From Vulcanimicrobiota bacterium (GTDB lineage Bacteria > Vulcanimicrobiota > Vulcanimicrobiia > Eremiobacterales > Eremiobacteraceae): a DNA stretch of 64,000 nucleotides. The first letter of the stretch is position 1; each line of letters starts with the position of its first letter. Below, piece after piece: positions 1 to 64,000 of this stretch. Made by a program: the position numbers and the translations under genes. The stretch covers positions 1 to 64,000 of the forward strand of contig JABCYQ010000010.1 in NCBI GenBank assembly GCA_013290125.1, given 5' to 3'. The notes under the pieces were generated by a model. That model was given only the letters and a program-made list of their open reading frames with translations. It did no database searches and was not told where the DNA came from.

Positions 1-853
1 CCGCGCATTTGAGCACGAGGTCCGGCTCGTTCCCGAAAAAATCAAAGCGCGCTGCAAGGCCGGCCGGGTCGCGCTCTTCTCGCAGTTCGGCAATGGCCGA
101 GAACAGGAGATCGGGCGTCCTCAGACCTGGATAGATCTGACCCGTGTAACAGAATCGAAAATCCGCCGGCATAACATCGTCGATGGTCTCCCAGATCGAT
201 CGATCGCTCGCATTCGGGATGACCTCGACTCCGGTCCGTTTGAAATTTCGTTCGAGCGCTTCCGCGTGTCCCTTGGTCACGGTCGTCAGGATCGTCGCGC
301 GGTGAAGCAGCCACTTCTCCATCGCGTAGAAAATGCGCAGGCGCGTCGGCCCATAGTTGCGTGAGAAATATGGGCCGTACGGACCGGCCCAGAGATCGCG
401 ATAGTCGGCGATCCACGGAATGCCGTTGCGCTTCGCCACCGCGCGCGCGATGAAGTGGACGTTCGGCGGCGGCGCCGAACTCAGGACGGCATCGAATGCG
501 TTTGTTTTCGCCAGCCCATGTGCGCGACGGAGCGCGGCCGCTAGCCAAGCGGAGTGATCGTCCGGCACGTGTATCAGGCACTTGACCAGATCGCGGACGC
601 GCTGGTCGAGCGGATGGCGCGCGACGCTGACCGGAGCGCGATCTGGTACCGCTGCTGCCGCGCGGCGGCGCAGGCCGAATTCGGGTACGGTCTCCACGTC
701 GAATGTCGATGCCGGAGTATCCGGATACTCGCGTGTGAGCACGACGGGTTCCCAACCGAACTCTCGGAGATTGTTCGCGATGTAGCCGGTGCGCAGGGCA
801 CCGGCGGCTGGTTGCGGCGGATACCAATACGTGACGAACAGAACGCGCTTCAT
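1..853 (-). CDS. Glycosyltransferase family 4 (WcaI/WbuB-like), 3' end beyond window
   Basis: Probable cytoplasmic GT-B glycosyltransferase adding a sugar to a polysaccharide or lipid-linked intermediate. Reading from an ATG at 853, 284 residues are visible before the left edge cuts the gene. The N-terminal acceptor domain begins with MKRVLFVTYWYPP and a glycine/alanine loop (residues 16-23) typical of WcaI/WbuB-type enzymes. SSAPPP lies at 125-130, DYRDLW at 150-155, and the second-domain entry VIPNASD at 211-217, with YTGQIYPG at 236-243. The donor-binding EX7E region is outside the window. The gene diverges from the polysaccharide-tailoring genes starting at 1022. The family is clear; donor and acceptor are unknown. 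Confidence 0.85.
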   Translation of the reverse strand, partial: MKRVLFVTYWYPPQPAAGALRTGYIANNLREFGWEPVVLTREYPDTPASTFDVETVPEFGLRRRAAAAVPDRAPVSVARHPLDQRVRDLVKCLIHVPDDHSAWLAAALRRAHGLAKTNAFDAVLSSAPPPNVHFIARAVAKRNGIPWIADYRDLWAGPYGPYFSRNYGPTRLRIFYAMEKWLLHRATILTTVTKGHAEALERNFKRTGVEVIPNASDRSIWETIDDVMPADFRFCYTGQIYPGLRTPDLLFSAIAELREERDPAGLAARFDFFGNEPDLVLKCA

Positions 854-1021
854 TGCAGCGGCGAACGTTTCGGTTGGCGAGAATTCATGCCTGCAGTCAA
901 GAACGTCTCATATGTGTTTGTCGTCAATCGCTTTTCGGAGGAAACGCATCTCGGAGCATGAAATGCCGATTGCCCACTTCCGTACTCGTCCAGCGGACTG
1001 GAATGCCCGCGCGAAACATCA

Positions 1022-2662
1022 TTGTTCGACGCACATGATCAGGTAGAATCAGGCGCCGCAAAACTGCGCTTTGCAGTACTGTGCGATGGTCTATCGCTCG
1101 AGCGCTGGCAAGCGGCCGCGCTGCGGCTGCTGATCGCCGAAGGACGCGCGACGTTAGCGGCGGTGCTATTCTTTGGCGACGATGCGCAGGCGAAGCGTGC
1201 AAGCGCAGCGGGATTGCCCACACTTTTTCAGCCGTCCGAACGAGCGGTCGATTGCACCATCGACGAAATGCTCGCTGCGACGACTTCGGCCGCGCCGCAC
1301 GTGGCGACAAGTGACGATGACCTGGCAGCTCTCCGGCTCGACTTCATCCTCTACCTCGGATTCGGCGCAGCCGATGCGCGATCGGCTGCACATGCGCGGC
1401 TCGGAATGTGGAGATTCCGCTTTGGCGCAGCCGACAAGCAAGAGATCTATCCGCCGGGCGTCTGGGAGGTGGTCGATGGCGATCCGGTCACAGTCGCGTC
1501 GCTGTGCCGGCTGGACGCGGGCTCGATCGTCGCGACGGTGCTCCGCACAGGTGCGTTCGCAACGATCACGCACGTCCCCAACGCAAACGCCGATCAGATG
1601 TTCCGCGAGGCAGCGCTATGGCCCGCGTATGCTGTCCGGCTTGCAGCTCAGGGCCTCGCACCGGTCGATGCAGAGACGATAGTCTGGCCCGACACGGCGA
1701 TCGCGCGTCGGCCGGGCGCCGGCTTGCTGCTGCGGCTCATATGGACGATGTTCTGGCAAAAGATGTGGCGGTTGCCGAATCTGTTCTTCGACGACAGTTG
1801 GAATGTCGCGATCGTGGACGCTCCGATCCACAGCTTTCTCGCCGGCAGCGCAGACGTTTCGGCGTCGTGGTTTCCGAATCAGGATGCTGGAACGTATCTC
1901 GCCGATCCGATGGGGGCCGTGAGCGGCGATGACGCGGTCGTGCTGTGCGAATCCTACGACTTCAAGTCGGAGATCGGATCGATCGTCAAGCTCGGATGGG
2001 ACGGCAACGCGTGGCAGCCGTCGGTCGTACCGGCGATTCCGTCGCGCTTCCATTCGTCGTATCCATATCTTTTCGAAGCGGATGGCCGGATCTATTGCGT
2101 GCCGGAATCGAATCAGGCCGAAGAGATCGCGCTATTCGAGGCCACAGAAGGCGCAGCTGCGTTTCGCCGCGTTCGAACGCTGCTCACGGGCGTGCGCTAC
2201 GTCGACCCAACGATTTTTCGGCACGACGGATTGTGGTGGCTCTTCTGCTCCGACACTATGCTCGGCGAACACACACATCTGCTCGCGTTCTTCGCGGCGG
2301 ATCTGGCCGCGGAGTGGCGGCCTCATCCGCTTAACCCGCTCAAGATCGACGTGCGGTCGGCGCGACCGGCCGGCACCCCGTTCGTGCACGAGGTCCGTCT
2401 CTATCGTCCGAGCCAGAATTGCGCGAAGACGTACGGAGGGGGAGTCACTATCTGCGAGATAACGCGACTGTCGGCGACAGAATTCGCGGAGGTGCCGGTC
2501 GCCGAGCTTCAGCCGTTGCGTTCAAGCGTGTATAGATCGGGATTCCATACGCTCTCGCGTTTCGGCGAGCGCACGCTTATCGATGGGAAGCGCCGCATCT
2601 TCACCGCCAATGGATTGAAGGAAAAATTGTCGTCCGTCATGCGGCGCTTCACGGCGCGATGA
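1022..2662 (+). CDS. Formyltransferase-like domain joined to a five-bladed propeller (GINT1-N-like) domain
   Basis: 546 residues from a TTG at 1022; the frame is open back to a stop at 959, so a nearby alternative start is possible. Residues about 15-210 resemble the formyltransferase-like fold: LRFAVLCDG start, a DFILYLGFG strand, and a PPGVWEVVDGDPVT segment like the catalytic-loop region of Met-tRNA formyltransferase relatives. Residues about 255-530 resemble the beta-propeller annotated as the N-terminal domain of glucosamine inositolphosphorylceramide transferase 1: FPNQDAGTYLADP, SSYPYLFEADGRIYCVPES, VDPTIFRHDGLWWLF. Such proteins occur in surface-sugar loci and may modify a nucleotide sugar or glycan. 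The stop overlaps the start of the next gene (ATGA), so the two are probably co-translated. Substrate unknown. Confidence 0.7.
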   Translation: MFDAHDQVESGAAKLRFAVLCDGLSLERWQAAALRLLIAEGRATLAAVLFFGDDAQAKRASAAGLPTLFQPSERAVDCTIDEMLAATTSAAPHVATSDDDLAALRLDFILYLGFGAADARSAAHARLGMWRFRFGAADKQEIYPPGVWEVVDGDPVTVASLCRLDAGSIVATVLRTGAFATITHVPNANADQMFREAALWPAYAVRLAAQGLAPVDAETIVWPDTAIARRPGAGLLLRLIWTMFWQKMWRLPNLFFDDSWNVAIVDAPIHSFLAGSADVSASWFPNQDAGTYLADPMGAVSGDDAVVLCESYDFKSEIGSIVKLGWDGNAWQPSVVPAIPSRFHSSYPYLFEADGRIYCVPESNQAEEIALFEATEGAAAFRRVRTLLTGVRYVDPTIFRHDGLWWLFCSDTMLGEHTHLLAFFAADLAAEWRPHPLNPLKIDVRSARPAGTPFVHEVRLYRPSQNCAKTYGGGVTICEITRLSATEFAEVPVAELQPLRSSVYRSGFHTLSRFGERTLIDGKRRIFTANGLKEKLSSVMRRFTAR

Positions 2663-4467
2663 ACCGCCCGCAGACCGTTCTCATCCTTGGACCCACCGGG
2701 CGCGTCGGCGTGAACATCGCGCGATCGCTGCGCGAGCTCGGCGTTCCGTCGCTGGTCGGAGTTATCGGCGACCGCGAGCCCATGCTGAATTCGCGCGCTA
2801 TCGGCGGTTTCGTCCGTCTGCCTGCCGACACGTCGTCGCCGGAATTCGCCGCAGCTCTCGGCGACCTCAAGGACCGCGACGTCGATATGGTGATGCCGTG
2901 CTCCGACCGCGCGCTGCGCGCGATCGTCAGTCACGAAGCCGATATCCGCTCGAGATTCATCCTCACGTCGCCGCCGGCGGCCGTCCTCAAGCGGGTTCTC
3001 GACAAGGCGACGACGCTCGCTATCGCCGCGCGTTGCGGAATCTCGATCCCGAAGTCTCACGTCGTCGAGACGATCGAGCAGCTCGACGACCGTCGCGCGG
3101 CGATCAGATTTCCCGTCATCGCTAAGCCCGCGACGCACGAAGGCAGACGCGAATTCGCCGTCCGGTACTTCGACTCGTTCGAGATGCTGCGCGAAACCTT
3201 TCGATCCGATCCGGGCTTCGGTGCGCGCAACGTCATTCAGGAGTATGCCGCCGGTCGCGGTGTCGGCGTCGCCGTTCTCATGCACGGCGGCAAGCCGCTC
3301 GTAGCATTTCAACACGGCCGGCTCAAGGAGTTGCCGGCGTCGGGCGGTGCGAGCGTGCTGGCCGAGGCGGAGCCGCTGGATCCGCAACTCGAGCAGGCCT
3401 CAGTGAAGTTGCTGAGCGCGCTCGAGTGGGCAGGCGTGGCCATGGTCGAGTTCAGGCGCGACGACGCGGATGGCTCTTGGGTGTTGATGGAAGTAAATGG
3501 AAGATACTGGGGCTCGCTTGCGACAGCGCTTTTGGCCGGTGTCGACTTCCCGCGCTACGACTGGCAACTGGCGCACGGTCTTGTTCCTGACATTCCGGCG
3601 TCGTATCGGATCGGCGTGCGCATGCGGTGGACGTCCGGCGACATCGAGCGCTTAGCCGGCGTCATCCGGCGCGTGCCCAAAGACAGTCCGAGCCACCCTT
3701 CGCGGCTACGCGAGATCGTGCGTTTTTTCGGCGACTTCAATCCAGCGACGAAGTCGGCGCTCTGGTCGCTCTCCGATCCCGGACCGGCTGTCGCAGATGT
3801 CATGCGCTACGTCGGCTCATCGCTCAGGATGGTCGCACGTTCGGCCGCCAACAAGCTGCTGGGCTCCGAGGCGATTGAACGCTGGCACCAAGTCCGGATG
3901 CTGAGCCCGTCCGCGCAGCAGCAATATCGACGCCTGCGCATGCAGCGTATTGTCGGCGTTGGACCGGCGTTTGATCCGCACGCCGGACAGCCGATCACCT
4001 CGCTGCTCTTCGTCTGCAAGGGAAACGTCTTTCGCAGCGCGTTCGCCGAGGCGTTCTCGCGAGACGCGCTTCGCGCCAAAGCCCCGAACGCGAATATCGA
4101 ATCGGCCGGCATGCACGCGCTCGCTGGAAGAGCCGCCGAACCGCTTGCGCAGGAAGTCGCGTCGGAATTGGGCCTGTCCCTGCACGACCACGTCGCTCAG
4201 CCCATCTCCGAACAGGTGTGCGAGCGGGCGGACGTGGTCTTCGTCATGGACTACCTCAATGCGGCTGAATTTCTCGCGCGATTCGGCCGCCACGCGAAGA
4301 AGATGCGTCTGCTTGGTTCTGCGAGCGACGCGCTTGCCGAGATCGCGGACCCGGAGGGCAAGGATATCGAAGTGGTCCGCTCGTGCTTTGCCCAAATCTC
4401 ATCGCGCTTGACCGGTGTGCTCTCGGGCACGCGTTTCGGTAGGCCAGAGGATGTGCGCAGCACCTGA
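2659..4467 (+). CDS. ATP-grasp ligase fused to low-molecular-weight protein tyrosine phosphatase
   Basis: 602 residues, starting at an ATG that overlaps the preceding stop. The N-terminal half is an ATP-grasp protein: a GPTGRVGVNIARSL nucleotide-fold start, FPVIAKPATHEG near residue 155, and the Mg/ATP-binding MEVNGRYWGSL near 280. After a linker of about 100 residues comes a complete low-molecular-weight tyrosine phosphatase: the P-loop CKGNVFRS has catalytic Cys453 and Arg459, and DPEGKD near 565 supplies the general acid region. Wzb-type phosphatases of this family dephosphorylate Wzc-type BY-kinases, and a Wzc-like protein lies in this window. The ATP-grasp half probably ligates a carboxylate and an amine, substrate unknown. 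The P-loop has Phe where many members carry a second Cys. Confidence 0.85.
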   Translation: MNRPQTVLILGPTGRVGVNIARSLRELGVPSLVGVIGDREPMLNSRAIGGFVRLPADTSSPEFAAALGDLKDRDVDMVMPCSDRALRAIVSHEADIRSRFILTSPPAAVLKRVLDKATTLAIAARCGISIPKSHVVETIEQLDDRRAAIRFPVIAKPATHEGRREFAVRYFDSFEMLRETFRSDPGFGARNVIQEYAAGRGVGVAVLMHGGKPLVAFQHGRLKELPASGGASVLAEAEPLDPQLEQASVKLLSALEWAGVAMVEFRRDDADGSWVLMEVNGRYWGSLATALLAGVDFPRYDWQLAHGLVPDIPASYRIGVRMRWTSGDIERLAGVIRRVPKDSPSHPSRLREIVRFFGDFNPATKSALWSLSDPGPAVADVMRYVGSSLRMVARSAANKLLGSEAIERWHQVRMLSPSAQQQYRRLRMQRIVGVGPAFDPHAGQPITSLLFVCKGNVFRSAFAEAFSRDALRAKAPNANIESAGMHALAGRAAEPLAQEVASELGLSLHDHVAQPISEQVCERADVVFVMDYLNAAEFLARFGRHAKKMRLLGSASDALAEIADPEGKDIEVVRSCFAQISSRLTGVLSGTRFGRPEDVRST

Positions 4468-4482
4468 CGTAACGCCATAAGC

Positions 4483-5232
4483 ATGCACCCGGTGATCGAA
4501 GAGATCTACAGCAGTGCTGATGATGAGCTTCTGGCTTCGGCTATTTCGCCCGATGAAGGTTCTCTGATCCAGAGAATCCTCACATCCCATGAATGCACGC
4601 GGACTATCGAAATCGGCCTTGCAAACGGACTCTCCGCTCTTTTCATATGGGATATCCAGAGGGCGAAACCCGGTGCGCACCACGTCGCGATCGACCCATT
4701 TCAGACGAAAGATTTCGGCGGCCGGGGAATGGCCAATCTCGCTCGCGCGGGCTGCGACAGCTGCACGCTGATCGAAGAGGGTTCGGAGATCGCGTTGCCG
4801 GCTTTACTGAAGAGCGGCGCCAAATTCGATTTCGCGCTGTTGGACGGTTTCCACACGTTCGATCAGACGATGGTGGACTTCTATTTCTTGAACCGACTGG
4901 TACGGATCGGCGGCGTGATCGCCGTGGACGACGTGAATAACCGGTCGGTGAACCGGGCCGTTCGATATTTCGCGACGCTGCCGAGTCTGCGCATCATAGA
5001 CTCGACGCCGTTCGCCGGACCCAAGCGGCGGATGCTGAACACGAGCAAGAAGATCGCAAGCGTCCTGCTGCGCCCACTGACCTACGCGGCCGGGCCGGCG
5101 ATCAGCTTTGAGTATCTCGATAGTTCGGTCGTGAGGCCTGGACTTGTCGGGCTGCTCGATTCGAGCAGCATGGTCGCATTTGAGAAGATCGACGACGATA
5201 TCCGATCGACCAACTGGTACGACTATCTCTGA
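4483..5232 (+). CDS. Class I SAM-dependent methyltransferase (Methyltransf_24-like)
   Basis: 249 residues from an ATG, 15 bases after the ATP-grasp/phosphatase gene and probably in the same transcript. The Rossmann methyltransferase core is visible: motif I TIEIGLANGLSALF near residues 37-50, an acidic end of strand 2 in VAIDPF, and FDFALLDGFHTFDQT, the usual motif of small O-methyltransferases in sugar and cell-surface loci. GGVIAVDDV closes the sheet. The C-terminal 70 residues carry no motif I recognise. It may methylate a sugar hydroxyl of the surface glycan, but the acceptor cannot be read from the sequence. A strong hairpin lies just downstream. Confidence 0.8.
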   Translation: MHPVIEEIYSSADDELLASAISPDEGSLIQRILTSHECTRTIEIGLANGLSALFIWDIQRAKPGAHHVAIDPFQTKDFGGRGMANLARAGCDSCTLIEEGSEIALPALLKSGAKFDFALLDGFHTFDQTMVDFYFLNRLVRIGGVIAVDDVNNRSVNRAVRYFATLPSLRIIDSTPFAGPKRRMLNTSKKIASVLLRPLTYAAGPAISFEYLDSSVVRPGLVGLLDSSSMVAFEKIDDDIRSTNWYDYL

Positions 5233-5255
5233 TGTAGGGCGGAGTCTGAACTGGA

Positions 5256-5286
5256 GCGGCGTCCGATCGCACTGATCGGACGCCGC
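5256..5286. terminator. Bidirectional hairpin terminator between convergent genes
   Basis: A perfect 13-bp stem (GCGGCGTCCGATC and its complement) with a 5-base loop sits between the stop of the methyltransferase (+) and the stop of the lipoprotein (-). The T-tract after it is weak (ATTT), but position and stem strength fit a shared terminator. Confidence 0.7.
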
Positions 5287-5302
5287 ATTTGCACGTGGTC
5301 GG

Positions 5303-6571
5303 CTACTGGATCGCGATCACGGCTGACGCACCCGGAACTTGCGCCGGCGGCGCTGGTCCTTGATATCCCGCCCAGCCGCCGTCCGTAATGACGCCGCCAT
5401 GCAAGACCAGTGAGTGTTTGTACACGCCCGGCCACGGGAACGGATGCGCGAACTTGGAGCTGTCGGCGTTCACCACCGCTGCGCACGGACCGACCGGCCT
5501 CCCAAACAAGTAGCAATCCGCGTATTGGCGCCCAAAGGTCCAACTCGACGATTCAAGCGCTGTGATCGCAGACGGCTCCGGCACGAGCGGGTCGAGAGCC
5601 ACGAAGCCGCTCTCGGGATCCACCATGAGGGCTGCGCCCTGCGTGGCGAACTGCTCCGAGATGATGCTCGTGTTCGGATCGTAGGTCATAAGGAACGATG
5701 CGTACATGTACATGCGTTCCGACTGCGAAGTCGCCGCCGGAAGCGTGCCCAAGCCGCGGCAGAGGAACGGCGTGTTCGCTGTGACCATTGCTATCTCGGT
5801 CGTCTGGTAAGTCTCCCAGACCGTTTTGCGCGGCACGGGATTCAGGGGGTCGCCATTTGAGTAGCAGCCTTCGAGTTCGCCGGTTATCGATGTCGGGTTC
5901 AGACCGATCGCCGGACTCACATATTGATCGCCGTTCGCCAGGTTGCCGAGTCCATTGTAGATGACGCTGTAGCCGAGCGCTTGGTTCATCGTGTTCGTCG
6001 CCGCGGTCCACACCGACTGATCGAAATTGCACGGGAGCGCGGATACCGGGTGCACGACATCGGCGTTGTCTTCGAGGATCGCGTCGAAGTGGTCGCCCCA
6101 AGTGAGGACGTTGGCCACGTACTGGTGCCACAGCACCTGGAGGTCCGGGGACGTGGGATCCATGAGATACGTCGTCGCCGTCTTTCCCGGGATCGTGATG
6201 CGGTTGTTCGAACAATCATGTGCAAATGTCGTCTCGTCGCTCGTATACATCGGGTCGCCGACCGCGGTCCGGTTCGGATCCGTGTAGAGCATAGTCTTGA
6301 TTCCCACCCGCGCGAACGAATTCGTCTCTTTCGGCTGCAGTATCGCCCACGTCAGATAGCGTGCTGCGACAGCTAGGTCCGGCAGCTTGCCGGTTGAATA
6401 TTGGTATGAGTCCATCGTCATGACGTGCAGGGGGACGGTGTTGTGCGTGATCGACTGCGTTCGATCGACGGCGCCTGGATGCGGTGTGATGCCGGACGAT
6501 CCGGCGCAGCCCGCGATTGAAATCAGCGAAGCGCTGGCCAATGCGCACGCCAAAAAGACTTCTTGCTTCAT
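5303..6571 (-). CDS. Predicted lipoprotein, paralogue A of a TIM-barrel-glycosidase-like pair
   Basis: 422 residues from ATG 6571. A GTG at 6598 is in frame, but the ATG gives an ideal lipoprotein signal (MKQEVFLACALAS...ISIAGC), so Cys22 is the likely lipid anchor. The body has no certain family. Features such as ILEDNADVV, VIYNGLGNL, GELEGCYSN and four well-spaced Cys residues suggest a secreted glycoside-hydrolase-like (beta/alpha)8 barrel resembling hypothetical GHL families; this is inference. It is clearly paralogous to the next gene (6881-8287): LPCNFDQ, EGCYSNGDPL, CRGLGTLP, RMYMYAS and the VGPCA..VN.DS C-terminal motif are shared. The paralogue's Pro-rich linker is absent here. Confidence 0.8.
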   Translation of the reverse strand: MKQEVFLACALASASLISIAGCAGSSGITPHPGAVDRTQSITHNTVPLHVMTMDSYQYSTGKLPDLAVAARYLTWAILQPKETNSFARVGIKTMLYTDPNRTAVGDPMYTSDETTFAHDCSNNRITIPGKTATTYLMDPTSPDLQVLWHQYVANVLTWGDHFDAILEDNADVVHPVSALPCNFDQSVWTAATNTMNQALGYSVIYNGLGNLANGDQYVSPAIGLNPTSITGELEGCYSNGDPLNPVPRKTVWETYQTTEIAMVTANTPFLCRGLGTLPAATSQSERMYMYASFLMTYDPNTSIISEQFATQGAALMVDPESGFVALDPLVPEPSAITALESSSWTFGRQYADCYLFGRPVGPCAAVVNADSSKFAHPFPWPGVYKHSLVLHGGVITDGGWAGYQGPAPPAQVPGASAVIAIQ

Positions 6572-6633
6572 AAAGAGATTGGTGCTCACTTTGCTCACAT
6601 TGATGCGCGCGGCAGAGCCGCGCGGCTTACATC

Positions 6634-6662
6634 ATTATGTGCGCATTTTATTATGGGCACAA
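6634..6662 (-). promoter_or_regulatory. Candidate sigma-70-type promoter of the lipoprotein gene
   Basis: On the minus strand TTGTGC (-35) is separated by exactly 17 bases from CATAAT (-10), in an AT-rich patch 63 bases upstream of the proposed ATG. The -10 matches five of six consensus bases; the -35 matches only three. Confidence 0.35.
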
Positions 6663-6782
6663 TAACGCGAGTCACGAACGCATGCACCGGCAAAGTTAGC
6701 GTGCGCTAAAACGTCTATACCGAATGGCACATGATCGAGTTTTGAAAAAACAAGAATCGTGGACCGACTATCCGTTCGTCTG

Positions 6783-6875
6783 TAGTATGGCAAACATCTC
6801 TTGCCAAACAAAACGGGGGCCGACATAAAGTCGGCCCCTTCATCGTTGCGTAGTAGGGCAAGCATCGCTTGCCCA
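6783..6875. repeat. Cluster of three palindromic hairpin repeats
   Basis: Three hairpins fill the gap between the two lipoprotein genes. GGCAA/TTGCC (6789-6805) is preceded by GTAGTAT. GGGGCCGAC-ATAAA-GTCGGCCCC lies at 6816-6838. GGGCAAGC-ATC-GCTTGCCC at 6856-6874 is preceded by GTAGTA. The second belongs to the TTTAT/ATAAA-loop class found at 24754, 24942, 35882 and 46855; the third belongs to the GTAGnAGGGC class found at 34462 and 39448. Confidence 0.85.
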
Positions 6876-6880
6876 TCGCA

Positions 6881-8287
6881 TCAGGGGAAAGCGATCACTG
6901 CGGACTCGGGCGCCATGAGAGTGGGCGGCGCGGGGCCGGATGCGGACGCCGTGCCTCCGTCGAGGATGTCTCCGCCGTTCAGCACGAGCGTGTGGTGATA
7001 CTGGCCGGCGTACGGGAAGAGGTGCGGGTGCGTCGGGCTATCGGAATTGACCACGACCGCGCACGGGCCCACCCAGTTGCCCACGTAGTAGCAGTTCTTG
7101 TACTGTCGCGCATACGTGCCGCTTGCGGTCTTGAGCTGGCTGATGTCCGTGGGCGCAAACGTGACAGGATCTTTGACCACGAGTTGGTTTTCCGGCTCCA
7201 CGCCGAAGCCGTTGTTCGCCGGCGTGAATTTGTCGGAGAAGATCGAGGTGTCCGGCGAGTACGTCAGCAGATAGGATGCATACATGTAGAGGCGCGGCAC
7301 TTGCGCCGTTGTGTCCGGCAAAGTGCTCAACCCACGGCAGACGAGCAGTTTACCCGATGCCACGACTTGGATCTCGGTATTCTCAAATATCTGCCAGACA
7401 CCGTTGTGCGGCATCGGGTGCAGCGGGTCGCCATTCGAGTAGCAGCCCTCGATCTCGCCGCCCATGGTGGATGCGAGTACCGCGATCGATGGGCTTATCT
7501 GATTTGGTCCGTCCACGAGGTTGCCCAGGCCGTTGAAGACGATCGGGGAGCCAAGACCTGTGTTGAGGGCATTGGTCGCAGCCGACCAAGCGGCTTGGTC
7601 GAAGTTGCACGGCATCGCGGACACGTGGTCGACCACGTCGGAATTGTCCTCGAGGATCATGTCGAAGACGCCGCCCCAGGATTGTTCTTCTGTCTGGACC
7701 TGCTGTGCCCACAACTGGGCCAGCGTGGTGGAACTTGGATCCGTCAACCACGTGGTGAGCGGCTTGTCGGTGAATGTGATGCGGCTGCCGCTGCAATCGT
7801 GCGCGTACTCCGACTCGTCATTTGAATATTCCGGTGAGGTCGTGTTGACGCGGAACGGATCGGTGTACATCATCGTGTGGATACCGGCCGCGTGTGCGTT
7901 CACGGAATCGTCGGGCTGTACGATGGCCCACGTCAGATACGGCGCCATCTGCGCCCACGAGTACGTGTTCGGCGCGTTCGGCATGCTGAAATCCATTTCG
8001 GTCATCGTGTGGGTCATCGAGATGGGCGGTGGCGTGGGTGATGGCGTCGGCGTTGGAGACGGAGAAGGTGAGTGCGACGGCGTGGGTGATGCATGGGGCG
8101 TGGGGGACGGTGAGGGTCCCGGCGATACAGACGCGGTCGGTGTCGGCGATGCGCCGCCATGGCCACCGTGCGATTGGCCTGAAGGATTCGGAACGATTCC
8201 GCCTCCACCGCCACCGCCGCAGCCTGCGCACCACATCGCTGCCACCGCGCCAAATATCGCGGCGATCCGCAATGAACCTTGACCCAT
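6881..8287 (-). CDS. Predicted lipoprotein with Pro/Ser/Thr linker, paralogue B of a glycosidase-like pair
   Basis: 468 residues from ATG 8287, preceded by a strong GAGGGG Shine-Dalgarno. The signal peptide ends in a lipobox around WCAGC, followed by a polyglycine run. Residues about 45-95 form a low-complexity linker of repeated SPTP/SPSP units that probably spans the periplasm or cell surface. The remaining 370 residues match paralogue A (5303-6571), including ILEDNSDVV, MPCNFDQ, NGLGNLVDG, EGCYSNGDPLHP and CRGLSTLP. No catalytic assignment is safe; a TIM-barrel glycan-acting or glycan-binding role is inferred from the acidic motif and from adjacent polysaccharide genes. The pair probably arose by tandem duplication, with the linker gained or lost in one copy. 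Confidence 0.8.
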   Translation of the reverse strand: MGQGSLRIAAIFGAVAAMWCAGCGGGGGGGIVPNPSGQSHGGHGGASPTPTASVSPGPSPSPTPHASPTPSHSPSPSPTPTPSPTPPPISMTHTMTEMDFSMPNAPNTYSWAQMAPYLTWAIVQPDDSVNAHAAGIHTMMYTDPFRVNTTSPEYSNDESEYAHDCSGSRITFTDKPLTTWLTDPSSTTLAQLWAQQVQTEEQSWGGVFDMILEDNSDVVDHVSAMPCNFDQAAWSAATNALNTGLGSPIVFNGLGNLVDGPNQISPSIAVLASTMGGEIEGCYSNGDPLHPMPHNGVWQIFENTEIQVVASGKLLVCRGLSTLPDTTAQVPRLYMYASYLLTYSPDTSIFSDKFTPANNGFGVEPENQLVVKDPVTFAPTDISQLKTASGTYARQYKNCYYVGNWVGPCAVVVNSDSPTHPHLFPYAGQYHHTLVLNGGDILDGGTASASGPAPPTLMAPESAVIAFP

Positions 8288-8457
8288 CGTCCCCTCGCGC
8301 TCACGGCGCCCAGTCGCAGATACGACCGTACGCCTCTCTCGATAAGAGTCTTCACGCCAATCTTAGCGGTTGGCCATATGAGCTCACTATGCGAGGAGTC
8401 ACGCGACATGGGGACGCGAATCACATGCGCCGCGCGCGAGTGATTGATATCACGCAG

Positions 8458-8496
8458 GAGACAAAAGAAAGCGCCCGTCTCGTTGCGAGGCGGGCG
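8458..8496 (-). terminator. Intrinsic terminator of the polysaccharide operon
   Basis: Read on the minus strand, an 11-bp stem (CGCCCGCCTCG, loop CAA, one G-T pair) is followed by CTTTCTTTTGTC, 50 bases after the aminotransferase stop at 8546. A second hairpin, GAGCTCGC-tag-GCGAGCTC (8514-8532), lies between the stop and this terminator. The rest of 8288-8457 shows nothing recognisable beyond the upstream region of the lipoprotein gene. Confidence 0.75.
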
Positions 8497-8545
8497 ATGT
8501 GTGACGGGCGCCAGAGCTCGCTAGGCGAGCTCGCCAGACTAGTCG

Positions 8546-9712
8546 CTAAACCGCTTGCGAGACCTTGCCGGGAACGCTCGTGCGTAACGCCTCTAAGACG
8601 TCCGCGACGTCGGCATCGTTCATGCCCGGGAACAGCGGCAGCGAGATCAGCCGCTGCCACAGAGCCTCTGTGACGGGCACGTCGGCTTTGAGCCGTTTGT
8701 GCGCCGTGAAGTGGTGGCTCGGGATGTAGTGGACGCTCGTGCCGATGTTCTTGGCCTTGAGTTCTTCGATGAGGCGATCGCGCCCGATGCCGGCTTCGGC
8801 TTCGTCCACTAATATCGGGAACATGCACCAGCTATGACGGTCCTTCGGGCCGAGATCGCCGAGACCGCCCACTGAAATGCCGGGGATCTGTTCCACGCCG
8901 GCTATGAATTTTTGCGCGATCTCGTCGCGCCGTCGCTGCATCTTGTCGAGTTTCTTCAATTGAGAGATGCCGAGCGCAGCAGCCAGGTCGGGCATGTTGT
9001 CCTTGTAGCCATGCTCGACGATGTCGTAGCGCCACGAACCCGCCGACGTGTAGCGTTTCCACGCGTCGCGGTCCATCCCGTGCAGTGCGAGTATGCGGAC
9101 GCGCTCCATCAGCTCGTCGTCGTTGGTCAAGAACATGCCGCCCTCTGCGGACGTCACATTCTTCGTCGCGTAAAAACTGTAAGCTGCCGCGTCGGCACGC
9201 GTCCCCGACCACTGCCCGTCGTCGAGCATCCCGATAGCGAGCGCGGCGTCCTCGAAGACTTTGATTCCGCGCGGCTTCGCCCACGCGACGATAGGCGCGG
9301 CGTTCGCCGGCCTTCCCGCGTAGTGCATGGTCATGATGATCTTCGTGCGCGGCGTCACCACGCGCTCGATCGTCTCGACCGACAGGCAGAGCGTCTTCGG
9401 GTCCACGTCGCAGAACACGGGCGTGGCGCCGATCTGCACCGCGCAGTTGGCGCCCGCGACAAAGCTCAGGCTCGGCATCACGATCTCATCGCCTTCGCCC
9501 GCGCCGAGCGCCAAGAACCCCAAATGAATGGCCGCGGTGCAGCTGTTGAGCGCCACCGCATGCTTGACGCCGGCGGCCGCGCCGAACAGCTGCTCGAACT
9601 CGCGGACCTTTGGACCGGTCGTGAGCCAGCCGCGCGACAGCGTGTCGGTGACAGCTGCGATGTCGTCTTGTTCGATATACGGCCGGCAGTAGGGCAAGAA
9701 CTCAGCGCGCAT
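8546..9712 (-). CDS. DegT/DnrJ/EryC1/StrS-family PLP-dependent sugar aminotransferase
   Basis: 388 residues from ATG 9712, two bases after the stop of the O-antigen ligase gene (TAG-C-ATG arrangement). It is a full-length nucleotide-sugar aminotransferase of the ArnB/PglE/PseC type. RGWLTTGPKVREFE opens the N-terminus, EDAA at 154-157 contains the PLP-ring Asp155, and Lys184 in YATKNVTSAEGG is the Schiff-base lysine. Members transaminate 4-keto-6-deoxy UDP-sugars using glutamate. The 4,6-dehydratase encoded four genes upstream would supply such a substrate, so a UDP-4-amino-4,6-dideoxy-HexNAc product (bacillosamine precursor) is a reasonable inference. EDAAL replaces the more usual EDAAH. Confidence 0.92.
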   Translation of the reverse strand: MRAEFLPYCRPYIEQDDIAAVTDTLSRGWLTTGPKVREFEQLFGAAAGVKHAVALNSCTAAIHLGFLALGAGEGDEIVMPSLSFVAGANCAVQIGATPVFCDVDPKTLCLSVETIERVVTPRTKIIMTMHYAGRPANAAPIVAWAKPRGIKVFEDAALAIGMLDDGQWSGTRADAAAYSFYATKNVTSAEGGMFLTNDDELMERVRILALHGMDRDAWKRYTSAGSWRYDIVEHGYKDNMPDLAAALGISQLKKLDKMQRRRDEIAQKFIAGVEQIPGISVGGLGDLGPKDRHSWCMFPILVDEAEAGIGRDRLIEELKAKNIGTSVHYIPSHHFTAHKRLKADVPVTEALWQRLISLPLFPGMNDADVADVLEALRTSVPGKVSQAV

Positions 9713-9713
9713 G

Positions 9714-11234
9714 CTACGGGATCCTCTCGAGTATTGGCGGTGGCGGCAAAGTTGAAAGTTTTGGCGGGCCGGCCCTTTCGTCGACGACGATCGACGCACG
9801 CTCGGCTCGTAGCACCCCGCTCGACATGGTGCGCGCAGCGAGCACGAGCGCGAACATCCACCACGTGAACTTCTGGTGCATGATGTGCACGAACAGCGCA
9901 TTGACGAACGTACCGAGGACGCCGCCTTCGATCATGATGCGCATGTCGTACAGGCGGTGACCCTTCGGGATGAAGTCCACCGCTTTGAACGTATACCACC
10001 ACCCGAGGCACAGAAAGATCGTGCCAACGACGCCGAGCTCGACCACGACTTCGAGCAAGATGTTGTGCGGCCCGCGGTTCCAGTTCGTGTAGAACGTGTT
10101 CCAAACGGTGAGGAAATACTTGTTGTACACCGTGGCGAAATTGTCGATGCCCGCGCCGAACAGCCAGTAGTGCTTCGCGGCGACGATGCCGACTTTCCAG
10201 ATCGGGATGCGCCCGGAACCGCCGTTGTCTGCGCCGGTCCGGTCAGGCGAGATGAAGCGCGCCCAGACGCTCGGATACACGAGGCTGACCAGCAGGCCGC
10301 AGACCGTGACGAACGTGAGCTGCGCGCGATAGCGGTTCTTCCAGAAGAAATATCCGATCGTCGCGGCATCTGCCACGATCGCGCCGCGCGATCCCACCAC
10401 GTACTGACCCACCATGAGGATCGCAAAGGCGCCGAGGTACATGACCTTCTTAAAGCCCCAGCGCTCGCGCAGCGCGGCCATGACGACCGCGCCGATCGGA
10501 AAGACCATCGAGGCCGCGAAGTAGTCGGAGGACAGGTGATTGCCCTCGGTGTCGAAGTGCCCTTTGAGGCGACCCTGGTTCATGAATTGGCCGCTGGAAA
10601 AGACGATCGCGCCGAAGATCGCGGCGATGCACGACCCGATGATGAACGCCGTCAGCATCAATTTGAACTCGTCTTCGTCCACCGGCACGATGATGAAGGC
10701 GAGATAGAGCGCGACGAGCATCACGAGCGTCGCGTAATACGAAAGGACGTTGACGTCCGCGCTCACGGCCCAGAGCAGCGACGCCGTCGACCAGATGAAA
10801 TAGCCGATCCACATCGTGGCCGAGATGCCGGGATTCACCACGCGGCGCTTGCGCGCTATCCAGAAGAGGATGGCCAAGAGCGCCATGCCGCCGGCCAGCT
10901 TTGTGACGCTGCCGCCGGACGTGAGGTTCAGGTACGAGTCGGACGGCACGAGAAGCGCGTAGAATGCGACGGGGAATAACCACGGACGCTTGATGCTGAA
11001 GATCAGCGCGGGCGGGATGAAGATGATCGAGATCGCCATGGCGATGCCGGTCTTTGTGCCGCAGTAGCCGGCCAGCATGCCGAATGCGATGGTGCAGCCT
11101 TGATCGCCGAGCGCCAGTTGAAACGCGCACGCGAGTAGATAGACAAACACGCCGACCGCTGCGCCAAGCGCGACCCAGCCCCAGACCGACAACTTCGGGA
11201 TTGGCGTGGGACCGAGCACCGGCAGATAGATCAT
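9714..11234 (-). CDS. O-antigen ligase/polymerase (Wzy/WaaL-type) membrane protein
   Basis: 506 residues from ATG 11234, which overlaps the stop of the upstream glycosyltransferase (ATGA). It is highly hydrophobic with roughly ten to twelve membrane segments. The Wzy_C-like region holds the large periplasmic loop with the GSGRIPIWKVG segment and WLFGAGIDNF, followed by RGPHNILLEVVVELGVVG, where the histidine is the residue typically conserved in O-antigen ligases. It would polymerise lipid-linked repeats or ligate the glycan at the periplasmic face. An upstream in-frame extension of 12 residues is possible but unlikely given the coupling overlap. Confidence 0.88.
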   Translation of the reverse strand: MIYLPVLGPTPIPKLSVWGWVALGAAVGVFVYLLACAFQLALGDQGCTIAFGMLAGYCGTKTGIAMAISIIFIPPALIFSIKRPWLFPVAFYALLVPSDSYLNLTSGGSVTKLAGGMALLAILFWIARKRRVVNPGISATMWIGYFIWSTASLLWAVSADVNVLSYYATLVMLVALYLAFIIVPVDEDEFKLMLTAFIIGSCIAAIFGAIVFSSGQFMNQGRLKGHFDTEGNHLSSDYFAASMVFPIGAVVMAALRERWGFKKVMYLGAFAILMVGQYVVGSRGAIVADAATIGYFFWKNRYRAQLTFVTVCGLLVSLVYPSVWARFISPDRTGADNGGSGRIPIWKVGIVAAKHYWLFGAGIDNFATVYNKYFLTVWNTFYTNWNRGPHNILLEVVVELGVVGTIFLCLGWWYTFKAVDFIPKGHRLYDMRIMIEGGVLGTFVNALFVHIMHQKFTWWMFALVLAARTMSSGVLRAERASIVVDERAGPPKLSTLPPPPILERIP

Positions 11235-12190
11235 CGCGCCGATCCTCTGGACGTCGCCGCTCGCGCGCACTTCATCAATTCGCGCCGAATCGCCACGCGC
11301 GCGCCTTCACCCGAAAACCGCGAAATCACGAACTCCCTGCCGGTGAGATTCGGCGCTAGTTCGCCCATCCGCAGTCGCGTGCGCAGTTCACGAAGATGTG
11401 CGGCGGCCTCGTTCTCCGTCTGCGCGAGGCGCGACGCTTCGAACGGTTGATTCCAGATGACTTCTCGCCCGTGGTTGAGCGCTTCGAGAACCATGAACGA
11501 CAGGCCATCGTGCTGAGGCATCCGCAAAAGAACGTGCGAGCGCGCGTAGACCGCGTCCATGTCGATCTGGTGGCCGAGAAAAGTGACGTTGCCGGGTGCG
11601 GAGCGGCCGGCGCCTTCGCTGCCGACGATGAGGAACTTCGTGTCGGCGAAGCGCTCGGCTAGCGAGAGGACGACCTCGCCCCCGTAGAATTCGAATTTGA
11701 CGCTCGGAAGATATGCGAGCACTGTTAACGGTTCGGAAGGCATCGGTCGCAATTCGACGGGGTTCAGCGCGCTGAGCGGAAATTGTTTGGCGGCTATGCC
11801 GGCGTGACGAAGTTCTTCGACGAGCTTTGCAGATACCGCCCAGTCTTCGACGAGTCCGGTCGCATGCTGCTCGATCACGCGAGATTCGCGCGCGCGCAGG
11901 ACGTCGCTTCCGACCCAATGCTTGATGACCCGGCGGCGCACGGCTTTACAGACGTCGAATATGTGCGGACGGACGAAAGGCCCGCCCCCGACTTGGTACA
12001 CGACGTCGCAAAACGGCACGCGCAAAGCCGAGAATCGCCCGTAGACGCAACGCAGATTCTCGTCACCCAACGTCTGAACCAGCGGTTTCGCTAATCGCGG
12101 AAAGCCCAACAGCAAGACCGTCGACTGTCGCGAGCCGGTTGCCGCCAACGCGGACCTGCTGCTATCCGAGATGTCCGAGGACGCCATCAT
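11231..12190 (-). CDS. Glycosyltransferase, GT-B fold (GT4-like)
   Basis: 319 residues from ATG 12190 (ATGATG; the second ATG at 12187 is also possible), overlapping the upstream dehydrogenase stop. The N-terminal half is short and divergent (VLLLGFPRLAKPL, KHWVGSDVLRA). The C-terminal half has the GT-B donor pattern: LTVLAYLPSVKFEFYGG, KFLIVGSEGAG, NVTFLGHQIDMDAVYARSHVLL, then GLSFMVLEALNHGREVIW in place of the standard GT4 EX7E segment (E-A-L-N-H-G). It probably adds one residue of the repeat unit in the cytoplasm. Sugar specificity cannot be inferred. Confidence 0.75.
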   Translation of the reverse strand: MMASSDISDSSRSALAATGSRQSTVLLLGFPRLAKPLVQTLGDENLRCVYGRFSALRVPFCDVVYQVGGGPFVRPHIFDVCKAVRRRVIKHWVGSDVLRARESRVIEQHATGLVEDWAVSAKLVEELRHAGIAAKQFPLSALNPVELRPMPSEPLTVLAYLPSVKFEFYGGEVVLSLAERFADTKFLIVGSEGAGRSAPGNVTFLGHQIDMDAVYARSHVLLRMPQHDGLSFMVLEALNHGREVIWNQPFEASRLAQTENEAAAHLRELRTRLRMGELAPNLTGREFVISRFSGEGARVAIRRELMKCARAATSRGSAR

Positions 12191-13530
12191 AATAGGACGA
12201 TCTTCTCCCGATCGTGCTCGACGTGGCGAGTGGCGTTGCGCGAATCCAAGATGGAGGTCGCGTGGGTCGCGATCGAATCCCAATCGGTCTCGTCGTGGTC
12301 GGTCATGATGCACACGCAATCGGCGGCGCCTAAGCGCTCCGGCGTCAGCGGAACCGAATGCCTCAAGCGGCCGTTCCGATCGCGAAAACTCGGCACATGC
12401 GGGTCGTGATACGTCACGATGGCTCGATCCGCCTCGAACAAATACATGCATTTCAGAGCAGGTGATTCCTGCCAATCGTCAACGTTCTTCTTGTACGCCA
12501 TACCGATGAGCAGGATGTTCGCATCGCGCATCGGCTTACCGCTCGAGTTGAGCTGGCGGATGACCTTCTCGCGGACGAACTGCGGCATGAGAATGTTGAT
12601 CTCGGCCGCAAGCTCCGAAAAACGCAGATGGAAATCGTGCTGGCGCGCCGCCCACGCGAGATAGAACGGGTCCAGCGGGATCCAGTGTCCGCCCACGCCG
12701 GGTCCGGGATCGAAGCGCATGATGCCGTACGGTTTGGTGGCCGACGCGTCGATGACTTCCCAGACGTTGATGCCGAGTTTGTCGCACAGAAGTGCGAGCT
12801 CGTTCACGAGCGCGATGTTGACCGCGCGAAACGTGTTCTCGAACACCTTCGTGATCTCGGCGACTTTCGGACTTGAGACCGCGATGACTTCCGGAATCGT
12901 CTGCTTGTAGAACGTCGTTGCGACGTCCAGACAGGCGGGCGTCAACGCACCGACGATCTTGTTCACGTTCAGTGCGCTCAACTCGACGTTGCCGGGGTCC
13001 GAGCGCACCGGCGAGAACGCGAGAAAGTAATCCTCGCCAGCTTTCAGGCCAGACGTGTCGAAGATCGGTCGCAGCACGTCTTCCGTGAGACCGGGATACG
13101 TCGTGCTTTCGAGCGTTATGAGTCGGCCGGGCAGCAATTGCGCGGCGATCAGTTCTCCGGTGCGCCGGACGAACGATGTGTCCGGGTCTTTGCTCGCGGT
13201 GACGGGCGTCGGCACGCAGATGACGATCACGTCGAAGTCGCGGATCGAATCGAAGTCGGTGGTGGCGGTCAGCTTCCCGCTCGCGACGGCGGACGCGAGA
13301 TCATCGTCGCGGACGTCGCGGAGATAGTTCAGACCTTTGGTGAGTTGCGCGACGCGGATATGATCGTGGTCAACGCCGACGACATCGAAGCCCGCTTTCG
13401 CGTGGGCGACGGCAAGCGGTAGGCCGATGAAACCGATGCCAATGACGCCCACGCGCGCCGTGCGCGCGATGATCCGCTGCTTCAGCAGCTCGCGATGATC
13501 GGGGCGACCTATCGTCTCAAGCGCCTGCAT
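12187..13530 (-). CDS. Nucleotide-sugar dehydrogenase (WbpA/TviB-like) with catalytic Glu and Cys replaced
   Basis: 447 residues from ATG 13530, which has a GGGAG Shine-Dalgarno; an in-frame start at 13593 would overlap the upstream gene by 77 bases. The fold is intact: VGVIGIGFIGLPLA NAD loop, VPTPV, ESTTYPGLTED, the KVFENTFRAVNIALVNELA helix with the catalytic Lys and Asn, and a C-terminal AYKKNVDDWQESP. However, the usual catalytic SPER motif reads SPVR (Val175, GTG) and the nucleophile motif GPGVGGHC reads GPGVGGHW (Trp283, TGG). Both changes are one base from the expected codon. The paralogue at 20227-21519 keeps Glu and Cys. Full four-electron oxidation to a uronic acid is therefore doubtful. 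Confidence 0.85.
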   Translation of the reverse strand: MQALETIGRPDHRELLKQRIIARTARVGVIGIGFIGLPLAVAHAKAGFDVVGVDHDHIRVAQLTKGLNYLRDVRDDDLASAVASGKLTATTDFDSIRDFDVIVICVPTPVTASKDPDTSFVRRTGELIAAQLLPGRLITLESTTYPGLTEDVLRPIFDTSGLKAGEDYFLAFSPVRSDPGNVELSALNVNKIVGALTPACLDVATTFYKQTIPEVIAVSSPKVAEITKVFENTFRAVNIALVNELALLCDKLGINVWEVIDASATKPYGIMRFDPGPGVGGHWIPLDPFYLAWAARQHDFHLRFSELAAEINILMPQFVREKVIRQLNSSGKPMRDANILLIGMAYKKNVDDWQESPALKCMYLFEADRAIVTYHDPHVPSFRDRNGRLRHSVPLTPERLGAADCVCIMTDHDETDWDSIATHATSILDSRNATRHVEHDREKIVLL

Positions 13531-15523
13531 CTGCCGCTCCCGCGAGGTCGGCCGCTTCGGACGCTTCGCCGTCGCCGCTCGAAAGAGTGACATGGGCCGC
13601 GCCGTTGCGCGCGGTCTCCACAGGGGCCATCTGCGCCATGCTTCCGTTGCGGTCGCCGATCAAGTGCGGGCTCGGCGTATAGGACGGCACGAGCACGCCC
13701 ATCAATTTGACGACCGTCTCCGGATCGGGAGTGCGGACGGCAAGATCGAGCCTGCCAATCGTGTCCGAAAGCCGATCGTATTCGATCCGTTCCTGCTGCG
13801 CCATGAAGAGGCGTTCGTTGATCGTGGGATTCTCGCGCTCGCGCGCGGTGAGCATCTCTTCGAAAAGTTTTTCCCCGGGCCGGATGCCGGTGAAGACGAT
13901 GTCCACGTCTTCGTACGGGCGCAGGCCGGAAAGGCGGATCAAGTTTTCCGCGAGCTCCACGACCCGCACCGGCTCGCCCATGTCCATGACGAACACCTGG
14001 CCGTCGCGGCCGATCGCCATCGCTTCCAACACGAGCGTGACGGCTTCGGGGATCGTCATGAAGTAGCGAACCATGTCCGGATGCGTGACGGTGAGCGGCG
14101 ATCCGCTCTCGAGCTGGCGCTTGAACGTGTGGACGACACTGCCCCGGCTGCCGAGCACGTTGCCGAACCGGACCGAGACGAACTCCGTTCCAGTGCGGCC
14201 TTCAAAAGCTTGGCAGATGAGCTCGGCAGCGCGCTTCGTCGCGCCCATCATGCTGCTCGGGTTCACGGCCTTATCGGTGGAGATCATCACAAATTTCGCG
14301 ACGCCGCTTGCGGCGGCCGCAAGCGCGAGCACTTGCGTGCCGAGCACGTTGTTGCGCACAGCCTCGCAGACGTTGTCCTCGACGATCGGCACGTGTTTGT
14401 GAGCGGCGGCATGGAAGACGATGTGCGGGCGGAACCGCGCGAACGTGCGCCGCACTCGAGCCGCATCGGCGACGTCGGCGACGATGATGCGCGTGCGCGT
14501 GAAGCCGAGGCTCGAGCGCAATTCTTGGTCGATAGCGAAAAGACTGTTCTCGCCGTGGCCGAGGAGCAGCAGCAGTTTCGGTTCGAACGCCGCGATCTGG
14601 CGGCAGAGCTCGCTGCCGATCGAGCCGCCGGCGCCGGTGACGAGCACGATCTGGTTGCGCAGATGCGGCGCCGCGAGCTTCGCATCGATCGTCACGCGCT
14701 TGCGCCGCAGCAGATCCTCGAGGCTCACGTCGCGCAGGCGTCCGACTTGGATCGTGCCCATGAGCATCTCCGCGACCTCGGGCAGGACCTTGACCACGAT
14801 CCGCCCGCCGTCGGGCGCCGCGACTGTCGCGCACATGTCGTTGATGTCGCGAACGCGCTCGCGCGAGACATTGGTCGCCGCTATGATGACGCATTCCGCT
14901 TCAAACCGGTTGATGATCTCCGCGAGCCGGTCCACCGCGCCGACCACCGCGACGCCTTCGACGCTCTTGCGGACCGGTGAATCATCGACGCAGCCCACGA
15001 TATCGAATGGAAGATCTTCGCGCGCGGCGGTAAGCCGGATGAGGGCCGACGCAGCGTCCTTCGATCCCACGACGAGCGTGCGCTTGGCATGGGGTTTTCT
15101 ATTGCGGACGACTGGAGCGGTCTCAGCACCGCGACGGACACGAACCGCCGGGCGGATCGCGACGAAAAGCGCGCCCGCGAGTATGGCGGAGAGCGGAGTC
15201 CACGCGAAATTCATCGCCGGACTGAGCGCGATCAGGAATCCGGTCGCCGCCGCTACGCCGAGGAGCGTGAGGAGCGCGCGCATCGCAGGCCGCGACGTCA
15301 GCCCGTGGAGGCGTTCAAATCCTAAGGTGATGAGCGCGAGGACGACCGCTGGAAAAATGACCGAAAGAGCGACCGCTGCTGCCGTCGGCGCGATCTTCGT
15401 CCCCGTCAGAATGCCGGCCGCCGCGAATGCGCCGACCGCGACGAGCACGTCGAACCCGAACTTGACGAGGGCGCGTGACCGGTCGAATTCCGGTCTCCCG
15501 CCGCCGTCTAAGGTCGCCGACAC
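13517..15523 (-). CDS. Membrane-anchored UDP-HexNAc 4,6-dehydratase (CapD/PglF/WbpM family)
   Basis: 668 residues from a GTG at 15523. Four N-terminal membrane helices (about residues 18-130) are followed by a CoA/NAD-binding-like domain (TLVVGSKDAASALIR near 150) and a full SDR dehydratase domain from about 290. That domain contains VLVTGAGGSIGSELCRQI, HAAAHKHVPIVE, NNVLGT and FVMISTDKAVNPSSMMGATKR. The catalytic Tyr of ordinary SDRs is Met here (S-M-K), as is normal for the long WbpM/PglF branch. It would convert UDP-GlcNAc to its 4-keto-6-deoxy derivative, feeding the DegT aminotransferase. It overlaps the next gene by 14 bases. Low-complexity acidic/Ala tail. Confidence 0.93.
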   Translation of the reverse strand: MSATLDGGGRPEFDRSRALVKFGFDVLVAVGAFAAAGILTGTKIAPTAAAVALSVIFPAVVLALITLGFERLHGLTSRPAMRALLTLLGVAAATGFLIALSPAMNFAWTPLSAILAGALFVAIRPAVRVRRGAETAPVVRNRKPHAKRTLVVGSKDAASALIRLTAAREDLPFDIVGCVDDSPVRKSVEGVAVVGAVDRLAEIINRFEAECVIIAATNVSRERVRDINDMCATVAAPDGGRIVVKVLPEVAEMLMGTIQVGRLRDVSLEDLLRRKRVTIDAKLAAPHLRNQIVLVTGAGGSIGSELCRQIAAFEPKLLLLLGHGENSLFAIDQELRSSLGFTRTRIIVADVADAARVRRTFARFRPHIVFHAAAHKHVPIVEDNVCEAVRNNVLGTQVLALAAAASGVAKFVMISTDKAVNPSSMMGATKRAAELICQAFEGRTGTEFVSVRFGNVLGSRGSVVHTFKRQLESGSPLTVTHPDMVRYFMTIPEAVTLVLEAMAIGRDGQVFVMDMGEPVRVVELAENLIRLSGLRPYEDVDIVFTGIRPGEKLFEEMLTARERENPTINERLFMAQQERIEYDRLSDTIGRLDLAVRTPDPETVVKLMGVLVPSYTPSPHLIGDRNGSMAQMAPVETARNGAAHVTLSSGDGEASEAADLAGAADAGA

Positions 15524-15554
15524 GTGTTATGCATCTTTGCTGCTCGCGCGCCGG

Positions 15555-17705
15555 TCAGTTTTCGAGATCGCCGGTCAGCGGCACGGTTGCCGCCGTCGCC
15601 GCTTCGAGCATGTAGCCAGGGTAGCCGGTCGTGGCCGGAGCGCGATTCATCACGACGCCCAAGATATTCGATGTCGCCGCGAACTGCAAGCGTTGGATCG
15701 CGCGTTTGGCCGAATCGGTGTCGGTCCGGCCGGCGGCTACGACAAGTACGACGCCGTCGGTCTTTGCCGAGAGCGCGGCAGCGTCGATCACCGGCAAGAG
15801 CGCCGGCGTGTCGAATATGACCATCTGGTAGGTCTCGAGCAAGCCCGCCACGATCTCATCGAAGCGCGCCGACTGGATCAGCTTGACCGGATTGGGCGCG
15901 TGAGCGCCGGACGGCATCAGATCGAGGTTCGCGTAGCGCGTCTTCACGATCACGTCTTGCGGCGTGGCATCGCCGATGACGACGTTCGACAGACCGTTGT
16001 GATTGGAGACGCCCAGCCGGTCGTGCAGCACGCCGCGCCGCATGTCGGCGTCGACGAGCAGAACTCGCGGCCGCATCTCAGCCATCGCGATCGCCGTGCT
16101 GAGCGCGACGGTGGATTTACCATCGCCTTCGGTCGGACTTGTGATGGCGAGCGTGCGCAGCGGCTTGTCCGACGAGAAGCGGATGGCCGTCACGAGTTGG
16201 AGATACGCTTCGATCGTCATCGCGCGCAGCTGCGGGAGCCGCGCTTGCATCCTCTTATCGACGGCTTCGAGATCCGGGATGCTCGTCAAGACCGGCGCGG
16301 GAAGGGCACGTGCGACATCGGCTTCGTCCTTGAGCGTGTTGTCGAAGAAGTCTATGACGAAGACGCCGCTGACGCCGAGAAGCAAGCCCAGCACGAGTCC
16401 GATGCCCATCACGAGGATCCACGACGGCTTCACCGATGCGAACTTCGGATTGGCGGGCTCGGAAACCGCGACGTCGGAAAGCGCAAGGGTCTTCGCGACG
16501 AGCGCGTCGTTGTAGTGCTGACGAAGCGACGAGTAGACGCCTTCGGCGAGCTGCGCGTCGCGCTGCAGATTCGCAAGCGTCTGACTGGTGGACGGCAGCT
16601 GCCGGACCTGAGCTTCGTTGTGCTGCTGCTGGCTGCGCAGCGCGATGAGCTGCTGTTCGTCGCCCGCGATCTGCGTGCGCAGGCTAGCGGCTTGCTGGTC
16701 GAGCGTCTGCGCGACCGGATTCGGCACGATCGTGTTCGATGCCACGTACGTGGGCGGCTGCGAAGACAACTCTTTTTGGAGTTGGGATTCTTGCTGTTCG
16801 AGCGCCTGCACAGTGGGGTGAGCTTCTGTATACTGTTTGCGCGCGTAGTCGAGCTGCACGCGGACCTGCGAGAGCTGCTGCTGCAGCTGCGTGACCACCG
16901 GATTCTGCTGCACGGTCGTGCCGCCGACCATCGTGCGCGCGCCTGCATCGAGCTGGCCCATCACGTTGCCGAGAGCGGCTTGCGCCTGCTGCTGATCGAC
17001 TTCCACTTGCGCGATGCGCGTGGCGGTGTCGGTGTACTGACCGACCGTCGCCTGAGTCTGCGCCGTCACGTCGGCGATGGCGTGCGTGTTCTGAAATGCG
17101 TTGAGCGCTGAGTCGGCCTTCGTCATGGTCGCTTGCGCGATCGGGATCTGCGTCGAGAGGTACTGCATCTCCGTGACCGACTGATTGGCGATGAGTCCAC
17201 GCTGCTTGTCGATCAGCACTTTGGCGAATTCATTCGCGATGTTCGCCGACATGTCACGCGTGGACCACGTGCTCTGCAGCGTCACGATCTGCGTGTTCGT
17301 GACGGGCGCGACGTAGATGTGGTACTTGAGCAGATCGTACGCATCGATGTGTTTGAGGCCAAGGTTTTGGATGACTTGCGCCGCCACGCTCTTATCCTGC
17401 AGCAGCGTGGCATAGGTCTCGACCGACTGCACGCCGCCGGCGGCGACGAGCGCGTTGAGTACGGGCAGGTCGGTGTTGACGCCCGTGAAGTTCGTGGACG
17501 AGTTGCCGGTGAGAAGCTCGATCTGCGTGACGTACGATTTCGGAAATAGGAACGCGTACACGAGGCAAATCGCGAAGAACACGCCGAAGATCGCCCAAAA
17601 AGTTCTGTTCCGCCGCTTGAGCGTGGCGAAGATCTTGGTGAAGTCGTTCTCTCGCGACTGGTCCGGCAAGGCCGAGATATGGCCGTTGCTGGGCAATTGA
17701 TACAT
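15555..17705 (-). CDS. Wzc/ExoP-like polysaccharide copolymerase with BY-kinase domain
   Basis: 716 residues. A Wzz-type chain-length domain opens with a membrane helix (about residues 37-55). A long periplasmic Gln-rich coiled-coil region (about 180-420) follows, then a second helix (about 430-455). The cytoplasmic kinase domain carries Walker A TSPTEGDGKST, Walker A' LLVDADMRRG and Walker B-like MVIFDTPALLPVIDA. This is the inner-membrane partner of the Wza-like exporter. The C-terminal tail has only two tyrosines (GYPGYM), fewer than the Tyr-rich cluster of E. coli Wzc, so autophosphorylation may be simpler. The LMW-PTP domain of the 2659-4467 protein is a candidate cognate phosphatase (inference). 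Confidence 0.93.
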   Translation of the reverse strand: MYQLPSNGHISALPDQSRENDFTKIFATLKRRNRTFWAIFGVFFAICLVYAFLFPKSYVTQIELLTGNSSTNFTGVNTDLPVLNALVAAGGVQSVETYATLLQDKSVAAQVIQNLGLKHIDAYDLLKYHIYVAPVTNTQIVTLQSTWSTRDMSANIANEFAKVLIDKQRGLIANQSVTEMQYLSTQIPIAQATMTKADSALNAFQNTHAIADVTAQTQATVGQYTDTATRIAQVEVDQQQAQAALGNVMGQLDAGARTMVGGTTVQQNPVVTQLQQQLSQVRVQLDYARKQYTEAHPTVQALEQQESQLQKELSSQPPTYVASNTIVPNPVAQTLDQQAASLRTQIAGDEQQLIALRSQQQHNEAQVRQLPSTSQTLANLQRDAQLAEGVYSSLRQHYNDALVAKTLALSDVAVSEPANPKFASVKPSWILVMGIGLVLGLLLGVSGVFVIDFFDNTLKDEADVARALPAPVLTSIPDLEAVDKRMQARLPQLRAMTIEAYLQLVTAIRFSSDKPLRTLAITSPTEGDGKSTVALSTAIAMAEMRPRVLLVDADMRRGVLHDRLGVSNHNGLSNVVIGDATPQDVIVKTRYANLDLMPSGAHAPNPVKLIQSARFDEIVAGLLETYQMVIFDTPALLPVIDAAALSAKTDGVVLVVAAGRTDTDSAKRAIQRLQFAATSNILGVVMNRAPATTGYPGYMLEAATAATVPLTGDLEN

Positions 17706-17786
17706 GATCGGTCAGGCCTCTCGTTCGTCAGTGACCGGATTGCGAGGCGTCCGTTTCTTCGGCCGCCTCGCAGTCCGCGTGATTGG

Positions 17787-18629
17787 TTACGGTGTTGGCG
17801 CCCCGGTGCATCCGGATGGTCCGCCCGGGCACGGCGTTGGAACCGCGGGCTCGCTCCCAGTTACGGCGTTGAGATCCGCGTTTATGGTCGGATTCAGCGG
17901 CTGCGACGGATTCCAGAGCGGCGCGGCCGGAAAGAGCGATGTATTGCCTGCGGATTGCGATGCGATGTCGTTCAGCAACGTCGTCTCCGCGAAGTTCGGA
18001 GCTGTGTCGAGGTGCTGCACCCACGTCTGCACGGTGTTGAAGTTCCAGTCGTCGAACGCGGTGTTGCAGCCGGACGGCGGGCACTGTGAAGACCGCTTGT
18101 AGACGTAGAGCGCTGCAGCCGTCGTGAAAACGTCGCTGGTGGCGGCCGAGGAGAGTACGGATCCGCTGTCGCCGAGAGCGAGAGTCGTGGCAGCCCCGTG
18201 GCCCTCGAACATCAGCGTCCAGGTCTGGGGGCCGGCGCCGCTCGGCGGTTCGGCCACGACGACGTAGTTGCGCCCGGCTACCATGACGTACGGCGAGCCG
18301 GCCGGTGTGGGAATGGCCGGCGAGGTGACGCTGAAAGCGCCGCTCGCGTTGGTCACGCTTGTTCCCGCTTCCGGAAAGCAGCCGCACGTGAAGACGATAT
18401 TCTCGGCATTAGCGGGGAGGTATGTGAACCCGGTGCCGAACGTACCGCCGGTGGCCACCTGCATCTCCGTCGCTTGTAGAACCGGCGACGGCACTGGTGC
18501 CACGCTCGGCGATGGTTGCGGACCCGGACCCGGCAGGGTTGAGCCTCCGCCTCCGCCGCAGCCGGCGATCAGCGTTGCGGTCAGCAGCGCTGCGGCGCTG
18601 ACGGCGCCGACGTATTGCATGCTCTTCAT
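17787..18629 (-). CDS. Lipoprotein of unknown function between exporter and copolymerase genes
   Basis: 280 residues with a lipoprotein signal (MKSMQYVGAVSAA...LIAGC, Cys followed by polyglycine) and a short Pro/Ser linker to about residue 50. The middle part (residues 55-165) alternates beta-strand-like segments and contains a CGC motif; it could be an Ig-like or carboxypeptidase-regulatory-like sandwich. Later residues include paired Cys (SSQCPPSGC) and a Pro/Cys-rich tail. No known family recognised. Its place between Wza-like and Wzc-like genes on the same strand, with short gaps, suggests an accessory part of the export machinery or the cell-surface end of it. Confidence 0.7.
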   Translation of the reverse strand: MKSMQYVGAVSAAALLTATLIAGCGGGGGSTLPGPGPQPSPSVAPVPSPVLQATEMQVATGGTFGTGFTYLPANAENIVFTCGCFPEAGTSVTNASGAFSVTSPAIPTPAGSPYVMVAGRNYVVVAEPPSGAGPQTWTLMFEGHGAATTLALGDSGSVLSSAATSDVFTTAAALYVYKRSSQCPPSGCNTAFDDWNFNTVQTWVQHLDTAPNFAETTLLNDIASQSAGNTSLFPAAPLWNPSQPLNPTINADLNAVTGSEPAVPTPCPGGPSGCTGAPTP

Positions 18630-18657
18630 GAACTAATTCGTCTCCTTACTTGTGCGG

Positions 18658-19647
18658 TCAAATGTGCGGGAAAAGATTTCGTAGCCCTAACAGGAGCAGG
18701 TATAAAGGATTCGAGGATCCGTTACCGTTGAGGCCGTGCTTCGACTTGGGAACGTAGACCACGTCGCCTTTTTGCATCGTCATGTCCGCCGACGTCTCGC
18801 CGTTTTGGAGCGCGTTGTACAAGTTGACATTGTACTTCTGCACTTGGCCGGTGGCAGTCGTGCGTGTGACGACGATGTTGTTCAGATCAGAATCCGCAGC
18901 ATCGCTGTTGCCGGCCTTGGCGATAGCCATGGAGAGGCGGTCGCCTTGCGAGATCTCGACCTCACCCGGATGATCCACCGCGCCCGAGACTTCGACGTCG
19001 ATCGTCGCCGGCGACGGGATGTAGACGATAGAACCGTCGGTCACAGGGACGTCTTGCGACGTGTCGCCCAGACCATACAGCTTCTGCAGCGAAACTTCTT
19101 CGAGATGGCCGGCGTAGTCTGTGACCTTCGCCGTGGGATACGCTTGCGCCGTGCCGACGAGCCCGCCGGCCGCTGCAACTGCGTCTGTGAGACGCGCCGA
19201 AGATGTCAGTTGATACTTGCCCGTGTTCTTCACGCCGCCAAGGACGAGCACGTTGATCTCACCCTGCTGCGCGAGGATCACGGTGACCACCGGATTGCGC
19301 ACATACTTCTTCAGCGCCGCGGCGATCGTTTTGCTCGCCGCTTCCGGCGATTCACCGGCGACGTGCACGCGGCCGATCAGCGGATATGAGATGTCGCCCG
19401 ATGGCAGTACCGTGACCGACTGCGAAAGTGTGGAGTCGCCGAAGACTTGCACGTTCAGCTGATCGTTGGCGTGGATGATGTATTCGGACGTCGCCGCGAC
19501 GGGCGCCGGCGCTGGGGCCGGCGTGACCTCGCCGATGGGCGAAGCCTGGGCGATCGCGGTCGTCCCGCAGATCATTGCGGCGGCGAGCCCGAGCGCGGTC
19601 GAGATACCTGCAGATTTCCAGACGAACATACTCACGAGATTCCTCAT
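18658..19647 (-). CDS. Wza-type outer-membrane polysaccharide export protein
   Basis: 329 residues from ATG 19647; an ATG at 19629 is also possible. A signal sequence (to about residue 35, ending TTAIAQAS) precedes a Pro/Ala spacer. The Poly_export domain follows (about 52-135: YIIHANDQLNVQVFGDSTL, LPSGDISYPLIGRVHVAG), then two SLBB-like domains (about 140-205 and 222-300, the second with VEVSGAVDHPGEVEIS). The tail (LLLLGLRNLFPHI) is hydrophobic and could be the C-terminal amphipathic helix that forms the outer-membrane pore in Wza. No lipobox Cys is visible, unlike E. coli Wza. It would pair with the Wzc-like protein at 15555-17705. Confidence 0.92.
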   Translation of the reverse strand: MRNLVSMFVWKSAGISTALGLAAAMICGTTAIAQASPIGEVTPAPAPAPVAATSEYIIHANDQLNVQVFGDSTLSQSVTVLPSGDISYPLIGRVHVAGESPEAASKTIAAALKKYVRNPVVTVILAQQGEINVLVLGGVKNTGKYQLTSSARLTDAVAAAGGLVGTAQAYPTAKVTDYAGHLEEVSLQKLYGLGDTSQDVPVTDGSIVYIPSPATIDVEVSGAVDHPGEVEISQGDRLSMAIAKAGNSDAADSDLNNIVVTRTTATGQVQKYNVNLYNALQNGETSADMTMQKGDVVYVPKSKHGLNGNGSSNPLYLLLLGLRNLFPHI

Positions 19648-19680
19648 ATCACTTGTTAGTGCGCAAAAGCGACCCTGGCG

Positions 19681-20151
19681 TTACTTGTGCTTGTGCCCAT
19701 TGTGGTCGCGCGCTCCGTACTCGGCGGCCAAAAGCCGCCCCCCAAGGTTTGGGTCTACCCATGCCTGGCCGAGCGCAAGCGAGCGAAGCGCCGCCCCCAG
19801 CACTTCAACGGATGAGGCTGTGCTTACCGCACACGAGCAGCCTGCGTTGAGCGCATTTTGCACGAGACCGGGCTGTCCGCCCCCGACGAGTGCGCATATC
19901 GGGACACCCGGCAGCGACTTTGCGAGCCACGAAACGGTGTGGAGCGGGTCGTTGATCTGCGCTTCGAAGCCGACGATGATCGCGCCGACCTCTTTGCGCC
20001 GAAGCTCGTCCGGCGCGAGATCGGTCTGCTGATACGAGCCCACGACCTCGGCGATTCCGGATTCCTCCAGCAGCCCGGCGAAAGCTTCGCGGACTATATT
20101 CTGGTCATCGACCAGAGCGATTTTCATCGGCTTAACGCTTGAAAGTGCCAT
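19681..20151 (-). CDS. Degenerate stand-alone receiver-domain protein
   Basis: 156 residues with a response-regulator receiver fold and no output domain. The acidic pair is present (KIALVDDQN), but the strand that normally ends in the phospho-accepting Asp reads GAIIVGFEAQ, with Gly where Asp is expected. The Thr/Ser of strand 4 and the Lys of strand 5 are also missing (CALVGGG, CAVSTASS). It resembles NarL-type receivers that lost the HTH. A pseudo-receiver that binds partners without phosphorylation is the likely reading. It sits between the dehydrogenase and exporter genes of the polysaccharide cluster, so a role in controlling that cluster is possible. Start uncertain: an ATG at 20127 is also in frame. 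Confidence 0.75.
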   Translation of the reverse strand: MALSSVKPMKIALVDDQNIVREAFAGLLEESGIAEVVGSYQQTDLAPDELRRKEVGAIIVGFEAQINDPLHTVSWLAKSLPGVPICALVGGGQPGLVQNALNAGCSCAVSTASSVEVLGAALRSLALGQAWVDPNLGGRLLAAEYGARDHNGHKHK

Positions 20152-20226
20152 TACCGTCTCATCCTAGTGTGATGCGCATCGCCGCGCCATGCGGTCTTTG
20201 CCCCTTCCGGACTGGGCCTAGCGACC

Positions 20227-21519
20227 TCATAAGGCCGCATGTTGGTACGTAGGTCCTAACGCGCGAGCGGCGCGCTTGCCGAGTGCCGCCACGAGAAATC
20301 CGGCGCGCCGCCACTTTTCGGCATCGAAGAAGTTGCGCGCATCGACGAGCACGCGGCCCCGCATCAGCGCGCCGACGCGCTCCGGTTCGATCGTGGCGAA
20401 TATCGCGTGGTTGACGACGAGCACGATTGCCTCGGCGTCCTGCGCGGCCGATTCGAGATCCGGACAGAGTCCGTGCTTGAATCCGCGCGCGATCGGATCG
20501 TAGACGGCGACTTCGTAGCCGTGTTCTTCGAATAGGGCCACGAGCCGTTCGGTTGGACTTTCGCGCGAATCGTCGACGTCGGCTTTGTAGGAAGCGCCGA
20601 GCAACGCGATCTTGCGCCGTTCGCCGCTCGGCACATGGTCGCGCACGAGACGCACGATGTGATTCGGCATGCGCGCGTTGACCCGTCGAGCCGTCTGGAT
20701 CAGTTCTGTCGTGAACGGATGTGCGTCCGCAAGAAACTGGGGATCGATGGGGATGCAGTGACCGCCGACGCCGGGACCGGGGCTGAGGATGTTGACGCGC
20801 GGGTGTTCGTTGGCAAGCCGGATGACTTCCCACGCGTCCACACCGAGCTCTTCGCAAAGCACGGCAAGTTCGTTCGCGAGCGCGATGTTGACATCGCGAA
20901 AAGTGTTCTCGACGACTTTGACGAGCTCGGCCGTCGTGGCGTCGGTCTCGAAGAGTCCGCCGGTGACGAACGATGCGTACAGCGCGCGCGCGCGCTTCGC
21001 GTCTTGCGGTCTTCGTCCGCCGATGATCCGCGAATTCTCCCGGAGTTCGCGCACGATTGCGCCGGGAATCACGCGCTCCGGACAATGCGCTAAGGCGACG
21101 CTGTCGGGATCGATGCCGGCCGCGCGCAACGCCGGCACGAATATTCGCTCGAGCGTTCCCGGCGGCACGGTCGATTCGAGCACGATCAATTCGCCGCCGC
21201 GCAGACGCGCCGCGATCGCTTTGGCGGCCGCTTGCACGTAACTCAGATCGGGGCGGCCGTCGCTGGCGTTCGGCGTGGGCACACAGACGAGATACGCATC
21301 GGCCGGCGTGACGTCATCGACGATGCGGAGTTTGCCCGTCGCCAGCGCTTGCGCAACGAGCGTTCGCACTTCAAGTTCGGCGATGTGGCCCGCGCCGGCG
21401 CGCAACCTCGCACGCACGTCTGCGCTCACGTCGTAGCCGTTCACCTCGTGACCGGCTAGCGCGAGCATCGAGCCCGTGGGCAATCCGATATAACCAAGTC
21501 CAAGGATGGTGACGGTCAT
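20227..21519 (-). CDS. UDP-N-acetylhexosamine (ManNAc-type) dehydrogenase, WecC-like, canonical active site
   Basis: 430 residues. A complete nucleotide-sugar dehydrogenase: N-terminal TILGLGYIGLPTG, VPTPNASDGRPDLS, ESTVPPGT, then CPERVIPG with Glu148, KVVENTFRDVNIALANE with the catalytic Lys/Asn, and GPGVGGHCIPIDP with nucleophile Cys255. The C-terminal UDP-binding domain has LGASYKADVDDSRESP. The family oxidises the C6 alcohol of UDP-HexNAc to a uronic acid with two NAD+. WecC/WbpA-type substrates (UDP-ManNAc or UDP-GlcNAc) are most likely from overall length and motif style. It is the first gene of the minus-strand polysaccharide run and the intact counterpart of the altered paralogue at 12187-13530. 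Confidence 0.92.
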   Translation of the reverse strand: MTVTILGLGYIGLPTGSMLALAGHEVNGYDVSADVRARLRAGAGHIAELEVRTLVAQALATGKLRIVDDVTPADAYLVCVPTPNASDGRPDLSYVQAAAKAIAARLRGGELIVLESTVPPGTLERIFVPALRAAGIDPDSVALAHCPERVIPGAIVRELRENSRIIGGRRPQDAKRARALYASFVTGGLFETDATTAELVKVVENTFRDVNIALANELAVLCEELGVDAWEVIRLANEHPRVNILSPGPGVGGHCIPIDPQFLADAHPFTTELIQTARRVNARMPNHIVRLVRDHVPSGERRKIALLGASYKADVDDSRESPTERLVALFEEHGYEVAVYDPIARGFKHGLCPDLESAAQDAEAIVLVVNHAIFATIEPERVGALMRGRVLVDARNFFDAEKWRRAGFLVAALGKRAARALGPTYQHAAL

Positions 21520-21544
21520 GCAAACCTCGGGAATCGCGGTCGTC

Positions 21545-21560
21545 CCACGCTCAAGCGTGG
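21545..21560. repeat. Short hairpin upstream of the dehydrogenase gene
   Basis: CCACGCT and AGCGTGG pair across a 2-base spacer. It lies in the 120-base gap between the dehydrogenase start and the first sulfotransferase stop. It could be a terminator stem for the upstream gene without a T-tract, or a relative of the dispersed palindromes. Confidence 0.4.
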
Positions 21561-21638
21561 ATGTGACCCCCTCATACTAGCGTCCGGCGGCACCAGTCAA
21601 GAAGAACGAGTTAGCCTGCGATGAGCCACCCATCGGGC

Positions 21639-22655
21639 CTAATGTGGCGTAGCGGGTGAGTCTTTCGGCCTAATGGCGCGCTTCGGCAGCACAAATTCAG
21701 CCGAGACCAGCGGTACCGGATCCAAGCCGTAGATACGGTCCAAGTCGAACCACTTGAGGATTTCGAGCGCTCGGTTCGCCTGCGCGTCTGAGACGATCGA
21801 CTTCCAGCCGTCTGTCCGGGAACCGCCTTGTTTGATCCCCGCGGCGGATTCCCACGCCATTGACGACGGGCGTGCGACGTGCGCGAAGACCGCGTCGCTG
21901 AGCGGCCGATGCAAGAACTCGAAGAGCCGCGACACTTCGCTGCGCGGGTCGCTTCTGAAGGCCTCGTAGAACGCTATGTGGATCTCGCCTGCGCAGAACT
22001 GGCGCAGCGGAACGGCGTTCTCGATGCACCAGCGCGCGACGTGCGCTTCGAACGGATCTGAGATGGCCGCCAATCGATCTCGCAGCGGAGAAAGATAGTC
22101 GGCGACGAGTTCGTCTTGGCCGAGGAATTCTCGCATGTCGTATCCCCAACGGTAGCGCACGCGCGAAGCCGCCACCGCGCACGGATGGCGAAGCATCAAG
22201 ACTATCGGCATCCCCGGCGACAACTCGAACAGCCAGCGAAGGAATAGACCCGCCCGGATATCTTTGATCAGGCGCTGCTTACTGATCAGCCGGCGGTTGT
22301 AGAAATCCGTCCAGCCGCTGCGCACTTTTCCCGAGACGATCGCTTGCGCGGGCCCGACGAACTGCGCACGTGCATCGCCCGGGCGAATATATTGGCGATT
22401 GGAGAACGCGCGGCACATCGGAACGTGGAGCGCGTTGAACGGCTCGAAGATGAAACGATAGGCGTTATCGTGATTGATGATCTCGGCGATCCACGTGGTA
22501 CCGCCGCGCCCGCTGCCGGCTAAGAAAACGGTGTCGCGTTGATCGCCGCCGAGATCGAGATGCGCCTGCGCCGCCAGACCCCGCATCGCGCGCACGGCAC
22601 CGTGCACGGCCTCACGAGGAAATCGCGAGCGAAAGGAAGCATTGTTCGCCCGCAC
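21639..22655 (-). CDS. PAPS-dependent sulfotransferase 1
   Basis: 338 residues from a GTG at 22655. The 5'-phosphosulfate loop FLAGSGRGGTTW lies near residues 44-55 and the 3'-phosphate motif MLRHPCAVAASR near 160. Both are typical of Sulfotransfer-family enzymes that move sulfate from PAPS to a hydroxyl or amine. EPFNALHVP, WCIENAVPLRQF and HIAFYEAF are shared with three paralogues in this window. No membrane segment or signal is visible, so it should act in the cytoplasm on a nucleotide-linked or lipid-linked glycan, or another small acceptor. The start codon abuts the ATG of the divergent GT2 gene with no gap; an internal ATG at 22586 would restore a gap. Confidence 0.88.
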   Translation of the reverse strand: MRANNASFRSRFPREAVHGAVRAMRGLAAQAHLDLGGDQRDTVFLAGSGRGGTTWIAEIINHDNAYRFIFEPFNALHVPMCRAFSNRQYIRPGDARAQFVGPAQAIVSGKVRSGWTDFYNRRLISKQRLIKDIRAGLFLRWLFELSPGMPIVLMLRHPCAVAASRVRYRWGYDMREFLGQDELVADYLSPLRDRLAAISDPFEAHVARWCIENAVPLRQFCAGEIHIAFYEAFRSDPRSEVSRLFEFLHRPLSDAVFAHVARPSSMAWESAAGIKQGGSRTDGWKSIVSDAQANRALEILKWFDLDRIYGLDPVPLVSAEFVLPKRAIRPKDSPATPH

Positions 22656-23696
22656 ATGGCCTCCGCCTTAGGATCGCCGGCCGGACCCGACGTCGCTCTT
22701 CCATTCGATGCGCGTGTCACGCGCATCGGTCTCGTCATGCCCTTCTACAATGAGGCGCCAAACCTTGCCCAAACGCTGACGAGCATCGCGGCGCAGACCA
22801 TCGATCATCGGCGTTTGTATTTCGTCGGCGTGGATGGCGATTCGTCGGATGACGGCCGGGACATGATCGAACACTGGCTTTCGCGCGGCGACATCGCGGG
22901 TTGCGTCGTGAGCAATCCGCGCCGGCGCATTCCGATCTCGCTCAACGCCGGCATATGCGCGTTGACCGCCGCCGATTTGATCGTGCGCCTCGACGCGCAC
23001 ACCACATACGGGCCGACGTACATCGAAGACGTCGTCTCCGCTTTTGCGGACGGGCCGCCGGATCTGGGTTGCGTCGGCGGCCTGCAACTGCCGGACGACG
23101 GCAGTTCGTTTTCGACGCAGCTATCGGGCGCATTGCTCACGCATCCGTTCGGCGTGGCCCGTCTCGGCGTCAAGTCGTTGACGAAACCGCAGTACACCGA
23201 CACGATGTATCTCGGCGCGTGGCGGCCGGGCCTGTTGCAGCGCCTCGGCGGTTTCGACGAGAATTGGATCGCGAACGAAGATTCTGAACTCGAGTCGCGG
23301 TTGCGCGCGGCCGGCTGGCGCATGCTGCTCATACCGGTCGCAAACCGCTATCGCGTGACGCGCGGTGCGCGAAGCACGGTGCGCCAGTGGGCGGGCTACG
23401 GATTTTGGCGAGCCCAGACGATCCGCCGGTATCCGCGGGAATGGCGCTGGCGACACGCCATCGTCATCGCGGGTTTGATCGTGCTCGTGGCCGGGTTGAT
23501 CTCGCCGTGGCGCTTGTTCTTGCTCCCTGCGTATCTCTTGTATGCGCTCGGCGTGCTCGTGTTCGGCCGCGGTCACGCGCCGTTCTTGGTGAATCTGTGC
23601 GCGTGTGTCGTGTTTCCGGTCGTGCACATCGCGTACGCGTTCAACTTCCTGCGCGGCCTCATCGTGCGGCCGGCGGCATTCAAACCGGCGCTCTGA
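22656..23696 (+). CDS. Membrane-associated family 2 glycosyltransferase (ExoA-like)
   Basis: 346 residues from ATG 22656. GT-A domain: IGLVMPFYNEAPNL, DGDSSDDGRDM, the metal-binding region IVRLDAHTTYG, YLGAWRPGLLQRLGGFDENW and NEDSELESRLR. At least three C-terminal hydrophobic helices (about residues 265-335) anchor it in the inner membrane. Similar ExoA-type enzymes extend lipid-linked exopolysaccharide repeats. It is the only plus-strand gene within the sulfotransferase group, overlapping sulfotransferase 2 by 17 bases at its 3' end, which suggests it was inserted or inverted among them. Confidence 0.9.
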   Translation: MASALGSPAGPDVALPFDARVTRIGLVMPFYNEAPNLAQTLTSIAAQTIDHRRLYFVGVDGDSSDDGRDMIEHWLSRGDIAGCVVSNPRRRIPISLNAGICALTAADLIVRLDAHTTYGPTYIEDVVSAFADGPPDLGCVGGLQLPDDGSSFSTQLSGALLTHPFGVARLGVKSLTKPQYTDTMYLGAWRPGLLQRLGGFDENWIANEDSELESRLRAAGWRMLLIPVANRYRVTRGARSTVRQWAGYGFWRAQTIRRYPREWRWRHAIVIAGLIVLVAGLISPWRLFLLPAYLLYALGVLVFGRGHAPFLVNLCACVVFPVVHIAYAFNFLRGLIVRPAAFKPAL

Positions 23697-24705
23697 CCGC
23701 TCCGACCGCTCCAGCCGCGCGCCCGGAGAACGTCGCTTCGGCGCCCGCTATGTCCGGCATGGACGATCGTCCGTACAGCTTCTCCAAGCCGAACGATTCG
23801 ATGATTGAGTAGGCGCGCTCCACGTCCTCCGGCGCCACGTGTTTGCGCCACGATTCGGTGAGGCTTTCGCCGCTGAAGATCGCGCTCGGGCGCGGGCGAC
23901 CCGCTGCGTGTGCTTGGACTGACGGCGTCTTCAGGCTGGCGAGCACGCGGTCGTCGAACGGCCTGCCCAAGAACGTGAACAGCCGCTCCAGTTCTTTGTT
24001 GGGATCGACGCAGAAGTTCTCGTAGAACGCGAGATGGATGTCGCCGCGCGCGAAAGTTCGGAAGGGCACGTAGTTCTCGACGCACCAATCGAAGACGTGC
24101 CGTTCGAAATCGCTGCGCGCGGCGCGGATCGCTTCGGCGAACGGAGCGAGATGGTCGGCGATCAGATCTGGCTGCGTCAGATAGTCTTCCCTGATGTCTT
24201 CCCAGCCGAGCTGCGTGCGCGAGCTTGCGACCGCGCACGGATGCCGCAGCAGCAAGACGATCGGCATGCCGGGGAAGTGCGCTCGCACCCAACCGAGCAT
24301 GAGCATGGTTCGCACGTCTTTGGCGATACGATTGTTATAGATGCCGGGCTTGTTGAGTCCGTCCACCCACGCATCGCGGATCGCGCCGGTGAAGATCTCG
24401 GTCGCCGGGCCCAAGAAGGTCTTGTCGTCTGAGTCTGGGCGCAGATACTGTCGGCGCGCAAACGCTTGCACCGCGGGCACGTTGCCGCGATGGAATGGCT
24501 CGATCATGACCCGGTAGTGTTGATCGAAGTTCGCGACGCCGACGACCCACGTCGTGCCGCTGCGACCCGAACCCGTCAGCAGCACGGTGCGGCTTGGATC
24601 GCGATTCAAGTCGAGATAGAACCCGTGGCCGATGACGGAAAGCCGCCGCCGGAATCTCTCTCCGAATGTGGACGGCCGCCGCCTCAGAGGTGTATTGTTA
24701 TTCAC
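23680..24705 (-). CDS. PAPS-dependent sulfotransferase 2
   Basis: 341 residues from a GTG at 24705. It has the PAPS loop LLTGSGRSGTTW near residue 42-53 and the 3'-phosphate motif LLRHPCAVASSR near 155. EPFHRGNVP, SESLTESWRKHV and a C-terminal FGLEKLYG motif match the paralogues. The C-terminus ends in an Ala/Gly/Val-rich tail. It is convergent with the GT2 gene and overlaps its last 17 bases. Acceptor unknown; probably a different position or sugar than its paralogues. The basic N-terminus (RRRPSTFGERFRRR) may bind membrane or nucleic phosphate, but no signal peptide is present. Confidence 0.88.
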   Translation of the reverse strand: MNNNTPLRRRPSTFGERFRRRLSVIGHGFYLDLNRDPSRTVLLTGSGRSGTTWVVGVANFDQHYRVMIEPFHRGNVPAVQAFARRQYLRPDSDDKTFLGPATEIFTGAIRDAWVDGLNKPGIYNNRIAKDVRTMLMLGWVRAHFPGMPIVLLLRHPCAVASSRTQLGWEDIREDYLTQPDLIADHLAPFAEAIRAARSDFERHVFDWCVENYVPFRTFARGDIHLAFYENFCVDPNKELERLFTFLGRPFDDRVLASLKTPSVQAHAAGRPRPSAIFSGESLTESWRKHVAPEDVERAYSIIESFGLEKLYGRSSMPDIAGAEATFSGRAAGAVGAVRAPV

Positions 24706-24753
24706 TAGGGATGGTATCGGAAAAATCTCCGCCGGACCTTTACAATGCCGAAG

Positions 24754-24787
24754 GGGCCGACTTTATGTCGGCCCACATTTTTTTCAA
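24754..24787 (+). repeat. TTTAT-loop hairpin with T-tract
   Basis: GGGCCGAC-TTTAT-GTCGGCCC (24754-24774) is followed by ACATTTTTTTC, so it could act as a plus-strand terminator. The surrounding gap 24706-25041 (336 bases) otherwise holds GC-rich sequence with no gene. Confidence 0.75.
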
Positions 24788-24941
24788 CCTCAACCGGCCG
24801 CAACGGCGATGTCGAAAGCCGGGGCGTCTGGGGCGGCGAGAGCCGCCGAAGTCGAGCGGCGGAGTTAAACTATCCCGATTTTCCGCCGCGTCCCCGGCGC
24901 AGACATCGCCGGATGATGCCGTTGGGTTGGCGATCGGGAGT

Positions 24942-25019
24942 GGGCCGACATAAAGTCGGCCCCTTCAGATGGTCGGCCTCTTCAGATGGTCGGCCCCTTC
25001 AGGAAGCCGGCCCTTCAGG
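24942..25019. repeat. ATAAA-loop hairpin followed by tandem half-palindromes
   Basis: GGGCCGAC-ATAAA-GTCGGCCC (24942-24962) is followed by three imperfect copies of an about 18-base unit (CTTCAGATGGTCGGCC type), ending just before the stop of sulfotransferase 3. A very similar tandem expansion is at 35882-35953. Confidence 0.85.
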
Positions 25020-25041
25020 AAAATCGCAGAAGCGCGATATC

Positions 25042-26031
25042 CTATTTCGCGAGGATCGCGCGCGCGGCGTCCGTATCGGGCATCGGATCGTCGTTGTAGA
25101 TCCGATCCAATCCGAAAAGCCCGAGGATGCGGAGCGCGCGACGGACCTGCGCCGGTGTGATCTCGTCGCGCCATTGCGTCAAAGGGTCACGATGCATCGA
25201 TATCGCGCTCTTGCGCCGGCGCACTTGGCTGGACGGGATCGAGAGCTCGCCGAGCGCGCGCGGATCGTAATCGCGTCCGATGTGGTTGAAGAGCATCGCG
25301 ATCTCGCGATCCGGGTCATCGACAAAACCCTCGTAAAAGGCTAAGTGGATCTCACCCGCTGCGAACTGCCGCAGCGGCACGATCGTCTCGACGCACCAGC
25401 GAAACATCTGCTGCTCGAAGGGATCGATGGTACCCGCCATCTCCTGTGCCACGCCGCCCAAATGATCTTCGACCAGGTCATGGTTGGAGAGGTAAGCGTC
25501 CGTGAGCGGCTGCCAGTGAAGGCTCAAGCGCGAGGCGACGGTCGCTAGCGGATGCCGCAGCAGCAGCACGACCGGCATCCCCGGAAAGTTTACGCTCAGC
25601 CACTTCAGGAAGAGGTTGGCGCGGATATCTTTGACCAGTCTGTCCTTGGAAAGCCACGTCTTGTTGTAGCGATCGACCCAGCCGGCTCGGATTTTTCCGC
25701 CAAGCACGCTGCGCGCGACCGACAAACGCTCCTCATCGCGCGCGTCCGGCCGCAAGTACGTCAGGGATCCGAACGCTTTGCAGCGCCGCACTTTATCGGA
25801 GTGGAACGGCTCGAACATGTAGCGGTACCGGTGGTCGAAGTTGATGATCTCCGACACCCACGTGGTGCCGCTGCGTCCGCTCCCCGCGAGCAGCACGGTC
25901 GATCGATGATCGCCGCCGGCGTCTATAAAAAAGCGGTGGCTCGCGGATGCGAATTGCACGCCGAGCAGGCGCGCGCCCGTGCGCGCCTCGCGCAGCAGAT
26001 GATGTGCGGTCTGCAACAGTACGTGGGTCAT
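25042..26031 (-). CDS. PAPS-dependent sulfotransferase 3
   Basis: 329 residues from ATG 26031, which overlaps the stop of sulfotransferase 4 (ATGA); an ATG at 26070 would add 13 residues but lose this coupling. The PAPS loop LLAGSGRSGTTW is near residue 46-57 and the 3'-phosphate motif LLRHPLATVASR near 160. EPFHSDKVRRCKAF, WCVETIVPLRQF and HLAFYEGF match the other copies. The overlap with the upstream copy shows the two are co-translated, consistent with a recent tandem duplication or selection for stoichiometric expression. Substrate unknown. Confidence 0.88.
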   Translation of the reverse strand: MTHVLLQTAHHLLREARTGARLLGVQFASASHRFFIDAGGDHRSTVLLAGSGRSGTTWVSEIINFDHRYRYMFEPFHSDKVRRCKAFGSLTYLRPDARDEERLSVARSVLGGKIRAGWVDRYNKTWLSKDRLVKDIRANLFLKWLSVNFPGMPVVLLLRHPLATVASRLSLHWQPLTDAYLSNHDLVEDHLGGVAQEMAGTIDPFEQQMFRWCVETIVPLRQFAAGEIHLAFYEGFVDDPDREIAMLFNHIGRDYDPRALGELSIPSSQVRRRKSAISMHRDPLTQWRDEITPAQVRRALRILGLFGLDRIYNDDPMPDTDAARAILAK

Positions 26032-26945
26032 GCGTGCGTGGCCTCGTGCGCGCTCGGCTTGGGAGCCCACGGATCGAGCCGCTTCGGCATCGCATCCTCG
26101 CCGTAGAAAACATCGAGTCCGAACAGCGCGAGTATCTCGATTGCGCGTTCGATTTGATGGGGCAGTATCTGCGCCCGCCAGTTCTCCACGAGATCGTGAC
26201 GGCGAATCGCTTGGGTCTCGTCGCGGCTGAGCAGCGCCGGCCGGCGCAATTGATTGAAGATCGCGCGCGTGTACGGCCGCTCGAGATAGTGGAAGAGCCG
26301 GTCGATCTCAAATTTCGGCCGCTCGCAGAAGTTCTCGTAGAAGGCGATGTGAACATCGCCCGGCGCGAGCTGGCGCAGCGGCACATAGTTCTCGATGCAC
26401 CACAAGAAAAGTTGCCGCTCGAATTCGGTTCGCGCTCTCATGATCTCGCCGCGCAGCGGCCCGATGTGATCGTCGAGCAGCGCTTCTTGGCTCAAGAGTT
26501 CATCGAGGTGGTCCTTCCAACCCAACCGCATGCGCGAGTTCGCGTCAGCTATCGGATGGCGCAGGAGCCAGATGATCCGTGTCTTCGGGAACTGATTGCG
26601 CAGCCATTTGAGCATGAGGTTTGCGCGGATCTCGGGGATCACGCGCCGTCGGCTGATCAAGCGGCGATTGTAACGGTCGACCCATGGATTATGGATCGCG
26701 CCGCTGAGTACCAAGCGAGCAGGCAGCACGAACGAAGGATCGGTGTCGTCGGGCCGCATGTACTGGCGATAGCGGAAGTTGCTGATCTCTTGTGTTCTGT
26801 ATGGTTGGAACGGTTCGAAGAGATAGCGATATTCGTTCGCGTAATTGATGATGTTCGACACCCAGGCCGTGCCGCTGCGACCCGTGCCCGCAACGAGCAC
26901 AGCAGTGGATGGATCGGAATCGAGGTCGATGATCGGCCGGCTCAC
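26028..26945 (-). CDS. PAPS-dependent sulfotransferase 4
   Basis: 305 residues from a GTG at 26945. It is the shortest and most divergent of the four: its N-terminus begins only a dozen residues before the PAPS loop (VLVAGTGRSGTAW), and Ala replaces the second Thr of GTTW. The 3'-phosphate motif is LLRHPIADANSR. EPFQPYRTQ, WCIENYVPLRQL and HIAFYENF keep the family pattern. It diverges from sat (27154) across a gap of 208 bases (26946-27153), which must hold the promoters of both the sulfotransferase pair and the PAPS-synthesis genes. I see no clear consensus there. Confidence 0.85.
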   Translation of the reverse strand: MSRPIIDLDSDPSTAVLVAGTGRSGTAWVSNIINYANEYRYLFEPFQPYRTQEISNFRYRQYMRPDDTDPSFVLPARLVLSGAIHNPWVDRYNRRLISRRRVIPEIRANLMLKWLRNQFPKTRIIWLLRHPIADANSRMRLGWKDHLDELLSQEALLDDHIGPLRGEIMRARTEFERQLFLWCIENYVPLRQLAPGDVHIAFYENFCERPKFEIDRLFHYLERPYTRAIFNQLRRPALLSRDETQAIRRHDLVENWRAQILPHQIERAIEILALFGLDVFYGEDAMPKRLDPWAPKPSAHEATHA

Positions 26946-27153
26946 GAAAGAAACCAGGCGTCACAGACGTGCCTGACGGACCTCATATAGATTGCTTGGC
27001 TTAAAACGGCGTCGAAAACCTTTCGCGCACACGTAATCCGTGCTCGATTGACGCGCGCGTGCCACTGATACGGCATGCAGGCCTAGGGAAGCCACGGCAA
27101 TTCGTGGAAAAAGCAGTTGGGTCAGTACGGCCCGTGCACGTTTGGAGGCATCC

Positions 27154-28326
27154 TTGTCCAATTCAAAGGCAACGCTCGTAGAGCCTTATGGTGGAACGCT
27201 TGTCGACCGGGTGGCTAAGCCCGGTGCGGCGCTCAAACTAGCCGCGGACGCGGCGACAGCGCCGAAGATCGCGCTTTCCGAGAGGTCGCTGTGCGACGTC
27301 ATATGCATCGCGACGGGCGCATACTCGCCGCTCGAAGGCTTCATGGGTTCGGCCGACTACGCGTCCGTCGTCGACACCATGCGGCTATCGAACGGCCTGG
27401 TCTGGCCGATCCCTATCGTGCTTCCGATCGAAGAGTCGCTTGCCAAACGCCTCAAAGCGGGCGACATCGCTGCACTCGTCGACGCCTCGTTCAACATGGT
27501 CGCCGCGATCGAGATCTCCGAGATTTACCACGCCGACCACGCGCGCGAGACCAGTAAAGTTTACGGCACATCCGATCACGAGCATCCGGGTGTCGCAGCG
27601 GTGCTTGACGCGCCGCCGCACTACTGCGCGGGCAAGATCACGCTGATCTCAATGCCCAAGCCCGACTATCCCGAACACTCCCTCACACCGGCGCAGACGC
27701 GCGCCAAATTCGCCGAACTCGGCTGGCGCACGGTTGTGGGGTTCCAGACGCGCAACCCCGTGCATCGCGCGCACGAATACTTGCAGAAAGTCGCGCTCGA
27801 AAGCGTCGACGGCCTTCTACTTCATCCGCTCGTCGGCAAGACCAAGGGCGACGATGTTCCCGCCGACGTCCGCATGCAGTGCTACAAGGTGCTGCTCGAA
27901 AAATATTATCCGCTCGGGCGCACGGTGCTCGGCGTATTTCCGGCTGCCATGCGGTACGCCGGTCCGCGCGAAGCAGTTCTGCACGCGATCGCGCGCAAGA
28001 ACTACGGCGTGAGCCACTTCATCGTCGGCCGCGATCACGCGGGTGTCGGGACTTACTACGGCACGTTCGACGCACAGCGGATCTTCGACGACATCGAAGG
28101 TGAGCTCGGTATCACGATCATGCGCTTCGAGCACTCATTCTGGTGCAACGTCTGCGAAGGCATGGCGACCACGAAAACGTGCCCGCACAAGCCTGAAGAC
28201 CGCGTGGCGCTCTCGGGCACGAAAGTGCGCGACATGCTGCGTTCCGGTCAACGGCCGCCGCAGGAGTTTTCGCGACCCGAGGTGGCGGATGTGCTGATCG
28301 CCGCAATGGCCGGGACGAGCGCCTAA
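27154..28326 (+). CDS. sat: Sulfate adenylyltransferase (ATP sulfurylase)
   Basis: 390 residues. I place the start at TTG 27154 because GGAGG (27144-27148) sits five bases upstream; a TTG at 27142 would overlap that Shine-Dalgarno. The enzyme makes adenosine 5'-phosphosulfate and pyrophosphate from ATP and sulfate. The catalytic motif QTRNPVHRAHEYL, the GRDHAGVGTYYG loop and the Cys-rich CNVCEGMATTKTC segment of the single-subunit Sat type are all present. Paired with cysC (28469) it supplies PAPS, and no sulfite-producing reductase genes are nearby. The local need is therefore more likely sulfotransfer than cysteine synthesis (inference). Confidence 0.95.
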   Translation: MSNSKATLVEPYGGTLVDRVAKPGAALKLAADAATAPKIALSERSLCDVICIATGAYSPLEGFMGSADYASVVDTMRLSNGLVWPIPIVLPIEESLAKRLKAGDIAALVDASFNMVAAIEISEIYHADHARETSKVYGTSDHEHPGVAAVLDAPPHYCAGKITLISMPKPDYPEHSLTPAQTRAKFAELGWRTVVGFQTRNPVHRAHEYLQKVALESVDGLLLHPLVGKTKGDDVPADVRMQCYKVLLEKYYPLGRTVLGVFPAAMRYAGPREAVLHAIARKNYGVSHFIVGRDHAGVGTYYGTFDAQRIFDDIEGELGITIMRFEHSFWCNVCEGMATTKTCPHKPEDRVALSGTKVRDMLRSGQRPPQEFSRPEVADVLIAAMAGTSA

Positions 28327-28335
28327 GAGCGCCGC

Positions 28336-28359
28336 AGGTCCCACCGCTTTTTGGGACCT
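28336..28359 (+). other. Hairpin in the sat-cysC gap
   Basis: AGGTCCCA and TGGGACCT form an 8-bp stem with an 8-base loop ten bases after the sat stop. There is no T-tract, so it may be a processing or partial-termination signal rather than a terminator. The rest of the 142-base gap shows only the Shine-Dalgarno-like AAGGAG near 28452. Confidence 0.4.
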
Positions 28360-28468
28360 CTCACCCAAGCAATTGCGCTTTGTGGCGCAGAGGCCGCGAG
28401 CCGGAGCATCCGAACAATAGTCATAGAGTTCCTCAGCATCCGCACGCCTTCAAGGAGCATCGCACATC

Positions 28469-29035
28469 TTGTCCACCAATAAGGGTTTCATCATCTGGTT
28501 CACCGGGCTCTCGGGCTCGGGTAAGACCACCATCGCGCGCATCCTCGAAAAACGCGTCCAGGCGGCCGGCCGGCACCTCGAGTCGCTCGACGGCGACGTC
28601 GTGCGCACGCACCTTTCCAAGGGCCTCGGCTTCTCGAAGGAAGATCGCGACACCAATATCCGCCGCATCGGCTACGTCGGCCATCTTCTGCAGCGCAACG
28701 GCGTCGGCGTCGTGTGCTCTGCCATCTCACCGTATCGCGCGACGCGCGACGAATTGCGCGAGATGGTCGGCGCGGACTTCATCGAGGTCTATGCCGACTG
28801 CCCGCTCGAGATCTGCGCCACGCGCGACGGCAAAGTCGAGATGTACGCCAAGGCCATGCGCGGTGAGATCAAAGAGTTCACCGGCGTCTCCGATCCCTAC
28901 GAAGCTCCGGAGAAGCCCGAGCTGCACCTCCACACTCACCAAGAGACGCCCGAAGAAAGCGCCGATCGCGTGATGCGCTATCTCGTCGAGCATGGCTACG
29001 TCGCGCCCGTCGCGGTGGTTGCTGCCGCTCGATGA
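28469..29035 (+). CDS. cysC: Adenylylsulfate (APS) kinase
   Basis: 188 residues from a TTG at 28469 (AAGGAG upstream). It phosphorylates APS at the 3' position to give PAPS. Walker A is GLSGSGKTT (about 13-21); SLDGDVVRTHL, RRIGYVGHL and the APS-kinase signature SAISPYRATR follow, then FIEVYADCPLEIC. Length is normal for a stand-alone CysC. Downstream, its TGA overlaps the ATG of the PHP phosphoesterase, so PAPS production and the next step are translationally coupled. Confidence 0.95.
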   Translation: MSTNKGFIIWFTGLSGSGKTTIARILEKRVQAAGRHLESLDGDVVRTHLSKGLGFSKEDRDTNIRRIGYVGHLLQRNGVGVVCSAISPYRATRDELREMVGADFIEVYADCPLEICATRDGKVEMYAKAMRGEIKEFTGVSDPYEAPEKPELHLHTHQETPEESADRVMRYLVEHGYVAPVAVVAAAR

Positions 29036-29859
29036 GCGACGCCTTCATCGATCTCCAACTGCACACGAACTGCTCCGACGGCATCTGGCCGCCGGAGCGG
29101 CTTTTCGCTGAGGTCCGCGCCAAAAAGCTCGAGCGTTTTTCGGTGACCGATCACGATACGATCGGCGCCTATCCCGTGCCTGCGGATCTCGCCGCGTCGT
29201 GCGTTCCCGGGCTCGAGGTGGACACCGAGCACGACGGACACACCGTGCATCTGCTTGCCTACGGCATCACCGATCCGTCGTGCCCGCTCTTGCTCTCGCT
29301 GAACAAGCAGCGCGAGGAGCGCGTCGCCCGCATGAAGGCGATCATCGAGCGGATGCGCGGGCTTGGTGTTGACGTCTCGTACGATGACGTGCGCGCGCAA
29401 GTGGTGGGCGCTGGTTCAGTCGGGCGTCCGCATCTGGCGCGGGCGCTCGTGGCCAAGGGCATCGTGTCCAACACGCAAGAAGCGTTCGACAAGTATCTCG
29501 CCGACGGCGAAAAGGGCTTTGTCAAACTGAAGCGTCTCACGTCGGCGGATATCATCGCGCTGGTACGCCAGTCCGGCGGCATCGTCGTCATCGCGCATCC
29601 GAAGCGATTGCGCGAAGAGCATCACCTCGCCGAGATCGCGGATCTAGGCGTGGACGGCGTCGAAGTGGTGCATCCGTCCGCGGATGAAGAATACCAGAAG
29701 ATGCTCTACGCGTTCGCGGATTCGCGAGGACTGCTCACGACCGGCGGCACGGATTTCCATGCTCCCGAAACGCATCCGCTCCCTGGCGTCATGTTCCCGC
29801 GCGAGCGGCTACGGCCGTTTCTCGATCGCGTCGATCGTTGCCTGAGCGGCGCCGCCTAA
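29032..29859 (+). CDS. PHP-domain phosphoesterase (TrpH/YciV type), probable 3',5'-nucleotide (PAP) phosphatase
   Basis: 275 residues from an ATG overlapping the cysC stop. PHP metal-binding motifs are complete: DLQLHTNCSDG (HxH), VTDHDT, the GLEVDTEHDG segment, VIAHPKR and GGTDFHAP. The TrpH/YciV branch includes enzymes shown to remove the 3'-phosphate from 3',5'-bisphosphonucleotides (and RNase AM). PAP, the 3',5'-bisphosphate left after every sulfotransfer, inhibits sulfotransferases and must be cleared. The operon position after sat and cysC therefore supports PAP phosphatase activity here (inference). A general 5'-exonuclease role is the alternative. Confidence 0.85.
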   Translation: MSDAFIDLQLHTNCSDGIWPPERLFAEVRAKKLERFSVTDHDTIGAYPVPADLAASCVPGLEVDTEHDGHTVHLLAYGITDPSCPLLLSLNKQREERVARMKAIIERMRGLGVDVSYDDVRAQVVGAGSVGRPHLARALVAKGIVSNTQEAFDKYLADGEKGFVKLKRLTSADIIALVRQSGGIVVIAHPKRLREEHHLAEIADLGVDGVEVVHPSADEEYQKMLYAFADSRGLLTTGGTDFHAPETHPLPGVMFPRERLRPFLDRVDRCLSGAA

Positions 29860-29898
29860 ACTCACGCGGAAACGATTCCTGAGGGAACTTCCTGAAGG

Positions 29899-29920
29899 GG
29901 CCGACGCTAGTCGGCCTACT
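29899..29920 (+). repeat. Palindromic hairpin after the PAPS operon
   Basis: GGCCGAC-GCTA-GTCGGCC followed by TACTTTT, 40 bases after the PHP gene stop. It belongs to the dispersed hairpin family and could double as a terminator. The rest of 29921-30036 shows nothing recognisable. Confidence 0.65.
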
Positions 29921-30036
29921 TTTCAGTGCCTCATGCCCTCATCAGCAAAATCGTTGGGCTACTACACAAAGCGGCTCAAACGTCCGGTTTTCTGCTCACT
30001 GGCTGGTGACGGACGTCAATCCGGCTCCCGCCGCTC

Positions 30037-30663
30037 TTATATTTGAATGTGTATGTGAATCGTATTCGATGTTAACGTGATCATGCCAGGTTTGGCGTTC
30101 TGGGCTCTCTGATCGTACGACCGAATATTTGTTGATGCTTGGACAGTGTAGTCGCCGGGATCTAGATTGAAAAGACGTCGAAGGTCGAGGTGTGTTTGGT
30201 AGACTTCGCCTCTCTTTAGCACATCGACGAATCCGCCACTGCTAGAGTCAATGATCCCGGGAACCGAGTCTCGCTGAACAAGTGTGCCATCTGATCTGCG
30301 GACAACGAACGGATATTCTTGCCAGAAATCACTTCTAATAATACTCGTCGTTGGTCCATTGTTGCGAATGCTCAGGGCGACCTTAATCGAGTCGTCAGAT
30401 CGGAATGCTGTCGCATTGCTTGATACCGAGAGTTGAAAGGAATGTGAGCTTGGCCCCCAAACGAGAGGTCCCGCCGCCGCTTGACTAATTATCGTACCGC
30501 TAACTGAACTTGCGGTGAGTGTGCCCACAAATGCCAGGCAAAGAGCTACTGTCGCCCCAATTGACGCTATTTTATTGACACCAATCCGTTGATGCGTTTC
30601 ACCTAGCTTCAAGTTCATTGATCTAGCCTCACCACTTTCGGTGTTCCTAATTTTGATTGACAT
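30037..30663 (-). CDS. Exported protein of unknown function
   Basis: 208 residues from ATG 30663; an ATG at 30618 with GAGG eight bases upstream is the better-spaced alternative. A hydrophobic segment (about residues 32-52, IGATVALCLAFVGTL) looks like a signal peptide or anchor. The mature part reads as a single beta-sandwich: FQLSVSSNATAFRSDDSIKVALSIRNNG resembles Ig-like or 'intracellular proteinase inhibitor'-type domains, ending in LDPGDYTVQAST. No family assigned with confidence. Base composition is visibly less GC-rich than the flanks, and the gene lies beside a decayed gene, so recent acquisition is likely. Confidence 0.6.
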   Translation of the reverse strand: MSIKIRNTESGEARSMNLKLGETHQRIGVNKIASIGATVALCLAFVGTLTASSVSGTIISQAAAGPLVWGPSSHSFQLSVSSNATAFRSDDSIKVALSIRNNGPTTSIIRSDFWQEYPFVVRRSDGTLVQRDSVPGIIDSSSGGFVDVLKRGEVYQTHLDLRRLFNLDPGDYTVQASTNIRSYDQRAQNAKPGMITLTSNTIHIHIQI

Positions 30664-31343
30664 ACATGCCGACCGGGGTCGGCAGATCTAGAGGAATGCT
30701 TGGGGAGAATGTAACGCTCGGCCCCAAAGACGCGTTGGGCGCTGGACTACTTCCAAGTGACCATGACTGATTGTTCGCATTATAGGTGCCCTCGCCTTGC
30801 CAAGACCATCGTAGAAGACCGAGCGTCACAGGAATGGTGTTAGTTCCAGTTGGTTGGAACATGAGGCAGTCTATGAAGGAGTCGGACGCGAAATAACTGG
30901 CGTCGCGGTCGGTTGGGTGATCCAAACCTCTTCATTTGAATAGTCGAACTGTTGCCCGTTCTGATTTGGTGCTGCTTCTAAAACATCTGCATTTTGGGGC
31001 CACCTCCGAATGCGCACCCGGGACCACTTGGCACGCTCACACAAGAAGCTGTCGTACTGGCAGTCCAACTGTAACGCGAGCCACCATTTTGACCAATAGC
31101 CGATCCGATCCAGACAACCTCTCCAGTGTAGGACCCGTCATCCGATGCTGGTTTTTGGGCGATTGACGTAGTACGCTGCATTACACAGCTCGGGCAAGCA
31201 AAGGTCCAGCCATTTACGCTCGTATTGTTATTGCTTGGATCCCCGATTCGCAGATACTGCAGGTCGATCGTCGGCGGCGGCGATTGACCCTGAAGGGGCT
31301 GATAGCAAGAGTACCCACCGTTTCCGTTATGGGCGAACTTAGA
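30647..31343 (-). pseudogene. Frameshifted, start-less secreted-protein gene remnant
   Basis: Three minus-strand frames give what reads as one protein. Frame one (31343-30978) holds GYSCYQPLQGQ, CPSCVMQRTTS and SGPGCAFGGGPKM. It stops, and the text resumes in a second frame (about 30975-30871, FDYSNEEVWITQPTATP). A third frame (about 30925-30647) holds DSFIDCLMFQPTG, LRWSWQGEGTYN and PTPVGMYVNQN. No start codon with Shine-Dalgarno is visible upstream, where a stop sits at 31344-31346. Two frameshifts are needed; sequencing error is the alternative. Function unknown. Positions 31347-31419 hold nothing recognisable. Confidence 0.6.
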
Positions 31344-31500
31344 TTAGTGCCGCAAACCGAGAACGAAGGAACTTCTTAAACGCTCCCAAGTCACCGCTAC
31401 GTCGGAACGCCGCATCGACTTATTCCTTAGGCGGCATCAGCTCTGGAGTCGATTCAATTGCAATAGGCGGTGGTGGCGGCGTCACCTGCTTCTCTGACAC

Positions 31501-31666
31501 TTATGTCGCACCGTGTTCGTACGCTTCAGTCGTCGTGTAGCCATCGTGCTGAATATCCGTTTCGTCTGTGCTATTCCACTCGGCGAAACTTACGGTACAT
31601 CGATAATCGTTCGGGTTGAGCGAAATCGCAATTGCCGATCCATCCTCAAAGCCGATATCTGGTCCG
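31501..31666 (-). pseudogene. Possible C-terminal gene fragment
   Basis: Directly after the SnoaL-like stop, one frame reads GPDIGFEDGSAIAISLNP, CTVSFAEWNST and TTTEAYEHGA to a TAA at 31501. The composition looks protein-like but it has no start of its own and no family I recognise. A 26-codon frame from GTG 31500 (Pro-rich) follows with a TAA-GTG junction. Both may be debris of one gene. Confidence 0.2.
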
Positions 31667-32071
31667 TCAGTTCCAGAATGCCGCATATCCCGCATAGTCC
31701 TCGAAGTATTCCTCAACGGCGACCATTTTGCCGCTCGAGATGGAGATCACGAGCACCTGATCGCTATTGAGCGACTTGCCGTTGCGCGCCGCGGTCACCA
31801 CGGACTGCACGAAAACACGATCTTCTGTGGCGGCGAATGCCGTGGGCGTCGAGCGGAACGTTCCATTCGTTTCTTGGTGTAGTTGCCCGAACCAGGCCAG
31901 GATCTGATCGCGCCCGCGGTAGTTTCCTGCGAGCACTCCTGTCGGCACGATGTTCCAAACCGCGTCGACTGCAATAAGCTCGGTTAGCGTCGGCATGTCA
32001 CCTGCCGCAAAAGCGTCGAAGGCACGGCGAACCTGTGCGAGATTCTCGTGTTCTGATTGACTTGTTGTCAT
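31667..32071 (-). CDS. SnoaL/NTF2-like fold protein
   Basis: 134 residues. A single-domain alpha+beta cone of the SnoaL-like/ketosteroid-isomerase superfamily: an N-terminal helix with VRRAFDAFAAGDMPTLTELIA, then VWNIVPTGVLAGNYRGRDQI, and late strands VFVQSVVTA and MVAVEEYFEDYAGYAAFW. Members include isomerases, cyclases and binding proteins; no catalytic assignment is possible from this alone. Its start is in a gap with the secreted protein at 32126. It marks the edge of the lower-GC stretch. Confidence 0.85.
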   Translation of the reverse strand: MTTSQSEHENLAQVRRAFDAFAAGDMPTLTELIAVDAVWNIVPTGVLAGNYRGRDQILAWFGQLHQETNGTFRSTPTAFAATEDRVFVQSVVTAARNGKSLNSDQVLVISISSGKMVAVEEYFEDYAGYAAFWN

Positions 32072-32125
32072 GGAGCGCCTTTCTCAGTATCGGTGCGATG
32101 TGAGGCGGGAGCGATTACATCTAGG

Positions 32126-33025
32126 CTAGGGGCACCAATAGTCGGCGCCGCTCGCCGATGTGATAGTCAGATCGCTCGGCTTCGACGGTTTAACGACGCA
32201 GAGCCGAATTCCCGACAAATCCACGTTCAGTTTGCCTGAAGGGGTTACGCCCTGTTGCACGTTCCCGAGCAGGTTCTCCTGAACGGTGATATGTATCGCG
32301 ATGCTTTGGCCGTTGGGCGCCTCGGCGGTGATGGACCCTGAAGGGATCCCGCAGGTACTCATCCGCAGGAGCCAATTCTGGGATGTCGATAGAGGTGGCG
32401 GAGGGCCCGGCATTTTGATCGCATCGCCGCCCATGATGTCTTTCACGGCAGCAAACACGCCGGTTGCGTATTTGAAATTCGAATCCTGTGTGCCAGTGCA
32501 CTGCGGTGGGTCTTGCAGAAGTTTGACCTGAACTTTGATCCAGCCTTCGGCGACATTCCAATCTGTTTTCTTACCGAGATAAAAGTCGCCAGGAGTGACC
32601 GTAGGCATCTTGCTGCTGTGAAATGACAGCGTGTCGTGCCACATGAGCCAAAGCATGGCACCTCCGCTGCCGCCGACATAGCGTTCGCCGCTGCTCTTGC
32701 CTTCGACGCGAGCTGATGCGTCGATGCCGGTTGGGCCGATGGAGTAGGCGTAGTCCGACGTGAATTCGTCCTCTCCGTTGTAGGATTCCACCCGATTCTG
32801 TCCGGACGCTGAAGGCCCAGGTACCCAGCACGTCTTTTCTTTCTTGATTTTCGTGCCCTGATCTGCGACACCGGACTGCGCACTCACCATAACGAAATGC
32901 CCGAAACCGTAGGACATTTCCGGACAGGAACTTCCCATGCCTGAGCCCTCTGGCGCGGCCTGAGCACCGGCCGAGAAACAGACGATGCATAGCAATAGCG
33001 CCAACCCAATGGCAAATTTATTCAT
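32126..33025 (-). CDS. Secreted protein of unknown function
   Basis: 299 residues with a clean Sec signal peptide (MNKFAIGLALLLCIVCFSAGAQA, cleavage near 23). The mature protein has six Cys residues that could form disulfides (SSCPEMSYG, KTCWVPG, PPQCTGTQ, STCGIPSG, RLCVVKP, YWCP) and a Gly/Ser-rich middle. No family recognised. It follows the propeller lipoproteins on the same strand but is separated from them by about 120 bases containing a hairpin repeat, so it is probably transcribed alone. Confidence 0.7.
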   Translation of the reverse strand: MNKFAIGLALLLCIVCFSAGAQAAPEGSGMGSSCPEMSYGFGHFVMVSAQSGVADQGTKIKKEKTCWVPGPSASGQNRVESYNGEDEFTSDYAYSIGPTGIDASARVEGKSSGERYVGGSGGAMLWLMWHDTLSFHSSKMPTVTPGDFYLGKKTDWNVAEGWIKVQVKLLQDPPQCTGTQDSNFKYATGVFAAVKDIMGGDAIKMPGPPPPLSTSQNWLLRMSTCGIPSGSITAEAPNGQSIAIHITVQENLLGNVQQGVTPSGKLNVDLSGIRLCVVKPSKPSDLTITSASGADYWCP

Positions 33026-33120
33026 GAGTATGCTCCAGCATTTCTCGCGCGGATCTTCCCAACGATTGCCGAGTGTCGGAGATATTCCTGTGGTCTTGTG
33101 GGGACCTCAGAAGTCAGCGA

Positions 33121-33141
33121 GGCGGAGCATAAAGGTCCGCC
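33121..33141. repeat. ATAAA-loop hairpin
   Basis: GGCGGAGC-ATAAA-GGTCCGCC, one mismatch in the stem, lies just after the stop of the propeller lipoprotein. Its reverse complement closely matches the hairpin at 46855-46875, including the TTTAT loop. Confidence 0.7.
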
Positions 33142-33148
33142 CTATTGG

Positions 33149-34429
33149 TCAATGGACGGTCACCGAGACGATAAGGCTGTTGCCCTTTGCGTCGGCGATC
33201 GTTATGCGAGCCGTACCGACGTTGTGCCCCGTGGCGACGAACTTCGTGGCAGACGACCCCTGTGCAACGGTCACGACCGACGCCTTATTGGTCGTGGCCG
33301 TCCACGCTGAGACGCCCTTTTCCGAGACGGTGATCGTGGCGGTCGAACCGGATGTCGCCAGAACGATATTCCGCGGATTCACGTTGAGCGGATTCTGGAT
33401 GTAGACGTCCACATTCCGGTTGTTGTCGAGCGCCCAGAGATTGCCGTCTGGCCCAAGCGTGATCGCCTGGTCTGTGGAGAAACCTCCCGGCGGGAAGTAG
33501 ACCGTTTCAAGTTCATTGTTGCCGCTGATCTCGCCGATGACGTTCCCATTGCCGAACGCGACGAACCACGGATTGCCGTCAGGGCCGACCGTGATAGCTC
33601 CCGCGGCTTGAAATACTTGATAACCCGTCGGGAAGTGGGTGATGACCGGCGCCGTGGTCACACGTGCCAACTGATTGCCGCAGTTGACCCAGAGATCGTT
33701 GTCGGATTTCCCGAGCACGATGCCAAACCCGGAGCAGCCTAGGCTGTACGTGGTGATCGCGCCGGTCGAGGGGACGATTTTGTCGAGCAGCGAGTCCCCG
33801 GCCTCGGTTGCCCATAGATTCCCATCCGGTCCGGTGACGATGCCGCCATAGAAATTCGTCGTGTCGTTTGAGGGATAAGCGTATTCCGTTATGACGCCGG
33901 CCGTCGTGATCTTCGCGACGTGACCGAGTTCCAGGAACCAGACATTGCCGTCGGGTCCGAGCGTCACGCCGTTGTAGCGCGCTGTGTCGCCGCTCGGAAT
34001 CGGAAAGGTCGTCAGCACTCCGGACGTGGTGGCGACGCCAAAGACCGGCGTGTTGTAATCGGTCATGTAGAACTTGCCGTCGGCGCCCACCGCTATCTGT
34101 GACGGCATGAATTGCGTGCCGCCATTGTACGAAAGTGGAAACGCGGTCGTCTGACCGGCCATCGTCATCTTGATCAGCGTCGAATCGAAGTAGTCCGTAT
34201 ACCACATGTTCTTGTCGGGCCCGGTGATGATGTCCACCGTGGGCGGCACAAGACTCGGATCGCCCCATGCGAACTGTTCCCAGTGGATCGGCTGCTTGTC
34301 GGTCTGGATGACCTGCGGCGAGATCACGCTGTGTGCGGGCGCCGCTGCGGTCGAAGGCATTGCCTGCCGTGCACTGCAGCCGGCGAGTAGGATCGCTGTC
34401 GCGAGAGCGAATGATGCCGTGGTACGCAT
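33149..34429 (-). CDS. Virginiamycin-B-lyase-like propeller lipoprotein A with C-terminal Ig-like domain
   Basis: 426 residues from ATG 34429 (lipobox LLAGC near residue 16). Six or more NHL/Vgb-type blades are visible as repeated GPDGN.W/GADGK.Y turns, for example ITGPDKNMWYTD, GADGKFYMTD, LGPDGNVWFLE, TGPDGNLWATE and VGPDGNPWFV. Residues about 345-426 form a BIG2-like Ig domain (STATITVSEKGVSAW, GTARITIADAKGN). True virginiamycin B lyases are shorter, cytoplasmic and lack the Ig domain, so antibiotic lyase activity is unlikely. A cell-surface binding or scaffold role is more plausible. It is the tandem paralogue of 34498-35766. Confidence 0.8.
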   Translation of the reverse strand: MRTTASFALATAILLAGCSARQAMPSTAAAPAHSVISPQVIQTDKQPIHWEQFAWGDPSLVPPTVDIITGPDKNMWYTDYFDSTLIKMTMAGQTTAFPLSYNGGTQFMPSQIAVGADGKFYMTDYNTPVFGVATTSGVLTTFPIPSGDTARYNGVTLGPDGNVWFLELGHVAKITTAGVITEYAYPSNDTTNFYGGIVTGPDGNLWATEAGDSLLDKIVPSTGAITTYSLGCSGFGIVLGKSDNDLWVNCGNQLARVTTAPVITHFPTGYQVFQAAGAITVGPDGNPWFVAFGNGNVIGEISGNNELETVYFPPGGFSTDQAITLGPDGNLWALDNNRNVDVYIQNPLNVNPRNIVLATSGSTATITVSEKGVSAWTATTNKASVVTVAQGSSATKFVATGHNVGTARITIADAKGNSLIVSVTVH

Positions 34430-34461
34430 GATTGATCGTTTACCCTTTAGGCGGATTGAAT

Positions 34462-34486
34462 GGGCAAGCGTTGCTTGCCCTACTAC
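34462..34486 (-). repeat. GTAGTAGGGC-class hairpin
   Basis: GGGCAAGC-GTT-GCTTGCCC followed by TACTAC; on the minus strand this reads GTAGTAGGGCAAGC then its complement, matching 6851-6874. It sits in the 68-base gap between the two propeller lipoprotein genes. Confidence 0.85.
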
Positions 34487-34497
34487 AACAGACGTTT

Positions 34498-35766
34498 TCA
34501 TTGCACCGTGACCGAGATGCTGAACGAGTTTCCCTTGCCGTCGTTGACCGTGATCTGCGCCTTGCCGGCCGCGACCGATGTGACGTTGAAGACGTCCGCC
34601 GGCGAGCCTTGCGCGACCGTAGCCACCGACGTCTTCGAGCTCTTCGCGGTCCAACTCGTGGCCCCGTTCTCGCTCACGGTGATCGATTGCATCAATGCGC
34701 CGTGCGCAAACGTCAGATTCTTCGGCGTGACGGTGATGATCTTGATGATGTAGACGTCGATTTCGCCGCCGCTATCCAGCGCCCAGACGTTGCCGTCGGG
34801 TCCGGCCGTCAGCGCGTAGTCAGAATTGAACGCGTTCGGCGGGTAGTCGATCGTCATCTGATCGGTCAAAGTGTTGAACTCCCCGATGACGTTGTTCGAG
34901 CTCACCGCAAACCATGGATTGCCGTCGGGTCCCACCGCGAGCGAACTCGGCTGCGGATTCATCGTGAAGCCCGTCGGGAACGTGGTCACGGCGCCGCCGG
35001 TCGTGACGCGCGCCAAATCGAAGCTACAGTTCACCCAGAGATTCTTGTCGGCCGCGCTGACCACGCTGTATCCTTGACAGCCGATATTGACAGACGTCAT
35101 CGCCCCGGTGGTCGGATTGACTTGGGTCAGCAGAGTGTTGGCCGGCTCCGTCACCCAGAGGTTGCCATCTGATCCCGTCGTTATCGCGCCTTGCGAATTC
35201 GTCGTGTCGCCGCTTGCGAACGGGTACTCGGTGATCACGCCGCTCGGGGTGATCTTCGCGACGTGCTTCTGCTCGACGAACCAGACGTTGCCGTCCGGCC
35301 CCTTTGTGATGCCGTTGAGATAACTTACATCACCGCTTGGCACCGGAAATGTGGTGAGCACGCCGCTCGTCGTCACAACGCCGACGAGCGGCACGCCGAA
35401 CGGCAGGATATAGAAGTTGCCGTCGGCGCCGACCGTCATCTGTTCGGGATTGAAGAGCGTGCCGCCATTGTAGCTGAGCGGGAAGAGCTTCCGGGCTCCG
35501 CTCATCGACATGCGGATGATCTGCGATCCGTTCGCATCAGAATACCACATGCGTCCGTCGGGACCGGTGATGATGCGCGTGTCGTCGTCGACCGTGGTCG
35601 ATCCGCCCCAAAGGAACTGCGTCCACTGGATCGGCTGCTTGCCGGTCTGCACGACGGACGGAGATCCCGCGTGCAGCGATCCGGGCAGCGGCACAGCTTG
35701 ATGGCTTGCGCATCCGGTCACCAATAACGCGAGACAACCGCTCATAAGAAATCGGGTGCGCATCAC
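34498..35766 (-). CDS. Virginiamycin-B-lyase-like propeller lipoprotein B with C-terminal Ig-like domain
   Basis: 422 residues, lipobox LLVTGC near residue 19. Its blade motifs correspond one-to-one with paralogue A: ITGPDGRMWYSD, GADGNFYIL, KGPDGNVWFVE, TGSDGNLWVTE, VGPDGNPWFAV and AGPDGNVWALD. The same Ig-like C-terminus follows (MQSITVSENGATSW, GKAQITVNDGKGN). The two genes are clearly a tandem duplication with extensive divergence. Probably anchored in a membrane facing the periplasm or outside. Function unknown; secreted multi-blade paralogues often bind carbohydrate or protein ligands. Confidence 0.8.
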   Translation of the reverse strand: MMRTRFLMSGCLALLVTGCASHQAVPLPGSLHAGSPSVVQTGKQPIQWTQFLWGGSTTVDDDTRIITGPDGRMWYSDANGSQIIRMSMSGARKLFPLSYNGGTLFNPEQMTVGADGNFYILPFGVPLVGVVTTSGVLTTFPVPSGDVSYLNGITKGPDGNVWFVEQKHVAKITPSGVITEYPFASGDTTNSQGAITTGSDGNLWVTEPANTLLTQVNPTTGAMTSVNIGCQGYSVVSAADKNLWVNCSFDLARVTTGGAVTTFPTGFTMNPQPSSLAVGPDGNPWFAVSSNNVIGEFNTLTDQMTIDYPPNAFNSDYALTAGPDGNVWALDSGGEIDVYIIKIITVTPKNLTFAHGALMQSITVSENGATSWTAKSSKTSVATVAQGSPADVFNVTSVAAGKAQITVNDGKGNSFSISVTVQ

Positions 35767-35881
35767 TACCTCAAATTATAAAGACGTTAGGCGGAATGCG
35801 ATCGTGTGTCGCATCGCCGGTTGTCGAAGTTCGCTAGGGGCGCGCGCTTGTCCGCGCAATGTTAAAGGTAATAAGACCTAA

Positions 35882-35953
35882 GGGCCGACATAAAGTCGGC
35901 CCCTTCAGCACGTAAGGTCGGCCCCTTCAGGACGTAAAGTTGGCCCCTTCGGA
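35882..35953. repeat. ATAAA-loop hairpin with 22-base tandem half-repeats
   Basis: GGGCCGAC-ATAAA-GTCGGCCC (35882-35902) is followed by two copies of a 22-base unit (TTCAGnACGTAAnGTyGGCCCC), ending just before the transporter stop. The remainder of the 35767-35971 gap is featureless. Confidence 0.85.
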
Positions 35954-35971
35954 CTCATATGAGCCGGAATC

Positions 35972-36895
35972 TTAATCTTCGGGTTCGAGGTGGATGAGGA
36001 CGTTCGCGTGCGGCAGCCGCTTTTTGATCGCGACGACGATGAGGTCGGATTGGTCATGGGCGATCTTCAGCGGAGTGGCGCTTTTCATCTGCAGATGAAA
36101 ATCGATGAATTCGCCGGCGCCGGAGCGTCTCGTGCGCAGCTTGTGATAGCTGACGAACAGCTCGCCGTGTTCTTCGATGATCGCGCGGATCTGCGCTTCT
36201 ACCTGCGGCGGCAGGCGCACGTCGGTCAGATCGGTGACGGCGTGCATCGTGACCGCATAGGCCGCGCGCACGATCAAGCCCGCGATGAGCAAGGAGACGA
36301 TCGGGTCGATGATGCTCCAGCCGGTGATGCGGATGACGATGAGGCCGCCGGCCACGCCGAGGGCGGTCCAGATATCCGCTTGCATCTGCGTGGCTTCGGC
36401 GATGAGCGCGGGAGATTGTTCCACCGCAGCGATCGCCCGGATCCGGCGCCACACGAAGAACGTGATGATGCTCGACCCCAGCATCACGGCGATGCCGAGA
36501 TCGAGGTGCGCGGGCGGGCCGGGCGAGTGCAGCCGCGCGATCGCCTGCCAGACGACGAGCGCCGCAACGGCCGCGATGAACAGCGCTTCGACAGCCGCGC
36601 TGATGTTCTCAAACTTGCCGTGGCCATACGCGTGGTTGTCATCGGCGGGGCGCAACGCCATGCGTACAGCGAGCAATTGCGCGCCTGTCACGAAGAGGTC
36701 GGTGGCCGAGTGAACGGCTTCCGACAGAACGCTTACCGACCCCGACACAAACCATAGCGCGAGCTTCACGATCACAAGGATCGCGTTGGAGATAAGCGGC
36801 CATAGGAGTGCCCGTGTGCGCGACGCCGCAGTCCGGCGCAGGCGCTCCGCGGCGTCAGCGAGCCTCGTCGGCTCCGTCGGCGTCTGCGCCATCAT
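35972..36895 (-). CDS. Cation diffusion facilitator (CDF) family transporter
   Basis: 307 residues (ATG 36895 or 36892), overlapping the end of secF by about 41 bases. Six membrane helices and a C-terminal cytoplasmic metallochaperone-like domain (about 210-307, ending HANVLIHLEPED) fit the CDF family, which exports divalent metals such as Zn, Fe, Co or Mn in exchange for protons. The first transport-site motif is HSATD, and GHGKFEN marks the TM3 region. In the second site, where many homologues have HxxxD, this protein reads QMQAD, so the metal preference may differ. Probably expressed as the last gene of the secD-secF transcript. Confidence 0.88.
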   Translation of the reverse strand: MMAQTPTEPTRLADAAERLRRTAASRTRALLWPLISNAILVIVKLALWFVSGSVSVLSEAVHSATDLFVTGAQLLAVRMALRPADDNHAYGHGKFENISAAVEALFIAAVAALVVWQAIARLHSPGPPAHLDLGIAVMLGSSIITFFVWRRIRAIAAVEQSPALIAEATQMQADIWTALGVAGGLIVIRITGWSIIDPIVSLLIAGLIVRAAYAVTMHAVTDLTDVRLPPQVEAQIRAIIEEHGELFVSYHKLRTRRSGAGEFIDFHLQMKSATPLKIAHDQSDLIVVAIKKRLPHANVLIHLEPED

Positions 36896-38111
36896 CGAAA
36901 TCCGATCTCACGTCTGCGGCGTTCTCGCCGCCGTCGGCATTTCCGTTCGCGGGAACGCGATCGCGCGTTCGTCGGTAGCGCGGCGGTGGGCTCGCGGGCG
37001 TTTTGGCTTTTGCCCGCTTTGCCCGTTCGGCAGCCTCGGCGGCTCTGGATGCCGACTGCGCGGCTTTCTGCGCGACCGGCGCTTGGCGTGTCGCCGATTC
37101 GCGCGCAAGCGCCGCGGCGTGAGCACCAGCGCGGGTGCGCACGTTGCGCTGCTGCCACATCACGAGCAGCGGGCTTGCGATGAAGATCGAGGAGTATGCT
37201 CCGCTGGTCACGCCGACCAGGAGCGCGAAGGCGAAATTCTTCAGCGTGTCGCCGCCGAAGAAGTACAGCGCGAACAGCACGATCAAGACCGTCGCAAGCG
37301 TGTAGACGGAGCGCGTCATCGTCTGGAGCAGCGAGACGTTGACCATCTTGTCGTACGGCTGATCGGCCATGAGGCGGCCGTTCTCGCGGATCCGGTCGAA
37401 GATGACGATCGAATCCATCACCGAGTAGCCGATGACCGTGAGCAGCGCCGCGAGGAACGCGTCGTCGGCCTTGCGGTTCGCGAGCGCGTAGATGCCGACC
37501 ATCACCACCACGTCGTGCAACAGCGCGAGGTCGGCGATGACGCCGAACCGCAGCTGATTGCCGAAGCGGAAGGCGATGTAGAGCAGCTGCAGACCGAGCG
37601 CGATCACGAGCGCGAGCAGCGAACGCTGCAGGTACTCCTTGCTCAAGCTCGGCCCGACGGCCGTGTTCTGGCTCTGCGCGCGATCCACGGTGAAACCGGC
37701 TTTGTCGAGGGTGTCGTAGATCGGGCTCGGATCGCTGATCGCGCCTTGTGTCGAGATCGTGATCCGGTCATTTTGCGCGACGTCGCCGCTCTTGGTGGCC
37801 AGCTGCAGCGTCTCGACGCCGGAAACGATTCCTTGGTACTCGGCGCGAATCGCCGATTGTTTTGCGGGATCGCGGTCGCCGGCGTCGATCGCGTTCAGGT
37901 CGAGCTTCGAAAGCGACGAACGCACTTGCTCTTCCGTCACCGACTGGCCGAACTTGACCTCGATCGTCGAACCGCCGGTGAACGACAGCCCGAGCGGTAA
38001 ACCGTGATGGATGAAGAGCGCGATGATGCCGGCGACGATTATGGCGCCGGACAAGCCGAACCAGATGTTGCGCTGGCCGACGATATCCCAGTTCAGATTG
38101 CGAAAGAACAT
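36855..38111 (-). CDS. secF: Protein translocase subunit SecF
   Basis: 418 residues. The N-terminal membrane helix, the SFTGGSTIEVKFG segment after it, and a large periplasmic P1-like domain (about 50-165) precede five more helices. These include LLHDVVVMVGIYAL and the conserved GYSVMDSIVIFDRIREN, which couple the proton gradient to late steps of Sec export. The C-terminus (about 325-418) is an unusual Ala/Arg/Lys-rich tail (RAAEAAERAKRAKAK) followed by an acidic Asp/Gly end; this extension is longer than in most SecF proteins. It starts eight bases after the secD stop. Confidence 0.95.
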   Translation of the reverse strand: MFFRNLNWDIVGQRNIWFGLSGAIIVAGIIALFIHHGLPLGLSFTGGSTIEVKFGQSVTEEQVRSSLSKLDLNAIDAGDRDPAKQSAIRAEYQGIVSGVETLQLATKSGDVAQNDRITISTQGAISDPSPIYDTLDKAGFTVDRAQSQNTAVGPSLSKEYLQRSLLALVIALGLQLLYIAFRFGNQLRFGVIADLALLHDVVVMVGIYALANRKADDAFLAALLTVIGYSVMDSIVIFDRIRENGRLMADQPYDKMVNVSLLQTMTRSVYTLATVLIVLFALYFFGGDTLKNFAFALLVGVTSGAYSSIFIASPLLVMWQQRNVRTRAGAHAAALARESATRQAPVAQKAAQSASRAAEAAERAKRAKAKTPASPPPRYRRTRDRVPANGNADGGENAADVRSDFDDGADADGADEAR

Positions 38112-38119
38112 GCCCGCCT

Positions 38120-39421
38120 CTATGCCCCGTACCAGACGGGCTTGTTTGCGATGTCGTTATCCACGACCAAGTCTGTGAATGCGCGCGTAATGTTGACTGC
38201 GGTTAGAAGTGAGAACACGGTGCCGACGAGCAGCGTCAGCGCAAAGCCTTTGACGGTGCCGGTGCCGAGCCAGTAGAGCACTGCAGCGCCGACGATGGTC
38301 GTGACGTGCGAGTCGAAGACCGTGGTGAACGCGCGCTTGAAGCCGACGCCAACGGCCGCGCGTGTTGTACGCCCGGCCCACAGCTCTTCCTTGATACGCT
38401 CGAAGATCAGCACGTTTGCGTCCACCGCCATACCGATGGAGAGCACGAAACCGGCGATACCCGGCAGCGTGAGCACGACCCCGAAATACGTGACGTAGCC
38501 GAGCATGAGGAAACAGTAGACGACGAGCGCGAGGTCGGCGAGCAGCCCGGGCACGCGGTAGACCACGAGCATGAACAGCAGCACGATGGCGAGCCCGACC
38601 AGCGAGGCCGTCAGCGACTTCGCGAGATCGATCTTGCCGAGCACCGGACCGACGTTCTCCGTCTCGATGACGCGCGTCGGCACTTTGAGCGCGCCGGAAT
38701 TCAATTCGTTCGCGAGCAGCACGGCCTGATCGGTCGTAAAGTTGCCTTCGATCTGACCCGACGCGCCGATCGCACCTTGGATGGTGGGCGCCTCGACTAG
38801 CTTCTTGTCGAGGAATATCGGCAGCGGGTTGCCGATGTTCTTGCGCGTCCAGTCGAGGAAGCGCCGTGCGCCGTCGCTCTTCAATGTGAACGTCACGACC
38901 GGCGCGCCGCCACCTTGACCGTATGCGACTTCGGCGTGCGCGAGATCGTCGCCGGTGATGACCGGCATTCCGGATGCCTTGTACGAGTCGAATTTCGCGT
39001 CGTACGACGGATTCAATCCGCCGCCGATACTCGCGAGCGCCTTATTGACTTGCGCGGCCGTCAGCGGGCGCATCTCCAAGACCGCCGCTTGCTGGATCAA
39101 TTGCAGCGCCTGGTGCGGGTCGGTCAGACCCGGCATCTCGATGTTGATGCGGTCCAGGCCCACTTTTGAAAACGTGATCTCGCTCGTACCCAGTTGGTTG
39201 AGCCGGTTCTCGAGCACTTGCAGCTCTTCGTCTTGCAGATCGGCCGTGATCGTCTTGTATTGGTCGTTGGGCTCGAGCTCGACGAGCGTGCGCAAGCCGC
39301 CTTGCAGATCCAATCCGAGGTGCACCGTCTGCGCGACGGGCGTGAAGAGGAACCAGCAGCCGACGCAAAGGCCGATGATGACGAGCATCTTGAGGGGATG
39401 CTTCCAGCGAAACCAGAACAT
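38120..39421 (-). CDS. secD: Protein translocase subunit SecD
   Basis: 433 residues from ATG 39421. An in-frame ATG at 39457 lies inside a hairpin repeat and is less likely. LGLDLQGGLRTLVELE opens the P1 domain, with the MPGLTDPHQALQLI segment near 110. The membrane half has FVLSIGMAVDANVLIFERIKEEL, the signature of TM4 with the Asp used in proton coupling. It is shorter than E. coli SecD, in line with many non-proteobacterial forms. It forms a complex with SecF at the membrane. Confidence 0.95.
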   Translation of the reverse strand: MFWFRWKHPLKMLVIIGLCVGCWFLFTPVAQTVHLGLDLQGGLRTLVELEPNDQYKTITADLQDEELQVLENRLNQLGTSEITFSKVGLDRINIEMPGLTDPHQALQLIQQAAVLEMRPLTAAQVNKALASIGGGLNPSYDAKFDSYKASGMPVITGDDLAHAEVAYGQGGGAPVVTFTLKSDGARRFLDWTRKNIGNPLPIFLDKKLVEAPTIQGAIGASGQIEGNFTTDQAVLLANELNSGALKVPTRVIETENVGPVLGKIDLAKSLTASLVGLAIVLLFMLVVYRVPGLLADLALVVYCFLMLGYVTYFGVVLTLPGIAGFVLSIGMAVDANVLIFERIKEELWAGRTTRAAVGVGFKRAFTTVFDSHVTTIVGAAVLYWLGTGTVKGFALTLLVGTVFSLLTAVNITRAFTDLVVDNDIANKPVWYGA

Positions 39422-39440
39422 TGCTCGGAGAACGTCCTTA

Positions 39441-39552
39441 TGTAGAAGGGCGACCATCGGTCGCCCACGTTAAGGCGGCTAACGGTCGCCCTCGTTTGAA
39501 CGGTCGCCCGTTTTCGGCGGGCCACGTCCCGCCGCCTTGCAGGACCGCCCTT
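39441..39552. repeat. GTAGnAGGGC-class hairpin and tandem half-repeats
   Basis: GTAGAAGGGCGACC-ATC-GGTCGCCC (39443-39466) is followed by repeated GGTCGCCC blocks and a GGCGGG/CCCGCC hairpin. It fills the gap between secD and the HD-domain gene. The stem has changed relative to 6856 (GACC for AAGC) with the partner strand changed to match. Confidence 0.8.
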
Positions 39553-39574
39553 CATCTCACGCGAGCCGCCCGCG

Positions 39575-40234
39575 TCAAGCGAACCGCTCGCCGTTCACCC
39601 TCACGGCGTACGTGCAGCCCAAGAACCGCGCGGCGGCCACGCTCATGGCGAATCGCGACTCGAAGATCTCCAAGATCTCGGCAAGCGTCGCGCCGGTGAG
39701 GTCGGCCGTCAGATCGAGCGCGATGTGTTTATCCGCCGCGTCCGTCTTCAGCAGCGCGTTCGTGACGGCGTGGTTCACGCGGTCGTGGACGTCGAACTCA
39801 TCAACTCGCGAACGAACGCGCGAGCGGTGGATGTCGGCCTTGTCGGCGATGATGAGCGCGGCGCCGTGCACGTTCACCGGCACGCCGTGTTCTGACTCGT
39901 CGTGATTGCCGATAGCGGCGGCGACGTCGGCCGCATCTTCCACCGAGAAACCGCGCGCGGTCAAGAGCGCATACGACATCGTCGCGCCGGCGGCGGCGTG
40001 TGAATTTCGTCCGGCGATGTTGCCGATGTCGTGCAGCATCGCGGCGATCGCCGTCAGATCTTGGGTGGGCTCGTCGAATCCCAAGTCTGCGAGGATCTTG
40101 GCCGCGGTGCGCGCGACGAGCGTCACGTGACGGCGGCCGTGATCGGTGTAGTTCATCGCGGCCAGCACGCGGTTGGACGCTTCTATGAGGGCGAGGATGT
40201 CGGCATCGCTTCGAAGTTCGTCGAAACGCTTCAT
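39575..40234 (-). CDS. HD-domain phosphohydrolase
   Basis: 219 residues from ATG 40234, overlapping the flhA stop (ATGA). The HD motifs are complete: a His in YTDHGRRHV, the HD pair in AAMLHDIGN, a later IGNHDE and the Asp in IIADKADIHRSRVRS. The family hydrolyses phosphate esters, often of nucleotides or cyclic nucleotides. It has no GYP motif, so it is not a typical c-di-GMP HD-GYP enzyme. Being the last overlapped gene of the flagellar operon suggests a linked role, perhaps signal control of motility (inference). Confidence 0.85.
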   Translation of the reverse strand: MKRFDELRSDADILALIEASNRVLAAMNYTDHGRRHVTLVARTAAKILADLGFDEPTQDLTAIAAMLHDIGNIAGRNSHAAAGATMSYALLTARGFSVEDAADVAAAIGNHDESEHGVPVNVHGAALIIADKADIHRSRVRSRVDEFDVHDRVNHAVTNALLKTDAADKHIALDLTADLTGATLAEILEIFESRFAMSVAAARFLGCTYAVRVNGERFA

Positions 40235-42279
40235 ATGGATACGGTTTCTTCTATTGAGAGCGCATACCCCGGCGCGATCTCGTGAATGCCGAGAACCGTC
40301 GCCGCGACCCCTGCGCTTTCGACGAAGCGCGCGAGCGCCGGCCGAAGCTTTTCGCGGCAAACAATAACGGCGCGGCGGCCGATGCGCGAGCTCATCGCTT
40401 GCAGAGCGTCGCGAATAGCGAGCGCCTGCGTGGGATCGAGCCCGACCATCGGTCCGCGGTCGCTCGCGACGAGTGCCGCTGTCATGCGCTCCTCGATCTG
40501 CGGGTTCATCACAACTGCGCGAATCACGCCGTCGGCGTCCGCGACCGTGGCGCAGATGCTCGCTGCAAGTCGCGAGCGTACGGCTTCTCCGATCACCACC
40601 GGATCTTTTGTCGACTCTGCCTCATCGGCGATGGTCTCGAGCACGGCGACGACGTCGCGGATGGAAACGCCTTCGCGCACGAGGTGCTGCAGCACGCGTT
40701 GGACCAAGCCGAGACTCGCCATTTCCGGCACGACGCCTTTAACGGCTGCCGGATGCGTTCGCCGCACGTGATCCAGAAGCGCTTGGACTTCTTGACGGCC
40801 GAGCAGCGCGTGCGCGTGGCTGCGCACGGCTCGAGCGAGAGCCGATGTGAGCACGGCGATCGGATCGACGACGATGGCGCTCTGGCTCGACGCGAGACGC
40901 TCGCCGTCGCTCGGCGACAACCACGTCGCCCTCTCTCCCGTCACCGGATCGCGGGTCGGCTCGCCGGGCATCGCGGAAAGCGCAGGGTCGTGACCGATCA
41001 CGAGGCTGCGATCGGGGTGAAGTTCGCCGCGGGCGGCGACGCGATCGCGTACACGCACCGCGTAACCGCGTGTGGGGAGGCGGAGATCGTCGCGTACTCG
41101 CACGCTCGGTAGGATCAGCCCCAATTCCATCGCGACGATCGTTCGCAGACTTGCGATGCGCGAGAGTAGCGCGGAACCCGCCGGCTCTTCGAGCAGCGGT
41201 AAGAGCGCTTCACCGACTTCAATCGCGAGTTGATCGACACCGACCAACGCGACTGCGCCGGCCGGCGCCCGCGCTTCCGATCGCTTTCGCCGTGCTTCTT
41301 CTGCCGAGGCCGCGCGATCCGCGGATTCGCGCGCGCGATCGGCGATGTAGGCCAGACCGAGCGCGCCCGCGCCGAGGGCGGCGAATGCGATGTGCGGCAT
41401 GCCCGGTGCCAATCCAAGGAGCAGCATAGCGCCGCCTACCGCGCGCAACGCGTTCGGATGCGCCGACAATTGGCGAGCGAGGTCGTCTCCGAGACCGGTG
41501 TCGCCGGCGGCGCGCGTGACCATGACGCCGGCGGCTGTGGAGATAAGGAAGGCCGGTAACGTCGTCGCCATCGCGTTGCCGATGGACAGGAGCGCAAACG
41601 TCTGCGCGGCCGCTGCCGGATCGAGATGCTTTTGGAGTACGCCGATAGCGAAACCGGCGATGAGGTTCACTGCGACGATGACAACCGCAGCGATCGCATC
41701 CCCGCGGACGAACTTCCCAGCGCCGTCCATCGCGCCGTAAAAATCGGCTTCAGCTTGAACGGCGCGACGCCGCGTGCGCGCCGCCGCTGGATCGAGCAGC
41801 CCAGCGTGCAAGTCCGCATCGATTGCCATCTGTTTGCCGGGCATCGCATCAAGGGTGAATCGCGCCGCCACTTCTGCGACCCGCTGCGTGCCGTTGGTCA
41901 CGACTGCGAGTTGTACGACGAGAAGAATGATGAAGAGCAGCAGACCGACGATGACGTTTCCGCGCATCACGAACTCGCCGAAAGCCGGGATCACCGTTCC
42001 CGCGCCGCCCGGAACGTCGCCTTGAGTGAGGATGAGCCGTGTCGCAGAGACATCGAGGCTCAGCCGGAATAATGTGGCGATGAGGACGAGGGATGGGAAC
42101 GCCGACAGTTCGAGCGGATTCTGCACCGACAACGCGGCCACGAGAACGGTGCACGCGGCCATCACATCCAACGCGAGCAGTGCGTCCAAAAGCGCGGGCG
42201 GCAGCGGTACGACCAGCATCGCGACGATGGCCAGTACGGCGCCCGCGAGGACGGCGCTGCCCGATTTGGCGGTCGTCAC
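40231..42279 (-). CDS. flhA: Flagellar export gate protein FlhA
   Basis: 682 residues. The N-terminal half has about eight membrane helices and the FHIPEP-family core: LIATLFRLSLDVSATRLIL, then the cytoplasmic-loop segment VAARFTLDAMPGKQMAID followed by ADFYGAMDGAGKFVRGDAIA. The C-terminal cytoplasmic domain (about 340-682) docks export chaperones. It forms the nonameric ring of the type III export gate at the flagellar base. ATG overlaps the flhB stop and the TGA overlaps the HD gene, giving continuous translational coupling. Confidence 0.95.
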   Translation of the reverse strand: MTTAKSGSAVLAGAVLAIVAMLVVPLPPALLDALLALDVMAACTVLVAALSVQNPLELSAFPSLVLIATLFRLSLDVSATRLILTQGDVPGGAGTVIPAFGEFVMRGNVIVGLLLFIILLVVQLAVVTNGTQRVAEVAARFTLDAMPGKQMAIDADLHAGLLDPAAARTRRRAVQAEADFYGAMDGAGKFVRGDAIAAVVIVAVNLIAGFAIGVLQKHLDPAAAAQTFALLSIGNAMATTLPAFLISTAAGVMVTRAAGDTGLGDDLARQLSAHPNALRAVGGAMLLLGLAPGMPHIAFAALGAGALGLAYIADRARESADRAASAEEARRKRSEARAPAGAVALVGVDQLAIEVGEALLPLLEEPAGSALLSRIASLRTIVAMELGLILPSVRVRDDLRLPTRGYAVRVRDRVAARGELHPDRSLVIGHDPALSAMPGEPTRDPVTGERATWLSPSDGERLASSQSAIVVDPIAVLTSALARAVRSHAHALLGRQEVQALLDHVRRTHPAAVKGVVPEMASLGLVQRVLQHLVREGVSIRDVVAVLETIADEAESTKDPVVIGEAVRSRLAASICATVADADGVIRAVVMNPQIEERMTAALVASDRGPMVGLDPTQALAIRDALQAMSSRIGRRAVIVCREKLRPALARFVESAGVAATVLGIHEIAPGYALSIEETVSI

Positions 42280-43343
42280 GTCTCAGCGCCCGCCAACGCG
42301 CCGCGCGTGCGGATGATCCACGCAAAGATGGCCGCTACCGCCGCATAACAATCTTCCGGAATCGGCGCATCGAGTTCGACCTGCGCATAGAGCATCCGCG
42401 CCAGCTCCGGAGATTCCACGATCGGCACGCCGAAGTTCTCAGCCGCTCCGCGGACTATGCCCGCGCGGAGGTCCGCGCCGCGCGCAACGACGATCGGGAT
42501 GTCGATGTCCGGCGGCGCGTAGCGCAGGGCGATCGCGATGTGCGACGGATTGGTCACGACCGCCGTCGCGCGCTTGATCGCCGCGATGCGGATGTCTCTT
42601 GCTCGTTTTGCCGCGACGCCGCGTCGCCTCGCTTTGACCTCGGGCCGTCCATCTGTGTGCGCACGTTCCTCCTTCAACTCGCGTAACGTCATCCGCAGAC
42701 CGTCGCGAAAGCGGCGGCGCTGGACAAAGACATCGACAGCCGCAAGCACAAGAGCCGCGACGGTCGCGCGACGCCAGAGGTCTACGATCGCTCCGCCGAG
42801 CAGGGCACAGACGTCCGCGAACGAGTGTCCGCCCGCGGCGGCTTGCGCCCACGCGCGCGCGACGCCGAACGCGGCGCATGCCGTGACGATTACGCCGGCG
42901 GCCCCGATAACCGCGCCGAGAACATCTGGCTTGGCAAATCGCTTGAGGCCGGATCCGATCGCGATCCGTGCCGGTTGTGCATGAAGCGCGCCGACCGCGA
43001 GTGTGAGTCCGCCGCACGCCTGCGCCGCAAGGACCGCCGCGGCCATCGAGCCTGACCATGCGACCGCGATGACCATCCACGCACCCGAGTTCTCGAGCAG
43101 CGCGCGAGCATTCGTGGTAAGGTCAGCCGGCTCGACCTGTCCGTTTGCGACCAGTTGCACGGCTGAATGGAATGCGGCGAACCACGCCCCGATGGCGCGT
43201 GGTGCCACGACTGCAAGCGCGCAGCTTGCGGCGATCGAAAGGGCCGCGACCGCTACTGGACTGCGCGCGCATTGTCCGCGCGCAACTGCGTCGGCGATCC
43301 GGCGCTGCGTCGGCGGAAACGTGCGCGATTCATCGTCGCTCAT
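42276..43343 (-). CDS. flhB: Flagellar export switch protein FlhB
   Basis: 355 residues from ATG 43343 (overlapping the fliR stop); the long upstream extension of the frame is antisense noise. The N-terminus has the FlhB pattern RTFPPTQRRIADAVARGQ, then four membrane helices. The cytoplasmic tail contains the autocleavage loop as VTNPSHIAIALRY: N265-P-S-H where most FlhB/YscU proteins have NPTH. Ser can replace Thr chemically, but the rate of cleavage, and so the rod/hook-to-filament switch, could differ. Ala-rich membrane segments match neighbouring fliR in composition. Confidence 0.93.
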   Translation of the reverse strand: MSDDESRTFPPTQRRIADAVARGQCARSPVAVAALSIAASCALAVVAPRAIGAWFAAFHSAVQLVANGQVEPADLTTNARALLENSGAWMVIAVAWSGSMAAAVLAAQACGGLTLAVGALHAQPARIAIGSGLKRFAKPDVLGAVIGAAGVIVTACAAFGVARAWAQAAAGGHSFADVCALLGGAIVDLWRRATVAALVLAAVDVFVQRRRFRDGLRMTLRELKEERAHTDGRPEVKARRRGVAAKRARDIRIAAIKRATAVVTNPSHIAIALRYAPPDIDIPIVVARGADLRAGIVRGAAENFGVPIVESPELARMLYAQVELDAPIPEDCYAAVAAIFAWIIRTRGALAGAET

Positions 43344-44053
43344 CGTGCTAAAGCCGTTGGCGCGGTCGCCGCGCGCCACGCGATTCCAGCGATGGCCGTG
43401 ACGAAAGCCGCGCTGCCGATCACGAGCGCGCAAAGCGCGAGCAGCGAAGCGACCGGCGCGCCCAGGAAAAGCGAGTTGATACGCGGCGCCAAGCGGGCGA
43501 CGAGCGCGGCGGCGACCGTGGCAAAAGCCTGCGTCGCTAGAGCCGGCGCACCGGCGGAAAGCGCTATCTGCAAGAACGCGCTGCCGAGCAGCGCAACTGT
43601 TCGTACGTGCGGCGTTCCATCCGTTACGTTTATGCAGGCGGTCACCAATCGATCGAACCCGCCTGCTCCCATCAAGAACCAGCCGAACAGCGTGGCACTC
43701 AAACCCGCGATCGGCCCCGATTCTCCGAATACGTCGCGAACCGGGATCGTCTGCGATGCGACGGCCGCGTCGAACAACTCGCCCGCTGCGGCGGCGGCGG
43801 CGGCGATGATTGTCGCACATAGGCCGACCGATGCACCTTGCAGGGCGTTGAGCAGCGCGGCTCTGGCAAGCGAGGCCAGGTCCCCGAGATCGCTGTCGAA
43901 ATGTGCCATGTGTTGTGCAAAGATCGGCGCTAGCACGACGGCGATGGCGACGCGCGCGACGCGCGGCACGGCGCGCGCCCGCCCAAGCGGCATCGCCGCC
44001 GCGAATGCTGCTGCCTTCGCGAATCCAAGCGCGAAGGCCGGCGTCGCCATCAT
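43340..44053 (-). CDS. fliR: Flagellar export gate protein FliR
   Basis: 237 residues from ATG 44053. Extremely Ala-rich with about six membrane helices and the usual FliR landmarks: PLGRARAVPRVARVAIAVVL near the start, then VFGESGPIAGLSATLFGWF and LALSAG-like helix ends late. It forms the core export gate with FliP and FliQ. The order fliP-fliQ-fliR-flhB-flhA is the conserved one. It begins three bases after the fliQ stop. Confidence 0.9.
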   Translation of the reverse strand: MMATPAFALGFAKAAAFAAAMPLGRARAVPRVARVAIAVVLAPIFAQHMAHFDSDLGDLASLARAALLNALQGASVGLCATIIAAAAAAAGELFDAAVASQTIPVRDVFGESGPIAGLSATLFGWFLMGAGGFDRLVTACINVTDGTPHVRTVALLGSAFLQIALSAGAPALATQAFATVAAALVARLAPRINSLFLGAPVASLLALCALVIGSAAFVTAIAGIAWRAATAPTALAR

Positions 44054-44056
44054 GGC

Positions 44057-44335
44057 CTACGTTCGTACCAAAGCCGGCAGCGCGCGATTGATCTCGTCGA
44101 ACAGTGCGACTAGCGCCGCAAGAGCCAGACCGCCGAATGCGGCTACCATGAGCGCGACCGCAACGAGCTTCGGTAAGAACGAGACGTTCTGGTCTTGCAC
44201 TTGGACGATCGTCTGCGCGATGCCGACCGCGACGCCTATCGCGGCCACCGTTGCGACCGCGGGGAACGCGATGAGCGCCCCCGTCTTCATCGCGGCGGCG
44301 AAAAGAGATTGTGCTAACGCGGCGGCGTGCGTCAT
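44057..44335 (-). CDS. fliQ: Flagellar export gate protein FliQ
   Basis: 92 residues from ATG 44335, overlapping the fliP stop (ATGA). Two membrane hairpin helices with the typical FliQ central motif: AVGIAQTIVQVQDQNVSFLPKLVAV. Length equals the family norm of about 89. An upstream in-frame start (44374) would add 13 residues and lose the coupling overlap. Confidence 0.93.
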   Translation of the reverse strand: MTHAAALAQSLFAAAMKTGALIAFPAVATVAAIGVAVGIAQTIVQVQDQNVSFLPKLVAVALMVAAFGGLALAALVALFDEINRALPALVRT

Positions 44336-44991
44336 CGGAACGACGCCGCGAGCGCAGATGCGACGAGCGTCCATCCGTCCGCCGCCACGAACAGCAGCAG
44401 CTTTATAGGCAGGGCGATCGACGTGGGCGAGACCATGAACATGCCGAGCGACATCAGCACTGCCGCCGTCACCATGTCGATCACCGCGAACGGCAGCATC
44501 AGCGCGAAGCCCATCGCGAACGCCGTGCGCAATTCGCCGACGAGGAAGGCCGGAGCGGCGACGGTGAACGGCGCATTGCGCGGATCACCTTGTGCCAAGC
44601 CCGCGATGTGGGAAAACGCCGCGACATCTGAGCGCCGCGCCTGACGAAGCATGAATTCGCGAAGCGGCTCGGCGCCTCGCGCGATAGCCTGTGCCGGCGT
44701 GATTTGCCGCGCGACGTACGGCTGCACGGCGACGCGGTCGATTTTCGAGAGCGTCGGCGCCATGATGGCTGCCGTCAGCATCATCGCAAGCGCTGCGAGG
44801 ACCGCGTTGGGCGGAAGCGATGCGCTGCCGAGCGCTGTGCGAAGAAGGCCAAGGACCACGATGATGCGTGTGAACGATGTCGCGGCCACCGCGAGCAGCG
44901 GCACGATGGAAAGTGCGAAAAAACCCAACACGAGGTCGACCGGCGTGCCCGCGTGCGGAAGTGCGACCGCGTGAGGTGGTATAACGTTCAT
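44332..44991 (-). CDS. fliP: Flagellar export gate protein FliP
   Basis: 219 residues, starting directly over the fliN stop. FliP landmarks: ATSFTRIIVVLGLLRTALG, the APTLSKIDRVAVQPY segment, GELRTAFAMGFALMLPF and a long hydrophobic end (MVSPTSIALPIKLLLF). There is no cleavable signal peptide ahead of the first helix, unlike E. coli FliP. No fliO gene lies between fliN and fliP, where it often occurs. Confidence 0.95.
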   Translation of the reverse strand: MNVIPPHAVALPHAGTPVDLVLGFFALSIVPLLAVAATSFTRIIVVLGLLRTALGSASLPPNAVLAALAMMLTAAIMAPTLSKIDRVAVQPYVARQITPAQAIARGAEPLREFMLRQARRSDVAAFSHIAGLAQGDPRNAPFTVAAPAFLVGELRTAFAMGFALMLPFAVIDMVTAAVLMSLGMFMVSPTSIALPIKLLLFVAADGWTLVASALAASFR

Positions 44992-45260
44992 GGCTGCGCG
45001 GCGCCATCCGCCGTCGAGATCACTCTGAGGATTTCGACGCCGAGCGAACCGTCGTCTGAAAGCACGATGTCGCCTTCGGCCACGGCGACGCCGTTGACGA
45101 GGAGGGCAACGGGCGCATCGGGCGCGATGTCGAGCGAAACGACTGTGCCGGGCGTGTAGGCGAGGACGTCGGCGATCCTGACCGATGCTCGGCCGAGGAC
45201 GACTCGCACGTCGAGTGCCACCTCAGCGAGATCGTCGAGTGAGACACGCGACGACGTCAC
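44988..45260 (-). CDS. fliN: Flagellar motor switch protein FliN (SpoA domain)
   Basis: 90 residues from a GTG overlapping the upstream stop (GTGA). A single SpoA (FliMN_C) domain: VALDVRVVLGRASVRIADVL, TPGTVVSLDIAPDAPVALLVNGV and ISTADG end. FliN normally forms the lower C-ring with FliM. It is slightly shorter than most FliN because the N-terminal extension is missing, which makes it close to a bare SpoA domain. Confidence 0.88.
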   Translation of the reverse strand: MTSSRVSLDDLAEVALDVRVVLGRASVRIADVLAYTPGTVVSLDIAPDAPVALLVNGVAVAEGDIVLSDDGSLGVEILRVISTADGAAQP

Positions 45261-46036
45261 GCGGCCGGTGTGCCGTTGATGCGCCCAATCTCTACCGCAC
45301 GCGACCGCTCGTCGGCTTGCATCTCAAGGGATCCGAGCCGGCCATTGGCGATCACAGAATCTTGGACGAGCAGATCGACACGTGCGAGAGCCTGAGGGCG
45401 AAGCGAGACAACCATGCCGGGCGTCCAAGCAAGGATCTGCGCGAGCGGCGCGTGGACGCCGCGGAGTTCGGCGCGCACGGTGATATTCACATTGCCGATG
45501 TCGCTTTTGGAGACGTACGCCAAAGACGCGTCGCCCGATGGGTCGCGATCGGCGACGGGCGCGAAGAGTTGCAATATCGCGCATCGCCCGGAACGCGTCC
45601 TCACTTCCACATTGCAACGCCACGTGCGATCCCCGGTGGGTCTGTCGATCTCGGTTTCGGTCCACCGCGCCTGGCGAAAACCCTCGGCGTTGAGCAATCG
45701 CTCGATCACCTCCCCGATGATCGAACGCTCGATGGGCGTTTCCCGCTCTGCCCCGCAGCCCCCGATGACGAAGGCGAGCAGAGCGGCCTGCGATTTTGTA
45801 TCAATCGTGCACCACGCGACACCGGCGTCGTGGAGAGCAAGCCACGCTCGGTCGCCTGTGGGTCCGCATTCGTACGCACCGCGCCGCGGTTCGTCGTACG
45901 TGATGTCCAGGTGTCCGCGCAATGCCGCGCGGGAACGCTGGGCGATGCCCTGCGCCAATTTCGGCAGCCATTCAGGTGGCACGTTGCTTTCACGATTCGG
46001 CCGGGGCCACTTCACGCGCCGACGCGGGTGAGTCAC
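45257..46036 (-). CDS. FliM-like SpoA-domain protein lacking a CheY-binding N-terminus
   Basis: 259 residues from a GTG overlapping the upstream stop. Its C-terminal domain (about 170-250) is a SpoA fold: NVNITVRAELRGVHAPLAQIL, TPGMVVSLRPQALARVDLL. The central part (about 40-165) is FliM/YscQ-like and weakly conserved. The LSQxEIDALL motif with which FliM binds phospho-CheY is absent; the start MTHPRRRVKWPRPNRE is simply basic. Gene order and length match SctQ/YscQ as well as FliM, but the neighbouring flgF/G-like gene favours a flagellum. Confidence 0.75.
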   Translation of the reverse strand: MTHPRRRVKWPRPNRESNVPPEWLPKLAQGIAQRSRAALRGHLDITYDEPRRGAYECGPTGDRAWLALHDAGVAWCTIDTKSQAALLAFVIGGCGAERETPIERSIIGEVIERLLNAEGFRQARWTETEIDRPTGDRTWRCNVEVRTRSGRCAILQLFAPVADRDPSGDASLAYVSKSDIGNVNITVRAELRGVHAPLAQILAWTPGMVVSLRPQALARVDLLVQDSVIANGRLGSLEMQADERSRAVEIGRINGTPAA

Positions 46037-46776
46037 TTCACGAGTCCAAGCGCTGTGCGCGTGTCTTTGTCGGTGGCCGACGCGATGGCGACCTGTGCCT
46101 CGAGCTGCCTACGTGCTCCCCAGAGTCGCGCAAGATCTCCCTCGATGTCGACCATTCCCGCATCGAGTACGTGCACGCGCAGACGCGATACGCCCGGTTC
46201 GCCAGCGGAGACGATCGTGGGATTGCCGGCCGACGCTGTGGGCGCCAAAAGGACATCGCCGTCGCGCGCGAGGCGTTCGGGCGCCGGGAAAACCGCCAAT
46301 GCCAAACGGGCGATTGCGTTGCTTCTGATTTCGCGCCGGCCCGTCGTCGTATCGATGCGCTCGGCTTCGCCGAAGAGCACGCCGCGCTCGTCAATCCTAT
46401 AGCTTGAATACCGCTGCGCCGCGATATCGGAGGCTGGCACCTGACAGACCGCCAACCCGGCGAGCGGCTCGCCAGTGTCGTTGACGCGGAAGCCGAGCGC
46501 GAGCGCACCCGATTGATCGGTGAGCCGTCCTTTCGCGTCGATCTGGAATTCGCCGCGGCGGCCGAAACGCGTGACGCCGTTTTGCCGTAGCACGAATAGT
46601 CCGCGGCCGTCGATCGCGACTGCAAGTGGTGAACTTGATGGAATTGTCGCGCGCACATCGCTTGAAATAGATTCGCCGGCGAGCACACCTGGTCGATCGG
46701 GCGCGTCGCCGACAGCCCCCGGGATAGAAGCGCGCCGCGCGTCGGCGAGGATCACTTGTGGATCGAGCATTGGCAT
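46033..46776 (-). CDS. FlgF/FlgG-like flagellar basal-body rod protein
   Basis: 247 residues from ATG 46776 (GGAG five bases upstream). The rod-protein core is visible: SSPLAVAIDGRGLFVL, GVTRFGRRGEFQIDAKGRLTD, GALALGF and a C-terminal DIEGDLARLWGARRQLEAQ helix like the D0 helix of FlgG/FlgF. The standard N-terminal LYTAASGM helix is missing; the protein starts with PMLDPQVILADARRASIPG instead. It may be FlgF or FlgG; which cannot be decided. It is the first recognisable gene of the overlapped flagellar operon. Confidence 0.8.
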   Translation of the reverse strand: MPMLDPQVILADARRASIPGAVGDAPDRPGVLAGESISSDVRATIPSSSPLAVAIDGRGLFVLRQNGVTRFGRRGEFQIDAKGRLTDQSGALALGFRVNDTGEPLAGLAVCQVPASDIAAQRYSSYRIDERGVLFGEAERIDTTTGRREIRSNAIARLALAVFPAPERLARDGDVLLAPTASAGNPTIVSAGEPGVSRLRVHVLDAGMVDIEGDLARLWGARRQLEAQVAIASATDKDTRTALGLVK

Positions 46777-47255
46777 TGCACTCCGATAAAGACGCGACCG
46801 CGAATTGCGACCACCTTGAGCGCGACGTCCCCGATCGCAGCACGCACGATACGGGGCGGACCTTTATGGTCCGCCGGCGCGCTATTGTAGGGCGGACCTT
46901 TACCGACCGCCGGGCGACGGTGAAGCTCGGCCCCGCATTTGCCGCGCGCTTCGACCGGCCGACCGTTAAGGCCAATACCACATTTGACGCGCTCTATCGC
47001 GGGCCGACCGTAAAGCTCGGCCCAACATTTGATCTGTCGCGCGGGCCTGCCGCAAGGGTCGGAGATACATTGCAATTTTCCGGTGGCGGCAGCATGCAGG
47101 ATCACGGCGAACCCGCCGGTGCGGTCGCGAGCCGCGGAATCGCGCAGGCCGTACGCTGCGCGGTCAGCGAGGCTCAGACTTGTGGGTGGACGATACGCGC
47201 CGTCAAAGGCGAACGCGCGATCCGCCACCGCGAGACGGTATCTTTGTGAGTCCAT
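46752..47255 (-). CDS. Uncertain open frame with an in-frame palindromic-repeat array
   Basis: 167 codons from ATG 47255 (no clear Shine-Dalgarno) to a stop 25 bases inside the flgF/G-like gene. The first 60 residues (DSQRYRLAVADRAFAFDG) and the last 30 (AIGDVALKVVAIRGRVFIG) look protein-like. Between them are four 15-residue units of the form KCxxELxGRPAxxRx, which are simply the translated repeat array. It may be a real small protein invaded in frame by repeats, or noise. The plus strand is open across the same stretch. No other gene is seen in 46777-47384. Confidence 0.3.
   Translation of the reverse strand: MDSQRYRLAVADRAFAFDGAYRPPTSLSLADRAAYGLRDSAARDRTGGFAVILHAAATGKLQCISDPCGRPARQIKCWAELYGRPAIERVKCGIGLNGRPVEARGKCGAELHRRPAVGKGPPYNSAPADHKGPPRIVRAAIGDVALKVVAIRGRVFIGVQCQCSIHK
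46855..47070. repeat. TTTAT-loop hairpin and degenerate 45-base tandem repeat array
   Basis: A perfect hairpin GGCGGACC-TTTAT-GGTCCGCC (46855-46875) is followed by a second GTAGGGCGGACC copy and about four degenerate 45-base units (GGGCCGACCGTAAAGCTCGG type). The unit length is a multiple of three, keeping both strands open. Confidence 0.8.
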
Positions 47256-47384
47256 GCGCGAGATTGTGGCCCGAGCGTGAGTCCCGGATATTGCCGGCGA
47301 GCGAGAATTCGCAATGTTTTGCAAGGTGCGCGACCGGCGGGGTATCGTACACTCAGGGCGCCGCGACAAAATGGAGTGAGACGA

Positions 47385-47777
47385 ATGAAGATCAAAGTAA
47401 CCAGCGTGTATGTGGACAATCACGAGAAAGCTCTGCGCTTCTATACTGAGGTACTGGGGTTCATCAAGAAGTCCGATTTCAGCAACGGCCCGTATCGCTG
47501 GCTGACCGTGGCCTCATCCGAGGATCCGGACGGAACCGAGCTGCAACTCGCGATGAACGATAACCCCGCTGCCAAGGCCTACCAACAAGCAATTTTCCAG
47601 CAGGGCCAGCCCGCGGTCATGTTCTTCACCGACGACATCAAGGGCGACTTCGAGCGCATCAAAGCGCGGGGCGCTGAATTCACCATGCCGCCGACCGAAG
47701 TGACCGGTTCGACCATCGCGCAGTTGAACGACACGTGCGGCAATCTCGTTCAAATCACTCAGCTGAAGCGCTGGTAG
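47385..47777 (+). CDS. Glyoxalase/VOC-fold family protein
   Basis: 130 residues from ATG 47385 with GGAG eight bases upstream. Paired beta-alpha-beta modules of the vicinal oxygen chelate fold: VTSVYVDNHEKALRFYTEVLGF, then a long variable loop and VMFFTDDIKGDFERIKARGAEF, ending DTCGNLVQITQ. Residues at the metal positions (His/Glu in many members) are partly conserved (Glu in TELQLAM). Members include glyoxalase I, bleomycin-binding and dioxygenase proteins; a general annotation is safest. It stands alone between the divergent flagellar operon and modC. Confidence 0.9.
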   Translation: MKIKVTSVYVDNHEKALRFYTEVLGFIKKSDFSNGPYRWLTVASSEDPDGTELQLAMNDNPAAKAYQQAIFQQGQPAVMFFTDDIKGDFERIKARGAEFTMPPTEVTGSTIAQLNDTCGNLVQITQLKRW

Positions 47778-47795
47778 GGCGGGCGCAGGACGCCG

Positions 47796-48863
47796 TTAGG
47801 AGACCCGCGCCTCGCCGGCCTTAAACGTCGCGTGCACGATCGCGCCCGGTTCGAGCCCAAGTGCGGTGGCAGAGCGGGCTGTAATGCGCGCGATTACGGG
47901 CGGCTCGGAAGCGATCGAGACGCGCACGACACCGCCGTCGGGGACCATGCTCTCGACTGGCCCGGTGAACCGGTTGCGCGCCGAGGTAGGCGATTGATCT
48001 CGTGAGATAGTCACCGCGTCTGGTTCCACAACGACTGCGACCGGGCCCGACCACACACCCATCACGACAAGGCCGTCTCCATCCGGCTGACCTGCAAGCC
48101 GAACAATGCTCGTGCCATCGCTTTCCGCGCGCGCGATTCCAGAGAACAAGTTCACCCCCGCGAACGCCGCGACGTACGGGGTCGCTGGCGCGCGGCGAAG
48201 TTCGGCGCTGGTACCGCGCTGGACGACCACGCCGCCTTCAACCACCGCGAGCCGATCGGACAGCAGCATCGCATCCGCCGGATCGTGCGTCACGAGCACC
48301 GTCGCCGACGACGAATCTTTGATGGCGGCGATCAGGGCCAAGCGCAACGCGGGGCGCGCGCGCACGTCAACCGACGAGAGCGGCTCATCGAGCAGCAGTG
48401 CGGCCGGTCGCAGCGCGATCGCGCGCGCGAGTGCGACGCGTTGCGCCTCGCCGCTTGATAGCGTGTGCGCGCGCCTCTCAGCGAGATGCGCCACGCCGGT
48501 CACGTCGAGCGCTTCGAGCGCGCGACCGGTGGACTCGCGCGCGCTCCGGCCCGACGCGCGCAGACCGAACGCAGCATTTTCGATCACCGTCATCGCGCCG
48601 AAGAGCGCGCCGTTGGGGAACGTCACGGCCACGCTGCGCCTGTGCGGCTGCTCGAACACGCGCCGCTCGGAGTCGAACCAAGTCGTGCCGTCGCAGGTGA
48701 TGCGCCCGCGCTCCGGCTTGTGCAGCCCGGCGATGCAGCGCAAGATCGTGGACTTGCCCGCGCCGCTCTCGCCGACGAGCGCAAGCGTTCGGCCGCGATC
48801 GACGTCAAACACTGCATCGAACGCGAACGGTGTGCTCCCGCTGACGTCGACCGAGAGACTCAT
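47796..48863 (-). CDS. modC: Molybdate ABC transporter ATP-binding protein ModC
   Basis: 355 residues. ABC ATPase with Walker A GESGAGKST, signature LSSGEAQRVALARA (Q to A.. variant), Walker B ALLLDEPLSSVD and an H-loop LVTHDPADA. The C-terminal region (about 270-350) is a TOBE-like molybdate-binding domain. It powers molybdate import through ModB and starts over the modB stop (ATGA). Gene order on the strand is modA-modB-modC. Confidence 0.9.
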   Translation of the reverse strand: MSLSVDVSGSTPFAFDAVFDVDRGRTLALVGESGAGKSTILRCIAGLHKPERGRITCDGTTWFDSERRVFEQPHRRSVAVTFPNGALFGAMTVIENAAFGLRASGRSARESTGRALEALDVTGVAHLAERRAHTLSSGEAQRVALARAIALRPAALLLDEPLSSVDVRARPALRLALIAAIKDSSSATVLVTHDPADAMLLSDRLAVVEGGVVVQRGTSAELRRAPATPYVAAFAGVNLFSGIARAESDGTSIVRLAGQPDGDGLVVMGVWSGPVAVVVEPDAVTISRDQSPTSARNRFTGPVESMVPDGGVVRVSIASEPPVIARITARSATALGLEPGAIVHATFKAGEARVS

Positions 48864-49687
48864 CGCGTCCGCCGGCCGAGATTGGCGAGCACGCCCGAGC
48901 CGAGCAGTGCCCCGTAGGCGACGCAGGCGAGCACGACGGAGATCGTCACCGCTGCGTCCATATCGGATTCGGCTGCGACGTACGCCGCGAGCGGCATGGT
49001 CTGTGTCACGCCGGGCAAGTTGCCCGCAAAGGTGATCGTCGCGCCGAATTCGCCGAGACCGCGCGCCGCGGCCATCGCGAGTCCGGCCAAGAGCGCCGGG
49101 AGCGCCGCGGGCAGTGTGATGCGCCAGAACGCGTACGCCGGCGACGCGCGCAGCGTCGCAGCGGCGTCGAGCTGATCGCGGTCCGTCCGTTCGAACGCCG
49201 AGCGCGCGGCGATCACGTAAAGCGGCGCCGCGACGAACGTCTGCGCGAGCACGACCGCGGCGGTGCTGAACGGCACGTGCATCCCGAACAGGTCCAAAAA
49301 GCGCCCGAGCAGTCCGCTTCGTCCGAATGCCAAAAGCAGTCCAAGTCCGGCGACGACCGGCGGCAAGACTAGCGGCAGCGTCGCCAGCGAAGCGAGCGCG
49401 TCTCTTCCTTTGAAATTGCGCGCAAGGAGTGCGGCGAGCGGCGTACCGCCGAGCACGATCAAGACGGCCGATGCGAGCGTCGTCTCAAATGACAGACGCA
49501 ACGCGTCGACGACGATCTGGCGCTGCATCATGGAACCGACCGCGCTGAGCGGCACGTGGACGAGCAGCGCGGCCAACGGCAACGCGATAAAGCCGCCGAA
49601 GGCCGCCGCGAAGATGATAGCAGCGACCGCCATCAGGCGGTCGCTGATCAGCGCAGAGCCGCGGATGTCCTCAGTGGATGGGGACAA
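48860..49687 (-). CDS. modB: Molybdate ABC transporter permease ModB
   Basis: 275 residues from a TTG at 49687 (overlapping modA by 17 bases); ATG 49633 would give 257 residues and still keep the first helix. Five to six membrane helices and the permease EAA loop AAATLRASPAYAFWRITLPAALP. It forms the inner-membrane channel for molybdate. The C-terminal LGEFGATITFAGNLPGVTQT is characteristic of ModB. Confidence 0.9.
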   Translation of the reverse strand: MSPSTEDIRGSALISDRLMAVAAIIFAAAFGGFIALPLAALLVHVPLSAVGSMMQRQIVVDALRLSFETTLASAVLIVLGGTPLAALLARNFKGRDALASLATLPLVLPPVVAGLGLLLAFGRSGLLGRFLDLFGMHVPFSTAAVVLAQTFVAAPLYVIAARSAFERTDRDQLDAAATLRASPAYAFWRITLPAALPALLAGLAMAAARGLGEFGATITFAGNLPGVTQTMPLAAYVAAESDMDAAVTISVVLACVAYGALLGSGVLANLGRRTR

Positions 49688-50351
49688 ATCCGTTGGTCTT
49701 GAGAATCGCTTGCGCTTGCGGCGATGTCAGGAAGGTCACGAACGCCGCGGCATCGGCCTGCGATGCGCTCGCGGTGACGACTGCCGCAGGATAGTTCACA
49801 GCGGTCTGATCTTCGGCGGGGATCGCGATCGAATTCAGCGTTCCCGGCTTCGCGGAAACGGCGTCGGTCTGATAGACGATGCCGGCGTCGACTTCGTTGA
49901 GCACGACTTTCTCGACGACGCCTTCGACGTTGATCTCCTCGGTCGCGACATTCGGAGTGATGTTCAAAGCTTTCAGCGCGGCCCGCGCGTACCGCCCGCA
50001 CGGAGCGGTATCAACGCAGAGCGCTACTTTCACGTTGGGCGAAGCGAGGTCTCCCAACACGTGGACCGGCGAAGCAGGCGGCGTGACCACGACGAGGACG
50101 TTGTGAGCGATCACGACGGCTGGTTCGACAGTGCCGTCCGTGTGGGCGGTGTCCATCGTCTTTGAGTCTGCACTGATGAAGACGTCGGCGCTCGCCCCCT
50201 GCTTCAGCTGCGCGGCCAACACTTGGCTGCCGTCGAAATCGTAGCGCAGCGTCACCTGGGGATGGGTGGCCGTGTAGGCCTGTCCGAGCGCGGGCATCAC
50301 CGCGTGGAGCGATGCCGCTGCGAAAACCGTCAGGGTCAAGTTAGCGATCAT
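49671..50351 (-). CDS. modA: Molybdate-binding protein ModA lacking a recognisable signal peptide
   Basis: 226 residues from ATG 50351. The type II solute-binding fold of ModA is clear: LTVFAAASLHAVMPAL at the very start, VTLRYDFDGSQVLAAQLKQGASADVFISAD, DTAPCGRYARAAL and DAGIVYQTDAVSA. In normal ModA this core follows a signal peptide; here it starts at residue 5. No alternative upstream start in any frame up to the stop of the preceding gene gives a hydrophobic leader. Either the start lies in an unseen spliced position (unlikely), a frameshift removed the leader, or export is by another route. Confidence 0.85.
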   Translation of the reverse strand: MIANLTLTVFAAASLHAVMPALGQAYTATHPQVTLRYDFDGSQVLAAQLKQGASADVFISADSKTMDTAHTDGTVEPAVVIAHNVLVVVTPPASPVHVLGDLASPNVKVALCVDTAPCGRYARAALKALNITPNVATEEINVEGVVEKVVLNEVDAGIVYQTDAVSAKPGTLNSIAIPAEDQTAVNYPAAVVTASASQADAAAFVTFLTSPQAQAILKTNGFVPIH

Positions 50352-50416
50352 AGGCTCGCGGCTTCGGCGCGGTCGGGGACCAGCGTTGTGCCTCGTGCAC
50401 AACGAAGAACCACTGA

Positions 50417-52534
50417 TCAGATCAATTCGGCGATGCGGGAGGCCGCCCGCGCGGCGCCGTCTGATTCGACCGGTTTCGAAGAGACGGCCTTGCCAAGCTC
50501 CTCTGCCAGCGCCGCAGCGATGACCTCCGGCGTCGAGACTTCGTAGTCCATGTGACGACCCGCTCCGTAGCGCTCGAGACGGTGCCGGACGTGAAAGTTC
50601 TGCTCGAAGTGATGGCGCAGCGGGAAATACAAAAATGGTCGCCGGCTGGCCGCGAGCTCCATCGTCGTCGACAAACCACCTTGCACGATCGCGATGTCGC
50701 ATGCTGCGAGATGCCGGTATAATTCGTGGACGTACGGCTTCACTTCTAAACCATCAGCGGTTGCCAAGGAGGCGGCGTCGATGCGCGGTCCCGCTACGAC
50801 GATCATTCGCAGGCTCGGCACGCGCTGCTTGGCAAACGGATACGAATCGATGACCCGCCGCAGCAACGGCGCGCCCACGCCCGAACCGCCCACCGTGACG
50901 ATGCAAACCGTCTCATCCGCGCTGTAGCCAAGTTCCGCGCGCAGCTTAGCGCGGTCGACGAATTGTGCGGGATCGAATCCCGTGATGTACCCGGAGAAAT
51001 CGAAATGTGTCTTCGTCCATTCGCTGATCAGCGGCAGATTCGGACCGAAGCGGTCAGCCACCACGTCATCGAGATTGCCGACGAAAATCGAGCGGTCGCG
51101 CAAGCTCGGGTAGCGCGCGATCTGTTCGATCATCTCGGCATTGTAGTCCGCAGTGAGAAATTGCTCTCGTTGACCGCCGTCCGGCATCGGAATCCAACCG
51201 ACGAAGTCCGTCATCCAGACGAACGGCGCGCGTTTTTCCTCGGGATTCTCGTGCAGGTAGTAGTCGAGCTCCCACGCCTCGTCACCTATCCACAAATCGT
51301 ACGGCTCGTCTCGCACGATGTCGTGAAAGACCATGAAATTGTTGACAAGGATTTCGTCCATGTTGCGGAGCGCTTGGAATGCGTGGAGATCGTGTTCCGC
51401 CGATTCGCTTTCGATGTGTTTGCTCTCGCTGGCCAAAAAACGGCTCGCGGGATGAATGCGCTCGCCCTCGGCGGCCAGCACCCTTGTTACCGGGTCTTGC
51501 GCGAGCCAATCGATCTCAAGATCGGGCCGAATTCGGCGGAGTTCACGAGCGATCGATACGTCGCGCTGCGCGTGGCCGAGTCCGATGGGCGAGGAGATGT
51601 ACAGCGCTCTTTTGCGGCGGCGGTTGCCACGCGGCCAACGCCGCAGAGGGACCGGCGGTGGCTCGACCGATTCGGCGAACGTCCGCATGACGAGGTTGAC
51701 CTTCACGGGATCGCGCGCGTGCGGAGCGTGACCGCCGCCTTGGATGACGACGAGCTCACCGTTGGTCGCCTCCGCGACGCCCGCACCGCTCGTCTGCGAG
51801 ATGACGGCATCATCGCTCCCGTGGATGACGAGCACCGGGCATCGTATCCGCGCGTACGCGTCTTTTGATTTCGTCGCGTCTGCGAAGGAGCTCGCTGCCG
51901 GCTCATCGCTCTCGTATGTGGCGATGAGGACCTCGGGCGTCGTCTCGTGTCCCCACCCGATGACGTCCTCGATCTGCTTGGTGGAATGCGGTTCGGTGAA
52001 GATCTTGCCGGCGAAAAATCGCAGCCAATCTTCGTAATCCCGAAGCCAGTAGTGACGATTGTGTTTCGCCCAGCCATCGGTGGATGAGAGCTCATCGTTC
52101 CATGAGACTTTGCGCTCGGGAAGCGCTTCGCCGAAGGGGCTGACCGGGCAGATGAACACCGCACCAGCGACACGCGTCGGATGGTCGGCCGCAAGCATGG
52201 CGGCGTCCACGCCCGACAGCGAGAAACCGACGACGATCGCTTTTTCGGTCTTCGTTGCGTCCATCACGGCGATCGCGTCGTCGGCGAACATCTGACGCGA
52301 ATACGCCGCCGGCGCGACCGGCCTGCTCGACTTGCCGTTGCCGCGGCCGTCGAACGTCAGGGCGCGCAAGTGGCGAGCGAAGTAAGGGACTTGCGCTTTC
52401 CATACGCGCGAATGGACGAGCGACCACGTCGGGAGAAACAGCACCGTCGGCGATCCGGTTCCGAAGACCTCGTAATAGAGGCGGACGCCGTCTCGTGAGA
52501 CGTACCCCGACTCATCCGGCTCGCGTGCTCGCAT
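50417..52534 (-). CDS. Fusion of alpha/beta hydrolase and GT-B glycosyltransferase
   Basis: 705 residues from ATG 52534 (AGGAG upstream). Residues 1-290 are an alpha/beta hydrolase: TVLFLPTWSLVHSRVW, the nucleophile elbow VGFSLSG, then CPVLVIHGSDDAVIS and a late GGGHAPHARDP. After a basic linker (RRWPRGNRRRKR) the rest is a GT-B glycosyltransferase of the macrolide/UDP-glycosyltransferase or MurG-like group: SSPIGLGHAQRDVSIARELR, VTVGGSGVGAPLLRRVI and VQGGLSTTMELAASRRPFLYFPLRHH. It may glycosylate and de-acylate or esterify the same compound. It sits downstream of a TetR regulator on the same strand. Confidence 0.85.
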   Translation of the reverse strand: MRAREPDESGYVSRDGVRLYYEVFGTGSPTVLFLPTWSLVHSRVWKAQVPYFARHLRALTFDGRGNGKSSRPVAPAAYSRQMFADDAIAVMDATKTEKAIVVGFSLSGVDAAMLAADHPTRVAGAVFICPVSPFGEALPERKVSWNDELSSTDGWAKHNRHYWLRDYEDWLRFFAGKIFTEPHSTKQIEDVIGWGHETTPEVLIATYESDEPAASSFADATKSKDAYARIRCPVLVIHGSDDAVISQTSGAGVAEATNGELVVIQGGGHAPHARDPVKVNLVMRTFAESVEPPPVPLRRWPRGNRRRKRALYISSPIGLGHAQRDVSIARELRRIRPDLEIDWLAQDPVTRVLAAEGERIHPASRFLASESKHIESESAEHDLHAFQALRNMDEILVNNFMVFHDIVRDEPYDLWIGDEAWELDYYLHENPEEKRAPFVWMTDFVGWIPMPDGGQREQFLTADYNAEMIEQIARYPSLRDRSIFVGNLDDVVADRFGPNLPLISEWTKTHFDFSGYITGFDPAQFVDRAKLRAELGYSADETVCIVTVGGSGVGAPLLRRVIDSYPFAKQRVPSLRMIVVAGPRIDAASLATADGLEVKPYVHELYRHLAACDIAIVQGGLSTTMELAASRRPFLYFPLRHHFEQNFHVRHRLERYGAGRHMDYEVSTPEVIAAALAEELGKAVSSKPVESDGAARAASRIAELI

Positions 52535-52616
52535 CGCACAAGACTCCTAGAACAGTGAGGACAATGTGGGCCCTCGCCATGCTTTTCGCGTGCGGTGCGT
52601 CGGAATACTTGATAGC

Positions 52617-53237
52617 CTAGCGTTGGGCTGTGGTTCGAGGGGACGGGCTAGGCTGTTGGGGCGCGCCGGCGCGCACCGCGGCCTCCACCGGCGGCACGAT
52701 CGCGTCCATCGCGGCGTCGAACGCCGCCGCATCCCGGTCCACTTTGTAGAGAAGGCATGTGCCGTCGATCCGCAACACGATCGATCGCGCGATCATGCGA
52801 GCATCGACGGTCGCGCCGCGCTCCAACGCGTACTCGGCCACACAGCTCTCGAGCCGATCCAGCAGCACCGCATACGCGCGGCGCACCCGATCTCCGAAGC
52901 GCTCGACGTGCCCGAGTTCTGCGGCCAGATTCGCAAGCGGTTCGCCGCAATTGTCCGCGTGACGACGGCGTTTGACCAGTTCGACATAATCCGTCAGACG
53001 CGTGAGCGGAGCTTTCGTAAGCGAGAACACTTCGTCCATCGCCGGTCCGTTGAGGTTTTTGGCGATCTCGTCGATGATCGCGATCCCGAGATCATCTTTG
53101 CTGCGGAAGTAATGGTAGAAGTTGCCCTTGCCCACGCCGGCGGCTCGCAGCATATCGTCAACGGTCGTGCCGGCGAATCCCTTGCGGTAGACGATGTCGC
53201 CCGATGCCTCGATGATGTGCTGCCTGCGATTGGCCAC
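52617..53237 (-). CDS. TetR-family transcriptional regulator
   Basis: 206 residues from a GTG at 53237. The N-terminal HTH is typical: IIEASGDIVYRKGFAGTTVDD, then AAGVGKGNFYHYFRSKDDL. The C-terminal ligand-binding domain has no recognisable sub-family; the end is Pro/Gln-rich. Eighty-two bases separate it from the hydrolase-glycosyltransferase gene, which it may repress; an operator was not identified. The neighbouring gap 53238-53284 is short. Confidence 0.9.
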   Translation of the reverse strand: MANRRQHIIEASGDIVYRKGFAGTTVDDMLRAAGVGKGNFYHYFRSKDDLGIAIIDEIAKNLNGPAMDEVFSLTKAPLTRLTDYVELVKRRRHADNCGEPLANLAAELGHVERFGDRVRRAYAVLLDRLESCVAEYALERGATVDARMIARSIVLRIDGTCLLYKVDRDAAAFDAAMDAIVPPVEAAVRAGAPQQPSPSPRTTAQR

Positions 53238-53284
53238 GTGAATCCTATCCGTCGGCGAGAGCGAACAGCGTCAGCGTGAGCCGC

Positions 53285-54817
53285 TCACTGCGGGTTGTAG
53301 CCGATCTCATCGGTGCGAAGCCGTCGCTCGACATCGTCCGTCTGAAGGGTGACCGGCTCGCAGCGATAGACCGACAGCGCGACGTCGGCCAGATTGTCCT
53401 GCGCGTTCGGATCATGTTCGCGAATCGCATCCACCACCGCAAGCCCCTTGACCACTCTGCCGAACGTCGAAAACGCTGCGTCCAAGTGCAGTTGCGGCGA
53501 TTGCGTGAGGTAATACTGACTCCCACCCGAATCGAGCAACGGCGTGTTCGTCTTTGAATCGTAGTTCAACCCCAGCGCGATGACACCCGTCAGTTGCTCC
53601 AGCGGGTTCAACTCTGCTGGAATAGTGTAACCGGCGTCACCGTTGCCGGTATTCGTCGGGTCGCCGCCTTGGATGACGAAATCCGCGATGACCCGGAAAT
53701 ACTTCGTGTGGTTATAGAAACCGCGATCCACAAGTGAGACGTAGTTGTCGACCTGATAGGGCGCTTGGTCGGGGAATAACTCGACGACGAACGTGCCCTT
53801 GCTGGTCAAGAACGCGATTTGCGGATGATCGCCGATCGGCGCGCCCTTCGCGACGGGCTGCGGCGTGAAATTATCCGACGCCGGCACAGACGGCGGCGTC
53901 ACGTTCACGACCGTCGGATCGCGCAACGCCTTGAGCGCATTTCGAACTTCGACGCGCACGCGCCACGACGGATCGCGCACGAGCAGTCGTACGGCCGTCA
54001 CGTTCGCGCGATCTTTGAGTTTCCCGATGCCGTAGACGCCGAAACGCCGCACGAGCTCTTCGCGATCGCCGAGCATGCGGCGCATCACCGACGCCGACGT
54101 GCCGTAGTAGCCGCGCGCGATGGCCCACGCAAGCCGCCAGCGGACTTCCGGATCAGATTCGCGATTGAAAGTCGCGCTCAAGGCATGCGATGCATTCGAG
54201 CGCGCGGCGTTGCTCAACGCCGGCGTCGTCGCGGGCAACCCCGCTTCTCCCATGCCGATCGCCGCGCGCCGGCGCACGATAGGATCGCGGGCGGCGAGTG
54301 CGATCGTCAGCGGTCCGACTGCTGCGTCACCGGCGAAACGACCGAGTGCATCGCACGCTAGCGCCGCGACCGCTGGGTCTGCGTCGCGCGTCGCGCTGAT
54401 CAGCGGCGCGATCGATTGCCGAGTGCCGAGCAACCCGAGCGAGAAGGCTGCCATTTGCCGGACCGCGGACGGCCGTGACGAATCGGCTAGCACGGCGATG
54501 ACCATCGGTATCGCAGACGCATTGCGCAATCGGCCAAGCGCCAACACGGCGCGCGCTGCCAGCACCGGATCTTGCGACGAAACGTAGTTAGCAAGCCACG
54601 ATGGATTTGTCTTGCGATTGCGTTCGAGGGGACCGATGATGCCGTCGGGCGAGCTTGCTTCCGCAGTGGCCGGAGGCGGCGTCAGTTTCGGCGTGGGGAT
54701 TGGTGTGGGTCGCATCGTGGCGCGCGGCGCGGTCGGGGGCGTCGGCGCGGCTCCGAGGAGCGCGCACGACGCGAGACAGGCAACAAAAATGAACGCGTGT
54801 CCTGCAGAGCGTCGCAT
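53285..54817 (-). CDS. Exported HEAT-repeat protein with C-terminal cyclophilin-type peptidyl-prolyl isomerase
   Basis: 510 residues from ATG 54817. A signal peptide (MRRSAGHAFIFVACLASCALLGA) and Pro/Thr linker lead to about five HEAT/PBS-type repeats (about 75-330; units such as PVLAARAVLALGRLRN, AVRQMAAFSLGLLGT, VRRRAAIGMGEAG, VRRFGVYGIGKL). A cyclophilin domain follows (about 350-490): KGTFVVELFPDQAPYQVDNY, VIQGGDPTNTGNGD and HLDAAFSTFGRVVKGLAVVD. The Arg/Phe/His set of active cyclophilins is partly altered, so activity needs testing. The combination suggests a periplasmic folding factor with a protein-binding platform. Confidence 0.88.
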   Translation of the reverse strand: MRRSAGHAFIFVACLASCALLGAAPTPPTAPRATMRPTPIPTPKLTPPPATAEASSPDGIIGPLERNRKTNPSWLANYVSSQDPVLAARAVLALGRLRNASAIPMVIAVLADSSRPSAVRQMAAFSLGLLGTRQSIAPLISATRDADPAVAALACDALGRFAGDAAVGPLTIALAARDPIVRRRAAIGMGEAGLPATTPALSNAARSNASHALSATFNRESDPEVRWRLAWAIARGYYGTSASVMRRMLGDREELVRRFGVYGIGKLKDRANVTAVRLLVRDPSWRVRVEVRNALKALRDPTVVNVTPPSVPASDNFTPQPVAKGAPIGDHPQIAFLTSKGTFVVELFPDQAPYQVDNYVSLVDRGFYNHTKYFRVIADFVIQGGDPTNTGNGDAGYTIPAELNPLEQLTGVIALGLNYDSKTNTPLLDSGGSQYYLTQSPQLHLDAAFSTFGRVVKGLAVVDAIREHDPNAQDNLADVALSVYRCEPVTLQTDDVERRLRTDEIGYNPQ

Positions 54818-54901
54818 ATGACATTCCGGTACGCCAACCGGTACGGGGTGGCCTTTGTTCGTTTCGGGCTCCCCAGGCGAGGGTAATATAGATGTCACTC
54901 G

Positions 54902-55204
54902 ATGACAAAACAGCAAAAGCCGCAAGGCGGCATGTCGGTCCGCGAGGCGGGTCGCAAAGGTGGCCAGACCGTCAAGGAGCGGTATGGCTCGGAATTCTAT
55001 GAGAACATCGGCCGCAAAGGCGGCGAGGCGACGCGCAGCACACACGGGCACGAATTTTACGAGAGCATCGGCAAGCTCGGCGGCAAGAAGGGCGGCGAAT
55101 CAACGCGCGCCCGGTATGGCCCGAAATTCTACGAGACGATCGGTCAAAAGGGCGGCCAGAAGGTCAAGAAGCTGATCGAAGAAGGCAAAAAAGCCTCGAA
55201 ATAA
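54902..55204 (+). CDS. KGG-repeat (con-10-like) stress protein
   Basis: 100 residues from ATG 54902. Four copies of the KGG motif with the surrounding pattern GRKGGQTVKERYGSEFYE, GRKGGEATRSTHGHEFYE, GKKGGESTRARYGPKFYE, GQKGGQKVKK. This is the family of small, hydrophilic, probably disordered proteins (bacterial KGG / fungal con-10) linked to desiccation or general stress. The Lys/Gly-rich composition and lack of hydrophobic core fit. It is divergent from the HEAT-cyclophilin gene and convergent with rpoD. Confidence 0.92.
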   Translation: MTKQQKPQGGMSVREAGRKGGQTVKERYGSEFYENIGRKGGEATRSTHGHEFYESIGKLGGKKGGESTRARYGPKFYETIGQKGGQKVKKLIEEGKKASK

Positions 55205-55235
55205 GCCCTTGATCTGTAGTAGGGCCATTTCGGAA

Positions 55236-56492
55236 TTATTCCGCTTGCCAGTAGTCCTTGAGGGCCTTGCCGCGGCTCGGGTGCCGCAATTTCCGCAGCG
55301 CCTTAGCCTCGATCTGGCGGATGCGCTCGCGCGTGACCCCGAACTCCTGACCGACTTCCTCGAGCGTCCGTTGGTGACCATCTTCTAATCCGAAGCGCAG
55401 CGTCAACACTTTACGCTCGCGGTCGGTGAGATTTTTGAGAACGTCTCCTGTCTTCTGACGCAAGAGCGTCATGGACGCGGCGTCGGCCGGCGCGACCGCT
55501 TCCGGATCTTCGATGAAGTCGCCGAGGTGGCTATCTTCTTCTTCGCCGATCGGCGTCTCGAGCGAGATCGGTTCTTGCGCGATCTTGAGCACTTCGCGCA
55601 CTTTGTCGGAAGTGAGATTCATCTCGCGCGCGATTTCTTCCACCGACGGATCGCGGCCCAGTTCTTGCAATAGTTGGCGCGAGATCTTCACCAATCGGTT
55701 GATCGTCTCGACCATGTGCACGGGAATGCGGATGGTTCGCGCTTGGTCGGCGAGCGCGCGAGTGATCGCTTGGCGGATCCACCACGTGGCGTACGTGGAG
55801 AACTTGTAGCCCTTTTTATAGTCGAATTTCTCGACCGCGCGAATCAGGCCTAGATTGCCTTCTTGGATGAGGTCCAAGAATTGCATGCCGCGCCCGACAT
55901 ATTTCTTCGCGATGCTCACGACGAGCCGGAGGTTCGCTTCGGTCAGATCGCGCTTGGCGGTGTCGCCGGCGTCGACCGTGCGCATGTCGGGGCTGACGCC
56001 TCTCAGTTTTGCGCGTTCGAGCTCCTCGGTCATGCCCTCGATGGCTTTGGCGAGCTCTTGTTCCTGCGACATGCCGAGGAGCGGCACACGGCCGATCTCC
56101 TTGAGGTACATACGCACCGGGTCGTCGAGCGACATGCTCGACGAGATCGCGGTGAGGTCGACTTCTTCCGGCTCTTCGACGCCTTCTTTTTCGGGAGTGA
56201 CGACATCGGGCATGTCCGTGATCTCGATGCCCTGCGCCATGACATCTTCGACGAGTTCATTGCCTTTATCGGGTTCGTCTTCGTCGAACGCAGCCGAAAC
56301 GGCGGCGATCTCTTCGTATGTGAGCGAGCCTTTTGCTTTGCCGCGCTCGATCAATGCTTTCACCGCGGCTTCGCGACTCGCGGAAGCGGGAGCAGGCGCG
56401 CCGTTTTGTGCGGACGGTGCGTCGGTGATCGGAGTCACCTTGGAAATTTTCGTTGGATCGACAGCCGTCTTCGGCCGTTTTGTGGTGGCCAC
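55236..56492 (-). CDS. rpoD: RNA polymerase primary sigma factor
   Basis: 418 residues from a GTG at 56492. Complete sigma-70 core: region 1.2 [16 protein letters not shown], region 2 [26 protein letters not shown] split across 2.1-2.2, the -10 element reader [20 protein letters not shown], region 3, and region 4.2 [18 protein letters not shown]. The N-terminal 90 residues are short and acidic, with no large non-conserved insert. It lies nine bases after the dnaG stop, the classical dnaG-rpoD order. Confidence 0.97.
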
Positions 56493-56500
56493 GCGCTAGC

Positions 56501-58291
56501 TCACCCCCTTCCCACTGCGTCAAGCCCGAACAAGCGCACCGCAAGCGCATTGTATTCATCGCGCAAAGCGCTGGGCACCGCACGTCCTTCGGTTAGAAGC
56601 ACATTCATTTCTGCATCCACGCTCGAAAGCCTCCGCTCCGCGCGTCTGCGGTCGAAGCGTTCCAGCACGCGAGCGAGGCGCCGCTCATCTTCCTCGACGC
56701 TCATGGACGGCGCCGAAAGCGCGAGCCGCGCGAACTCTCCACTCTCTTCGTTTTCGGACAATACGCTCACAGGATTGAGCCCGCGTTCCACTTCATCGCG
56801 GTGCGCGAGCAGTTGCGCGAACACTTCGCGGAAGCGATCGTCTTCCAGGTCGTCCGCCGTCACACGCGCGGCGACAGCGCTCAAAAACGCCGGTCTGCTC
56901 AGCACGATCTGCAGCAGATCGCGCTCGATCGATGGCGGTTCGGGATGCGAAGTGTGCGCGGCCCGCACGATCGGCGCATCGGTATCGCGACGCGCGCCGG
57001 TGATCGTCGCACTTGCCGTCGGCGAATATTTCGCGCGACGCAGCGCGCCTTCGTCGATGTCCAAACGCCGCGCCATCGCCTTGACGTATTGATCGCGTTC
57101 GATCGGATCGCGCACGTGCGCGATCACCGCAAGCGCTTCGCGCGCGATCTCGCCTTTGTTCGCAAAACGTGCCTCGATGCGGCTGCACGTGATCTCGATC
57201 TTGAAATCCACCCATGGCGTGGAGGAGTCGAGCAGCGCTTGAAACGCTTCGCGGCCGCCGCCCAGCACGACTTCGTCCGGGTCCGTGCCGGCGGGCAGCG
57301 TCACGACGCGCACCGCCAGGCCTTCTTCTACGAGCATATCGATGCTGCGCGCTGTCGCCGCCTGACCGGCCGTATCGCCGTCGAAGCAGAGATAGAGATT
57401 GCCGGCGACGCGGCGCAGTTCGCGCGCCTGTTCCGGCGTGAACGCCGTTCCGAGACTCGCGACCGCATTGGCGAAACCCGCTTGATGCAGAGCGATCGCG
57501 TCCAAGTAGCCTTCCACCACGATCAGCGCCCCATCAGACGATGCAGCGCGGCGCGCCACGTTGAGCGCGTAGACGTGTTTGCCTTTTGCGTACGCGGACG
57601 TGCTCGGCGTGTTGAGATACTTCGGTTGTTCGTCGTCGAGCGCGCGGCCGCCGAACGCCATCACTTCGCCGGTGAGATTGTAGATCGGCAGCATGAGACG
57701 ATTGCGGAAGAAATCGTAGTAGCCGTCGCCGCGCTCGCGCTGCCGGACGAGACCTGCCGCGTGTGCCACGGGCGGCTCGATGCTGCTTTTCGCGAGCGCC
57801 TTACCCAACTCGTCCCAGGCGTCAGGTGCGTAGCCGATACCGAATGCGCGCGCCGTCGTGTCGTCGATGCCGCGTTTTTTGAGATAAGCTTGCGCGCTGT
57901 TATTTCGGCGCAGACTTGCCACAAAGAAGTTCTGCGCTGCCGAATTGGCTTCGTAAATCGCTTCGCGCTCGCTGCGTCTGCGTGCGGCCCCCGGCGTTTC
58001 TTCCAAACTGATCCCGGCGCGCGCCGCGAGCATGCGCACTGCGGTTGGAAAGTCTGCGTTCTCGTGGCGTTGCACGAACTTGAAAAGGTCGCCGCCCGCA
58101 TCGCAGCCGTAGCAATGCCAGACGCCCTTTTCGGCGTTGACGGAGAACGACGGCGTGCGCTCCGCGTGAAATGGGCAGAGGCCGACGTACTCGCGGCCTT
58201 GCTTTTTGAGCGTGACATACTGACTGACATACGCGAGCAGATCGACTTTCGCGTTGATCTCGATGAGGACGGCGCGATCAAAACCCGACAT
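56501..58291 (-). CDS. dnaG: DNA primase
   Basis: 596 residues from ATG 58291; the open frame continues upstream but nothing there resembles a primase and an upstream gene stop at 58293 fits this start. The CHC2 zinc finger has CPFHAERTPSF and WHCYGC (Cys/His/Cys/Cys). The TOPRIM domain has ALIVVEGYLDAIALHQAGF and LCFDGDTAGQAA. A helicase-binding-like C-terminal domain follows (about 440-596). It synthesises RNA primers on the lagging strand with DnaB. It precedes rpoD as in the macromolecular-synthesis operon. Confidence 0.96.
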   Translation of the reverse strand: MSGFDRAVLIEINAKVDLLAYVSQYVTLKKQGREYVGLCPFHAERTPSFSVNAEKGVWHCYGCDAGGDLFKFVQRHENADFPTAVRMLAARAGISLEETPGAARRRSEREAIYEANSAAQNFFVASLRRNNSAQAYLKKRGIDDTTARAFGIGYAPDAWDELGKALAKSSIEPPVAHAAGLVRQRERGDGYYDFFRNRLMLPIYNLTGEVMAFGGRALDDEQPKYLNTPSTSAYAKGKHVYALNVARRAASSDGALIVVEGYLDAIALHQAGFANAVASLGTAFTPEQARELRRVAGNLYLCFDGDTAGQAATARSIDMLVEEGLAVRVVTLPAGTDPDEVVLGGGREAFQALLDSSTPWVDFKIEITCSRIEARFANKGEIAREALAVIAHVRDPIERDQYVKAMARRLDIDEGALRRAKYSPTASATITGARRDTDAPIVRAAHTSHPEPPSIERDLLQIVLSRPAFLSAVAARVTADDLEDDRFREVFAQLLAHRDEVERGLNPVSVLSENEESGEFARLALSAPSMSVEEDERRLARVLERFDRRRAERRLSSVDAEMNVLLTEGRAVPSALRDEYNALAVRLFGLDAVGRG

Positions 58292-58292
58292 A

Positions 58293-58754
58293 TTAGTCCG
58301 GCACGTTGGCGAGCGCAGACACAGTGATCGAGGAAACGGCGCCGTCCTTGATCGCGTAGAGCCAGTGCCGTCCATCCGGTGGACCGTAGCGCCAAACGTC
58401 GCCCGCCTGATCTGGTGCGCCCCGCTTCGCTTGCAACTCGTCCGTAGTGTCGCCGATAGCGATGTCGTACGGATCTGAAAGCGTGCTCTTCCCAACGTAC
58501 TGCGAATCGACACGAACGCCGATGACCGTGAAATCTAGATACCACGTGGCGACGCCTAGTGGAGGCGACGAGAAAGTGCTGTGCTTGGGGAAGACGTCGT
58601 CGATATTTTCACCCAGACATATCTGAACCAAACACCATTTGTCTTGCGCCGGTGACAGCGTCGGCACCGCGCGTTGCGCAGGCGAAACCGGCGGCGAGGC
58701 GCTAGCTGCGGTACCGCCGACGAAGAAGAGTGCCGCGAGCGCGAGGAACGTCAT
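58293..58754 (-). CDS. Secreted small protein of unknown function
   Basis: 153 residues from ATG 58754, where its A is shared with the dgt stop (TGATG); an upstream start at 58766 would add four residues. A Sec signal (MTFLALAALFFVGGTAASA) is followed by a Pro/Ser spacer. Two Cys (KWCLVQICLG) and repeated short motifs (ATWYLDFTVIGVRVD, DTTDELQAKRG) suggest a small beta domain. No family recognised; the position in a housekeeping run is probably incidental. It ends one base before the dnaG start. Confidence 0.65.
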   Translation of the reverse strand: MTFLALAALFFVGGTAASASPPVSPAQRAVPTLSPAQDKWCLVQICLGENIDDVFPKHSTFSSPPLGVATWYLDFTVIGVRVDSQYVGKSTLSDPYDIAIGDTTDELQAKRGAPDQAGDVWRYGPPDGRHWLYAIKDGAVSSITVSALANVPD

Positions 58755-59836
58755 CAGACATCCCATTCGCGAGGCAGCAGCGATTCCAGTGGATCCACGA
58801 ATAGTTCTTTAAACTTCTTGATAGCGTAGCGGTCGGTGAACCCGGCGACGTAGTCGCAGACGCGGCGGACGAGCGTGTCGCCGCGCGGCAGACCTTCGGC
58901 GAATTCGGGCGGCATTTCGCTTGGATGCTCCATATAGTAGGCGAACAAGCGCTTGACGATGTTCTGCGCCTTCGGCTCTTCGGTTTTTGCTTCGGCGTTG
59001 AGATAGACCCGTTCGTACATATACTCTTTGATCGTCTCGACCGCGTCGAGCACGCGATCCGAAAGTTTGATCTCGTTCTTTCCGCGGCACGCGCTGATCA
59101 TGTCCTCGACGACGGTTTGGATGCGAATGCTCCCGCGCGAGCCGAGCACGGCAAGCGCCGATCGCGGCAGATCGTCTTGCGCGATCAACCCCGCGCGGAT
59201 CGCATCGTCGATGTCGTGGTTGATGTACGCAAGCCGGTCTGCGTAGCGCACGATCTGACCTTCGAGTGTGAACGGCAGATCGGCCCAGCCGGCAAGCGCG
59301 CCTTTGTTCTTGCTGTGTTTTGCGATGCCGTCCAGCACTTCTTCGGTGAGGTTTAAGCCCTGCGCGTCGTGTCGGCGCTCGAGGAACTTCACAACGCGCA
59401 GGCTCTGCTGAGAATGGATGAACTTGAACTCCGGATCGTACTTCGAGCCGATTTCCGTCAGCGCGGACTCGCCGGCATGGCCGAATGGCGAGTGCCCGAG
59501 ATCATGGCCGAGCGCGATCGCCTCTGCAAGGTCCTCGTTAAGCATCAGCCCGCGTGCGATGGATCGCGAGAGCTGCATGACCTCGATGGAATGCGTCAGC
59601 CGCGTTCGGTAATGGTCCCCAAGCGGCGAGAGAAAGACTTGCGTCTTGTGCATCAGCCGGCGAAACGCTTTGCTGTGGATGATGCGATCGCGGTCGCGTT
59701 GGAAGCACGTGCGGATTGGATCTTCCGGCTCGGGCGACTGTCGGCCGCGCGAATCGCGCGCCAACGCCGCGTGCGGCGAGAGCGTGGCGGCCTCGCGGGC
59801 TTCGAGTTCTTCGCGTATCGAAAGAGTTTTTGTCAT
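58754..59836 (-). CDS. dgt: dGTP triphosphohydrolase (dGTPase family)
   Basis: 360 residues from ATG 59836. HD-type dNTPase of the Dgt/SAMHD1 superfamily: RTCFQRDRDRIIHSKAFRRLMHKTQVF near the N-terminus, the HD core RTRLTHSIEVMQL, IALGHDLGHSPFGHAGE and LPFTLEGQIVRYADRLAYINHDIDD with the metal Asp. The protein is shorter than E. coli Dgt and resembles the deoxyguanosinetriphosphate triphosphohydrolase-like group. It may balance dNTP pools before primase and sigma factor genes in the same operon. Confidence 0.93.
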   Translation of the reverse strand: MTKTLSIREELEAREAATLSPHAALARDSRGRQSPEPEDPIRTCFQRDRDRIIHSKAFRRLMHKTQVFLSPLGDHYRTRLTHSIEVMQLSRSIARGLMLNEDLAEAIALGHDLGHSPFGHAGESALTEIGSKYDPEFKFIHSQQSLRVVKFLERRHDAQGLNLTEEVLDGIAKHSKNKGALAGWADLPFTLEGQIVRYADRLAYINHDIDDAIRAGLIAQDDLPRSALAVLGSRGSIRIQTVVEDMISACRGKNEIKLSDRVLDAVETIKEYMYERVYLNAEAKTEEPKAQNIVKRLFAYYMEHPSEMPPEFAEGLPRGDTLVRRVCDYVAGFTDRYAIKKFKELFVDPLESLLPREWDV

Positions 59837-59938
59837 GGCTCCTGGCCGGTTTCGCGGCGGTAGTTCGTCAGATTCCGGACGCTTCGGACTGGGACCCTCT
59901 CACGCGGCGCTGTGTAGCCGGCGCGTCCCAACGGCGCT

Positions 59939-60376
59939 TCAGGAGGGCATAATCAGGTCCCGAAAACGAGATAGAATCGCGAAAAGACCGAGCCGTAAAC
60001 CGACGCCGGTCGAAACCAAAGCAAGGCCGCCGTCTGGGAGTACACTCGAACGGTCAAGCAATGCGCGCAAGATCATCGACAAACCCATAACGAAGCAAAG
60101 ATCGCTCACGAACTCCACCCCTACTAGAGGCTCGCCCAAAGGGGCTCTTTGCCACGAGGGTGGCACAATTCTTTGGCCCGCGGGCAAGTTTCGCGCGTAC
60201 AAATACAAGAAAACATACGCGAATATAAATCCAAATACGGCTCCCAAGAGATCCGAGCCCAAGTAAAGGGGTTCATTGCTCCGCAACGAGGCCGGGCTGA
60301 TCATATAGCACGCTAGTATTGACCCGAAAAGGAGCGACCGTACCACTAACCAGCCCCACGATTTTTTATCTGCCAC
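59939..60376 (-). CDS. Small membrane protein of unknown function
   Basis: 145 residues from a GTG at 60376. Four hydrophobic segments: WLVVRSLLFGSILACYM, LLGAVFGFIFAYVFLYLYA, FVSDLCFVMGLSMILRALL and LALVSTGVGLRLGLFAIL. No motif of a known transporter or enzyme. It is transcribed in the same direction as dgt across a 102-base gap. Base composition is a little lower in GC than the neighbours. Confidence 0.65.
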   Translation of the reverse strand: MADKKSWGWLVVRSLLFGSILACYMISPASLRSNEPLYLGSDLLGAVFGFIFAYVFLYLYARNLPAGQRIVPPSWQRAPLGEPLVGVEFVSDLCFVMGLSMILRALLDRSSVLPDGGLALVSTGVGLRLGLFAILSRFRDLIMPS

Positions 60377-60441
60377 CTAAGGGTCGACTTTCTCCGGCAT
60401 ACATCCGCGATACTATCCTGGGCTTGTGATTGAATCGGTCG

Positions 60442-61629
60442 TTAGCTCGAACCCATGATCAGGTTGATTACCCGGAGGCTTTTCGCGCGAATCGCGAGCG
60501 GATCGGCTGGGCTCGTCGAGGAGAGATCGAGCCGCGCAGCCCTTAGTCCAGGAATCGCGGAATCGAGATCTGCAATCGCACCGATCCACGCTTCCTGTCC
60601 TGCGATGCGCTTGGAATCGAATCCAATGGATGCGTCAAAAAATGTGTCGGCAGCTGCCTGACCGAGACGAAAACTGTCTGAGCGTGTGTGATCTATCCTA
60701 AAGGAATATAGCGTGGTCGCACCCGAGATCATCCCGGGTCTCCCACTGTAATCAGATATCGGCCGCGCCGGGACCGAAAGCTCACTACGGAGTTCGTCAA
60801 ACACGCCCAGTAAGTTCCTATCACTTGTCGTCGACTTGAGTGACGCGATCAGTTCGTCGAAGAACGCCTGAGAATCATGTTGGCCGATCAGTACCGGCTC
60901 GAAGAGCATCTCGGTCGCCGTCGATATCGCGACGCCGCGACGCGCGTCCGCGACCAAACCGGTGCCGTATGTTATCGCTGGATAGGCCGGCTCCGGGAAA
61001 GCACGCGCCAACTGCTCGGAAAGGTCCGCTTCGTACGATTGGCGGTCTGCGAGCGAAGGCGATTCAGGCAGCAGAGGCATGATCGCCGCCTTATCCTTTT
61101 GCGGTACGACGTCGGCGTACTTGCCGGCGAAGACGTCGAACGCCATCAACGCAAACGGATGATCTAGAACGTCTAAGTCGACGTATGGATCGGTCCGCGC
61201 GGCGTCGACATCCACAGATGCCGCCCCCGCATTGATCATCCAAAGGGTTTGCGGATCGAAATTATGCCACTCGACCGTGCCGGCGTTCCAGATTTGATTG
61301 TCGACGTGAGAGAAGTCGCCCGCTTCGATAAATGGCCGCAATGTCGATAGTGCAGCGAGACCCGGCGCTACCCCTGGATTATGACGGAATTGGTCGAGCA
61401 TTTTTTGCGTAACCGTCATATCTCTAAGCGCACGATCTCGCAGCAGTGCGATCGCGAATATCCGCGGGCGAACGAGACCCAAGGCGATGCGCTCTTTCGA
61501 GCGGCCTTCTTCGTACAGCACGCGATCGGAGGCGGAGGGGACGATCGCCGACGCGCTCGGGTCCGGTATGCTCGAAACAGGCGCGCCGGTCGCCATCGAG
61601 ACGACGGCGGCGAGCGCGACGAGCATCAC
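60442..61629 (-). CDS. Exported protein of unknown function
   Basis: 395 residues from GTG 61629 or ATG 61626, five bases after the ppdK stop, so likely co-transcribed with it. A signal sequence (MMLVALAAVVSMATG) precedes a Ser/Pro-rich stretch. The rest is mixed alpha/beta with no motif I recognise; EAGDFSHVDNQIW, LDHPFALMAFDVFAGKYADV and DSKRIAGQEAWIGAI are the most distinctive segments. Function unknown. Confidence 0.65.
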   Translation of the reverse strand: MMLVALAAVVSMATGAPVSSIPDPSASAIVPSASDRVLYEEGRSKERIALGLVRPRIFAIALLRDRALRDMTVTQKMLDQFRHNPGVAPGLAALSTLRPFIEAGDFSHVDNQIWNAGTVEWHNFDPQTLWMINAGAASVDVDAARTDPYVDLDVLDHPFALMAFDVFAGKYADVVPQKDKAAIMPLLPESPSLADRQSYEADLSEQLARAFPEPAYPAITYGTGLVADARRGVAISTATEMLFEPVLIGQHDSQAFFDELIASLKSTTSDRNLLGVFDELRSELSVPARPISDYSGRPGMISGATTLYSFRIDHTRSDSFRLGQAAADTFFDASIGFDSKRIAGQEAWIGAIADLDSAIPGLRAARLDLSSTSPADPLAIRAKSLRVINLIMGSS

Positions 61630-61633
61630 CGCG

Positions 61634-64000
61634 TCAGTCCTGGTCCTTCTTCTTCGGCGCTTTGTCGGCGGCGGCGCGTTCGCGGAGCACCGCTTGTGCC
61701 GCCGCCATCCGCGCTACGGGTACGCGGAACGGCGAGCACGAGACGTAGTCCAGCCCGAGTTCGTGGCAGAATGTGACGGATGTTGGATCGCCGCCGTGTT
61801 CGCCGCAGATCCCGAGTTTGATGTCGGGCCGCGTCATCCGGCCGCGCTCCATCGCCATGCGCATCATCTCGCCGACGCCGTCGCGGTCGATGACCTGGAA
61901 CGGGTCTTCCCGCAGGATCTTCTTCTCGAGATAGGCCGGGATGAACGTGCCTTCAGCGTCGTCGCGCGAGTAGCCGAAGACCGTTTGCGTCAGGTCGTTC
62001 GTGCCGAACGAGAAGAATTCGGCGTGATCGGCGATGCGGTGCGCGACCAAGCACGCGCGCGGCAATTCGATCATCGTACCGACTTGATAGGCGAGCTTCA
62101 CGCCCGCCTCTTTGATGATGCGCTCGGCTTCCTTGACCACAAGGCCCTTGACGGCGATCATCTCGGTGACGGTTCCCACACCGGGGATCATGATGAACGG
62201 ACGCGCGTCGATCTTCTCCTTGCGCAATTCGACCGCGGCTTCGACGATCGCCCGCACCTGCATCTGGTAGATCTCCGGATAGACGATGCCGAGCCGGCAG
62301 ACGCGCAATCCGAGCATGGGATTGCTCTCGTGCAGCGCGCGTACGCGGCGCAGGATCTTGTCCTTTTTCGCGAGCAGCGTCGGGTCGGACTTGGACACCC
62401 GCAGCTCGGTCGTCTCGACGAGCAGGTCCTCGAGTGACGGCAAGAACTCGTGCAATGGCGGATCGAGCAGCCGTATCGTGACCGGCAAACCTTTCATCGC
62501 CTTGAGGATGCCTTTGAAATCTTCGCGCTGCATCGGCAGCAATTGCTCGAGGCATTTGCGGCGCGAATCCGGCGTCTCCGCCATGATCATCTCTTGCACG
62601 ACGGGCAGCCGCTCTTGCTGCATGAACATGTGCTCGGTGCGACAGAGCCCGATGCCTTCGGCGCCGAAATCGCGTGCCTTCTGCGCATCTTCGGGCGTGT
62701 CAGCATTCGCCCACACGCCGAGCCGCTTATATTCGTCGGCCCACGTCAGGACGTGCTGGAACTGCGGCGAGATCCGCGCGGCCTGCATCGGCATCTCTTC
62801 GAGGTAGACGTAGCCGGTCGTGCCGTCGATCGTTATCGGATCGCCGGCCTTCACGACGATGTTCGTGCCTTTGATCGTGAACTGCCGAGCGCGCAAGTCG
62901 ATAAGGATGGCCTCGCAACCGACCACCGCCGGCTTGCCCATGCCGCGCGCAACGACCGCTGCGTGCGAAGTCGCGCCGCCTTGCGACGTCAGAATGCCTT
63001 CGGCCGCGATCATGCCGTGCACGTCGTCGGGCGTCGTCATCGGCCGGACGAGCACGCTGCGTTTGTTCTGCCGTTTGAGTTCGACCGCTTCATCGGGCTC
63101 GAAGACGACCACACCGGTCGCCGCGCCCGGCGCGGCGTTCAGGCCGCGAGTCGCCGGTTTGACTTTGACTTTATCGTCGAGCTGCGCGTGCAGCAGTGCT
63201 TGTATAGATCCGGGGTCGATCCGCATCACAGCCTCGTCGCGCGTGATGTGGTGCTCCTTGACCATGTCGGCCGCGATCTGGATTGCGGCTGCGGCGCTCC
63301 GCTTGCCGGAGCGGCACTGCAGGATGTAGAGCTTACCGCGCTCGACCGTGAACTCGATGTCCTGCATGTCGTGGTAATGCTTCTCGAGCGTCGCAGCGAT
63401 CTCGAGGAACTGCTTGAACAGTTTCGGACTGCGCTTCTCGAGTTCGGTGATGCTGAGCGGCGTGCGGCTGCCTGACACGACGTCTTCGCCTTGCGCGTTG
63501 GGCAGAAACTCGCCGTAGAGCTTTTTCTCGCCGGTCGACGGGTTGCGCGTGAACGCGACGCCGGTGCCCGAATCTTCGCCCATGTTTCCGAAGACCATGG
63601 TCACGACGTTGACCGCGGTGCCCCACCAATCGGGAATACGCTCGTGCTTGCGGTACTCTTGCGCGCGCTTCGAATTCCAAGAGTTGAACACGGCGTCCAC
63701 CGCCATGCGCAGCTGCGAATAGACGTCTTCGGGGAAATCTTTCTTCGTGTAGTGGCGGACGAGCGCTTTGAACTCGCTCGTCATGTTGCGGAATGCGAGT
63801 GCGGTGAGATCGGATTCGGACGGGATGCGCGCTTTGGCGACGTAGCGCTCGATGACCTCATCGAACGGATCGCGCTTCATCCCTAAGACGACAGTCGCGA
63901 ACATCTGCACGAAGCGCCGGTAGGCGTCCCAAGCGAACTTGTCGTTTTTCGTCAGGACGACAAGCGCGTTGCACGTGCGGTTGTTGAGCCCGAGGTTTAG
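61634..64000 (-). CDS. ppdK: Pyruvate phosphate dikinase, N-terminal part beyond window
   Basis: About 788 residues are visible; the frame runs off the right edge (it reads LNLGLNNRTCNALVV at the edge, the ATP-grasp region). PPDK interconverts pyruvate, ATP and phosphate with phosphoenolpyruvate, AMP and pyrophosphate. The ATP-grasp end is seen in NMGEDSGTGVAFTRNPSTGE. The swivelling phospho-His domain holds GGATSHAAVVARGMGKPAVVG. The PEP-binding TIM barrel carries GLCRTEHMF, GTNDLTQTVFGYSRDD and the C-terminal catalytic SCSPFRVPVAR. Full-length enzymes are near 880 residues, so about 90 are missing. Confidence 0.96.
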   Translation of the reverse strand, partial: LNLGLNNRTCNALVVLTKNDKFAWDAYRRFVQMFATVVLGMKRDPFDEVIERYVAKARIPSESDLTALAFRNMTSEFKALVRHYTKKDFPEDVYSQLRMAVDAVFNSWNSKRAQEYRKHERIPDWWGTAVNVVTMVFGNMGEDSGTGVAFTRNPSTGEKKLYGEFLPNAQGEDVVSGSRTPLSITELEKRSPKLFKQFLEIAATLEKHYHDMQDIEFTVERGKLYILQCRSGKRSAAAAIQIAADMVKEHHITRDEAVMRIDPGSIQALLHAQLDDKVKVKPATRGLNAAPGAATGVVVFEPDEAVELKRQNKRSVLVRPMTTPDDVHGMIAAEGILTSQGGATSHAAVVARGMGKPAVVGCEAILIDLRARQFTIKGTNIVVKAGDPITIDGTTGYVYLEEMPMQAARISPQFQHVLTWADEYKRLGVWANADTPEDAQKARDFGAEGIGLCRTEHMFMQQERLPVVQEMIMAETPDSRRKCLEQLLPMQREDFKGILKAMKGLPVTIRLLDPPLHEFLPSLEDLLVETTELRVSKSDPTLLAKKDKILRRVRALHESNPMLGLRVCRLGIVYPEIYQMQVRAIVEAAVELRKEKIDARPFIMIPGVGTVTEMIAVKGLVVKEAERIIKEAGVKLAYQVGTMIELPRACLVAHRIADHAEFFSFGTNDLTQTVFGYSRDDAEGTFIPAYLEKKILREDPFQVIDRDGVGEMMRMAMERGRMTRPDIKLGICGEHGGDPTSVTFCHELGLDYVSCSPFRVPVARMAAAQAVLRERAAADKAPKKKDQD

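Follow-up and report, generated by a model that had tools for sequence, protein, structure and literature searches.

A putative sulfation module within a Wzx/Wzy-type polysaccharide locus of an uncultivated Eremiobacterota bacterium

Four sulfotransferase genes (ST1 to ST4) in the genome of an uncultivated Candidatus Eremiobacterota bacterium (assembly 95% complete) are divergent from sat, cysC, and a gene for a PHP-family phosphoesterase, and a Wza/Wzc/Wzy polysaccharide cluster adjoins them within the 64-kb stretch of DNA analyzed here (hereafter, the window). What do these enzymes sulfate, and does the locus make its own sulfate donor? The original prediction held that this unit sulfates a surface polysaccharide with PAPS of its own making, and all seven of the genes it named are present where it placed them. 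The sulfotransferases lie on the reverse strand: ST1 (21639..22655; PF00685, 7e-9; PF13469, 3e-8), with a true start perhaps at 22586; ST2 (23680..24705; PF13469, 8e-12); ST3 (25042..26070; PF13469, 5e-9), with a likely start at the ATG at 26031, in a 4-nt overlap (ATGA) with the ST4 stop; and ST4 (26028..26945; PF00685, 3e-7). In the profile search that the prediction had proposed, all four pass the Pfam gathering scores (Sulfotransfer_3 and Sulfotransfer_1). ST1 and ST2 are separated by a gene absent from that prediction, which encodes a GT2 family glycosyltransferase (~22656..23696, forward strand; PF00535, 3e-15) with C-terminal membrane helices, seen as hydrophobic segments; it stays beside ST1 in three related genomes (G002, G004, and G011).

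The neighboring genes, all on the reverse strand, bear out the predicted setting, with Wza, Wzc, Wzy, and CapD at 9714-19647. Nearest to ST1 is a nucleotide-sugar dehydrogenase (UDP-ManNAc dehydrogenase-like; 20227..21519; TIGR03026, 394 bits, over cut-off; PRK11064, 364 bits, under cut-off), followed by a receiver-domain-like protein (19681..20151; PF00072, 28 bits, just under cut-off) that is kept within the cluster in G001, G002, G004, and G011. Next come a Wza-type outer-membrane polysaccharide export protein (OPX; 18658..19647; Poly_export PF02563, 3e-24, and SLBB), a secreted lipoprotein-like protein with an N-terminal hydrophobic segment and no Pfam family (17787..18629; syntenic in five genomes), a Wzc-type polysaccharide co-polymerase with a tyrosine-kinase-like domain (15555..17705; PF02706, PF13807, and PF13614, i.e., Wzz/GNVR/AAA_31), and a CapD/FlaA1-type nucleotide-sugar dehydratase/epimerase (13517..15523; PF02719, 7e-113). 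The remainder comprises a second nucleotide-sugar dehydrogenase (12187..13593; PF03721, PF00984, and PF03720), a weakly matched GT4-like glycosyltransferase (11231..12475; PF13692, 22.5 bits, under cut-off), a protein of the Wzy-type polymerase/O-antigen ligase family with ~10 hydrophobic segments (9714..11270; PF04932, 9e-16), a DegT/DnrJ sugar aminotransferase (8546..9901; PF01041, 5e-112), and two paralogous secreted lipoprotein-like proteins with N-terminal hydrophobic segments (5303-6598 and 6881-8287; syntenic in G001), in which a faint glycoside-hydrolase-like signal (GHL15, E 0.12) is not significant. Pfam scans of the flanking genes found no NRPS or PKS; a small secondary metabolite as acceptor was rejected on this ground and because the flanking genes have polysaccharide functions.

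The locus does not end with the window. Contig C4 shares a 146-bp end overlap (145 identical) with the left end of the window, and a single 443-aa GT4 frame spans the join, its 5' part (1..853, reverse strand) crossing the contig end into C4. Beyond this gene, profile families identify three more sulfotransferases (ST5-7), a sugar-phosphate transferase (Bac_transf), and Wzx; in the sister genome G001, one contig carries the sulfotransferases, Bac_transf, Wzx, and the rest of the locus. Judged from the assembled sequence, the true locus is larger than the window and, once C4 is joined, places seven sulfotransferases within one Wzx/Wzy locus, out of eight of the ST1-4 family in the genome. The Wzx/Wzy set is then complete, with Wzy, Wzc, Wza, and glycosyltransferases in the window and Bac_transf and Wzx on C4. 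An additional sulfotransferase, on contig C29, adjoins an ABC exporter. The G+C content of the window (~0.58-0.67) has no sharp step at the sulfation module, and a horizontal island by composition was rejected for that reason.

A gene-neighborhood comparison, also proposed with the original prediction, covered the source genome (G000), its congeners G001 and G002, a second genus (G004 and G011), and other relatives. Each of ST1-4 has a 1:1 ortholog across the three species of the first genus, and ST1 and ST4 have orthologs in G004 and G011 as well (orthology was taken from a quick tree). The polysaccharide genes, the sulfotransferases, and sat-cysC-PHP occur together in all three species and in the second genus, where ST1 and ST4 are the linked sulfotransferases; in G001, G002, G004, and G011, the sulfotransferases and sat-cysC-PHP sit at the same end of the locus. 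The prediction had named relatives with sulfotransferases and without sat or cysC as evidence against itself. APS kinase is present in every sulfotransferase-bearing relative, which upholds the pairing of donor and transferase; the tight linkage is not universal among the sequenced relatives, because in three genera with related sulfotransferases (G008, G009, and G010) sat-cysC lies on a different contig. The nearest neighbors of distant sulfotransferase homologs are mostly glycosyltransferases, with the Wzy and Wzx families included.

We consider it highly probable, from gene content and context, that the module serves to sulfate the surface polysaccharide of a Wzx/Wzy-type locus, with PAPS apparently made for this purpose; the conserved synteny, the APS kinase in sulfotransferase-bearing relatives, and the neighbors of the homologs all support this central claim of the prediction. 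Sat would convert sulfate and ATP to APS, and CysC would convert APS to PAPS. The sulfotransferases have no hydrophobic segment, and we infer that they are cytosolic and act during repeat-unit build-up: all seven (four in the window and three on C4) would transfer the sulfuryl group to sugar hydroxyl or amino groups inside the cell, on a lipid-carrier-bound repeat unit under construction. The PHP enzyme would hydrolyze PAP to AMP, and the sulfated unit would be flipped by Wzx, polymerized by Wzy, and carried out via Wzc and Wza.

NodH and Stf0 are known to sulfate a lipo-oligosaccharide or glycolipid, and the acceptor here could likewise be a glycolipid, hopanoid, or other lipid in place of an exported polymer. 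NodH, which sulfates a glycolipid, is also a PF13469 match (PMC11625862), cytosolic sulfotransferases would meet a lipid-linked sugar in any case, and the C29 sulfotransferase adjoins an ABC exporter. However, the conserved neighbors are Wza, Wzc, Wzy, Wzx, and nucleotide-sugar enzymes, with lipid genes not among them; the nearest neighbors of the distant homologs include polymer-assembly families; and seven sulfotransferases are many for a single lipid head. We therefore regard a lipid acceptor as unlikely.

If a polysaccharide is the acceptor, the number of transferases requires comment. ST2-4 are 41-43% identical to ST1, and all four share the P-loop G-x-G-R-[SG]-G-T, the 3' motif RHPxAxxxSR, and the residues R50, E71, R156, and S164; in 74 aligned family members, R50, R156, and E71 are invariant and S164 occurs in 73. 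From its position between the 5'-PSB and 3'-PB motifs, E71 is the presumed catalytic base. The prediction of four paralogs with intact PAPS loops is accordingly upheld by the Pfam scores, the P-loop, and the 3' motif in four of four, with a reservation for ST4: its P-loop reads GTGRSGTAW, and it has Pro at the position of a near-invariant Lys (Lys in 70/74 family members). The Lys is lost in all three species of the genus, and ST4 may be altered or inactive. This loss, together with a frame-broken sulfotransferase copy in G004 and G011, could suggest that the four genes arose by recent, redundant duplication or are in decay, and have no site specificity. Yet ST1-4 are old paralogs with open frames and separate orthologs in three species, and we consider redundancy quite unlikely. 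Such old, separately kept paralogs are consistent with the proposal that each position or sugar has its own sulfotransferase, in which case each would act at a distinct site.

The donor genes, on the forward strand, comprise a homomeric-type ATP sulfurylase (sat; 27142..28326; PF01747, 2e-99; NF003166, 537 bits, cut-off 387) and an APS kinase (cysC; 28469..29035; PF01583, 4e-60; NF002059, 258, cut-off 244). Sat, CysC, and a PAP phosphatase are also used in sulfate assimilation, and the trio could be an ordinary cysteine operon that lies beside the sulfotransferases by chance; indeed, f2 genomes have an APS kinase and a PHP relative beside PAPS reductase. Profile searches, on which the absences reported here rest, found no match in the genome to PAPS/APS reductase (PF01507, PAPS_reduct; matched in 14/14 control genomes) or to assimilatory sulfite reductase (NIR_SIR), the latter a weaker sign as CysH-bearing f2 genomes are mostly without NIR_SIR too. 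No PAPS reductase scores over the cut-off in any sulfotransferase-bearing relative, and at 95% completeness a gene could be missed in one genome but is not likely to be missed in eight. With one sat, one cysC, and no match to either reductase, the genome appears to use its donor pathway for sulfation and not for cysteine synthesis; the gene order with the sulfotransferases is also kept across two genera, and chance adjacency of an assimilation operon was rejected as very unlikely. Full-length APS kinase matches occur in 8/8 sulfotransferase-bearing family members vs. 2/6 without them (Fisher p 0.015, uncorrected for kinship); on the other side, genome G007 encodes both Sat and APS kinase but no sulfotransferase of this kind. 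For sulfate uptake, no SulP importer was found in the genome; a CysT/CysW-type pair is located at contig C1, and sulfate ABC permease pairs score over the cut-off in G000, G001, G002, and G004.

The third gene of the trio (29032..29859, forward strand) has an ATGA overlap with cysC and encodes a PHP-family phosphoesterase, a probable 3'-phosphoadenosine-5'-phosphate (PAP) phosphatase. Its best match is the 3',5'-nucleoside bisphosphate phosphatase model NF041577, at 152.8 bits, below the equivalog cut-off of 400, and it scores nearly as well for RNase RNM/AM. It shares the fold (model vs. 2YB1, TM 0.83) and metal-site residue type of the CV1693/2YB1 3',5'-nucleotide bisphosphate phosphatase and of RNase AM, at 28-29% identity, and its metal ligands (D7, H11, D16, D40, E62, H73, H189, D241, and H243) are invariant. 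Copies 68-97% identical adjoin sat-cysC in five relatives, and such close copies occur only together with sat-cysC. PAP removal by this protein is further supported because three genomes of another family carry relatives 52-55% identical to it next to PAPS reductase. By-product removal, raised in the prediction as a possibility, is now better supported, and the protein probably hydrolyzes PAP to AMP. Against this role, besides the low NF041577 score, counts a separate gene (G000:C4:136029) for an inositol-phosphatase family protein of SuhB/CysQ type.

RaxST sulfates a protein tyrosine with PAPS from RaxP/RaxQ. The AF2 model of ST1 (pLDDT 91) has the PAPS sulfotransferase fold, and its best Foldseek matches in the PDB are tyrosylprotein and SULT sulfotransferases, all distant, so that this fold search names no acceptor; the modeled fold alone does not say sugar, because the closest matches are protein-tyrosine and small-molecule sulfotransferases. 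A review groups TPSTs with NST and HS3ST (PMC11625862). RaxST-like sulfation of protein tyrosines would accord with these top matches, but the TM is only ~0.5, heparan sulfotransferases use the same base type (Glu), no candidate substrate peptide was seen, and the neighbors are polysaccharide genes, which leaves this the least credible of the alternatives, at a very remote chance.

Within the bacteria, sulfated polysaccharides were long regarded as almost exclusive to cyanobacteria, and proof exists for only a few other cases; the present locus points to a further, predicted case in a phylum without cultivated members. We hold tentatively, at a little short of an even chance, that the product could be a glycosaminoglycan-like, very densely sulfated polymer with seven site-specific sulfotransferases, in a phylum without reported sulfated polymers, with the PHP enzyme in place of CysQ and sulfate activated only for the polymer because assimilatory sulfate reduction is absent. 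In a genome that makes PAPS but has no reductive pathway, the connection of donor to polymer can be tested directly, and so compact a set (from donor synthesis through seven transferases and by-product removal to export) would be useful for studying how sulfotransferases choose sites and for making sulfated polymers.

The prediction had called the locus unusual, which must be toned down, since capsule loci with PAPS synthesis and sulfotransferases are already published from Cobetia and Vibrio. Like the present locus, that of Cobetia marina KMM 1449 combines PAPS synthesis, a PAP phosphatase, and a sulfotransferase; its sulfated polymer was shown chemically (PMC11766843). The Cobetia locus has CysD/CysN-CysC, CysQ, a sulfate permease, and ABC (Kps) export, in contrast to Sat with a separate CysC, a PHP-type phosphatase, Wzx/Wzy export, seven sulfotransferases, and a permease elsewhere. 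In Vibrio sp. KMM 8419, a large polysaccharide locus with ABC export holds three sulfotransferase genes and a second cysC/N/D set, a combination of PAPS genes and sulfotransferases that its authors call a hallmark (PMC11641403); here, the genome has no second copy of the PAPS genes and no PAPS reductase match. The synechan xss cluster of Synechocystis 6803 is likewise a Wzx/Wzy locus with sulfotransferases, two in number, for a polymer with two sulfates per ~eight sugars, and the available part of that account names no PAPS-synthesis gene in the cluster (PMC8205485). The Actinoplanes missouriensis wps-1 cluster is also of Wzx/Wzy type with two sulfotransferases, of other families; in the portion of the study available, AMIS_7390, a sulfate adenylyltransferase/APS kinase-family gene examined with wps-1, is needed for sporangia, no by-product enzyme is reported, and sulfation is not yet shown (PMC13390465). 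Set beside these systems, what is new here is the combination of Sat-type donor synthesis, a PHP-type candidate by-product enzyme, seven sulfotransferases, and a donor pathway with no apparent assimilatory use, in a new phylum.

The seven genes named in the original prediction, encoding four paralogous PAPS-type sulfotransferases (ST1–ST4), ATP sulfurylase (sat), APS kinase (cysC), and a PHP phosphoesterase, were all found where it had placed them; ST1–ST4 each score above the curated Pfam sulfotransferase scores, and sat and cysC above the curated NCBIfam scores. The locus extends beyond the window. In the 2.9 Mb assembly (95% complete), the reverse complement of a second contig, C4 (L159:1-146), overlaps window positions 1–146 over 146 bp, 145 of which are identical with one mismatch, and it is therefore very likely, on sequence grounds, that C4 and the window's contig, C10, are contiguous in the genome. 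A single glycosyltransferase frame of 443 residues spans the join. C4 contributes three further sulfotransferases, more GT4 enzymes, a Bac_transf initiating sugar-phosphate transferase, and a Wzx-type flippase, and in the congener G001 the counterparts of the C4 and window genes occur on a single contig in identical order. Given this join and the arrangement in G001, the predicted sulfation module is part of a Wzx/Wzy locus that is nearly complete and carries seven sulfotransferases. Two multi-pass proteins on C4, a few kb apart (L159:9489-10841 and L159:14013-15323), each align with the one Wzx region present in G001, and one may be a duplicate. An eighth, divergent sulfotransferase lies separately on contig C29 (L160:6187-7065), adjoining an ABC exporter and a GT4 enzyme, and may serve a different product.

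ST2–ST4 are 41–43% identical to ST1. All 74 aligned family members share R50 (in the P-loop), E71, and R156, and 73 share S164; R156 and S164 stand at the distance usual for a 3'-phosphate site. The catalytic base is likely E71, since it is placed between the two PAPS motifs; a Glu holds the corresponding base position in heparan and tyrosine sulfotransferases (PMC11625862). The best structural matches of the predicted ST1 model, which is confident (pLDDT 91), are PAPS sulfotransferases throughout, namely tyrosylprotein and SULT enzymes at TM 0.4–0.5, and the fold thus does not name the acceptor. ST4 (26031-26945) is atypical: its P-loop reads GTGRSGTAW, and a residue conserved as Lys in 70 of the 74 members is replaced by Pro. 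This substitution is common to all three species of the genus (window 26031-26945; L144:13334-14257; L147:1-873), the ortholog of the second genus (L148:11712-12614) retains Lys, and ST4 of the window's genus may be altered or non-catalytic.

Both divergent arms look like operons, because cysC and the PHP gene overlap as ATGA and the ATG of ST3 probably overlaps the ST4 stop in the same manner. A GT2 glycosyltransferase gene missing from the original list lies between ST1 and ST2, a position conserved in relatives. Between a GT4 gene and lipoprotein genes, window 1022-5232 (+) encodes a GINT1_N-like protein, an ATP-grasp plus LMW phosphatase protein, and a methyltransferase, and has no nucleotide match in the G001 segments compared. 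A paralogous pair of secreted lipoprotein-like proteins (5303-6598 and 6881-8287), without significant Pfam match, is retained in the polysaccharide locus of relatives; these are perhaps polymer-processing enzymes.

Among the 61 genomes of the class searched, the sulfotransferase family is confined to the window's family, where 8 of 14 members carry it. In two congeners (G001, G002) and two members of a second genus (G004, G011), the sulfotransferases are grouped with GT2, nucleotide-sugar dehydrogenases, Wza, Wzc, and CapD, with sat-cysC-PHP at the same end of the cluster, which spans a contig break in G002 and has its Wzy/DegT part on a separate contig (L054) in G011. In three further family members (G008, G009, G010), sulfotransferases and sat-cysC lie on different contigs, and the linkage is thus restricted to some genera. 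In a quick maximum-likelihood tree, ST1–ST4 have one ortholog each per species in the window's genus, from which the paralogs are judged old and separately maintained, which is compatible with distinct acceptor sites; the second genus has orthologs of ST1 and ST4. One sulfotransferase match is in two pieces in that genus (L149:15978-17000 = G004:C16:263977-265017; G011:C178:3659-4702). The split has the look of a frame break common to both genomes, of local divergence, or of an artefact of sequencing.

Profile searches of the window's genome found a single Sat and a single APS kinase and no PAPS_reduct match, while the same family matches in 14 of 14 control genomes; no sulfotransferase-bearing relative has PAPS_reduct over cut-off. 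An assimilatory sulfite reductase (NIR_SIR profile) is likewise absent from this genome, a weaker test as many PAPS-reductase genomes also have no profile match. APS kinase occurs in 8/8 sulfotransferase-bearing family members versus 2/6 others when full-length matches are counted (Fisher p 0.015, without correction for kinship). This genome, G001, G002, and G004 each have a pair of sulfate ABC permease genes above the curated cut-off; five more family members were searched and had no such pair. The donor pathway appears to be used for sulfation only, without assimilatory use of PAPS. APS kinase genes in the class's other large family mostly lie near one for PAPS reductase; this family's genomes with both mostly have no NIR_SIR match, and their sulfite reductase may come from another protein family.

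The PHP protein is closest to 3E0F, 2YB1, and RNase AM in both sequence and fold, and retains the PHP metal-site residues. It scores below the curated equivalog cut-off and so falls outside that equivalog. Copies 68–97% identical are found only next to sat-cysC within the window's family; in another family, relatives 52–55% identical adjoin PAPS reductase in three genomes (G033:C7:65862-66656, G057:C9:82917-83705, G028:C4:138161-138931). PAP is produced in both settings. 2YB1 is a 3',5'-nucleotide bisphosphate phosphatase according to a title cited by PMC9410882. The PHP protein is probably a PAP phosphatase and, since its relatives adjoin PAPS reductase, such enzymes may replace CysQ in the phylum.

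No signal or membrane segment was seen in the sulfotransferases, which would therefore encounter PAPS as well as the acceptor in the cytosol; we infer that the acceptor is most likely a lipid-linked repeat unit ahead of the Wzx step. Glycosyltransferases are frequent among the 102 proteins encoded closest to distant sulfotransferase homologs from many phyla, and Wzy and Wzx families are represented there too. A sat-like gene lies within a few kb of such homologs in KSB1 (L028), Lokiarchaeota (L067, with CapD and DegT genes nearby), and Desulfuromonadaceae (L019).

A literature search for Eremiobacterota and sulfotransferase returned one paper, in which each is mentioned once. The locus would work like several known systems. 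In Cobetia marina, chemistry shows the capsule polymer to be sulfated, and its locus holds cysN/C, cysD, cysQ, a sulfate permease, and one sulfotransferase (PMC11766843), and Vibrio KMM 8419 has cysC/N/D with three sulfotransferases (PMC11641403). The synechan system has two sulfotransferases, and its polymer two sulfates per ∼eight sugars (PMC8205485); if this ratio of one sulfate per sulfotransferase applies, each repeat here is predicted to carry several sulfates. The Eremiobacterota locus differs from all three in its Sat type and PHP-type phosphatase, in joining donor synthesis to Wzx/Wzy export, and in its seven sulfotransferases, its apparent use of PAPS without assimilation, and its phylum.
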